41,180 bases of DNA, from assembly GCA_029557835.1 (NCBI GenBank), contig JAKQHW010000067.1, positions 1 through 41,180 on the forward strand, in the 5' to 3' direction. Below the pieces are notes generated by a model, which saw only the letters and a program-made list of their open reading frames with translations, did no database searches and was not told the origin of the DNA. Below, piece by piece: positions 1 through 41,180 of this stretch (positions are counted from its first letter, which is position 1; every line of letters begins with the position of its first letter). The translations under genes were made by a program, and so were the position numbers. This DNA is from Microcaldota archaeon. GTDB lineage: Archaea; Micrarchaeota; Micrarchaeia; Anstonellales; Bilamarchaeaceae.

Positions 1-10
1 CCTTTTCGAG

Positions 11-2389
11 ATGTTCGACAACTGGGGGGTGATAGCGCTCCTGGAGATCGTGTGCCTTGCGCCTTTTGCCGCATACCCGCTCGCGGTGCTTGCCGGATTC
101 GTTTATTTCATGATGGCGTGGGGCAGCCTGCACTTCGGCTCCGCGAAGAGCGTTATAATCTCCGTTCCGGCCGTCCTGCTCATATTGCTTTTGTCCTCCC
201 TTTGGGTCGCCCCCAACAACGCATACCTTCCGGTGGCGATGGGGCTGTACGAGCCAGGGGTGCAGGCGGTTATGCTGTCCAAGCCCGCGCTCGGGCTAGG
301 GGAGTTCTCGGGCGCAATCGGGCCCGCGCTTGCGAATGCGTTCAACTTTGCGGGCGCAAAGGACATCTTCCCCGCGATGGGGAAGATATACGACAACCTG
401 ATGCGGCTGCTGTTCATGGACTTCGGGCTTTTCCAGGTGGCTGTTTGGGCGCTTGCGCTTTATCTGGTGGGATGGCTGCCCGCCCAGCTGAGGGGGAAAT
501 GGGCGCAGGCAATGTCCGCTTCCGCGCTCCTCATCGTCCCGGTTTCATATTTCGCGATGGGGGCTGTGCTTAATTTCGCCTTCAACCCCCTCATGGTGTT
601 TTACATAATCGCGACCGTCGCCCTGTTCGGGGCGCTTGAGTTCGCCGGGATAAAAATCTCAAAGGAGAAGCAGATAAGGGCAAAGCAGAAGCTGAAGGGG
701 TTCGGGAAGATGGGCGTGCAGGACCTCCAGCTGGGGGCGGGGGAGGCCGGCCTCGGGGACGTGGGCGGCTATGAGGACGTGAAGAAGGAGCTCAAGGACT
801 CCATAATCACGCCCCTGCAGGAGAGGGAGCTCGCGGACGCGTATGGATTGAAGCCTCCCTCCGGGGTGCTGCTTTTCGGCCCGCCGGGTACGGGAAAGAC
901 AATGCTGATGAGGGCGCTTTCCAAGGAATTGGGATATGGTTTCTATTATGTGAAAACATCGGAGATTTTGAGCAAGTGGGTGGGCGAGAGCGAGAAGAAC
1001 GTGAGCGAGCTTTTCGGGAACGCGAGAAAATCCGCCCCCGCGATAATATTTTTCGACGAGATTGACGCGATAGGGAAGAAACGGAGCGAATCCGGGGTGG
1101 ACGAGGTCGGGCCCCGCGTGCTGAGCACCCTGCTCCAGGAGATAGACGGGTACAAGGACGACAAGAAGCCGGTGATAGTGGTCGGGGCCACGAACGTGCC
1201 CAACAAGCTGGACCCCGCGCTCATGAGGCCCGGGAGGTTTGACAAGATAATCTACATGCACCTTCCGGACTTTGATGCGAGGAAGGCGATATTCAGGGTG
1301 CACCTTGCGAAGATACCCACCTCCCCTGATGTGGATGTGGATGCGCTTGCGAAGAAGAGCGAAAGGTATTCGGGCGCGGACATAAAGAACGTGGTCACCG
1401 AGGCGCTGAACGCCGCGGCGCAGCAGGCGAAGGCGGCGAAGAAGATAATCCCTGTAACGATGGCCGACCTGCTCAGGGTGCTGGAATACACCAAGCCGAG
1501 CACCACTTTCTCCCAGCTTGATGAGTATGAGGAGTTCAAGACAGATTTCGAGCGCTCCGTGGCCCGGGAAGTGAAGCCCGCGGTGGAGGATAAGAGGGTT
1601 GGGTGGAAGGACGTCGCGGACCTGGAAGACGTGAAGGGCGCGTTCAGGGAGGCGATTGAGTTGCCCCTCCTTCACCCCGAGCTCATGGAGAAATACGGGG
1701 TGAGGCCGACAAGGGGGATGCTTATGTTCGGGCCGCCGGGGTGCGGGAAGACGCTTGTGGTGAAGGCGGCGGCATCCGAGATGGACATAACCATGGTCAC
1801 GGTCAGCGGGGCCCAGCTCATGAAGAAGGGGTACGGGCACGCGGTGACGGTCATAAAGGAGACCTTCAACAGGGCGAGGGAGAACCCGCCCTCGATAATT
1901 TTTGTGGACGAGATAGAGACCATTGCGCCCTCAAGGGAGACGGGGCGGGCGGACATAGTGGGGCAATTTTTGACCGAGATGGACGGGCTCAAGGAGCTGA
2001 AGGGGGTTGTGGTCGTTGGCGCGACAAACAAGCCGTCAATGCTGGACCCGGCGATACTGAGGCCGGGGAGGTTTGACAAGATTTTCTACATCCATCCCCC
2101 GGATGCGCCGGGGAGGGAACAGCTCTTCAAAATCCATTTGGGCGGGCTGGCGAAGGGGCTGGATTTGGGAAAGCTGGCGCGGCTCTCGGAAGGGTTCTCC
2201 GGGGCGGACATCGCAGCCCTTGCGCAGGAGGTGAAGATGCACATGGTCAGGGAAAGGATTGCGGAGAGGGAGCCCCACATAAGTACGGACGATGTGCTGA
2301 GGATGCTATCTATGAGAAGGCCGTCCATAACCCGGCAGGCGCTGATGGAATACGAGGCGTTCATGCAGGAATACGGGGAGAGACACTGA
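11..2389 (+). CDS. Membrane-anchored tandem AAA+ ATPase (CDC48/VAT-like D1 and D2 domains behind an N-terminal multi-TM region)
   Basis: ~200 aa hydrophobic N-terminus, then two AAA modules: Walker A GPPGTGKT and GPPGCGKT, Walker B IIFFDEIDAIG and IIFVDEIETIA, plus GATNVPNKLDPALMRPGRFDK and GATNKPSMLDPAILRPGRFDK. True start could lie upstream of the window. Confidence 0.9.
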   Translation: MFDNWGVIALLEIVCLAPFAAYPLAVLAGFVYFMMAWGSLHFGSAKSVIISVPAVLLILLLSSLWVAPNNAYLPVAMGLYEPGVQAVMLSKPALGLGEFSGAIGPALANAFNFAGAKDIFPAMGKIYDNLMRLLFMDFGLFQVAVWALALYLVGWLPAQLRGKWAQAMSASALLIVPVSYFAMGAVLNFAFNPLMVFYIIATVALFGALEFAGIKISKEKQIRAKQKLKGFGKMGVQDLQLGAGEAGLGDVGGYEDVKKELKDSIITPLQERELADAYGLKPPSGVLLFGPPGTGKTMLMRALSKELGYGFYYVKTSEILSKWVGESEKNVSELFGNARKSAPAIIFFDEIDAIGKKRSESGVDEVGPRVLSTLLQEIDGYKDDKKPVIVVGATNVPNKLDPALMRPGRFDKIIYMHLPDFDARKAIFRVHLAKIPTSPDVDVDALAKKSERYSGADIKNVVTEALNAAAQQAKAAKKIIPVTMADLLRVLEYTKPSTTFSQLDEYEEFKTDFERSVAREVKPAVEDKRVGWKDVADLEDVKGAFREAIELPLLHPELMEKYGVRPTRGMLMFGPPGCGKTLVVKAAASEMDITMVTVSGAQLMKKGYGHAVTVIKETFNRARENPPSIIFVDEIETIAPSRETGRADIVGQFLTEMDGLKELKGVVVVGATNKPSMLDPAILRPGRFDKIFYIHPPDAPGREQLFKIHLGGLAKGLDLGKLARLSEGFSGADIAALAQEVKMHMVRERIAEREPHISTDDVLRMLSMRRPSITRQALMEYEAFMQEYGERH

Positions 2390-2490
2390 TAGTGCTAAGA
2401 GTTGCAAAGTGAAGTGGGAGGGGGTCAGAAAGATAGAAGAAAATGGGGGGATTCGGTCGACGCCCCGTTGCAGGGAATTGCAGTGAAGAG

Positions 2491-2524
2491 GGGCGGAGGG
2501 CGAACTGTGCCCTCCCCGCGTTTT
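2491..2524 (+). terminator. Possible stem-loop followed by T-run downstream of the AAA+ gene
   Basis: GGAGGGC-GAACTGT-GCCCTCC perfect 7-bp stem (2495-2515), then CCGCGTTTT. Confidence 0.3.
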
Positions 2525-2544
2525 CTCTGGGGAGAGGCACTGAA

Positions 2545-3114
2545 TTATAGGGGCTTTACCGCGATTACCCCTGCCCTTGTCTTGTAGAACGTGTAGCCCA
2601 TCTTCATGAGCACCTTCTCGGTTTTAGTGCCCCTCTGGGAAATGACATCATCCACGTTCCCGTCCGGGTTCAGGGGGGTGGTGATGGTGACTGCGAATTT
2701 GAACTCCCTCGCCCTCCCCTCTATCTCCCGGTGGTCCACGAGGAGCTCGCGCAATCCCTTGCCCTCGTATGGGAGGAGGACCGCGTCGTCCTCCAAAAAT
2801 ATTGCATTGGTGTATCCCCCCTCCAATTGGAGGTTGGAGGGGTTGTAGGCCGTGCCCCAGGCGAGCCCGACAGCAACGAGCATCCTGCCCACGTACGCGC
2901 CGTAGCTCATGTTGCGCTTCAGCACCTCCCGCACCTCGTCATCCGTGACCGAGAAAAGGCATTTCCTCATTATCACGGTGACTTCCTCCGTGTCCTCAGG
3001 CTTGAGGCGCTTTATCTCCGCCTCCTCCATGTCTATTGGTGAGCGCACGCGCATCTTTGGGGAGGCCTTCTCCTCCTTTTTCTCCTCTATTATCGCGTTC
3101 TTGAAGTCACTCAT
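2545..3114 (-). CDS. GNAT-like acetyltransferase (tentative)
   Basis: 189 aa ORF; IKRLKPEDTEEVTVIMRKCL N-terminal pattern and GKGLRELLVDH segment resemble the GNAT fold; TATA-like TTTTTAAAA ~27 nt upstream of ATG. Confidence 0.5.
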   Translation of the reverse strand: MSDFKNAIIEEKKEEKASPKMRVRSPIDMEEAEIKRLKPEDTEEVTVIMRKCLFSVTDDEVREVLKRNMSYGAYVGRMLVAVGLAWGTAYNPSNLQLEGGYTNAIFLEDDAVLLPYEGKGLRELLVDHREIEGRAREFKFAVTITTPLNPDGNVDDVISQRGTKTEKVLMKMGYTFYKTRAGVIAVKPL

Positions 3115-3147
3115 CAGGAATAATCTCCGCTGAGGAGTTTTTAAAAC

Positions 3148-3483
3148 TCACATAAAGCGGGTGTTGCAGACCGGGCAGCGCGTATAGAGGGTTTCCATCT
3201 CGTAGCCGCAGATGGGGCATCTCCAGACCTGCTTTTTGGCGCGGGCAAGCTCTGCCTCGAAATTGTAGTTGCATTGGGGGCATATTTTCGCGTCCAGCTC
3301 GCACAATTCGGAGCATTTGGGGCATTTCTTCCTGAACATGGACTTTATGCGCACCCCGCAGGAGGGGCAGCGCTCCATATTGAGGGTGACCTTTGCGCCG
3401 CAGGAGGGGCACTTGTAATCCTTGTCCGCAAGGGTGGTTTTCTTCCTGGAGAGGGCCTCCCCTATCGCGTCTAGGAGCCCCAT
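3148..3483 (-). CDS. Multi-zinc-ribbon protein
   Basis: Several CxxC knuckles: CPSCGAKV, CPSCGVRI, CPKCSELC, CPQCNYNF, CPICGYEM, CPVCNTRF. Start at MGLLDAIGEAL overlaps the upstream gene's end. Confidence 0.75.
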   Translation of the reverse strand: MGLLDAIGEALSRKKTTLADKDYKCPSCGAKVTLNMERCPSCGVRIKSMFRKKCPKCSELCELDAKICPQCNYNFEAELARAKKQVWRCPICGYEMETLYTRCPVCNTRFM

Positions 3484-4472
3484 CTGAACACCGCGAATGG
3501 CAGAAGCGCGAGGAGCACCAGCATGGACGGGCACATCGGCTTATCACTGCCGCCTGGCTGGGTTGAGGGCGGCTGGGAGCCCGCGGGGGTTCCGGCGGGG
3601 GGCGCATCGCCCGGAGCCACGTCCTGCACCTGCGCGCCAAGGCACTGGGAGGACATTGCGGAATTGAGTGCCGCGAGGCTTGTTTCGTAATTTCCGTCCC
3701 TAACCCGGGCTTTTAGCGCGTCTATCTGCGTGCGCACCGCGCCCGAGTTGCATCCCCTTGAGTTCGCAAGGGATTCCGCGTTTGTTATCTCCGCGATTGC
3801 GGCGGAGCAATGGGAAGAGCTGTCCTTTATCGAACGGAGGTCGTTTATCGCGCCCTCCAAAAGAAGGCGCGCATCGTCAACCCTGCATTCCTTCAAAAGT
3901 GCGGCGGACCGGTTGTCCAGCCCCCCAAGCGCGGAAAGGTCTTCTTTCAACTTGCAGCACAAGGTCCCGTCCGCGCTGCAGAAGGAGAGCGCCTGCGCAT
4001 CGGAAAGTTCCCGCCGGTATTCCGCGGTCTTGTTTTCAACAATTGTTTCCTTCGTGGTCTTCACATGGTTGAGCGGAAAGCTCATCTCCGCCTCGTACCT
4101 TGTGGAGCCGCGGGACATGGTCGCCTTTATGAGCTCAAGGGTTTCGGTGCGCTCCCCGGTCCCGCCCAAATAAAGCGGAAGGCGGACATTGCACTCCTTC
4201 CCGTACTGGAGCACCCCGCATTCAAAGAACTGCACCCAGTCCCCGGTGGTCGCGTTCTTGTAGTAGAAATATGCATCAGTGCGCTCCCCGAACGGGTTGG
4301 GCGTCCAGACATCCACGGTTACATAGGAGGGGCCCTTTCCCCCGGATTCGCAATTCTGCACCAGCACCGCCCTCGTGGGGTCCTGCGAATCGACCTCACG
4401 GATGTATATCTCCCAGGCCTCGCAGAAAGCGAGGCCGCAAACGACCAGCAGAAGAAAAATCGCGGCTTTCAT
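3471..4472 (-). CDS. Secreted or membrane-anchored hypothetical protein (signal peptide, Pro/Ser/Gly linker, C-terminal TM)
   Basis: MKAAIFLLLVVCGLAFCEA signal; PPAGTPAGSQPPSTQPGGS linker; MLVLLALLPFAVFRWGS C-terminal hydrophobic anchor. Start placed at internal ATG 4472 from promoter geometry. Confidence 0.7.
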   Translation of the reverse strand: MKAAIFLLLVVCGLAFCEAWEIYIREVDSQDPTRAVLVQNCESGGKGPSYVTVDVWTPNPFGERTDAYFYYKNATTGDWVQFFECGVLQYGKECNVRLPLYLGGTGERTETLELIKATMSRGSTRYEAEMSFPLNHVKTTKETIVENKTAEYRRELSDAQALSFCSADGTLCCKLKEDLSALGGLDNRSAALLKECRVDDARLLLEGAINDLRSIKDSSSHCSAAIAEITNAESLANSRGCNSGAVRTQIDALKARVRDGNYETSLAALNSAMSSQCLGAQVQDVAPGDAPPAGTPAGSQPPSTQPGGSDKPMCPSMLVLLALLPFAVFRWGS

Positions 4473-4493
4473 AGGGGGGATTCGCAAGAAGCA

Positions 4494-4501
4494 TTTATAT
4501 A
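4494..4501. promoter_or_regulatory. Shared bidirectional TATA box (TTTATATA/TATATAAA)
   Basis: Centre at 4497.5, exactly 25.5 nt from the A of the ATG at 4523 (+) and from the A of the ATG at 4472 (-). Confidence 0.75.
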
Positions 4502-4522
4502 CTTTACAGAAGAGGTTGGGGC

Positions 4523-5779
4523 ATGCGGGGGTTGCTGTTTGCGGTGCTTCTGGTCACACTATGCTTCGCCAGCGCGCCCCCGAAAGTCGAGCTCCCAAAG
4601 CTGGGAATTGCGGAAAATCCGGCGTTTCTTGGTGCAATAATCCTGTTATCCGTGGCTTTCGCAGTCCTTTCCTACACAATATCAACTGCGATACAGAATG
4701 CGTCCGCAATCGCCTGGAGCAAGGAGCAGCTCAGGGAGGTGATTGTGGGGGTAATAATCGTAATTTTGGTCTATGGGGCCAATGTCACGGCAAATGAAAT
4801 GATAAAGAGCATGACCGGGCACAACAATGCGGTCGAGCTGGGGAGCGCGGTCCTGGACGGGCTCATAGGAGACCTGGAAATGATTTATGGGAAGATAGGG
4901 GAGGCGTATTTCTCAGTTGCGGTCCAGCAGGGGATGAGCGTGAGCATAGTGGAAGCGGTGCCGCCAATCAAATTCTTCTTCATGCAGCCGGCCATATACT
5001 ATGCGAATGACTCGATGCCTTATTACGGAATAAGCCCGGTGCTGCAGATGCTTAGCCAGGCATCTTCCCAGATAACAATACAGATATTGAGCTTCAAGGT
5101 GCTTAAGCTCCTGTTGTTATACATCGGAGGAGTGGTCCCGGGCTTCCTCCTTCCCATCGGGTTTGCGTTCAGGGTTTTCCCCATGACAAAAAGGACCGGG
5201 GACACCCTCATAGCCCTAAGTCTGGGGGCGCTGTTCATGCTGCCGGCATCCCTGGTGGTGGTCGGGGAGCTGAAGGAGATAAGCCCTCTGGACAACGTAA
5301 GAGCCGCGGAAAGGGAAACTTTCTACGATAACGTGGATCCGGTCTTCTTCTCGCAGGCCAGCGCGGCGCTTATAACCGGGCTCTGCCAGAACACTGCGGT
5401 AAAAATAGCTTTTGGATTCGGGGAATTCTTCTGGGGGACAATTTTCGGGCTTATTGCCTCGGCGCCAGAGGCCTTTACTACTTTTTTCTTCTGGTTTGAT
5501 AAATTCGTGAGCATGGTGTGGCCCTGGGTGATTTACGGGCTGCAGACGTTGTACGGGCTGATACTGGCAGGAATAGTGCACGGCATGGACATGGACTCCA
5601 TATATGCCAGAACCGTAAAGCCAATAGTTGAAATACTCATGCCCGCGGTGAGCGAGATAACTATGTTTTCGATAATCAGCATAATAACCATAGCAACAAT
5701 AACATACACCGGAACGAAATCGATATCAACCGCACTAGGCGGGGAGCACACCTTCTACGGGCTTACGAGGATGATATGA
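4523..5779 (+). CDS. Polytopic membrane protein, paralog 1 of the six-member family
   Basis: Signal peptide plus multiple TM segments; core FLLPIGFAFRVFPMTKRTGDTLIALSLGALFMLPASLV; C-terminus ALGGEHTFYGLTRMI. Confidence 0.8.
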   Translation: MRGLLFAVLLVTLCFASAPPKVELPKLGIAENPAFLGAIILLSVAFAVLSYTISTAIQNASAIAWSKEQLREVIVGVIIVILVYGANVTANEMIKSMTGHNNAVELGSAVLDGLIGDLEMIYGKIGEAYFSVAVQQGMSVSIVEAVPPIKFFFMQPAIYYANDSMPYYGISPVLQMLSQASSQITIQILSFKVLKLLLLYIGGVVPGFLLPIGFAFRVFPMTKRTGDTLIALSLGALFMLPASLVVVGELKEISPLDNVRAAERETFYDNVDPVFFSQASAALITGLCQNTAVKIAFGFGEFFWGTIFGLIASAPEAFTTFFFWFDKFVSMVWPWVIYGLQTLYGLILAGIVHGMDMDSIYARTVKPIVEILMPAVSEITMFSIISIITIATITYTGTKSISTALGGEHTFYGLTRMI

Positions 5780-6660
5780 TGAGGGCCCTCCTTGCGTTCC
5801 TGCTCCTTTTCCCGCTTTCCTTTGCCGGATGCGGCATAATGGACGAGGATGCGGACTCCGCCTTCCTGGAAGCAATGCCCATAATATCCGCGGCGATAAT
5901 GCTATCTGTCCTGGTGGCCGCAATCGCGTACATGGCCGGGAGCTTCACGCGCAACCCACAGCTGCTGGTATTCAGCAAGGACCAGATATTCCACACCTTT
6001 GTCTCGGTGCTGCTTGTGGTGTCAATAGAAGGGATATTCTTCTTCACGTGCATAATGGCAAGCCAGGCGGCCGGGGGCGTGGACATGCAGGGCGCATCAA
6101 TCAATTATTTGAGGGCGTTGCACGTTGAGGGCGGGCAGATGCTAACCACGATAATGAAGAGATCAATAGACTACAAGTTCGATGCGGTCGATTTCTTCGG
6201 ATACCAGGTGCCGTTCCTTGGAGGGGAGACTTTCTGGTACAATGCATACAAAAATGCGTATTCCCGCCACCTGGAGATAGTTTTTGACATGGTCATGGTG
6301 GGATACGTGAGCGCCGGGGTGCAATACAACATCATGTCGTTCCTGCCTCGGCTCGCGCTGGGCATAATGGTCCCGTTGGGGCTGGTGATCCGTTGCATCC
6401 CGAAGGCGCGCGAGGCCGGGAACATGGTGATTGCGGTCGCATTGGCCATTTACGTGGTCATTCCATTCACCTATGCGGTGCATTCCACCATGAGGGACAC
6501 CCCGGTCCCATGGTATTCCGGGGAGATGGATGAGACGGGGATATCTTTTGAACAGGTTGCATTGTACATGTTCCAGACGATATTCCTACCAAACCTTTCG
6601 CTGGTGATTTTTGCGACCGCGGTGGGCGGGCTGATGAAGGTGGCGAAGGTGATCCCATGA
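5776..6660 (+). CDS. Polytopic membrane protein, paralog 2
   Basis: ATGA overlap with previous gene; core IMVPLGLVIRCIPKAREAGNMVIAVALAIYVVIPFTYAV. Confidence 0.8.
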   Translation: MMRALLAFLLLFPLSFAGCGIMDEDADSAFLEAMPIISAAIMLSVLVAAIAYMAGSFTRNPQLLVFSKDQIFHTFVSVLLVVSIEGIFFFTCIMASQAAGGVDMQGASINYLRALHVEGGQMLTTIMKRSIDYKFDAVDFFGYQVPFLGGETFWYNAYKNAYSRHLEIVFDMVMVGYVSAGVQYNIMSFLPRLALGIMVPLGLVIRCIPKAREAGNMVIAVALAIYVVIPFTYAVHSTMRDTPVPWYSGEMDETGISFEQVALYMFQTIFLPNLSLVIFATAVGGLMKVAKVIP

Positions 6661-9113
6661 GGAAGCTGCTGTGCCTTTTGGCTGCGCTTGCGCTCGTTGC
6701 GGGCATATGGGCACAGGCAGGGGCGTCCAGCATCCTGGAGCATGAACAAGAGCGCACCACCCTGCTCGGGAGCATAGCCAACGACTGGCAGATATATACT
6801 GTTTTGATAATGATGGTCATGCTGGGGCTGGTGGCGCTCGCATATGCGATTGCGAACGCGTTTTCGCTCCCGGACCTTAGGGCATGGGCGGACGTGGAGC
6901 TTGGGGAGATATTCGCAAGCGCCCTCCTGCTGATATTCATCATAGGGATTGTGCTGTTCATAGACATGGCGGTGAGGGGGACTATAGCCCCGAGCTTCCC
7001 GGGCTCATGCGAGAGAGGGGGGTTCTGCGCCGCGAATATCGCATACGATTACCTGGAAAGTTACAAGAAGGCTGCGTTCGGGCTGTATGAGAGCATATTG
7101 AAGAGCAATATGGAAAAGGCGAGGGAGGCGACGCAAGGGCACACCGTTGGCGTGCAGGACATGATTTACCTGTACATAACATACCGGTTCAGGACCGGCG
7201 GGCCTGAGATGATAACCGTAGAGATGTACGACCAGCTTCTACAGAACCTGGGGGCGATAATAGGCACGCTTATGGCACAGGGATTTGTGCTTAAGTTCCT
7301 GAGCCTGAGGCTTGCGCCCATCGCCATATTCTTGGGCATAATACTGCGGACGTTTTTCATGACGCGGAAGCTTGGCGGGCTGCTGCTTGCCTTCGGGCTG
7401 GGTTTCCTCGTAGTATATCCTTTGACCTATGCGCTCGCATGGTACACGCTTGATGCCGCGATATACGGGGCGCAGAAAGGGCCGACCGGACAGCTTTCCG
7501 CTTGCCCGGAGGTCTGCCTGCCCTCTTCAAGGATAGCGGATTACATCAGCAGTGGAAGCCCGGTGCTTGTGGAGAAGGAGGATGTGCTCGCGGCCCTTTA
7601 TGACGACTGCATCGAGGACATCGGGGATGTGGACGAAACTGGGAGGAGCCGCACCTGCATGGACGGCTGCGTGGCCGGCTACCGTGCAGCTTGCGAAGAG
7701 GGATGCGCAAGGGGGTGCAGGCTGGACGGGCTTGCGCCGCCCGTGGAGGACTGTGGGGCTTACTGCGAAGGTACGGGGGTGAGGGGCCCTGTGGGGGATT
7801 GTTTTGCTTATTGTGGGTTCACGGGCGAGAGTTTCTTGTTCATGGATGAAGGTTGGAGGCCGTGTGCGGACGTATGCGATGCAACTTATGCAAGGGATTC
7901 TCCGGAATGGGACGAATGCATGTTGGATTGCAGCCACACATATATGGGACCATTCCCATATACTGCCTCCTGCATATATAATTGTGAAGAAAACCAGATG
8001 GAGCCATCCGCCGAATGGACTGCGTGCCTTGGAAGATGCTCGGATGCCAACGCGGCCGCAAGACCCCTCTGGGAAGAGTGCATTGGAGGATGCGAGGGAA
8101 GGAACAACTGCGATGCAACTGCGGACGAGAGGGAATCCTATTGCAGGAGGGAATGCCCGGTGCTCCCGGAATACGCGGAAGGGAGGGACGAATATTGCAG
8201 GAGGGAGGCTGAAGACAGGCTGGTCGGGCTCGGGATGGGGGGAATAAACATAGAGAGCGGTGGCTTTTCCATACATAATTTCAAATACTGCGAATACACA
8301 AAATGCGGGTTCCCGGTGCCGTACCATGTTGCGGATTGCATAAAGTATGCCGGAAGGCCGGATGTGTGCAACACGAGGCCTTTCGACCCGGAAGACCCTG
8401 CGTATGCCGAATTTGATGCGAGCGAGCTGGTGGATGGCTGCCCTGCCGAGTGCAGGACGCTCGCCCCCATGAAAGAGGTGGGCGAAAGCAGCTGCAGGAA
8501 CGTTTATTGCAAGGAATTGAGGGATGGGAGGGAACTTTGGGAGATGTGCGTGGAGAAGTGGGGATACCTCACATGCATACAAAGCTCCGCATGGGAAAGT
8601 TTCTACGACCAGTACGCGTGCAAGGAATACTCGTTGAAGTGCCCGTCCCAGTGCATGTGGGTTACGACCGGAAATTACAGCGACCCGACATGCCCGGAAA
8701 CCTGCAAGGACCTTTATCCTGACAATCCGCAGTACCTTTGGGAGAATGACTTATATCAGCAGACCTGCGTGTACATAATACCGGATGTTGTCTTTGAGGA
8801 CCCTGAAAAATGCGGGAACTGTGCGTTCGTGGCGGAGAAGGGGCTCACCATGAAGCCGCCCATGATACTTGATTGCGGTAGGTTCTGCGGCTCGCCCTCG
8901 CTCAAGGTGATGGCCGAGGACCCGGCGACCATGACCAACCGGATAGGGGGGATGGTGGGTCCGACCGAGCTGGTTAGCGTGAGCAAGCTTATGATACCCG
9001 CATATGTGCTCCCGCTGTTCAACCTCGCGGTGACCCTCATGTTCATAATAACGCTTTCGCCGATGCTCGGAGGCGACTTTGACCTGCCCGGGATGATGAG
9101 GATGATACAATGA
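6657..9113 (+). CDS. Polytopic membrane protein with large Cys-rich insertion, paralog 3
   Basis: ATGA overlap; N-terminal LAYAIANAFSLPDLRAWADVELGEIFASALL; core PIAIFLGIILRTFFMTRKLGGLLLAFGLGFLVVYPLTYAL; then ~500 aa Cys-rich region; C-terminus LGGDFDLPGMMRMIQ. Confidence 0.8.
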   Translation: MRKLLCLLAALALVAGIWAQAGASSILEHEQERTTLLGSIANDWQIYTVLIMMVMLGLVALAYAIANAFSLPDLRAWADVELGEIFASALLLIFIIGIVLFIDMAVRGTIAPSFPGSCERGGFCAANIAYDYLESYKKAAFGLYESILKSNMEKAREATQGHTVGVQDMIYLYITYRFRTGGPEMITVEMYDQLLQNLGAIIGTLMAQGFVLKFLSLRLAPIAIFLGIILRTFFMTRKLGGLLLAFGLGFLVVYPLTYALAWYTLDAAIYGAQKGPTGQLSACPEVCLPSSRIADYISSGSPVLVEKEDVLAALYDDCIEDIGDVDETGRSRTCMDGCVAGYRAACEEGCARGCRLDGLAPPVEDCGAYCEGTGVRGPVGDCFAYCGFTGESFLFMDEGWRPCADVCDATYARDSPEWDECMLDCSHTYMGPFPYTASCIYNCEENQMEPSAEWTACLGRCSDANAAARPLWEECIGGCEGRNNCDATADERESYCRRECPVLPEYAEGRDEYCRREAEDRLVGLGMGGINIESGGFSIHNFKYCEYTKCGFPVPYHVADCIKYAGRPDVCNTRPFDPEDPAYAEFDASELVDGCPAECRTLAPMKEVGESSCRNVYCKELRDGRELWEMCVEKWGYLTCIQSSAWESFYDQYACKEYSLKCPSQCMWVTTGNYSDPTCPETCKDLYPDNPQYLWENDLYQQTCVYIIPDVVFEDPEKCGNCAFVAEKGLTMKPPMILDCGRFCGSPSLKVMAEDPATMTNRIGGMVGPTELVSVSKLMIPAYVLPLFNLAVTLMFIITLSPMLGGDFDLPGMMRMIQ
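7863..8093 (+). repeat. Five-copy protein-level tandem repeat C-x3-C-x13 (18-residue period) within paralog 3
   Basis: CADVC-13-CMLDC-13-CIYNC-13-CLGRC-13-CIGGC; 231 nt = 77 codons = 5x5+4x13. Confidence 0.85.
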
Positions 9114-10534
9114 GACGGATGCCGTTCGCATTGCTGGCGTTGCTTTTCCTCATCCCAGCCTCTTTCAGCGACGGTCCGCTGTATATGACCGGATGCTGCC
9201 CTGATGAGGCCCTGGGGGCCGGGGCGGCCCCGGACCAGGTTATTGCTTATGCCTCCCAGCGGCTGGATGTCTGCAACCCGGACGGAACTGCAAGAATATC
9301 CTGCGTTGTTGAAGAGACCATGCATGGTGGAACAGGCTGTTGCCTCCCTTACGGAGGATTGGATACAGATGGAGATAGGATCGAATATGCGAGGGCGAAC
9401 CCAGGGGATTGCGGAACCTGGCCTTATGACCCGGTAATAACCCCTTGCACGGTTGAAAGGCCGGGCGGGGACATCATGCCCGGCTCTGAAACCCCTGCCC
9501 CGACCAGAACGCCCGGCCCGCCCCCGCCGGATTGGGTTCCCATTGCCCTGCTCGCCGCGCTAACCGGGCTTGGGGTGCTGATGATATTCTACCTATTGAG
9601 CTACCTCGTGGACGCGGAACACATGCGCGCAATGGCCACCAGCGAGATGTGGCAGGTGTTCATAACCGCGGTAATGATTGCGGGCTTTGTGGGGGCGGAC
9701 GCATTTGCAGGGGAGGTGGTGGCCCCGGCGTTCGGTGAGGCGTTCCTTCCCCCGGGCGAGGAGAGCATGAAGCACACCGAATACGCGGTAATATTCACGG
9801 AAGAGATGGCGGATTACCAGTGGGGCATGCTCAAGGATTTCACGAACAAGGTGGTGGTGCCGATGGGGAGCCTCTCCGCCCTGAACGGGAACTGCTGGCT
9901 TTTCGGGGTGGCGTTCTCGTTCTCAGGCTGCTCCAGCATAAACGTGCCGTTCTCCTCGGCATCGCTTGCGGCGCGGACGATGTCGGTCGCTGTGCTGGCG
10001 CTCAACTCGCAGCTTGTGCTGCTGAAGGTTGCGTCCGGCTTCTTCTTCCCGGTCCTGCTGCCGATAGGGCTGTTCCTCAGGACGTTCCACGTGACGAGGG
10101 GCACGGGCGGCTTCCTGATAGCATTTGCGATATCATTCTATTTCGTTTATCCGCTCGGGGTGCTCATAACCCAGGGGTTCTACGACAGCGTGGGGGTCGG
10201 GGAGCCGGAATTCCCGGATATAAACGCCGTGACTGCGGCTGAGAGCTGGGCAGTAGAAACAATGGTTTCCACGTTCGACGTGCCTGCGGAGTGCGACCCC
10301 TTCAAGACATATGATTATCCGGAGACGGATGAGTTTGAGGGATATGGGTATACGCAAAAGCAGATAAACAGGCTGCTCAAAGAGGAGTTGGTGGACCGGC
10401 TGCTGTACATATTCATGATCGGAGGGGTGTTCACGCCCGCGCTGAACGTGTTGATTGCGCTCTCGGTCATAAGGCCTCTTGCAAGAGTCTTCGGGACGGA
10501 AGTGGACGTTTCCGCCCTCGCGAGGATTTCATAG
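9110..10534 (+). CDS. Polytopic membrane protein with Cys-containing N-terminal ectodomain, paralog 4
   Basis: ATGA overlap; signal peptide, Pro-rich linker (TPAPTRTPGPPPPDW), core FPVLLPIGLFLRTFHVTRGTGGFLIAFAISFYFVYPLGV; C-terminus VFGTEVDVSALARIS. Confidence 0.8.
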   Translation: MRRMPFALLALLFLIPASFSDGPLYMTGCCPDEALGAGAAPDQVIAYASQRLDVCNPDGTARISCVVEETMHGGTGCCLPYGGLDTDGDRIEYARANPGDCGTWPYDPVITPCTVERPGGDIMPGSETPAPTRTPGPPPPDWVPIALLAALTGLGVLMIFYLLSYLVDAEHMRAMATSEMWQVFITAVMIAGFVGADAFAGEVVAPAFGEAFLPPGEESMKHTEYAVIFTEEMADYQWGMLKDFTNKVVVPMGSLSALNGNCWLFGVAFSFSGCSSINVPFSSASLAARTMSVAVLALNSQLVLLKVASGFFFPVLLPIGLFLRTFHVTRGTGGFLIAFAISFYFVYPLGVLITQGFYDSVGVGEPEFPDINAVTAAESWAVETMVSTFDVPAECDPFKTYDYPETDEFEGYGYTQKQINRLLKEELVDRLLYIFMIGGVFTPALNVLIALSVIRPLARVFGTEVDVSALARIS

Positions 10535-10542
10535 GTGTTTGG

Positions 10543-11670
10543 ATGGTTTGCCCTGACATAGGATGGGTGTATTCCCTTTCCCTGCTTTCGCTGGGGGTGA
10601 CTGCGATGGTGGTGGGGTTGGCCTATGCCCTGGGGCAGGTGCTGAACAATCCGCAGTTCAACGTGTGGGCGAAGACGGAGATATACCAGGTTTTCGTATC
10701 GTTCTTCATAGTGATTCTGGTGCTTTTCGTGCACGACTCGTTCTGCAGCTTCAGATATTCCGACCTGGCGGGGCTTGCCGGGGGAGGGCAGGAATATGCG
10801 CATCCGGAGATAGGGGCGGATGACAACATGATGGATTCCGCGGGCAAATACCTCGCCAACGTGGGCCATTTCATAAAAACCGAGATGAGGGCCGCGCGCG
10901 CACTCTACGGGGTTGCGGAGGAGGCCTCCAGGTATTCGCGCACCCCTTGCATGCCTGCCATAACATTCTGCCTTTACGGGACGAGCGGGTACAGCGTAAG
11001 GCCGTACCAGGGGCTCAGCAGCTGGGTACAGGTGCTAGGCACTTCCCTTTATACCGATACTGCGTCGTACCTGACCGTGCTGATACAGATGGCGCTTCTC
11101 GCATTCATTTCCGGAGGGGGGATAATGGCGTACCTTCCTTTTGCGATTATAATAAGGTCCCTCCCCATGATGAGGCAGTTCGGGGGAGGGCTGCTCGCCA
11201 TCTGCATAGCCCTGTTCATAATATATCCTGCGCTTCTGGTCGCGGAATCTCTTTTCTGGAATCCATACAATATGCTTGGGGATGCGGGCTGGGGGACGCT
11301 GGTGGACGCGGCGGACGGGATAAGCAGGGGATTCCAGTATGTGCCTCCGCTGGAAGCCGGGGGGGCGCTTGCGCTGGCGATGACGCTTGCGAGCGCTCTT
11401 TCGGTCGTAGACATCGCGGCAGCGATAGGGGTTGCCGCATCCGCTGGGATAGTGAGCCTCGCGGTGATGATACACGGGCTTACTGATGTTTGGACGCTGA
11501 GTGAACTGGAAAAGGCGGTGGGGATCAGCATGCAGGCGGCTTCGATATCCTTCCTTAGCGCCACTTTCCTGTTCTCATTGAACATAATCGCCATAGGCGC
11601 GTCTGCGAGGGAACTTGGGAGGCTTTTGGGCCAGGAGGTCGACCTGAGCAGGCTGATGCAGGTGATCTGA
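10543..11670 (+). CDS. Polytopic membrane protein, paralog 5
   Basis: GLAYALGQVLNNPQFNVWAKTEIYQVFVSFFI; core MAYLPFAIIIRSLPMMRQFGGGLLAICIALFIIYPALLV; C-terminus LLGQEVDLSRLMQVI. Confidence 0.8.
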   Translation: MVCPDIGWVYSLSLLSLGVTAMVVGLAYALGQVLNNPQFNVWAKTEIYQVFVSFFIVILVLFVHDSFCSFRYSDLAGLAGGGQEYAHPEIGADDNMMDSAGKYLANVGHFIKTEMRAARALYGVAEEASRYSRTPCMPAITFCLYGTSGYSVRPYQGLSSWVQVLGTSLYTDTASYLTVLIQMALLAFISGGGIMAYLPFAIIIRSLPMMRQFGGGLLAICIALFIIYPALLVAESLFWNPYNMLGDAGWGTLVDAADGISRGFQYVPPLEAGGALALAMTLASALSVVDIAAAIGVAASAGIVSLAVMIHGLTDVWTLSELEKAVGISMQAASISFLSATFLFSLNIIAIGASARELGRLLGQEVDLSRLMQVI

Positions 11671-12683
11671 TGGCCGGGGAGGATATTTTCAGCACGGTTT
11701 TCACCGGTTGGGGAGGGGGCGGTTTCTGGTTCGTGAACTCCCTCATGGCAATCCTGATAACCGCCATAATAATGGGCACCCTCTATGCGGTAGCGACCGC
11801 TTTCAATTTCGCTGGGCTAAAAAGGTATTCCGTATCCGAGTTCATGCAGCTTGCGGCCACCGCCATCATGGTCATATTCCTCGTATCCATGATAGATGGG
11901 GGGCAGCAGCTGTTCATACACACTTTTGGGAGCGGCACGATAACGTGCGGGGACAGGCAGGTTGCGGACCCGCTGGACGCCGCGATGTGCAGGGCCGGGG
12001 AGCGGCTGGAATATTTCAACAGCATGTTCTACAGCATAAAGGACAGCGACGAACTGTACGAGAAGGAACTCGAATACTACTCATCCCTGTCCATGATAGG
12101 GATAATGTTCTGGCAGGGCAACTGGAACGCTGATACGCACAAATACGTGGAAACCGCCCATGCGATAGAATACAAGATAGTTTCGCTGCTTATTTCGCTG
12201 AACAGCCAGATGTTCGTGCTCAAGTACATAAGCGAGAACATGCTGGCGTTCTTCCTTCCGTTGGGGATAGTGCTGAGGACGCTGCATTTCACACGGGGGA
12301 TAGGCGCTTTCTTCATAGCGCTGGCCATAAGCTTCTATTTCATATATCCAGGGATACTGTTCCTGCTTGACCAGTCGCATGTTACCGCGCCCCCATCCTC
12401 CATCCCACCCTCCACGATGAACAGGGAGAACTTGTGCAACATACCTGTGTTCACGGGATTCTCCTTGGGCTCCGTGGCGGTTAGCGGGCAGGGGACCAGG
12501 GCGGCTGCGGCGCTCTCGATAAGCAGCGGCAACCTCGCATCCTTCATATCGCAGACTTTCGTGCGGCTTTTATATGAGAACATGGTCGCGTTTGCGATAG
12601 CGGTGACGTTCATGAGGTACGGGGCCACGCTACTGGGCGGGGAAAGCGGAATTTTCCTGCAGATGATGGCTAGGTGGGTATGA
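11670..12683 (+). CDS. Polytopic membrane protein, paralog 6
   Basis: TGATG overlap; TLYAVATAFNFAGLKRYSVSEFMQLAATAIM; core FFLPLGIVLRTLHFTRGIGAFFIALAISFYFIYPGILFL; C-terminus LLGGESGIFLQMMARWV. Confidence 0.8.
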   Translation: MAGEDIFSTVFTGWGGGGFWFVNSLMAILITAIIMGTLYAVATAFNFAGLKRYSVSEFMQLAATAIMVIFLVSMIDGGQQLFIHTFGSGTITCGDRQVADPLDAAMCRAGERLEYFNSMFYSIKDSDELYEKELEYYSSLSMIGIMFWQGNWNADTHKYVETAHAIEYKIVSLLISLNSQMFVLKYISENMLAFFLPLGIVLRTLHFTRGIGAFFIALAISFYFIYPGILFLLDQSHVTAPPSSIPPSTMNRENLCNIPVFTGFSLGSVAVSGQGTRAAAALSISSGNLASFISQTFVRLLYENMVAFAIAVTFMRYGATLLGGESGIFLQMMARWV

Positions 12684-15600
12684 TGAGGGGGATTTTGATT
12701 GCGTTTGCCGGGATTGCCCTGCTTTTCATGGGGTGCGCCGCACCGCAGCCCGTGCTCTACAACTGCTGCAAATACGACAATGCGAGCGGCGATGGGACAT
12801 GCGTGACCGCGAACGGGACCGTGTATGAAACCAACTCCTGCAGCGTCTTGAACATGACCTGCGAGGTTGTTTCCGGGGAAAGCCACATGGCTTCCATGGT
12901 GGGGGGGAGGGAGATCCGTATTCCGATAGAAGTCACAGAAACCCTGCCTATCTGCCCCCGTTCCGAACTGCTCCAATGCAACAGCAGCTGCGTGGGGATG
13001 TTCTGCGGCTCGTTCGAGTTCGACCCCAGGCCGCCGATAGGCATGGATGTTGAGGATTTGGATAAGAAGAAGGATAAGAATCCGAAGGACGTGGACGCGT
13101 CGCAATACGGGGGGATGGACCGGGGCGGCGCAATGGGCCTGTATAAGGGAGAATGCAGGATTCTAGACATGGCGCCCGCTACGATACGGGCCGCAGGCAA
13201 CACCAACGGCGGCTTTGCACTCAACTCCTTCAGGTTCGGGGTGGGAAGCTCGTTTGCGGAATTCGACGAGGCGGTGATGTACTATCCGCTCACGGACTTC
13301 GGATGCGGCGCAAATCCATCCGGCACTAAGGACAGGTATGTTAATTACATGATCCCCAACCTCGGGCCCGGAGGGGCTGGGGAGCTTTGCAGGGAGGAGG
13401 GGATGTTCCTCAGCCCGTGGGGGGACGAGTACAAAAGGTACACGTGCACCCTTGACGAAACTATAAGGAGCTATTCGTACCAGGATTGCGCAATCAGGTG
13501 CTCGCTCCATTATTATGGGGATGTGCCTGCGGTGGACCCGTACGGGGCATATCCCACAGAGAGAAACGGCGTGATTGCGGGAAGCCCGTTCGCATACGGC
13601 GGGCCGGGCCAGGGGTATTCCATAAGGGAGGTTTCCGCAATACACTATAATTGGGAAAAGGAATTCAAGAGGTATGTGGGGTATAGGAGCTTCGGGGCCA
13701 TTGCGGACGAGTATCCTCTGGGATATAATTATTACGGGGCGGAATTTGAGAAAAACGCGTATCCAATGAGCGATTTCCGTGGGTATATAGACCAGATAAT
13801 AATTGCGAGAGGCAGGCCCGCGACAAGCGAAAAGGAGATCATGGACTACTACGGCGGGGAAGAAGCGGATTTGGTGATTGCCAAATGGATAGGCGCGGAC
13901 AGCAGCGACGATGTGATAGCGAACCTGATGACCGTGGAAAGGGACCCGCACATGCTCTACTCATACATGTTGTCACACCATTCCGTCTATGCGAAACAGT
14001 TCAGGGAAGGGCATTACGACGAGGAGGGGAGATGGGCGCCTGGCGCGGAGTTCGAATGCACCCTGGAAGGGATGGACTGCCTCTCCGGATACTGCAACAC
14101 ATGGGACTACAAGCGCGGGGCATGCATTACCACTGAGGGGGGGGAGGTGCAATGCGACTGCCATTATGACTATCTCCAAGCAACCGTCGTATGCGATGGG
14201 CGGCTGCCGTACGAGGCGAGGGCGTTCGACAATCCGGGGAAGAGGATCAATGTGAGCGCAACCCTCGGATCTATTGTCAAAACGGTGTCTGGGGGTGGAG
14301 TAAGGAGCATGCCTTCCAAAGGGAAGACGTTCAACTGGAATCCGGATGAGATGTACAGCGAACTGTTCGATAGATACGGCGGTAGTCCGGGGGACACCAA
14401 CCGGCAGATGCTCGTGATGCTGCTCGGAGGGGAGCAGACTCCGGATTTCAATGCCTTTGAATATAGAGAAGGCATTGATGACACAAGGCAAGCCCTCACC
14501 ATATGGCAGGTGCTGTCAAGGGAAAAATGGGCCGGGTGTTCGGAGTACCATGATTGCGGCAAATTTTACACCACGTTCGTCCAGGCATGCATGCCATCGT
14601 TCCCTGATGAGGCATATGCTGGGCATATGTTTGCAGTGTGTTACAGAGTACCAATAGGCGGCATAATCGGGCAAACCATCGATCCGGCTACAGGGCGAAT
14701 AACGAACCATACCGAAGGGTCTTCTATGCGAGGCATTTGTCACGCAGTCCTTTCTGACGAAGAACGGAGCACCGAATCCTACGGGGGCGTGGACAAGAAC
14801 GAAAAGACTAATTATGACCAGTTCTGCTATTCAAGGGACTCGGAGGGAGAATGCGTGGGGGTGGCCAACGCCGCACTGGTGATAATGAGCCGGTCCGTGA
14901 CCTATGAGGTGAACGGAGATGTGAGGGAAGGGCTTGCGTTCGGCAACTGCCTGCTGGAGAACGAAGAGCTGAAGATTAAGGAATACGGATACTGCGAGCA
15001 GTGCAGCTATCTGACCATGGCGAAGGAAACCGTTGTGCCGCTTCCCGAGGACAAGGCAAATCCGGGGTATGAGGGCAGGGAAAACAGGAAGGACAACAAG
15101 TATTGCCCGTCCCTGCTCGTTAAGAGCATAATCCCGCCAAGTCAAAAGGAATACCTGGTGCTCTCGTACGGTGGGCAGTTCGGGGAATGGGAATCGGGGG
15201 GGGTGCACCGCGCGGAGGAGAAGTTCGGGGAATACAGCGAATGCGAAATGCCGGACGGGAGCGAGGTGGGGAGGCAGGACGCGTGGCCGGACTATCTTCC
15301 CGATGCTTATTACCTAAAAACAAAATTGCAGGATTACATGCAGAGGAACGTGATGCCCATCCTGTTCGCGGACGATGAGGGGCTTTATCGGATTGAGACG
15401 AGCGATGGGAGGGACATGCTCAAGGTAGTTGTAGGGGGGGGCGGGAGCGTTGATGATGGCAAGACAACCCACCCTTACCTTGCAAATGTGGCTGAGAAGC
15501 GGGTTTCCCTGCTGGAGAAGGCGTTCAGGACCGGAGATGGCGGTTATGGGACGGTCGGCACGTATCTCGCGGATTCAGTGAGGAACCTCGGGGCGGGAAT

Positions 15601-16918
15601 AATAGTGGTTAGGAATCTGGAAGCCGGAGACATGGGGAGCTATGGGGGGAGCCCGGGATGGCGGAAGATAGATGCGTATCTGCACCTGAGGGGCAATGCC
15701 GTGGGCCTGCTCTGCCCCAATTGCATGGTCGCGGTTAGCGCCGGCTACGGGGCTGAGGGCGCTTCACACCTGACTAAGATGGCGCATGTTTCGCAGATGT
15801 TTGATTACAGGGACCCTGGCGGGGCGCCCCTCTGGGATGATTATTCCGCGAATCTCTCCTGCATCAATGGGGAGGCGGCTTGCAGCCCGATGCACAGCGA
15901 CATATTGGAGAAGGTGGATGTGATCGCCACCAAGTGGGAACTCGGCACGCACAACTCACACTGCGGCATTGATGATGAAAAAGAGAGGTTTGAGGCGATA
16001 CTTGCGGATGAAATGGAATTCGGGTCAAAGATGCTGAGGAGGTTCGGGAAACCGACTGTTGTCACGGACTTTTCCATAAGGAGGAACGCACCAGGGAGTT
16101 GCTGGGATGAGGGGAGCGCCACCAGGTTCATGTCCTTCCTCGGGGAGCGGGCGGATGACCTTGTTCGGAGCGGGCACATCGGCATCATTTACGGTGACTG
16201 GACTTATGCGCATTCAGGGTCCGCAGGGACCAAATACATAAGAACTGCGGAAAGCGGCGTTTCCGGGTACAGGAGCGAGTTCTTCGGAGGGACGCTTGCG
16301 GCCGCAAGGGGCTTCTCAGGTTTTGGGAAGCTCACGTCAATAGCAGAAGTGGTTGTGGCTGAGAATTGCGAATGCGTTCCTTGCTCGGCTGGTGACCCCG
16401 CGGAGATTTGCACGGGGAGGTTCGGTGGGACCGGCCCGGTATGCGACACTTCCCGCAGCGGCACCGTTATGGTGAAGTGGCCGGAAACCTGCATAACGGA
16501 AAACGTGTGCATGCCTCCCGGTGAGATGTCCACGTATAGGATGGTCTGCGACTTTGAGATTGGCGGGGAGAAGACAACGATAAGCATTGATGGCGCTGAA
16601 GTGGAGGCGAACCCCGGGCTGTACAAGCAGATGATTGCATCCCTCGGGGAAAGTTCGCAGCTGCCCTGTTTCTCGGGCAAGAGCTACAGGAGGCAGGAGA
16701 TTGCCATGTTCACTTCCTACCCGATATTGTACCGGGATGATGGAAACCTCAGCTACAGCTGCAACCCGCTCTCGATTGCCCAAGGCGAGCTGTGCGGCCC
16801 GGTTCCGCAGCTTGATTTAGGGAAGATGGAGTGCCGCCTCCAAACGAAATTCGCGGACGGTGTGCCTGGAGGGGTGCCGGAGCCGGGTGGGGGGCCATTC
16901 CCTTTCGGGACAGGATAG
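12680..16918 (+). CDS. Giant Cys-rich predicted lipoprotein, possible hydrolase-like domain in C-terminal half
   Basis: MMRGILIAFAGIALLFMGCAA lipobox-like signal; many paired Cys; ATG overlaps stop of paralog 6. The ORF track starts at GTG 12674. Confidence 0.75.
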   Translation: MMRGILIAFAGIALLFMGCAAPQPVLYNCCKYDNASGDGTCVTANGTVYETNSCSVLNMTCEVVSGESHMASMVGGREIRIPIEVTETLPICPRSELLQCNSSCVGMFCGSFEFDPRPPIGMDVEDLDKKKDKNPKDVDASQYGGMDRGGAMGLYKGECRILDMAPATIRAAGNTNGGFALNSFRFGVGSSFAEFDEAVMYYPLTDFGCGANPSGTKDRYVNYMIPNLGPGGAGELCREEGMFLSPWGDEYKRYTCTLDETIRSYSYQDCAIRCSLHYYGDVPAVDPYGAYPTERNGVIAGSPFAYGGPGQGYSIREVSAIHYNWEKEFKRYVGYRSFGAIADEYPLGYNYYGAEFEKNAYPMSDFRGYIDQIIIARGRPATSEKEIMDYYGGEEADLVIAKWIGADSSDDVIANLMTVERDPHMLYSYMLSHHSVYAKQFREGHYDEEGRWAPGAEFECTLEGMDCLSGYCNTWDYKRGACITTEGGEVQCDCHYDYLQATVVCDGRLPYEARAFDNPGKRINVSATLGSIVKTVSGGGVRSMPSKGKTFNWNPDEMYSELFDRYGGSPGDTNRQMLVMLLGGEQTPDFNAFEYREGIDDTRQALTIWQVLSREKWAGCSEYHDCGKFYTTFVQACMPSFPDEAYAGHMFAVCYRVPIGGIIGQTIDPATGRITNHTEGSSMRGICHAVLSDEERSTESYGGVDKNEKTNYDQFCYSRDSEGECVGVANAALVIMSRSVTYEVNGDVREGLAFGNCLLENEELKIKEYGYCEQCSYLTMAKETVVPLPEDKANPGYEGRENRKDNKYCPSLLVKSIIPPSQKEYLVLSYGGQFGEWESGGVHRAEEKFGEYSECEMPDGSEVGRQDAWPDYLPDAYYLKTKLQDYMQRNVMPILFADDEGLYRIETSDGRDMLKVVVGGGGSVDDGKTTHPYLANVAEKRVSLLEKAFRTGDGGYGTVGTYLADSVRNLGAGIIVVRNLEAGDMGSYGGSPGWRKIDAYLHLRGNAVGLLCPNCMVAVSAGYGAEGASHLTKMAHVSQMFDYRDPGGAPLWDDYSANLSCINGEAACSPMHSDILEKVDVIATKWELGTHNSHCGIDDEKERFEAILADEMEFGSKMLRRFGKPTVVTDFSIRRNAPGSCWDEGSATRFMSFLGERADDLVRSGHIGIIYGDWTYAHSGSAGTKYIRTAESGVSGYRSEFFGGTLAAARGFSGFGKLTSIAEVVVAENCECVPCSAGDPAEICTGRFGGTGPVCDTSRSGTVMVKWPETCITENVCMPPGEMSTYRMVCDFEIGGEKTTISIDGAEVEANPGLYKQMIASLGESSQLPCFSGKSYRRQEIAMFTSYPILYRDDGNLSYSCNPLSIAQGELCGPVPQLDLGKMECRLQTKFADGVPGGVPEPGGGPFPFGTG

Positions 16919-16951
16919 AATTTTTAAGGTGAGCATGTGGAAAATGGAGGC

Positions 16952-19900
16952 ATGAAGGCGGTGCTGCTCGCGGTCGCTGTGCTGTTCGCCGCAGCGTTCA
17001 CGCTCGGGCCGGACATCGGAGGGGGGATTGTGAGGCCTGAGGGCATCCCCACCGCCACCGGAATAAGCGGTCCGGATATAGGGATAATCGGGGGGTATCC
17101 CATGCTCTTTCCCAGCGGGGCGTGCCCATCCTGCAGCGTGTTCACCGACAGACCATTCATAGCGTCCTCCATAAATGAAGATGAGAAAACCATATACAGC
17201 AGCATGGGCGTGATAACCCCCTCAGGGGTTAGTCCGGTTGAGGATGCGACGCTCTTCGTCTATCTGGTGAAGCCGGACGGGACGGTTTCAAAAAGGTGCA
17301 GGGCATATACCAGCGATAAGGGGGAAATTTCATATTCGTACGGGAGCCTTTGCGACGATGGTTGCACGATAAAGGTGCTTTTCTGCTGCTCGGACCCGGT
17401 CGAGTTGGCTTGCGTGCTGTCCTCCTGCCTGGGGGAGCCGATAGGCTCCCATTTGGAGTTCCCTCCCTGCGACGGGTATGACGCCGGGGGCTGGCCAGAG
17501 AAGGCGGTTGTCGGGGGGCAGGCAATGCAGCTTTATCCCACTGTGGACGAGGTCTTCATCCCCCCGAGGCTCGTGCCCGAGGGGCTCGGGTTCACGTTCA
17601 CCCTCTGTTTCCCGGTTCTTGCGATATTCGGCCTGCTTGGCGCGGCGATGTACGCATCCGGAAGGGACCCGTTCGCGATGTTTTCATTCTATACCCCGAG
17701 GTTTACGCGCGGGGCGGAGAAGCCGATTGCGGGGAAAGGATATACGCTCCCCGGGTCCTCTTTGGGGATGCTCGCCACTAGAGTTGCTGATTTGGCAAAG
17801 GATGCTGGGGGAACCGCACAGCAATTTGTGGATATGATGAAGAAGAGCCCGCTGCTGGAAAAAACCTCCGGAAGGGTGGGCATGGCTGCGGGCAGCGGAA
17901 GGGGAAGCGCCGGCCAGGACCAGGGCATGACTGCCGGGGAGGCCCGTGCGATGGGGATGCCGGTTGTTGGGGGTTTTGGCTCTGGTGCGCCGCAAAGCGT
18001 TATGCGCGGAAGCGGAGACGCGGTTGGCGTAGGGGTCGGGACTGCATTCATGGCCCTGCTCGGCATATTCCTGCGCTTTTCGAACGCACCGTGGCTGACT
18101 GGGGGGCTGGCGACCGCGGTGAACGGCCTGGTTTCGGAATGGCAGGCAGAGCGGCTTGCGGGTTTTGCAGGAACCGCGGAAAAAATAATGGAGACCATGA
18201 AGCCCACGTTCAATCAACGGGGGGAACTGGTGCGGATAGAGTATACGGACCCTGAGACGGGCGAAAGGGTCACGATAAGCGGGAAGGAGAAATGCGCTGA
18301 ATTCGTACGGCTGAACCTGGTGGAGCCTACAATGGCGATGTATTCTGCGAATGCAGAAAAAGCAATAGGAATGATGGCTCAATTGAACGAGCTGACTGTT
18401 GCGCAGAGCCCGGTCCGGGGCTGCAGGGACATGCTGGCTGCTGAGAGCGGGCGGGAGGGGATTTCCGAAGAAGCCAAGGCGGCGCTGCGCATCATATCCG
18501 ACTCAAACGCTACGAACGCGCAGCGCAGAGATGCATTCGAAGCCCTGGCAGGCATGGACTGGAGCGGTAGGCCGGACGTCCTATTGAACGCGCTTGCCGC
18601 GGTTGGGGCCGGGATGAGCTATTCGCAGTTTTCACATTTCCTGCAGGGCAGCGAGGCTGCGATGGACGTTTTCAGGAACCTTGCGGCCGATGCCGCGGCA
18701 TTGAAGGGAAGCGGGGACGGGAACATGCTTGCGGCTATGTCTGCGGCGGCAGGAGTGCTCTCCATGCTGAACGCCGGGAGGCCGGAAGGCGTCTCGGATA
18801 CCCGCGGAATCGCGCAGGTGGTGGCCGCGATTAGGGAGGGCGTTGCGAACTGCGGGGGGGAATCTTTCGCATTCAGGGCAGGGACGGAAATAGTCGCGGC
18901 GAACATGGCTGGGATGGGGCTTTCCACGGCCGCGCTGGGCGTCGCGATTGATGTGAGCGGGCTCAACCTAACTAATGTGCCGCCCCAGGTGCGCGCGGAA
19001 ATAGAGAAGGCGCTGGAGGACGGAAGGGTCACCGTTGCGGAACTTGGGAACGAGGCGAGGGAGGCCATAGTGCAGATCGCAACGAGCCAGTTGGGGGATG
19101 GGGCCGCCCGCGGATTTAGCGAAGCGTTTGGCGATTATGACCAGCTGAGCAGGCAATCCTACGGCATCATGAGAAGGGAGATGGATGGTGTTTTTGAGCA
19201 GGCGAGGGAGGCCAGCGGGGTCTCTGGGGTGCTCGGGCCCGATGGGGAGCTTGCGGGCGAGAACAGGCCATATGGGCTGGACAGCGACAAGGCGCTCGCG
19301 CTGCTTGGGCAGAATAATATAGATGCGGGGATTGCCAGGGCGATGGTTGAATTCGGGCTCCTGGACGAGAGGCGGGAGTATGCCGGAAATCTTCTCGGAA
19401 TCGCCCGCATGCTCGAAGAACCGCGCCCGGAGGAGCGCATATCTGCAATGGCGGCCAACAACGAGTCCCGGGCATCGGGCATGGAGGCGCATGCTGCATC
19501 CATAGACAACGCGATGGCGATTCTTGGAAGCCCGCTTTCATCCGAAGCGAGCAGGGCTTGGGCAGAGAGATATCTTGGGTCAGAACTTCAAGGGGAATTC
19601 TATAGAGCACGGCAGACTCTTTCCAACCCAAATGCTTCGGAGGATGATTTGGCACGGGCAAGGAGGGCAATGGAACTCATAGGGAATGGGGATATTGCCG
19701 GGTATTCCCGGCTGGTCTTGGATGATTCAGAACGGATACGCGCTGAACAGCCGCGCCTGGATGCGGCAAGAGATTTGTTGACAAATCCAACCCAGGATAA
19801 CGCATTGGCATATTCCCAGAATGCAGGCCAAAGCACACCTGCCGACAGGTTGGCTCCGCTTCCGGAACAGGTGGTGGAGAGGCTCACTGGCGATACCCAG

Positions 19901-20227
19901 ATGCAGATATATTTCGAGAGGCGCGATGCGTTCAACCCCGACCGACCAGGAGGGGGGATAACCGGTTCGTTGATGGATGAGCGGCTTAGATCAGAAGAAG
20001 CCACCTTCAGGAGCAAGGAGCTGCAGGTTGCGCTTCTAGGGAACCGTGCGATAGACGACTTTTATGCTAACATGGACAGGAATATGGAGATTGCAAGGGA
20101 AGTGCAGGAAAGGATAGATGCCGAATCCAGAAGGAGGCGGGCTGCTGAAAGCGCAGGCAGCCCGGAAGGGGGCGCGGCTTCTGAGTCGAGAGACCAGGGC
20201 GAGGGTCGCGGGCCTCCAGCCCCGTGA
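16952..20227 (+). CDS. Large membrane-anchored protein: signal peptide, ectodomain, TM segment(s), long Ala-rich helical region
   Basis: MKAVLLAVAVLFAAAFT signal; TM FTFTLCFPVLAIFGLLGAAMYA; second hydrophobic stretch GVGVGTAFMALLGIFLRF; then ~700 aa Ala/Glu/Arg-rich sequence. The ORF track starts at GTG 16937; ATG 16952 lies ~26 nt after TTTTTAAG. Confidence 0.7.
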   Translation: MKAVLLAVAVLFAAAFTLGPDIGGGIVRPEGIPTATGISGPDIGIIGGYPMLFPSGACPSCSVFTDRPFIASSINEDEKTIYSSMGVITPSGVSPVEDATLFVYLVKPDGTVSKRCRAYTSDKGEISYSYGSLCDDGCTIKVLFCCSDPVELACVLSSCLGEPIGSHLEFPPCDGYDAGGWPEKAVVGGQAMQLYPTVDEVFIPPRLVPEGLGFTFTLCFPVLAIFGLLGAAMYASGRDPFAMFSFYTPRFTRGAEKPIAGKGYTLPGSSLGMLATRVADLAKDAGGTAQQFVDMMKKSPLLEKTSGRVGMAAGSGRGSAGQDQGMTAGEARAMGMPVVGGFGSGAPQSVMRGSGDAVGVGVGTAFMALLGIFLRFSNAPWLTGGLATAVNGLVSEWQAERLAGFAGTAEKIMETMKPTFNQRGELVRIEYTDPETGERVTISGKEKCAEFVRLNLVEPTMAMYSANAEKAIGMMAQLNELTVAQSPVRGCRDMLAAESGREGISEEAKAALRIISDSNATNAQRRDAFEALAGMDWSGRPDVLLNALAAVGAGMSYSQFSHFLQGSEAAMDVFRNLAADAAALKGSGDGNMLAAMSAAAGVLSMLNAGRPEGVSDTRGIAQVVAAIREGVANCGGESFAFRAGTEIVAANMAGMGLSTAALGVAIDVSGLNLTNVPPQVRAEIEKALEDGRVTVAELGNEAREAIVQIATSQLGDGAARGFSEAFGDYDQLSRQSYGIMRREMDGVFEQAREASGVSGVLGPDGELAGENRPYGLDSDKALALLGQNNIDAGIARAMVEFGLLDERREYAGNLLGIARMLEEPRPEERISAMAANNESRASGMEAHAASIDNAMAILGSPLSSEASRAWAERYLGSELQGEFYRARQTLSNPNASEDDLARARRAMELIGNGDIAGYSRLVLDDSERIRAEQPRLDAARDLLTNPTQDNALAYSQNAGQSTPADRLAPLPEQVVERLTGDTQMQIYFERRDAFNPDRPGGGITGSLMDERLRSEEATFRSKELQVALLGNRAIDDFYANMDRNMEIAREVQERIDAESRRRRAAESAGSPEGGAASESRDQGEGRGPPAP

Positions 20228-20236
20228 GGCTTGCAT

Positions 20237-20545
20237 ATGCCTGAAACCCGCCCGCTCAAAAGGCTCAGGAGGCACCTCTCCATAGAGAATTTGTGGCTTT
20301 ATATTTTGTCATTAATCAGGAGGAAGGAATGCTATGCATACACCCTCCCGGAAATGATTGAGAAGGAATACGGGTTCAGGCCCAGCAGGGTGATGGTGTA
20401 TATCGTATTGCACATGCTCGAGGGGGAGGGGCTGATCAAAGGCGAGCAGAAGGAGAGGAGGAAGTATTACCGGCTCACGGAAAAAGGGAAAAACACCCTG
20501 GAAGAGGCGAAAACGGAGCTGAAATCCCTCTCAGGAAAACTATGA
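20237..20545 (+). CDS. PadR-family-like winged-helix transcriptional regulator
   Basis: LWLYILSLIRRKECYAYTLPEMIEKEYGFRPSRVMVYIVLHMLEGEGLIKGEQKERRKYYRLTEKGKNTL has PadR-type wHTH layout. Confidence 0.8.
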   Translation: MPETRPLKRLRRHLSIENLWLYILSLIRRKECYAYTLPEMIEKEYGFRPSRVMVYIVLHMLEGEGLIKGEQKERRKYYRLTEKGKNTLEEAKTELKSLSGKL

Positions 20546-21568
20546 GATGCGGAAGCGGAGCAGGGCCGCAATCCCGCCGAACCCCTTCAGTTTGTGGGAG
20601 GAATCCCCCTTGGAGGAAAAGAAGACTATTTCCGCGCGCCTGTTCTCCGCGTCCTCGGTCATCCTCTCTATTTCCTTGTCCCTGCGCAGGGACTCGTCCA
20701 AAACTAGGAGGGTCTCAACCGCGCCGGAGGAGACCGCGTCCGCGACCTCCTTTTTCCCGTAGGAAACGAGCCCGTCCCCCTTGTTCACGTGCATCATGAA
20801 CTTCTCGAACAGGTTCTCCTCCCTCTCCATCTGCGCCTCCCCGGCTATCTTCTCCACAACCCCCTTCTTCAGGAGCTCGCTCACCCCGCTCCTCTCCGCA
20901 TACGAGCAGCTCTCGAACACAATCCGTTGGAGGAGGGGCGGGTCCTTTTTCTGGATGAAGGACTTGAGCCCGTCCTTGGCGAAGCCCGGGCCGGCGACTA
21001 TGAACTTTTCCTTGGAGGAGGAGACGTATGCTGCGACCTCCCCGTAATACTGGGAAAGCTTCTTCTCGTAATCCTCGCCCCTCTTGCTCCCGGAAAACCA
21101 GAACACCGGGCCGTAGTCTATCCCGTAGCCGCGCAGTATCGCGGTGAGCGCCTTCTCCTCGTCCATCACGATTATGCGGAGGGTGGGGCGGGAGGTCTCC
21201 TTCACCGCCTTCTCCAGCCTCGAAATCTCGAAATTCTTCCAGTCCTTTATGACCTTGACCGTGTCCCCGGGCTCCAGGTCGAAAGTGTGGTGCCTGCCCT
21301 TCTGCACGAACTCCTCGGGGTTGCCCGCGAGTATCACCCCTCCTATGCGCAGGCGGTTTGCCGTTTCCGCGAACTCCACTCCCTCCACCCGGAGGGTGAT
21401 GGACACGGGCTTCCTCTCCTCCTTGTCCCCGAATTTGACGCTCCGGTAGGTCCTGGCTTCCACTACGTCGCCCCCGCGCAGGACCCTCTCGATGTGCCAG
21501 AGGTCCTCCAGGCGCTGGAGCATGAGCTTGAGCTCGCCGTTGCGCAAATCCCTGTGGACTATCCTCAT
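20540..21568 (-). CDS. pelA: mRNA surveillance protein Pelota (Dom34)
   Basis: MRIVHRDLRNGELKLMLQRLEDLWHIERVLRGGDVVEARTYRSVK and the eRF1-like domain 2/3 layout. Confidence 0.92.
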   Translation of the reverse strand: MRIVHRDLRNGELKLMLQRLEDLWHIERVLRGGDVVEARTYRSVKFGDKEERKPVSITLRVEGVEFAETANRLRIGGVILAGNPEEFVQKGRHHTFDLEPGDTVKVIKDWKNFEISRLEKAVKETSRPTLRIIVMDEEKALTAILRGYGIDYGPVFWFSGSKRGEDYEKKLSQYYGEVAAYVSSSKEKFIVAGPGFAKDGLKSFIQKKDPPLLQRIVFESCSYAERSGVSELLKKGVVEKIAGEAQMEREENLFEKFMMHVNKGDGLVSYGKKEVADAVSSGAVETLLVLDESLRRDKEIERMTEDAENRRAEIVFFSSKGDSSHKLKGFGGIAALLRFRIS

Positions 21569-21610
21569 ATGGAAAATAATGGATTGCTGAGGTTTAAAAT
21601 AAGATGCGGC

Positions 21611-23089
21611 TCATTTCCAGAGCTTGAGCCTTCTCTTCAGCTCCTGCCATAGCATCTGCAGGTACTGGAAGCCCTGCCTTGCCTTCTCCGAAAGGAGGAC
21701 GAATTTCCTTAGGCGGGAGCGCCTCGCCTTGACGGGCAGGAGCTTCCCCTTGTTCCGCCCTTTTTTCTCAAGCTCCACGAACGCGTCATAGGAGACCTTT
21801 GCGGGTATTTCGGAGCCGTTGCGCGAAAAGGAGCCCTTGCGGAGCACCTGCACGAATTCGGAGGAGGCGAAGTCCCTCTTCGCGAAGGCCTCCCGGGCGC
21901 GCCCCTTGTTCTTCTCGTCGAAGTGGATTACAAGCCTTCCGTAGGAGAGGGGGCTGGGCATCCTCCAGTACCAGGGTACGCCCGCATAAGCGTGGGTGTC
22001 GTGGTCGAAGTAGCTCCTCTTCTCGAAGGTGTGCCTGCAGTAGAGGGCGAACGCGTAGCTGATGTTGTTCTGGGTCATTTTCGCGTTGGTGCCCACATAA
22101 TCTGAGACGATGCGCCTGAAGAACTCCTCGGAAATGAGCCGGCCGGAAAAAGAGACGGGCTTGTTCGAGAAGGTGGGGTTGTATATCGCGACCATGTCCG
22201 CGTATTTCTTCACGAAATCCAAAACCCAACGGAGGGACTCGCCCGCATCCAGCTCGTTGAGCAGCCCCATGCTCAGCATCCCGGCACCAAGGTTTGTTTC
22301 CCCGTAGGGGTGCGCCACCCCGAGGGCGAGCTCGCCCCTCGCTCGCATCTCGCCTATCCTGTCAAGCACCTTTTTCCTCTCCATCACCGGGGCCATGCCC
22401 GGGAACTGGCGGACGAGCCTGTCCGCCATTATCCTATAGAAGGATTCCGCGGCGGCCAAATCCTTAAAATATATATTTAAGTGCGGGCCGTTCGAGCTGT
22501 CCGGGTTCCTGCGCGGGAGCGTGAGCTCTATTGACGGGATTTTGAGGATGCCGCATGTCCCCTCCAAATCCGATATCTGGCGGATGTGCCTTGGGATTAT
22601 ATGGTTGTGGTAGCCGGTCGCGTCTATATCGTAATGGTAAAGGAGCATCTCTCGGATTACGTCTCTCCTTCTGGAAACACCGTCGTCCCTCCCCTCGTTC
22701 TCCCCCCAGTGGCCGTGCGCTACAACGAAACGGGTGTTCGGGTCCTTAGACTTCTGGACCATCGCAACCTCCTCCTTGACATCATTTGCCCATGCATCGT
22801 TTACCCGGAAAGAAGTGCGTAGGCACATGAGCTCCTTCTTTGAGAGGGCGCGGCCACCCTCGCCCTTGGACGGGTCGGTGAAGAAAACTTTCGTCCTTCC
22901 GAAAATTGAGGTTTTGACGAAGACGCAGAAATTGGAATTGGGTGAATTAAGGCCGCGGTTGAGGATTATCTCGCCGCGGTTGCATATGCGGGGGTCGTCT
23001 ATAATTCCGAAGCCGATGCGCTGGAGCTCGTTTACCAGCTTCTGCCTCCTTTCAATCCCCCTCTGCTGGAGGGAGCGGAATATTCCCAC
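21611..23089 (-). CDS. PHP-like putative metal-dependent hydrolase (divergent), start uncertain
   Basis: 519-codon ORF; His/Asp motifs VAHGHWGENEGRDD, YHNHIIPRHI, IPSIELTLP, GVAHPYGETNLG, FDHDTHAYAG. TATA-like CTTATATATG on minus at 23101-23110 argues against the first ATG at 23170. Confidence 0.5.
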   Translation of the reverse strand: MGIFRSLQQRGIERRQKLVNELQRIGFGIIDDPRICNRGEIILNRGLNSPNSNFCVFVKTSIFGRTKVFFTDPSKGEGGRALSKKELMCLRTSFRVNDAWANDVKEEVAMVQKSKDPNTRFVVAHGHWGENEGRDDGVSRRRDVIREMLLYHYDIDATGYHNHIIPRHIRQISDLEGTCGILKIPSIELTLPRRNPDSSNGPHLNIYFKDLAAAESFYRIMADRLVRQFPGMAPVMERKKVLDRIGEMRARGELALGVAHPYGETNLGAGMLSMGLLNELDAGESLRWVLDFVKKYADMVAIYNPTFSNKPVSFSGRLISEEFFRRIVSDYVGTNAKMTQNNISYAFALYCRHTFEKRSYFDHDTHAYAGVPWYWRMPSPLSYGRLVIHFDEKNKGRAREAFAKRDFASSEFVQVLRKGSFSRNGSEIPAKVSYDAFVELEKKGRNKGKLLPVKARRSRLRKFVLLSEKARQGFQYLQMLWQELKRRLKLWK

Positions 23090-23145
23090 ATGCCCACCAA
23101 CATATATAAGTGTGTGGTAATCAATAAAAACAGATGGCGGGGATG

Positions 23146-23637
23146 CTAGGGCCCGGAAAGCTTGGCCCACATCTCCTTCTTCCTTTTTTCCGGGATGCCC
23201 TTGTCCCCCTTGAAAAATTTGAGGAAGAATTCCTGGAGGAGCCCGTTTGTGCGCTTCGCGTCCTTCTTCCTGGCCCGCTTCATGTGCATCCCGGCGTCAG
23301 GGCTGTCCAGGAAAACCAGGCATACCGCGAGCAGGAACAGGGAGTCGGCGTCCTCCTTGAGGTCCAGGGCGGCCTGAAGGTCCTCCAGGGCTTCCTCGAA
23401 TTCGAAGGATTCCATGTGCACGGATGCCTTTGCGCGGTGGTATTTGGGGTCGGGCTTCACGTATAGGGCGCGCTCGAAGCACTCCAAGGCATGATTTTTC
23501 TGGCCGTCGTGCTGGGCCGCCATCCCGAGCATGAACCAGGCCTCCGGGTCGAGCTTGTCCTTCCTGAGCATCTCCTTTGCGCGGGCCCTCATCTCCCTTA
23601 TTCTGCCTGCGCGCAGGAGGGCGAGGCTCACTTCCAT
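23146..23637 (-). CDS. TPR-repeat protein
   Basis: PEAWFMLGMAAQHDGQKNHALECFERALYVKPDPKYHRAKA and FEEALEDLQAALDL repeats; TTTTAAAT centred 25.5 nt upstream of ATG. Confidence 0.75.
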   Translation of the reverse strand: MEVSLALLRAGRIREMRARAKEMLRKDKLDPEAWFMLGMAAQHDGQKNHALECFERALYVKPDPKYHRAKASVHMESFEFEEALEDLQAALDLKEDADSLFLLAVCLVFLDSPDAGMHMKRARKKDAKRTNGLLQEFFLKFFKGDKGIPEKRKKEMWAKLSGP

Positions 23638-23692
23638 GGGTGCATATCCCCATCATGGATTTAAAACCGTTGTTGCGGCTATATGTATGCCT

Positions 23693-23765
23693 AGCCCCGT
23701 CGTCTAGCGGCCTAGGATAGCGGGCTTTGGACCCGTTGACACCGGTTCAAATCCGGTCGGGGCTA
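23693..23765 (+). tRNA. tRNA-Gln (TTG)
   Basis: Acceptor AGCCCCG/CGGGGCT, anticodon loop CTTTGGA (TTG), T-arm ACCGGTTCAAATCCGGT. Confidence 0.93.
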
Positions 23766-23803
23766 AAACAGGGGAGGTTTTATAAAGCCTTTCCGAGTAA
23801 TAT

Positions 23804-24139
23804 ATGTGTGAGAAAATGGTTATGAAAGCAAAGGAGGCGCCCAGAACCGAGGATGCCTCCGGGATATTGCAGTCCGTTCCGGTACAGACGGCAGCAGGGG
23901 CCATGGTCCCGGTTAGGGCAGACGCGCTATCCCATTCCGCTTATACGATAAGCAGGCTGAGGGACAGCGTGGCGAGGGTGGAGGCGGCGCACAGCCATTT
24001 TCCGGACGCTTATTCCGCCGCGGCGCATGCGCACGCGGTTGGGAAGTGGGAGGCGCTCCCGATGAACTCCAACCACGGGTCGGAGAGGCACCACCACAAC
24101 GGCCGGCTTTTTGAGAAGCTAAACTCAATTCTTGAATAG
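23804..24139 (+). CDS. Small hypothetical protein (His-rich tail)
   Basis: 111 aa ORF preceded by TTTATAAA; start could be 23804 or 23816. Confidence 0.45.
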   Translation: MCEKMVMKAKEAPRTEDASGILQSVPVQTAAGAMVPVRADALSHSAYTISRLRDSVARVEAAHSHFPDAYSAAAHAHAVGKWEALPMNSNHGSERHHHNGRLFEKLNSILE

Positions 24140-25096
24140 TCATTCCATCTCGATTGTCGAAGGCGGCTTGTTGGTTATGTCGTAGGTGACCCTCCCCACC
24201 CCCCGCACCTCGTTGGTTATGCGGGTGGAGATGGAGGAAAGGACATCGTGCGGGATGAGAGAGAAATTGGCGGTCATCCCGTCCAGGCTCCCTACCGCGC
24301 GCACGACCACCGTGTATTTGTATATCCTTTCGTCCCCGGCGACGCCAACGGTCTTGGATGGGAGGACAGCGGCGAAATACTGCCAGGGGCGCTCCATCCT
24401 CCCGGAAGCGGAGGCGTTGTCTATCTCCTCCTCCACGATTGCGCATGCGTCCCGAACTATCTCGAGCTTCTCGCGGGAGATTTCGCCGACTATGCGCACC
24501 GCGAGGCCTGGGCCCGGGAAGGGCTGCCTCTCGAACACGTGCCTTGGGAGGCCCAGTTCCTTCCCAAGCATGCGCACCTCGTGCTTGTAAAGCTCGCGCA
24601 GGGGCTCGCATAATCTCAATTCGATGTTTTCCGGGAGGCCGCCCACATTATGATGGGATTTTATCGTCTGGCGGCCGCCGCCCCCGCTCTCTATCCAGTC
24701 AGGGGCGATGGTGCCCTGTATCAGGACCTTAACCCTCTCCTTCTTCGCGGCCTCCTCGAAAACGCGGATGAACTGCTCCCCGATTATCTTCCTCTTCTGC
24801 TCGGGGTCGGAGACGCCCTCAAGCTTTTTTATGAAGCGCTCGCTCTCCTCAACCACCTTGAGGGGTATGCCCGCCTTTCTGGCGGCCTCCTCCACATTTT
24901 TTGTCTCGTTCTTGCGCATGAAGCCGGTGTCAACGAATATGCAGGCGAGCTGGGAGGGGACCGCGCGCGCCGCGAGGGCCGCGGCGACCATGGAATCCAC
25001 CCCCCCGGAAACCGCGATTATGCAGCGGTCCGAGCCCACCGATTTCTTTATGTCCTCCACCGCTCCGGGGATGAATTTTGAAGGGCTGAATGCCAT
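24140..25096 (-). CDS. guaAB: GMP synthase ATP-pyrophosphatase subunit (subunit B)
   Basis: IIAVSGGVDSMVAAALAARAV PP-loop; QGTIAPDWIESGGG; RQPFPGPGLAVRIVGE; C-terminal TYDITNKPPSTIEME. Confidence 0.95.
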   Translation of the reverse strand: MAFSPSKFIPGAVEDIKKSVGSDRCIIAVSGGVDSMVAAALAARAVPSQLACIFVDTGFMRKNETKNVEEAARKAGIPLKVVEESERFIKKLEGVSDPEQKRKIIGEQFIRVFEEAAKKERVKVLIQGTIAPDWIESGGGGRQTIKSHHNVGGLPENIELRLCEPLRELYKHEVRMLGKELGLPRHVFERQPFPGPGLAVRIVGEISREKLEIVRDACAIVEEEIDNASASGRMERPWQYFAAVLPSKTVGVAGDERIYKYTVVVRAVGSLDGMTANFSLIPHDVLSSISTRITNEVRGVGRVTYDITNKPPSTIEME

Positions 25097-25117
25097 GGTG
25101 GGGTTTGTGCGGCGGAT

Positions 25118-25125
25118 TTTAAATA
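25118..25125. promoter_or_regulatory. Shared bidirectional TATA box (TTTAAATA/TATTTAAA)
   Basis: Centre 25121.5, exactly 25.5 nt from ATG 25147 (+) and ATG 25096 (-). Confidence 0.72.
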
Positions 25126-25146
25126 AATAGGGGTTGAAAAACGGGC

Positions 25147-26376
25147 ATGCGCATAATTGCGGACCTGCACCTCCACTCGAAATACTCCCGGGCTACGAGC
25201 GGCAGCTCGGACCTGGAGGGGCTCGCTGAATGGGCGCAGACGAAGGGAATAGGGCTGCTTGGGACAGCTGACTTCACGCACCCGGGATGGTTCGGGGGGC
25301 TGGGCAGGCGGCTTGAGGATGAAGGGGAGGGAATTTTCTCCTTCAGGAACGTGAAATTTCTGCTGAGCACGGAGGTCAGCAACATATTCTACAGGGGCAA
25401 TGTGAACAAGAAGGTGCATAATGTCATTTTTGCGCCTTCGCTGGAGATTGTGAAGCAGATAAGCGAGGCGCTCGGGAAATACGGGAAGCTGGAGGAGGAC
25501 GGGAGGCCCACGTTGAACCTGGACATAATCGAGATGGTAGGCATACTGAGAGGGATATCCAGGGAGATCTATGTCGTGCCCGCGCACGCGTGGACGCCAT
25601 GGTTCGGGGTGTTCGGGTCCAAATCCGGCTTTGATTCGCTGAAGGAGGCGTTCGGGGAATACGAGAAGGACATATTTGCGATTGAGACCGGGCTGTCTTC
25701 GGACCCCGGGATGAACTGGATGCTGAGCTCGCTGGATGGGATTTCGCTCATTTCGAATTCGGACTGCCATTCCCCGCAGAAATTGGGGAGGGAGGCGAAT
25801 GTTTTCGAATTGGAGAGGATGACGTACCGCACTGTGATGGATGCAATAAGGACTCGGAAGGGATTTGTCAAGACATATGAGTTTTATCCTGAGGAGGGGA
25901 AATACCACTGGGACGGGCACAGGGGCTGCGGGGTTTGCCTTTCCCCGGAAGAGTCCATCAGGATGGGGGACTTGTGCCCGGTCTGCAAGAGGAAATTGAC
26001 GGTGGGCGTGCTGCACAGGGTGGAGAAGCTCGCGGACAGGAAGGAGGGGGCGATGCCGGCGGGCGCGGTTCCTTTTACCCGGCTTATCCCGCTTATGGAA
26101 ATAATCGCTTCGGTGCGGGATGCGGGCGTGAATACGAAGGGGGTGCAGGAGGAGTACTTCAGGATTGTGAATTACTTCGGGAACGAGTTTGCAGCCCTGG
26201 AGGCGCCTGAGGAAAACCTGGTTTTGGCTTCGGACAAGGTGCTTGCAAAAGCAATAGTAAAGGCGAGGGAAGGGCAGGTTTACTGGAGGCCTGGCTACGA
26301 CGGGGAATTCGGGAAGATGAGCTGGGAGAAGCCCAAAGAAGACCCGAAGAGCCAGAAGAGCCTGATGGATTTCTGA
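25147..26376 (+). CDS. Endonuclease Q family PHP-domain protein
   Basis: MRIIADLHLHSKYSRATS, GLLGTADFTHPGW, LSTEVSNIFYRGNVNKKVHNV, VPAHAWTPWFGVFGSKSGFDS, ISNSDCHSP, CxxC zinc element. Confidence 0.9.
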   Translation: MRIIADLHLHSKYSRATSGSSDLEGLAEWAQTKGIGLLGTADFTHPGWFGGLGRRLEDEGEGIFSFRNVKFLLSTEVSNIFYRGNVNKKVHNVIFAPSLEIVKQISEALGKYGKLEEDGRPTLNLDIIEMVGILRGISREIYVVPAHAWTPWFGVFGSKSGFDSLKEAFGEYEKDIFAIETGLSSDPGMNWMLSSLDGISLISNSDCHSPQKLGREANVFELERMTYRTVMDAIRTRKGFVKTYEFYPEEGKYHWDGHRGCGVCLSPEESIRMGDLCPVCKRKLTVGVLHRVEKLADRKEGAMPAGAVPFTRLIPLMEIIASVRDAGVNTKGVQEEYFRIVNYFGNEFAALEAPEENLVLASDKVLAKAIVKAREGQVYWRPGYDGEFGKMSWEKPKEDPKSQKSLMDF

Positions 26377-26417
26377 AGCCATCCTCTTTTTTAATCGTTT
26401 TTGAACAAATTTAGCCC

Positions 26418-27908
26418 ATGGAACTCCACGAGAGAATATACGAATTGGCGCTCACAAGGTCATTCTTTTACCCATCAAATGAGATTTACGGGCAGGTGTC
26501 CGGGTTCTATGATTACGGGCCCACCGGCTGGCAGGTGAAGAGGAGGCTGCAGGAGCTATGGAGGAGGATGTTCCTGCAGGAGGGCGGGCACCTGGAGGTT
26601 GAATCTTCCATCGTCACGCCCGAGATTGTGCTGAAGGCGAGCGGGCACGTGGAGGAGTTCACCGACCCGGTTGTGGAGTGCATGCAGTGCCACTCGAAGA
26701 TTAGGGCGGACCACCTGGTTGAGTCAAAAATGGAGTTCAAGTGGGACGGGAAGCTGGAGACAATCACCGCGAAGGTTAGGGATAACGATATAAAATGCCC
26801 CTCGTGCGGAGGGAAGGTTTCGGATGCGTTTTTCTCCAATTTGATGTTCAGGACCGGGATAGGGGCGGACCAGGAGACGGCTTATCTTAGGCCGGAGACC
26901 GCCCAGGGGATATTCACCTCTTTTCCACGCGTGTTCAGGAACCACGGGGCGAAGCTGCCCCTTGCGGTGGGGCAGATAGGGAAGAGCTTCAGGAACGAGA
27001 TTTCGCCGAGGAGGGGGCTCGTGCGCATGCGGGAGTTCACGCAGATGGAATTGGAATATTTCTTCAACCCCAAAATGCCGACTATTGAGGGATTTGGGAA
27101 GGTGCGGAAGGAGAAAGTGAGGCTGCTCACGCGGGAGGCGCAGGCGGAGGGCGGGGCGCCGCAGTGGGTTTCCGCTGAGGGGATGGTGGAAAAAGGGATA
27201 GCGAACGAGATAATGGCGTATTACCTTGTGAAGGAGTGGGAATACTATACGGTTGCGGGGCTGAACCCGGAGGGGATGTGGTTCAGGCACCTGAGGGAGG
27301 AGGAAACGCCGCATTACTCGCAGAGCAACGTGGATTTGGAAGTGGAGACGTCGCACGGGATGGTCGAGATTGCGGGGAATGCGTATAGGACGGATTATGA
27401 TTTGGGCAGGCACGGGGAGTATTCCAAGAAAGAGATTTCGGTCTTTTCTGAAGAGACTAAGGAGAAGGTTGTGCCGCACGTGGTGGAGGTTTCAATGGGA
27501 GTTGATAGATTGTTCTTCTGCATGCTTGAACACTCCTTCAGGGAAAAGAGCGAGGGGAAGGACTGGGAATGGTTTGATTTTTCGCCTTCTGTCGCGCCCT
27601 ATGATTTGTGTGTGTTCCCCCTGATGAAGAAGGATGGGTTGAAAGAGAAGGCGGAGGGGATTGTTGCGCTCATGAGGGAGAACGGGCTGGAGGCGTTGTT
27701 CTCGGGGAGCGGGAGCATCGGGAGGAGGTATGCGAAGGCTGATGAGATCGGGGTCCCTTATGCCGTTACGATTGATTACCAGACTTTGGAAGACGAGTCG
27801 GTCACGGTCAGGTATAGGAACGACGGGAAGCAGGAAAGGGTGGCTGTGGAGAAACTGGCGGATAAGATAAGGAAATTGAAAAGGGAAGGGAAGCTGAAGC
27901 TGGACTAA
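26418..27908 (+). CDS. glyS: Glycyl-tRNA synthetase (archaeal/eukaryotic alpha2 type)
   Basis: FFYPSNEIYGQVSGFYDYGPTGWQVKRRLQELWRRMF; YLRPETAQGIFTSF; GVDRLFFCMLEHSF. Confidence 0.96.
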   Translation: MELHERIYELALTRSFFYPSNEIYGQVSGFYDYGPTGWQVKRRLQELWRRMFLQEGGHLEVESSIVTPEIVLKASGHVEEFTDPVVECMQCHSKIRADHLVESKMEFKWDGKLETITAKVRDNDIKCPSCGGKVSDAFFSNLMFRTGIGADQETAYLRPETAQGIFTSFPRVFRNHGAKLPLAVGQIGKSFRNEISPRRGLVRMREFTQMELEYFFNPKMPTIEGFGKVRKEKVRLLTREAQAEGGAPQWVSAEGMVEKGIANEIMAYYLVKEWEYYTVAGLNPEGMWFRHLREEETPHYSQSNVDLEVETSHGMVEIAGNAYRTDYDLGRHGEYSKKEISVFSEETKEKVVPHVVEVSMGVDRLFFCMLEHSFREKSEGKDWEWFDFSPSVAPYDLCVFPLMKKDGLKEKAEGIVALMRENGLEALFSGSGSIGRRYAKADEIGVPYAVTIDYQTLEDESVTVRYRNDGKQERVAVEKLADKIRKLKREGKLKLD

Positions 27909-28306
27909 TCCTTAACCCCAAGCGCGTCCTTCGCAAGTTGGAGGTGCTCCTCCACCGGCTTGACCGCGACCTCGGTGAAATCATGGTTTGTTTTGCCTAG
28001 GATGTAGACGCTCTCCAGGTCCACCTTCCGGTTTGCGAGCTTGCGGGTTATTTTCCCCAGTTCCCCGGGCCGGTTGGGCATTTTCACGACCACTATGTCC
28101 GCAACCGACATTTCCTTGACTCCGGGGACCCTGTCCATGGCCTTCTTTGCCGAGGTGGGGTCCTTTGTGACCATGCGGAAAATCGCGTTCGTGCCCTGGC
28201 CGTATGCGGAAATGGCCTCTATGTTCACTCCTGCGCCCCCGAGCGCCTCCGCGATGTTGGCGAGGGTCCCGATCCTGTTTTCCACGATTACGGTTATTTC
28301 CTTCAT
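27905..28306 (-). CDS. ACT-domain protein
   Basis: MKEITVIVENRIGTLANIAEALGGAGVNIEAISAYGQGTNAIFRMVT; second ACT-like half (VVKMPNRPGELGKITRKLANRKVDLESVYILG). Confidence 0.85.
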   Translation of the reverse strand: MKEITVIVENRIGTLANIAEALGGAGVNIEAISAYGQGTNAIFRMVTKDPTSAKKAMDRVPGVKEMSVADIVVVKMPNRPGELGKITRKLANRKVDLESVYILGKTNHDFTEVAVKPVEEHLQLAKDALGVKD

Positions 28307-28410
28307 GATGGCCCACCCGTTCCTTAAGTGGAAGATTGGTTGCAATAAACTTTTATAGATATGCAGGAAATGAGAAAAAAGAGAATAGCGGGAGGTGGAT
28401 TTGAACCACC

Positions 28411-28447
28411 GATCTTTACCCCAACAACCGGCTCGTCCGGTTAATGT
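28411..28447 (-). other. Variable-loop region with inferred second tRNA intron (~32 nt, boundaries unresolved)
   Basis: 37 nt lies between anticodon stem and T stem where ~5 are expected; contains perfect hairpin AACCGG-ACGAG-CCGGTT. Confidence 0.65.
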
Positions 28448-28453
28448 CTGGGT

Positions 28454-28473
28454 TTCCGATGGCTCGAAGCCAT
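28454..28473 (-). other. tRNA intron 1 (20 nt, canonical 37/38 position, BHB fold)
   Basis: CTGGG-CTCA-TA|A-TGGCT-TCG-AGCCA-TCGG-AA|A-CCCAG fits h-H-bulge-h'-H-bulge-h, with one C/C mismatch in H. Confidence 0.8.
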
Positions 28474-28650
28474 TATGAGCCCAGCGGGCACTCCAAGCTA
28501 CCCTATCCCGCTAATGCATCCTGTATATTGACAGAATGTGTTCCTTATTTAGAGCGACGCTCTTTTTAATTGTTCCACCGCTTATTTAATTCAAAATGAC
28601 CTACAGCGATTAATACTAAAATCGCGGGGGGTTATGAGTACCCTAGAGAG

Positions 28651-28669
28651 AAGGGGGGTGTCCCCCCTT
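28651..28669 (+). other. Perfect GC-rich hairpin in tRNA-Ser 5' leader
   Basis: AAGGGGGG-TGT-CCCCCCTT ending 9 nt before tRNA-Ser position 1. Confidence 0.7.
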
Positions 28670-28678
28670 CCTCTTGGT

Positions 28679-28763
28679 GCTGGGGTCGCCTAGTCCGGTA
28701 GGGCGGCAGCCTGCTAAGCTGTTCTCCCAAAAGGAGTCGAGGGTTCAAATCCCTCCCCCGGCG
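28679..28763 (+). tRNA. tRNA-Ser (GCT)
   Basis: Acceptor GCTGGGG/CCCCGGC, anticodon stem-loop GCAGC-CTGCTAA-GCTGT, long variable arm, T-arm GAGGGTTCAAATCCCTC, G discriminator. Confidence 0.93.
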
Positions 28764-28799
28764 CTCCATTTTTTAAATTTAGGAAGAGGAAATACGCGC

Positions 28800-29483
28800 A
28801 TGAGGAACGTTGCTTTTGCAGTGCATCCGGAGCGGATTGATGCGGCTGTTAGGAGGGCGAAAGCCGCCCTGAGGCTGCTTGAACGGGAGCCATGCGCCCG
28901 GCCGAAGGCGGGAAAGGAAAGGAAGTGGCCCATCCCGGAGCCTGTGCAGGTTGCGATGCTTCTGGCGATGCATCCGGAAATGGAGGGCGCGAGAATAAGG
29001 AAACTGCTCAGGGAAGGGAGGCTGGAGCTCCCGAAGAGGAGATATCATCTGGAAGAAGTGAGGAAAGCGGCGGTGCTCGCGCTTGTGGAATATTTGGGAA
29101 AGCGGCCCATTGAGGTTTCTGACGAGGATTTTGAGGGGAACGGGCTGGGGTGGCTGGCAAACAGGCAGGGCTCTTCGTTCAGGGCGCTGAGGGAGGCCGG
29201 CCTCCTTTCATGTGAGGACGGGCACGCGTACAGGTTCAAGAAGAAGCCGGAAACATTCGGCAGCAGGGATAATAGGGTGAGGGCGCTGAGGGAGGCGGCG
29301 GAGGCGATGGGGAAGGGGCCTTCGGAAACAAGGCTTAGGGACCTCAAGGGGCGGTTTCCCGGAACATATTCAATGGTGATAAATTATTACGGCGGCTCGC
29401 TATTCGAGGCGTACCTGGATGCAGGGCTGGTCACTGGGAAGGATGAGGCGCATATGAGGGCGAGGGGGACGAAGCCGCACTAG
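28800..29483 (+). CDS. DNA-associated-looking protein with HEAR-like C-terminal motif (hypothetical)
   Basis: FPGTYSMVINYYGGSLFEAYLDAGLV resembles homing-endonuclease-associated repeats; leaderless TATA TTTAAATT ~26 nt upstream of ATG 28800. The ORF-track start 28674 overlaps tRNA-Ser and is rejected. Confidence 0.55.
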   Translation: MRNVAFAVHPERIDAAVRRAKAALRLLEREPCARPKAGKERKWPIPEPVQVAMLLAMHPEMEGARIRKLLREGRLELPKRRYHLEEVRKAAVLALVEYLGKRPIEVSDEDFEGNGLGWLANRQGSSFRALREAGLLSCEDGHAYRFKKKPETFGSRDNRVRALREAAEAMGKGPSETRLRDLKGRFPGTYSMVINYYGGSLFEAYLDAGLVTGKDEAHMRARGTKPH

Positions 29484-29528
29484 GCACCCTTTTATTTCTT
29501 ATTGCCATTAGCTGGAACGGGTGCAAAC

Positions 29529-29834
29529 ATGGGAATAGCGCAGGAGTTCAAGGAATTTCTGAATGAATACAAGGTGGTGGGGCTTGCGGTCGCCTTCATA
29601 ATGGGCGCCGCGGTAACGGACCTGGTGAAGTCGCTTGTGAACAACATAATAATGCCGGCGGTGACATTCTTCCTCCCGGCAGGGGAATGGCAGGCGGCGA
29701 CATTCGAGCTCGGGCCGGTTGCATTCGGATGGGGCGCCTTCCTCGCGGCCCTGATAAACTTCCTGATAATAGCGCTCGTGGTGTTCGGGATAGCGAAGGT
29801 TGTGCTGAAGGAGGAGAAGGTGGCGAAGAAGTAG
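29529..29834 (+). CDS. mscL: Large-conductance mechanosensitive channel
   Basis: EFKEFLNEYKVVGLAVAFIMGAAVTDLVKSLVNNIIMPAVTFF and LIALVVFGIAKVVL. Confidence 0.85.
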   Translation: MGIAQEFKEFLNEYKVVGLAVAFIMGAAVTDLVKSLVNNIIMPAVTFFLPAGEWQAATFELGPVAFGWGAFLAALINFLIIALVVFGIAKVVLKEEKVAKK

Positions 29835-29835
29835 G

Positions 29836-30792
29836 CTATCCGAGCAGCGCCTTTATTGAATCCAGTGGGCGGGAGCCTGAGGCATATCGCTGGTAGAGGG
29901 AGAGCCTCATCCTGTCAAGGGTGAGCGCGTAATCTATGGAGGCGCGGAGGCTCTCAGCGGACAAGAAGGAGGAATCCAGCATTATCCCTACATCTTTCTT
30001 CTCCAGCTGGGTTGCGTTGTTGGCGCGCTCGGGATATGCCCCGTCAACTATGCAGAGGGAGGCCTTTCCGTGGGAGAGAGCCTCCATGATGGTGGTGTGG
30101 CCGCCGTGGGAGATTACCAGCTCCGCATTGCCGAAATGAGCGCGGATGTCCGCGACCTCGCTCGCGTAAACCGCGCTTTCGCCCAGGAGAGGGCGCACCA
30201 TATTTTCCACCGGGCCTGTGACCGCGTACTTCTTTTTGTGCTTCATCTGCTTCACCCCCTCTATCAAAGGGCCGATGAAAGATAGGGGGAGGCCGGTCCG
30301 GAGGTTCTGCATGGATACGGAAAGGGGCGGGGGAAAATCCGGCACCAATATGGATTCGGGGTATTTCAGCAGGCGCTGGAGCAGGGAGTACGCCACCCTC
30401 TTCCTCATCTCCCCCTGGATTCCTACGAGGGCGCTTATGTCGTTGGTTATGAATATTGTTTTCTTCCTGGAAAGCATCGCGCCCGCGAGGCCGAGGGGGG
30501 AGCCGTCCACGATTATCCTGTCCACGCGTTCGAAATGCCCGAGGATGCGGGAGAGGACCTCCGGATGGAAGAGCTCGGAGAGGCCGGAATAATCGGTCGC
30601 TATCTTCACCTTCCCCTTTTCGGAAAGTATCCTGTATGGGGAAGGGATCTCTATGAAATCCATCGAATTCTTCCTGCAGTACTCCGCGCCCTTGCCGAAG
30701 GTCATTATGGGGAAGCCAAGGTGCGCGGAAAGGAGGCGGTCGCGCGAGACGTGGCCGTATCCGTTCCCTTCGGAGAATATGAGCCCTTTCAT
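29836..30792 (-). CDS. GT-B-type glycosyltransferase (MGT/MurG-like)
   Basis: MKGLIFSEGNGYGHVSRDRLLSAHL; NAELVISHGGHTTIMEALSHGKASLCIV; ERANNATQLEKKDVGI. Confidence 0.75.
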   Translation of the reverse strand: MKGLIFSEGNGYGHVSRDRLLSAHLGFPIMTFGKGAEYCRKNSMDFIEIPSPYRILSEKGKVKIATDYSGLSELFHPEVLSRILGHFERVDRIIVDGSPLGLAGAMLSRKKTIFITNDISALVGIQGEMRKRVAYSLLQRLLKYPESILVPDFPPPLSVSMQNLRTGLPLSFIGPLIEGVKQMKHKKKYAVTGPVENMVRPLLGESAVYASEVADIRAHFGNAELVISHGGHTTIMEALSHGKASLCIVDGAYPERANNATQLEKKDVGIMLDSSFLSAESLRASIDYALTLDRMRLSLYQRYASGSRPLDSIKALLG

Positions 30793-30821
30793 GGGCGGAA
30801 TAGGGAAAAATAGGTTTTTAA

Positions 30822-31175
30822 TTAGCGGTTCTCGCACCTCAGCTGCACATATGTGTCCGTGCGGTCCTTGAGGTTGGCCTGCGAATCGTATGCGAAGACA
30901 GCAACGTCGCACTTGTAGAGCTGGGGCGCGGTGTTGTGGCTTGCGTAGACCTTTATCTCCTTCTGGAGGTAGCCGCGCGGCTCCACTATGCCGAGCCGGA
31001 ACCTGCCGGAGTTCTGGGATTGCGTCTGGGAGAGGGAGAGCGCAGGGGGCAGCTTCACCTCCGCCTCGTGCCACATGGAGGAGTCGCGCGTGGAATCTAT
31101 CTTCACCACGAGGTCCACGGAATTTGACCTCCTCGCTGCAATCGGGCCAGGGAATATCGTGAGTTCAACCTTCAT
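30822..31175 (-). CDS. Small hypothetical protein with beta-rich predicted fold
   Basis: 117 aa from MKVELTIFPGPI; alternating hydrophobic pattern. Confidence 0.55.
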   Translation of the reverse strand: MKVELTIFPGPIAARRSNSVDLVVKIDSTRDSSMWHEAEVKLPPALSLSQTQSQNSGRFRLGIVEPRGYLQKEIKVYASHNTAPQLYKCDVAVFAYDSQANLKDRTDTYVQLRCENR

Positions 31176-31238
31176 CCTTCCACCCTGCAATAATTTTGCA
31201 TAATTAGGAATATAAATTATTGGCTGGAAGGGTTTCCC

Positions 31239-31592
31239 ATGAATTTCATGCATGTTTTCCTGCTTTTGGGGGCGCTGTCCCTCGCTGGATGCTGCGGGCC
31301 GACTGGGACTTCCGGCTCAAGCTCGTGCAGGCTTGGGACATATGGGGAGGCTTGCACGGACCTGTGCTACAGGATGGGCGAGGGAGAAGGGTGCTTCAGC
31401 AGGTGCATGGACGAGGTCAGGGCCGAGGGGTGGGGGGATGCGACCACCTGCTGCAGGGATACATACAGGGACCAGTGCCGGGAGATTTGCAACGAGTACG
31501 GCTCGTACGGGATGGAGGAGTGCATGAGGGACTGCGAGGCGCAATATGCCGATTTCGGGCTGTCAATGGACGGGTGCGGGCTGCCGGTGTGA
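31239..31592 (+). CDS. Small Cys-rich predicted lipoprotein with CX3C pairs
   Basis: MNFMHVFLLLGALSLAGCCG lipobox; CTDLC-8-CFSRC and CREIC-10-CMRDC. Confidence 0.7.
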   Translation: MNFMHVFLLLGALSLAGCCGPTGTSGSSSCRLGTYGEACTDLCYRMGEGEGCFSRCMDEVRAEGWGDATTCCRDTYRDQCREICNEYGSYGMEECMRDCEAQYADFGLSMDGCGLPV

Positions 31593-31595
31593 TGC

Positions 31596-32036
31596 ATGAT
31601 ACCGGAATCAAAATTCATAAGGAAGGAAATTGTGCTGAGGAACATGTGGCTGGACGATGAGGTCCGGCTTACGAGAAAATCCCTGGTCCGGTGGGTCGCG
31701 CTATCGCTGGGGCTGATTTCCGAGAAGGAAAGCAGGGATTTGATAATAGACTTATTGGACGTGCTTTTTGAGTTCCTTGCCAGGGGTGAGGAGCCGACGA
31801 CGCAGGAAATACTGGACAAATTGAAGGCGAAGACCGGGGAGGAGCCAAATCCCAAAGCAGTGTATTACCATCTGCAGAAATTGATGGACCAGGGGCTCCT
31901 GCAGAGGGAGAAGGGGAAATACTTCATCTCACGGGAGAACAGGAAGCTTTCCGCGGCGGTGAGGGAGCTCTACCTGAAGGAAGTGAACGAATCCCTGGCC
32001 GAAATTACTAAGGCGCTGGAGATGCTGGAGAAATGA
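31596..32036 (+). CDS. Winged-helix transcriptional regulator
   Basis: TTQEILDKLKAKTGEEPNPKAVYYHLQKLMDQGLLQREKGKYFIS wHTH. Confidence 0.75.
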   Translation: MIPESKFIRKEIVLRNMWLDDEVRLTRKSLVRWVALSLGLISEKESRDLIIDLLDVLFEFLARGEEPTTQEILDKLKAKTGEEPNPKAVYYHLQKLMDQGLLQREKGKYFISRENRKLSAAVRELYLKEVNESLAEITKALEMLEK

Positions 32037-32096
32037 TATGTGTTAAAAAATAGTAAAAAGCGAATATATAAAAATGTTGGCTGAGAGAATATATTA

Positions 32097-32351
32097 GTGG
32101 ATTTTATGGTACATGCACAAAAAGAAAAACATGGCGTCGCCTTGGATGCCGCAAATGTGCAGAGGAAGCCAAAACCTAGCGTTGGCTCAAAAATGAAGCG
32201 GGCGCTGGACCAGATTGCACGCGAAGTGAAATGGTATGAGGTGGAATGCTCCTGCTGCGGAAAGCCATTCGAACTGCCTTTCAAGCCGGAAAAAAAGGAC
32301 AGGCCGCTCTACGGGCCGTGTTGCGTGGAAAAGCAGGAGAACCTATTTTAG
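32097..32351 (+). CDS. Small zinc-binding-type protein (CxxC...GKPFELPFKP family-like)
   Basis: CSCCGKPFELPFKPEKKDRPLYGPCC resembles a CxxC-x17-CxxC zinc-binding element; TATATAAA ~28 nt upstream of GTG 32097 (ATG alternative 32106). Confidence 0.6.
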   Translation: MDFMVHAQKEKHGVALDAANVQRKPKPSVGSKMKRALDQIAREVKWYEVECSCCGKPFELPFKPEKKDRPLYGPCCVEKQENLF

Positions 32352-32468
32352 GCCATTGCCTCCATAAAACGCCGGGATGCGGGCGGACGTGCCGGATTCG
32401 CAGTGATGCCAGTTGGAAGAATGGACGCGTTCCAATTCAATAAAAAGGTTTTCCTGCAAATCTAGGGC

Positions 32469-33710
32469 ATGGATTTCTCAGGGTTCTACAAGCTTCCAGT
32501 TGAGGACAGGCTGAAAAGGCTGAGGGAAGCGGGGAGGATAAGCGGGGAGGATGAAAAGCTGCTCCTGGACGGGGATGCGCTAAAAATGGACGTGGCGGAC
32601 CGGATGGTTGAGAACGTGGTGGGCAGGTTCCACCTCCCTTTTTCCGTTGTTCCCGGGGTCGTGGTCAACGGGAAGGAGTATGTGGTGCCAATGGTCATAG
32701 AGGAGCCCTCGGTGGTTGCGGCATGCGCGAACGGGTGCAAGCTGGCGAGGGAAAGCGGCGGGTTCACTGCGGATGCGGACGAGCCCATCATGATTGGGGA
32801 GATGCAGGTCGTTGGGGTCGGGAAGGAGGCGAAGGAAAAGGTGCTGGAGGGGAAGGAAAGGATAATGGAGAAAGCGAAGGAATACGCGGCAGGGGTGGAG
32901 AGGTACGGGGGAGGAATGCGCGGGCTGGAAGTGAGGGAGATACAGACCGCGAGGGGGGAGATGCTCATACTGATGTTCGAAGTGGACGTGCGGGACATAA
33001 TGGGCGCGAACACCGTGAACACCATATTGGAAGGGGCCGCTCCCATTGTTGAGGAGGTTTCGGGCGGGAAGGTGCGGCTCAAGATATTGACGAACCTTGC
33101 GGTGAAAAGGAAGGCGAGGGCAAGGTGCGTGTGGAAGAGGGAAGTGGTGGGCGGGGAAGTTGTGGAGGGGGTGCTGGACGGGTACGAGATGGCCGCCCAC
33201 GACATATACAGGTGCGCCACACACAACAAGGGGATAATGAACGGGATGGACGCGGTCGCGCTGGCGACCGGGAACGACTGGAGGGCGGTGGAGGCCGGGG
33301 CGCATTCCTATGCGGCGATTGGAAGCTATAAGCCGCTTACCAGGTATTATGCGGATGAGGGCGGGAACCTGGTGGGGGAGATAGAGGTTCCGCTAGCTGT
33401 GGGCACGGTGGGCGGCGCGATAAACATAAACCCGGTCGCGCAGCTCGGGCAGAAAATACTGGGGGCAGAGGGCGCAGGGGAGCTGTCCATGGTCATGGCG
33501 GCGGTCGGGCTGGCGCAGAACTTTGCGGCGCTGAGGGCGCTCGGGACCACCGGGATACAGGCGGGGCACATGAAGCTGCACGCGAGGAACCTGGCGGTGA
33601 TTGCGGGCGCGCACACCCCGAAAGAGATAGACATGGTGGTCAGGAAAATGGATGAGAGCAGGGTGTATACTGTTGAGAACGCCAGGAAGATATTCGAGGG
33701 GATGAGATGA
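32469..33710 (+). CDS. Class II (bacterial-type) HMG-CoA reductase
   Basis: MVENVVGRFHLPFSVVPGVVVNGKEYVVPMVIEEPSVVAACANG; DIMGANTVNTILE; ATGNDWRAVEAGAHSYA; GLAQNFAALRALGTTGIQAGHMKLHARN. Confidence 0.93.
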   Translation: MDFSGFYKLPVEDRLKRLREAGRISGEDEKLLLDGDALKMDVADRMVENVVGRFHLPFSVVPGVVVNGKEYVVPMVIEEPSVVAACANGCKLARESGGFTADADEPIMIGEMQVVGVGKEAKEKVLEGKERIMEKAKEYAAGVERYGGGMRGLEVREIQTARGEMLILMFEVDVRDIMGANTVNTILEGAAPIVEEVSGGKVRLKILTNLAVKRKARARCVWKREVVGGEVVEGVLDGYEMAAHDIYRCATHNKGIMNGMDAVALATGNDWRAVEAGAHSYAAIGSYKPLTRYYADEGGNLVGEIEVPLAVGTVGGAININPVAQLGQKILGAEGAGELSMVMAAVGLAQNFAALRALGTTGIQAGHMKLHARNLAVIAGAHTPKEIDMVVRKMDESRVYTVENARKIFEGMR

Positions 33711-35089
33711 AGCAATACCTCCATTTGGCTGCATTGGTCCTTTTTTCTGCCGGATTTTTCCTTTTTGGGTACGCCGGCATATCGGAGCAGGGGTACGGGG
33801 AGCTGCCCGCCCTGGGGATAACGGACGCCCAGAACGCGTACCTGCTTGCGTTTGCGAGCGTGGTCCTTTCCCCTGTGCTGGTTTATTTCGCGCTGAGGAG
33901 CGTTGAGCTGCCTGAGTGGAAGTGCATGTTCGGGGGGCTGATGCTGGCGACGATGCCGGTCGCCCTGAACAACGCGGCTGCCGTGGCGGACCCGATGGCG
34001 CTGGTTCTCATGCTGGCGGCCTCTTTCGCTGTTTTGGCTGCCGGGCTCGTATCAAAAGCGATGGGCAACAGGAGGATAGGGCTGGCGATGCTGGTCGTGG
34101 TTGCGGGAGCCGGGATTTTCATCGGGAGCGCAACCGGGGTCGACTATTATGTCGGGGAGTACTCATACCTTCTGCCGTTCTCTTTCGCGCTGCTGCTGGA
34201 GGGAGCCAAGGAGAGGAGGGAGGACAAGGCAGGCCCCCCCATCATAGGGGCGGCGGCGCTCCTCTTCTCCCACCCGGTGGGCGCGGTGGTGCTCGCGTGC
34301 ACGAGCGCACTGGGGCTTGCGGAGATATGGAAGGAGAAGGACAGGCCGCTCAACCTGGCGTTCATGGCGGTTTTCTCGCTCTGCCTGCTTTTTTCGCAGG
34401 GGGACATGGCGAGGACGGCGATAGCCGGGCTTTTCGGGTTCATAGTGTTCTACGTGATAGCGGCGATGTATGAGGTGAAGATGAGGATGCTTGCCCAGCC
34501 GGCTGCGATATTGCTGATGATTGCCGCGGTGCTGACCATGGCGGCAAACATGGGCGTGCATGCATATGAAGGGGAGAGGATGGCCATCCCCTCGGAAAGC
34601 ACCGTGGAGATGTACCAGTGGGCTGGGGGGAAGGGCGAGGTGGGCATATTCGCCTATCCAAACGCGTTCAGGTTTTATGCGGGAAGCGCGCCGGTGGTGC
34701 TGGACCCGCTTGGGACTCAATGGGCAAGAAGGGTGGTATTCACATACGATACGCTGGATGCGGCCGCCGGGAGGAGCATGAACGTTTTCGCTTATTTCGC
34801 CAGCGCAACCGCGCAGGACGGGGTTACTGAGATAGCGGTGTTTTCGAACAAGGCGTACATGATGAATACAGTGGTCCAGGGAGGAAGGGTGGACCGGGTG
34901 GACGGGGCGATTGTCGGGCTCAGGAGGATACCCTTCACGAAAATAAAGATGCTGGACGACGGGCTGGAGTACGGGGACAAGAGGAACCGGCTCATAATGG
35001 TGGACGGGATAGAAGGCAGCGTGCTGGCTGAAGGGCTAAGGAGGCAGAAGGAGCATTCCCTGCCAGGGGCCTTCGCAGTGGGGGGTTAG
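33707..35089 (+). CDS. Polytopic membrane protein with soluble C-terminal domain (GT-C/oligosaccharyltransferase-like topology, tentative)
   Basis: ~12 hydrophobic segments then ~170 aa soluble region; ATGA coupling to HMGR; next gene is a GPT-like transferase. Confidence 0.55.
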   Translation: MKQYLHLAALVLFSAGFFLFGYAGISEQGYGELPALGITDAQNAYLLAFASVVLSPVLVYFALRSVELPEWKCMFGGLMLATMPVALNNAAAVADPMALVLMLAASFAVLAAGLVSKAMGNRRIGLAMLVVVAGAGIFIGSATGVDYYVGEYSYLLPFSFALLLEGAKERREDKAGPPIIGAAALLFSHPVGAVVLACTSALGLAEIWKEKDRPLNLAFMAVFSLCLLFSQGDMARTAIAGLFGFIVFYVIAAMYEVKMRMLAQPAAILLMIAAVLTMAANMGVHAYEGERMAIPSESTVEMYQWAGGKGEVGIFAYPNAFRFYAGSAPVVLDPLGTQWARRVVFTYDTLDAAAGRSMNVFAYFASATAQDGVTEIAVFSNKAYMMNTVVQGGRVDRVDGAIVGLRRIPFTKIKMLDDGLEYGDKRNRLIMVDGIEGSVLAEGLRRQKEHSLPGAFAVGG

Positions 35090-36064
35090 ATGCTCCTTTT
35101 GATATTGGGCGTGCTGGCGTTTTCCCTTTTGACGACCGTGACATTCTCCTATTTCCTGATTCCGAGGCTGAAGAGGTTCGGGATGGTGGGGAAGGACGTG
35201 AACAAGGAGGGCAGGCCGGAAGTCGCGGAAATGGGCGGGCTCGCGATAGTGGCCGGGTTCACCGCCGGGGTGCTACTTGCGATAATGCTCAATACGTTCA
35301 ACGGGATGGAATTCAACATAACATATGTTCTGGCCGCCCTGGTGACGATACACGCGATGGGGTTCATAGGGATCGTGGACGATTTGCTGGACATCCCCCA
35401 GGCGGTGAAGGCGTTTTTGCCGCTGGCCGCGGCGGTCCCGCTCGTGGCGGTTAGCGCGGCGGGCAGCACCGCGATGGCGGTGCCGTTCGTGGGGGAGGTG
35501 GATTTCGGGCTTTTCTACATAATTGTTCTGATTCCGGTGGGGGTGGCGGTCGCGTCGAACCTCACCAACATGCTGGCGGGGTTCAACGGGATGGAGGCGG
35601 GCATGGGAAGCATAATAATGCTAACGATGGCTGCGATAGCGTATTCGATAGGGAAGGTGGAGATGCTGGTGCTTTTCGTGCCCATGCTCGGGGCGCTCCT
35701 CGGCTTCCTGAAATTCAACTGGTACCCTGCAAAGGCCTTTCCAGGGGATGTGGGGAACCTCACGATAGGGGCCGTGGTTGCCGCAGGGGTGATAATCGGG
35801 GACCTGGAGACCGCTGGCGCGCTCATTCTGTCGCTTTATGTGGTGGATTTCTTCATAAAGGCATACAACCGGTTCCCGAGCAGCAAATGGTGGGGGGAGC
35901 TGAAAGGGGGGAAGCTTTACCCGGTGGAGGGGAAGGTGCGCGGGTTTGCGCAGCTTGTGATGAGGGCGGGCGGGGGCATGGGCGAGAGGAACCTCGTGCT
36001 CGTGTTCATGGGGATGCAGGCGCTGATTGGGATTGCGGTTCTCCTCATGTTTGTGAGGGTTTAG
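35090..36064 (+). CDS. Glycosyltransferase family 4 / GlcNAc-1-P transferase-like (GPT/MraY superfamily)
   Basis: GKDVNKEGRPEVAEMGGLAIV; IGIVDDLLDIP; NLTNMLAGFNGMEAGMG; PAKAFPGDVGNLTIGA. Confidence 0.9.
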   Translation: MLLLILGVLAFSLLTTVTFSYFLIPRLKRFGMVGKDVNKEGRPEVAEMGGLAIVAGFTAGVLLAIMLNTFNGMEFNITYVLAALVTIHAMGFIGIVDDLLDIPQAVKAFLPLAAAVPLVAVSAAGSTAMAVPFVGEVDFGLFYIIVLIPVGVAVASNLTNMLAGFNGMEAGMGSIIMLTMAAIAYSIGKVEMLVLFVPMLGALLGFLKFNWYPAKAFPGDVGNLTIGAVVAAGVIIGDLETAGALILSLYVVDFFIKAYNRFPSSKWWGELKGGKLYPVEGKVRGFAQLVMRAGGGMGERNLVLVFMGMQALIGIAVLLMFVRV

Positions 36065-36735
36065 GCCTTTCCGCCCATCCTCGCGTAATCGTCGAGGTTC
36101 CCGATGTCGTTCCATTCATGGACCGGGAAGGTGTTTATGCGCTTTCCCTTGGAGAGCAGGCGGGGGAACACGTTTTTTGCGAAATCTTCCCCCTCATTTA
36201 TGAATTTGAAGATTTCAGGCTCGAGCAGGTAGATGCCCGTGTTTATGGTGTGGGAGAGGACGGGCTTCTCCTGGAACTCCCTGACCTCTCCGTCCGGCCC
36301 GGTGCGGATTACGCCGTAATTTATCTTGGTGTTGTGCTGGAGGGTCCCTATCGTCGCGATGCAGCGGGATTTCTTGTGGGAAGCGAGCATTTCCTTGAGG
36401 GGATAGGAGGAGAGGTGGTCGCCCATCGTGACCAGGAAGGTCTCCTCGGGGAGGGATTTCGCATGGAGGATGGCTCCGGCGGTTCCGCGTTCCTCCTCCT
36501 CCTCGAAATATGAGATTTTTAGGCCGAATTTCCTCCCGTCCCCGAAATATGCCCTTATCTGCTCCTTGAGGTAGCCGGTGAAGAGGACGAATTCGGAAAT
36601 TCCCTCGGCCCTGAGGCGCTCCATTATGTGGAGGAGGATCGGCTTTCCCTGGATGGGAAGGAGCGGCTTCGGCGTTTTGAGCGTGAGGGGCCTGAGGCGC
36701 GTGCCCTTCCCTCCGCAAATCACGAATGCTTTCAT
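36061..36735 (-). CDS. Sugar-phosphate nucleotidyltransferase
   Basis: MKAFVICGGKGTRLRPLTLKTPKPLLPIQGKPILLHIMERL; EFQEKPVLSHTINTGIYLLEPEIF. Confidence 0.92.
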   Translation of the reverse strand: MKAFVICGGKGTRLRPLTLKTPKPLLPIQGKPILLHIMERLRAEGISEFVLFTGYLKEQIRAYFGDGRKFGLKISYFEEEEERGTAGAILHAKSLPEETFLVTMGDHLSSYPLKEMLASHKKSRCIATIGTLQHNTKINYGVIRTGPDGEVREFQEKPVLSHTINTGIYLLEPEIFKFINEGEDFAKNVFPRLLSKGKRINTFPVHEWNDIGNLDDYARMGGKA

Positions 36736-36739
36736 ATGA

Positions 36740-37354
36740 TCACATGATGTACAGGCCCATTATCGCGCCTGCGATTGCGCATATTATGTTTGTGGTCCCC
36801 TTTGTGCCGAGGCCGCGCTCCTCCAGGACCCCGAAAAGCGTGTCTATGGCGCCACCGGCAAAGCCTGCGAGGGCCACCAAAAGGGCGGCGGTGGGGGTGA
36901 GGCCGAAGAGGAATACGCTGGAAATCCCTATGAGGGCGCCTCCGCACAGGGACATTATGAAACCAAGGATGCTTACTGCACCTGAGGTGCCAGGCTTCAC
37001 CCTCCTGAATCCGTCTAGGGAGATTGGCTCGCCTGAGAGGACGCCCAGTTCGGAAGCGAACTTGTCCGCGGTGACTGCGGAGATGGATGCTATGTAGGGC
37101 ATCGGGCCAACGAACGGGGAGAGGGCGGCGCAGGCTGCGGGGACCAGCCCGTTGGAAAGGACGTTTTCCCAGCTCCGGTCGTGCTCGTATATCCCCATCT
37201 CCTTCTTCTCGTAATAGCCGTATTTGGTGACGAAGACTGCAAGAATGAGGAAGAAGAGCATCAATGCGAGGTAGGGGGCGCCCCCGAAAATGAAGACTGC
37301 CGCCCCGAAAAGGATTGCAAGCGTAAGCCCGGGCTTGTCCAGCATCGCCACCAT
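36740..37354 (-). CDS. DUF92/VTE6-like membrane protein
   Basis: ADKFASELGVLSGEPISLDGFRRVKPGTSGAVSILG; LAGFAGGAIDTLFGVLEERGLGTKGTTN. Confidence 0.85.
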   Translation of the reverse strand: MVAMLDKPGLTLAILFGAAVFIFGGAPYLALMLFFLILAVFVTKYGYYEKKEMGIYEHDRSWENVLSNGLVPAACAALSPFVGPMPYIASISAVTADKFASELGVLSGEPISLDGFRRVKPGTSGAVSILGFIMSLCGGALIGISSVFLFGLTPTAALLVALAGFAGGAIDTLFGVLEERGLGTKGTTNIICAIAGAIMGLYIM

Positions 37355-37355
37355 T

Positions 37356-38318
37356 TCATTCTACCTTTATTGTTGCCCCATCCATGGAGAACCTGTTCGG
37401 GAGGAATTTCTCTATTAGATTTATAGAGGTTGCTGTATGGCTGGATATTCTCGAGGTTTTGTATGATGTTTTTCCGGCGAGGGCTGCGTAGATGAGGAGC
37501 TGGTCTGCCAAACGGTGGTCGACATCCACGTCGCCTTCCTGCCTTATTCCGTTGAAGCACTCTTCCCCTACTTTCTCGGAGGGCTTCCCTTTCTCCCCCA
37601 TCACCTGGAAACCCACGAAACCGCGGTATGCGAGGATGGAGTTGCCCTGGCCGGTGCATTTTTCCTCCCGTACGTATACGCGCATGTCATTATGGTAGAA
37701 GATTTTCTTCTCCCGGATGGCGATTTGCATGGGGAGGTTGGCTAGGGAGATTATTGCCCGGGTTTGGGGGAAGGGGACTCTGGCCCAGTAGCCGGTTGGT
37801 TTTGGCTTGGACGGCTTCACGCGGATGCGGATTTTGCCCCCTCCCCTGGGGTAATAGCCTGCTCGGAACATTTCGGCTTCTATTGGGCAGCCCAGGTGGG
37901 CGAGGGCGGGGAGGAAAACCCTCTCGAAATAGTCGTAGGAAGGGGCCCCGGGGTTGTGGGTTCCGCCGGTTATTTTTGCCTCGGAAGGCTTGGCGGCGGA
38001 CAATAGAAGGGGAAGTATGGTTTGGGCTACTAAAATGGAGGAGCCGGCAGTGCCTATGTTGAACTCATATTTTCCCCCTATTATGCCGGAGGGGGTGTAG
38101 GAAAGCTCGCGGGAGTCTTCCTCTGCGCCCTCCAAAGTGCCCCTGGCGATGGAGCGGACTGCCTTTGCGGCGGCGAGGTGCTGGGGGCGCAGGCCGGGCT
38201 TGTCCCTCTTTGCGCGTATGTTGAAGATGCGGACAGGGGTATTTGTGAGGGCGGAAAGGGTGAGGGCCGTTCTTGTAAGCTGTCCGCCGCCCTCCCCCCG
38301 GGAACCGTCTATCTCCAT
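37356..38318 (-). CDS. rtcA: RNA 3'-terminal phosphate cyclase
   Basis: MEIDGSRGEGGGQLTRTALTLSALTNTPVRIFNIRAKRDKPGLRPQHLAA; VDVDHRLADQLLIYAAL. Confidence 0.93.
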   Translation of the reverse strand: MEIDGSRGEGGGQLTRTALTLSALTNTPVRIFNIRAKRDKPGLRPQHLAAAKAVRSIARGTLEGAEEDSRELSYTPSGIIGGKYEFNIGTAGSSILVAQTILPLLLSAAKPSEAKITGGTHNPGAPSYDYFERVFLPALAHLGCPIEAEMFRAGYYPRGGGKIRIRVKPSKPKPTGYWARVPFPQTRAIISLANLPMQIAIREKKIFYHNDMRVYVREEKCTGQGNSILAYRGFVGFQVMGEKGKPSEKVGEECFNGIRQEGDVDVDHRLADQLLIYAALAGKTSYKTSRISSHTATSINLIEKFLPNRFSMDGATIKVE

Positions 38319-38405
38319 CAAGCAAACACCCAATTACTCTGATTGGCAATGGATAAAACAGTTGGGATTTCCATATCACCAGCTCTGGAGGTTTGGAGAA
38401 TTAGG

Positions 38406-38425
38406 CCAGCGCCGAGCGGCGCTGG
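38406..38425. other. Strong intergenic hairpin
   Basis: CCAGCGCC-GAGC-GGCGCTGG in a ~250-nt intergenic region. Confidence 0.6.
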
Positions 38426-38576
38426 CTGGCAAGGCGACCAGTTTTCCTCCCCAAAATACGCAACTCACTATTGGTTTGTAACATCTATATAAAGGTTTCG
38501 GGAAGTGTGTGCAGAGGGAAAATAGCATGTAAGTAACGTCTTTTGGTTTAAAAAGATATCTCAACAAATGGAACGC

Positions 38577-38768
38577 ATGGCACGCAAGATCGAGATAAAC
38601 CACGACAAATGCATACAGTGTGTGGGCTGCGCATCGGTCTGCCCGGTCATGGCGATCGAGCTGGTTGGGCTCAGGATGAAGACTTACCCGGAAAAATGCA
38701 TAGGGTGCGGGGCGTGCGTTAGGGTATGCCCGGCCAACTGCATAAGGTTTGTGGAGAAGAGGGAGTGA
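38577..38768 (+). CDS. 2x[4Fe-4S] ferredoxin
   Basis: CIQCVGCASVCP and CIGCGACVRVCP motifs; TTTAAAAA centred ~26 nt upstream of ATG 38577. Confidence 0.92.
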   Translation: MARKIEINHDKCIQCVGCASVCPVMAIELVGLRMKTYPEKCIGCGACVRVCPANCIRFVEKRE

Positions 38769-38772
38769 GCTT

Positions 38773-39990
38773 ATGGCGGACTACGATTATGATGTCATTA
38801 TCATCGGAGGGGGGCCTGCCGGGGCGACGATGGCGAGGATTGCGGCCCAGAACGGGCAGAGCGTAATGGTTTATGACAAGAGGAAGGAGCTGGGGGAGCC
38901 CGTAAGGTGCGGGGAGGGGCTGGGACAGCGGGAAGTGGTTGCCCAGGGGCTGGATTTGCCGAGGTGGTGCTTCTCAACGGAGATACACGGGGCGAAGGTT
39001 GTGGCCCCGAACGGGAAGAGCATAACATGGAAAAGCGGGGATACGAAGGGCTGGGTGCTGGAGAGGAAGATATTCGACAAGTGGCTGGTGGAGCTGGCCG
39101 TGGAGAAGGGTGCGAAGGTGAAGACTTACCACAGGGTCACGGACCTTGTGAAAAAAGATGGGAGAATAGACGGGGTGATGGTCTCCAGATGGGGCGGGGA
39201 GCCCTATGAGGTGAGGGCTCCGCTGGTGGTCTCTGCGGAAGGGATGGAGGCCATGGTCGCGAGGAAGGCCGGGCTGAAGGCGGCGGCCACCCTTTACGAT
39301 GTGGACACCTGCTACCAGTACGAGATGAAGCCGTACGACCATGAGAATCTCATAGAGCTCTATTTCGGGAACGATGTTGCGCCCAGGGGGTATGTCTGGA
39401 TATTCCCGAAGGATGCAAGGAAGGCGAATGTGGGCATAGGGATAGGGGCGCATTTGACGAACTGGAAGAAGGGGGGAGAGGTGGACGGCGCGGACCCCAA
39501 ACTCCTATTGGATAAGTTTGTGCAGGGGCATCCCCAATTGAAGGATTCGAGCGTATTGGAGGACTTTGGGGGGGTCATCTCGGTGGGGGCGCCGATAGAT
39601 TCGTTTGTGAAGGACGGGTTCATGTGCATAGGGACCGCGGCCAAGCAGGTGGATCCGATACATGGGGGCGGGATCGCCCTGGCGATGGAGGCCGGGATAA
39701 TGGCCGCGAACGTCGCAGAGAAGGCGAGGGGGAAGAAGGATTACTCGGAAAAAGTGCTCAAGGAATACGAGAACGTATGGAGGGCCGGGCCGGGGAAGAA
39801 GGTGGCGAAGAGGCTGCTGCTTAGGAAGGTGATGGAGGAGGTGAATGACGACGACCTCAACCACATCTTCAATACGATTACGGATGCGGACCTCCAGAAG
39901 GTGCTGGAAGGGAGCTTTGCCGGCCCGGTTGCGAAAGTGGTGGGCGGAAGGCCCCAATTGCTGAGGGTACTGAAGGCGCTGGTCAGCTGA
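38773..39990 (+). CDS. Geranylgeranyl reductase family protein (archaeal lipid saturation)
   Basis: YDVIIIGGGPAGATMARIAAQNGQSVMVYDKR; GEPVRCGEGLG; GYVWIFPKDARKANVGIGIG; IGTAAKQVDPIHGGGIALAMEAG. Confidence 0.92.
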   Translation: MADYDYDVIIIGGGPAGATMARIAAQNGQSVMVYDKRKELGEPVRCGEGLGQREVVAQGLDLPRWCFSTEIHGAKVVAPNGKSITWKSGDTKGWVLERKIFDKWLVELAVEKGAKVKTYHRVTDLVKKDGRIDGVMVSRWGGEPYEVRAPLVVSAEGMEAMVARKAGLKAAATLYDVDTCYQYEMKPYDHENLIELYFGNDVAPRGYVWIFPKDARKANVGIGIGAHLTNWKKGGEVDGADPKLLLDKFVQGHPQLKDSSVLEDFGGVISVGAPIDSFVKDGFMCIGTAAKQVDPIHGGGIALAMEAGIMAANVAEKARGKKDYSEKVLKEYENVWRAGPGKKVAKRLLLRKVMEEVNDDDLNHIFNTITDADLQKVLEGSFAGPVAKVVGGRPQLLRVLKALVS

Positions 39991-41173
39991 GGGGATGGAA
40001 AGAGAGCTCGCCGTTCTTTGCGTAGGGCATCGCGACCCCGTTTTTGCCCATTAGCTTGACCGCATACATCGCCATGTCGGCCAGGGATATCAGCAGTTCG
40101 CCCCAGTTGCGCGCATATTCCTGCAGCGGGCCATCAACGGATTGGGGCATTTTCCTCTGCCTGCGGATGCGCTTGAGGTCCGCGTCGCACTGCTCCCTGA
40201 GCTGCTTCATTTTGTCTATCCTCTCCCTCACCGCGTCCATCATCTTCTCCTTGAAATCGGAAGGGAACCGTTTCACTTCCCGGAGTTCCTGCCATATGGA
40301 GGAGCCGGCCACGCCTATGCTGGCGCGGGCCTCAACCGGGCCGCATTCGGTGCTGCAAAGCATTGGGTTGAAGAGGCTGTGGAGATAGGCGCCGTGCCTC
40401 TCCAGGTCGGATAGTGTTGCGACGCCCGGGCTGAGGAGCACGAACTCCTCCCCTCCGTACCTGGAAGCAAAGCCCCCTGCCTCGGAGCGGAGCCTGGAGC
40501 CGATTATGCCCATCATCTCGTCTGCGGTGGAATGGCCGTAGGTGTCGTTAAGCCTCTTGAAGTCGTCGAGGTCTATGAAACCGACCGCGAAGCGCCTTTT
40601 CCTTATTATGCTTGCTACCGCCATCTTGAGCAGTACCTCATTCAGGAAGCGCCTGTTCCATAGGTTTGTGAGCGGGTCTATCTTCCCGATTTCCTCGTCC
40701 CTCTGGGAATAGAGCTCCTTCTGGATGAGGCGGGACATTGCAACCAGGAAATTCATCTGGTCGTTTTCCCTGCTGCCGCTCGGGTCTATTGCGCCCTCCA
40801 TGGCGACCATGTGCGTGACCTCCATGCGGCCGCCGGACATGTTGCCGAGGGGTATCCAGCATCCGGGGGCGTCGTAAGGGTGGCCCGCCTGCACCTCGGT
40901 AGTGTTGAAATCGTCAGGGTCAGAGTTGAACATCGTTATTTTCCCCTGGTTGAAAACAATCACGTTCCCGCCAATCACGTTCCTTATCCTGGGGTCCATG
41001 CTGAAAAGGAAATCACGCTGGCCCTCCCCTATTGGCCTGCCGCCCTGCCTCTCCATGAGGCGGAAGCCGTCCTCTCCCTTGAGCTCCCAGAGCTCCACCT
41101 GGCCTATGTTCGGGTCTGTTGCGAGGATTGCCCTCATTATCTGCTTTCTGCGGAGGTGCCTGTGGCCCACCAT
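39983..41173 (-). CDS. GGDEF-domain (GGEEF) putative diguanylate cyclase with N-terminal sensor-like region
   Basis: DPLTNLWNRRFLNEVL; GFIDLDDFKRLNDTYGHSTADEMM; SRYGGEEFVLLSPG; ARASIGVA. Reading frame is open to the window edge; internal ATG at 41137 is possible. Confidence 0.88.
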   Translation of the reverse strand: MVGHRHLRRKQIMRAILATDPNIGQVELWELKGEDGFRLMERQGGRPIGEGQRDFLFSMDPRIRNVIGGNVIVFNQGKITMFNSDPDDFNTTEVQAGHPYDAPGCWIPLGNMSGGRMEVTHMVAMEGAIDPSGSRENDQMNFLVAMSRLIQKELYSQRDEEIGKIDPLTNLWNRRFLNEVLLKMAVASIIRKRRFAVGFIDLDDFKRLNDTYGHSTADEMMGIIGSRLRSEAGGFASRYGGEEFVLLSPGVATLSDLERHGAYLHSLFNPMLCSTECGPVEARASIGVAGSSIWQELREVKRFPSDFKEKMMDAVRERIDKMKQLREQCDADLKRIRRQRKMPQSVDGPLQEYARNWGELLISLADMAMYAVKLMGKNGVAMPYAKNGELSFHPLS

Positions 41174-41180
41174 GTGCAGG

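Follow-up and report, generated by a model that had tools for sequence, protein, structure and literature searches.

Six position-specific VirB6/CedA-class membrane proteins encoded in a conserved cassette of Micrarchaeota: a candidate T4SS/Ced-derived translocator

Results

The window, the whole stretch of DNA analysed (41,180 nucleotides, contig JAKQHW010000067.1, genome of a member of the Micrarchaeota), contains at positions 4523–12683 six coupled open reading frames, A–F, which code for homologous polytopic membrane proteins of the VirB6/CedA class and are referred to as hexad 1. All of them lie on the plus strand: A (position 1; 4523–5779, 418 aa), with position-1 orthologs in 31 arrays; B (position 2; 5776–6660, 294 aa), the position-2 sequences forming one side of a branch; C (position 3; 6657–9113, 818 aa); D (position 4; 9110–10534, 474 aa), weakly matched by the CedE and CedA models; E (position 5; 10543–11670, 375 aa), placed in the position-5 clade; and F (position 6; 11670–12683, 337 aa), matched by the CedA model at E = 2.8e-4. 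The junctions from A to F are, in order, −4, −4, −4, +8 and −1 nt. C carries a Cys-rich extracellular loop of approximately 490 aa, placed before the last transmembrane (TM) segment; across 9 arrays of the hexad 1 group, the corresponding position-3 loop has a median length of 463 aa and a median of 42 Cys.

Downstream of F, a secreted 1414-aa protein without a Pfam family is encoded on the same strand (12674–16918), translationally coupled to F with its start 10 nt inside the F gene, and a protein of this type follows every hexad 1 for which downstream sequence is visible. It is followed by a 1096-aa membrane or surface protein with 4 TM segments (16937–20227, plus strand), similar proteins also adjoining hexad 2 in relatives, and by a small winged-helix-like protein, PadR-like by eye (20231–20545, plus strand), which is found at the same place in loci L065 and L067.

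An earlier note, made from the letters of the DNA, had described A–F as six mutually homologous paralogs. This was confirmed by a whole-genome search with F alone, which returned the other five together with more paralogs at E-values from 2e-15 to 4e-3, and by profile–profile comparison between positions, which gave E ≤ 1e-31 near full length, a value somewhat helped by both sides having been aligned to one HMM. Seven further paralogs were located outside the window, on contigs C1, C21 and C62, and the residues R203, G212 and P227 (F numbering) were invariant across all 13 paralogs of the genome. The shared motifs quoted in the earlier note were all present, including those of the upstream element, for which only the listed order had to be corrected (WAKTE in E, WADVE in C, ATSEM in D, SVSEF in F, SKEQL in A, SKDQI in B). 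The family is polytopic with 4–7 TM segments according to hydropathy and AlphaFold helices. The distribution of charge and Cys predicts an N-out/C-in orientation: loop12 and turn34 are basic, and acidic residues and Cys are found in the N-terminus, E1 and E2. The extracellular loops differ strongly between the paralogs.

Assignment to the VirB6/CedA class

By sequence comparison, the A–F family belongs to the VirB6/CedA class of T4SS and archaeal DNA-import channel proteins. Across 22 whole genomes, all matches at E ≤ 0.01 fell inside the hexad family, both for the CedA model (12/12, best 8.3e-7) and for the CedE model (11/11, best 1.5e-6), and of the NCBIfam models, CedE and CedA were the two to which most of 75 family members gave a match. 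The curated equivalog cut-offs of CedA and CedE were passed by no family member in these 22 genomes, no Pfam or NCBIfam model scored above its cut-off for the family, Pfam on A–F alone returned nothing usable, and the family profile found nothing relevant among PDB sequences. The N-terminal third of the family resembles VirB2 pilins: a pilin profile aligned to the first ~120 columns with an hhalign probability of 86% (E = 5e-6); the same comparison gave ≤1.1% for seven membrane-protein controls. A VirB2–VirB6 relation has been reported for CedA1/CedA (PMC9905601). The VirB6/CedA lead of the earlier note was borne out by the model matches and by the N-terminal pilin relation.

The likeness to bacterial VirB6 by fold is only suggestive. 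Fold search with the AlphaFold model of F gave R388 VirB6 (7o3v_F) as the best PDB match, not significant at E = 0.058, probability 0.85 and a TM-score of ~0.3; with the model of E, 7o3v_F ranked 15th (probability 0.44), so that the VirB6-first result of F was not repeated. In comparisons with the family, neither a 10-sequence plasmid R388-type VirB6 profile (hhalign probability ≤1.2%, E ≥ 0.04) nor R388 TrwI alone was significant.

Number and order of the array genes

Exactly six genes in a single order were found in 31/31 arrays (23 genomes, 10 families), with 135 of 145 junctions overlapping or ≤20 nt. In the position tree, 7 label changes were counted against a minimum of 6 and against 125 for shuffled labels, each position being essentially its own clade, at a mean same-position identity of only 23%. 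None of the positions departs from the others in fold or topology, and the six genes are equally coupled in one operon. A five-gene array in genome G065 was only apparent, position 2 being masked by an over-extended neighbouring frame, and the possibility that a conserved six-TM protein, encoded upstream of several arrays, is a seventh member was tested and rejected.

The origin by serial duplication that had been put forward in the earlier note holds for the deep past only, the six types being older than the sampled families; later, the cassette was duplicated as a block. Recent serial duplication was rejected because the positions are deep clades. What is new here is the constant six.

Associated ATPase and pilin genes

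The hexad family was present in 259/296 sampled Micrarchaeota genomes. In 97 good genomes, 89 contained both the hexad and a VirB4/CedB-type ATPase, 1 the ATPase only, 0 the hexad only, and 7 neither. The VirB4-type ATPase for which the earlier note had suggested a search is encoded on contigs C1 and C53 of the window's genome, and in relatives its gene stands in direct linkage with the array. Many of these relatives have the hexad cassette next to a VirB4/CedB-type ATPase and VirB2-type pilins, in the order pilin, hexad, two B4N genes, VirB4, and the operon linkage is direct in single-hexad families. In the genome of the window, VirB4 is not adjacent to the hexad; the genome has two hexads, the hexad-type VirB4 on a separate contig, and a Ced-like locus with one VirB6. 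The C53 ATPase falls among the hexad-linked VirB4 proteins, which are set off from the C1 type with support 99. One hexad-type VirB4 appears to be shared by the two hexads of this genome, and in several genomes two hexads occur together with a single such VirB4.

The Ced-like locus on C1 comprises an 81-aa pilin-like protein (T4SS_pilin, E = 0.018), one VirB6-class protein, B4N and a CedB-type ATPase, which matched the CedB model at E = 3.9e-31, yet below its curated cut-off. For the pilins, the T4SS_pilin and TrbC Pfam families were detected in 10/17 and 9/17, respectively, and a PDB sequence search with the pilin profile gave TrwL (VirB2) as top match (E = 0.0018). Comparison of B4N with the N-terminal part of VirB4, with VirB3 and with the pKEF9 VirB4-like protein yielded nothing significant, so that its reading as VirB3/VirB4-N follows from position and topology only. 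Plasmid searches with the ATPases returned distant bacterial VirB4 only.

Conjugation, one of the functions considered in the earlier note, is unlikely in the strict sense, because a relaxase of the MOBP/Q type (PF03432) was found in 0/17 genomes and the VirD4 coupling protein (PF02534) in only 1/17, as a marginal, unconvincing match within a 3271-aa frame.

Discussion

Ced of the Sulfolobales (CedA/CedE, CedA1, CedB, CedD) and Ted of the Thermoproteales are, like the hexad system, chromosomal and consist of a VirB6-class channel, a VirB2-class pilin and a VirB4/HerA-class ATPase (PMC9905601, PMC11868833). The C1 locus shares the Ced layout of pilin, one VirB6-class protein, B4N and ATPase. 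Whereas Ced has one CedA with its paralog CedE, Micrarchaeota have six position-specific VirB6-class genes, often in two cassettes, and none of their proteins lies above the curated CedA, CedE or CedB cut-offs. The rvh T4SS of Rickettsiales, in obligate host-associated organisms, likewise encodes VirB6 paralogs in tandem, strongly diverged and extended by large additional domains (PMC2653234, PMC7648143). It differs in being a bacterial double-membrane T4SS with a variable number of four or five copies, one of them lost in R. massiliae; the hexad is archaeal, with six in every array, and, so far as one can judge, expanded independently. Four Ehrlichia VirB6 paralogs are reportedly expressed and interacting (Bao 2009, by title). 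The R388 Trw T4SS supplies the best PDB match of the F model and, with TrwL, that of the pilin profile. Its single VirB6 gene gives a homopentamer (TrwI/VirB6 stalk, PDB 7o3v), in contrast to the six genes of the hexad. The T4SS of Patescibacteria resembles the hexad system in being near-universal, chromosomal and VirB4-based in ultrasmall epibionts, but belongs to the bacterial MPF-FATA clade, and the study describes no fixed VirB6 array (PMC12102498).

We hold it reasonably probable that A–F are position-specific subunits of an ancient VirB6/CedA-class channel cassette, assembled as a hetero-hexameric ring in a chromosomal T4SS/Ced-derived translocator. The fixed order and the exact number of six suggest a channel of six different subunits; the heteromeric, possibly hexameric complex proposed in the earlier note is favoured by the constant six in 31/31 arrays, and we infer both the assembly and the cargo. 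One copy of each protein would contribute to a membrane funnel above the VirB4 hexamer, its Arg-rich TM3–TM4 turn directed at the ATPase and its acidic loops, often rich in Cys, exposed to the outside. Driven by the ATPase, pili would be assembled and/or a substrate passed through the ring; candidates for this substrate are DNA (imported as in Ced) or protein exported to a partner cell. Hexad 1 would be a specialised copy, with a large Cys-rich extracellular domain on C and two giant surface proteins downstream, and probably serves contact with another cell. That Micrarchaeota have an obligate hetero-hexamer, with a different subunit for each of six positions, in place of the VirB6 pentamer is a tentative proposal which could well be right or wrong.

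Counting against a hetero-hexamer, VirB6/DotA stalks are known as pentamers (PMC12624023, PMC12857230), and the proteins may be VirB6-class without forming a single ring of six, either as a pentamer with the sixth protein as regulator or as several channels, homomeric or alternative, that have different partners. The divergent extracellular loops, the several genomes in which two hexads coexist with a single hexad-type VirB4 and the occurrence of single-VirB6 systems in the same phylum agree with such arrangements, which we nevertheless regard as unlikely, since 0/31 arrays have lost or gained a position at so low a same-position identity, all six genes are equally coupled and no position stands apart in fold or topology. 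A surface complex independent of translocation, that is, a VirB6-derived platform for adhesion or host contact with the VirB4 linkage as a relic, would fit the company of the hexad in the window, giant secreted proteins and not VirB4, as well as the big Cys-rich domain on C; it is rendered quite improbable by the strict co-occurrence with the VirB4 ATPase, with one exception in the 97 good genomes, and by the operons of single-hexad families, in which the hexad is directly linked to VirB4 and pilins.

An unrelated polytopic transporter family, resembling VirB6/CedA through membrane-protein convergence, was already disfavoured and is scarcely credible. The lack of Pfam and NCBIfam models above cut-off and the non-significant R388 VirB6 profile comparison and fold search would be expected of it; against it stand the position of 23/23 CedA/CedE matches (E ≤ 0.01, 22 genomes) inside the family, the N-terminal VirB2 relation missing in the seven controls, and the pilin and VirB4 neighbours.

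In the open-access literature (subscription papers and preprints being outside this scope), no paper was found that names Micrarchaeota and VirB6 together or links DPANN to CedA/CedB. The role of the mismatch between the VirB6 pentamer and the VirB3–VirB4 hexamer has been called unclear (PMC12624023). If the hetero-hexamer is true, the five-versus-six mismatch with the VirB3/VirB4 ring would be gone and each extracellular domain would have one fixed place on the rim; among T4SS, this would parallel the change from homomeric rings that led to MCM2-7 or CCT. If six subunits replace a homomer, the question of the mismatch would become testable by comparing the hexad with the single-VirB6 Ced-like system of the same genomes. 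Micrarchaeota are ultrasmall archaea dependent on hosts, and a rigidly organised, near-universal machine of the T4SS/Ced type would be a leading candidate for the exchange of DNA or protein with these hosts.

Family members and array architecture

The window corresponds to contig C58 (1-41180) of a 0.94 Mb genome in 69 contigs. The six ORFs described in the earlier note (A-F, window 4523-12683), their overlaps and their shared motifs were all present in the sequence. When F was used as the lone query against the genome, the other five members were recovered (E 2e-15 to 4e-3) along with further paralogs on contigs C1, C21 and C62. The family thus has 13 members, A-F plus seven others, of which C62 carries four, C21 two and C1 one. 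The C62 group is interrupted by the contig end, where the final ~80 bases (right end of region L011) read as an inverted copy of the sequence before them, probably an assembly artefact. From synteny, we infer that the four C62 and two C21 genes form a single array (hexad 2, A-F being hexad 1), which is contiguous in genomes G004 and G002.

Exactly six members were counted in 31/31 arrays (23 genomes, 10 families), made up of 29 from other genomes plus that in the window, all unbroken within a contig, together with the split second array of the window's genome; genomes were picked by contiguity, not randomly. Junctions were ≤20 nt or overlapping in 135 of 145 cases. In a tree that included five singletons besides 186 array members, each of positions 2, 3, 5 and 6 made up one side of a branch, positions 1 and 4 were not single clades, and the position labels required 7 changes (minimum 6, shuffled mean 125); a 107-row tree agreed, and support for the position branches was moderate (68-93). 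Mean identity was 23% within and 18% between positions; the six types are therefore old, and the count of six was held through great divergence. Serial duplication, as proposed in the earlier note, fits only the deep past. Genomes with two hexads are best explained by duplication of the entire cassette.

Protein class and topology

None of the curated models searched reached its cut-off against the family. Across 22 whole genomes, all matches at E ≤ 0.01 to the models of CedA (12/12) and CedE (11/11), the paralogous pair of VirB6-class proteins in the archaeal DNA-import system of Sulfolobales (PMC11868833), fell in this family, as did 29/31 matches to either model up to E 1. The small proteins encoded upstream of arrays and of single-copy genes are VirB2-type pilins: Pfam T4SS_pilin matched 10/17 and TrbC/VirB2 9/17, and the top match of the pilin profile among PDB sequences was TrwL (E 0.0018). 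The same profile aligned to the family's first ~120 columns (probability 86%, E 5e-6; seven unrelated membrane proteins as control, ≤1.1%), and a pilin-related N-terminus has been reported for VirB6/CedA (PMC9905601). Profile comparison with plasmid VirB6 was not significant, and in fold searches R388 VirB6 ranked first for the F model (E 0.058, probability 0.85) and only fifteenth for the E model. These last two lines are weak.

An N-out/C-in topology, resembling the published topology of VirB6 from A. tumefaciens (PMC7648143), was predicted from the basic TM1-TM2 loop (16.6% basic residues) and TM3-TM4 turn (23.5% KR, 1.1% DE) and from the acidic N-terminus and two large loops, in which the cysteines are located.

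Genomic systems and neighbours

In single-hexad families the locus typically starts with one or more pilin genes, followed by the six VirB6-class genes and two B4N genes (product: membrane hairpin plus soluble domain); next come the VirB4/CedB-type ATPase, a small gene, one for a coiled-coil-like protein and one for an ~800-aa membrane protein. One array, in G043, lacks an adjoining ATPase. The window holds no VirB4-type ATPase, as noted earlier, but its genome encodes VirB4/CedB-type ATPases on C1 and C53 and has two systems. One is a compact Ced-like locus on C1 (L010:1709-5805, minus strand), encoding a pilin-like protein of 81 aa, one VirB6-class protein, B4N, a CedB/VirB4-like ATPase and a coiled-coil-like protein. 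The other comprises both hexads and the VirB4-type module on C53 (L090:1493-4984, minus strand; B4N, ATPase, small gene, coiled-coil-like gene), whose ATPase clusters with VirB4 proteins linked to hexads in other families, apart from the C1 type (support 99). Two hexads with one such ATPase is a layout common to several genomes. Hexad 1 differs from hexad 2 by a Cys-rich extracellular loop in position 3 (medians 463 aa and 42 Cys, nine arrays), and a ~1400-aa secreted protein follows every hexad 1 with visible downstream sequence.

In the window, two giant surface proteins of families without assignment are coupled to hexad 1 (12674-16918 and 16937-20227, both plus strand); proteins resembling the second also adjoin hexad 2 in L096, L099, L115 and L118. 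A CDC48-like double-AAA+ ATPase (11-2389, plus strand), whose N-terminal part has about five transmembrane segments, has a homolog adjoining hexad 1 in L100/L067. Opposite hexad 1, a divergent zinc-ribbon protein is encoded beside a secreted protein of 338 aa (3151-4487, minus strand), and both keep their place in G001; the secreted protein also occurs there in G004 (L101) and the zinc-ribbon protein in G014 (L098). A GGDEF (diguanylate cyclase) domain protein was found at 39983-41173 (minus strand; Pfam E 1e-23, GGEEF motif intact); such domains are unusual in Archaea. Immediately upstream of hexads of families f12 and f13, a conserved ~243-aa six-TM protein (L085:4771-5502, L086:5619-6368, L105:16650-17381, L106:5427-6158, L108:16665-17306, L109:16269-17003) showed no homology to hexad proteins and no Pfam family.

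Distribution

With a profile of the 13 members, the family was found in 31/31 near relatives (13-21 matches each, where a single gene may yield two) and, by profile search, in 259/296 genomes sampled across the phylum. The C1 ATPase matched the CedB model at E 3.9e-31, VirB4 models more weakly, and had orthologs in 247/296 genomes (E ≤ 1e-40). Among 97 good genomes (completeness ≥90%, contamination ≤5%), 89 held both membrane family and ATPase, seven neither, one the ATPase only and none the membrane family only.

Proposed mechanism and precedent

VirB6 is a membrane component of bacterial T4SS, situated between the VirB3/VirB4 hexamer and the pilus, and is thought to pass on both substrate and pilin. 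There it forms a pentamer on a base of six-fold symmetry, and the role of this mismatch has been called unclear (PMC12624023). Beyond the observed number, order, position identity, linkage and co-occurrence of the hexad genes, we infer assembly, stoichiometry, direction and cargo. The Micrarchaeota ring would be a hetero-hexamer with one subunit per hexad gene; a five-plus-one arrangement and separate homomeric channels are possible rival readings of the same six genes. Conjugation in the strict sense, one of the roles suggested in the earlier note, is unlikely: in 17 genomes searched, no PF03432-type relaxase and no convincing VirD4 match was found, so that a domesticated importer or protein translocator is more likely than a conjugative element.

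VirB6 expansion is already known, since Rickettsiales carry diverged VirB6 genes in tandem sets of four or five, of which R. massiliae has lost one (PMC2653234, PMC7648143), in contrast to the constant six of the Micrarchaeota arrays. As the curated cut-offs were tested and not reached, the hexad system is not Ced in the strict sense and is filed as a variant among T4SS/Ced-class translocators. We found no earlier description of the fixed six-gene cassette, of its apparent duplication as a whole, of its presence in nearly all members of an archaeal phylum, or of its occurrence alongside a Ced-like system with one VirB6.
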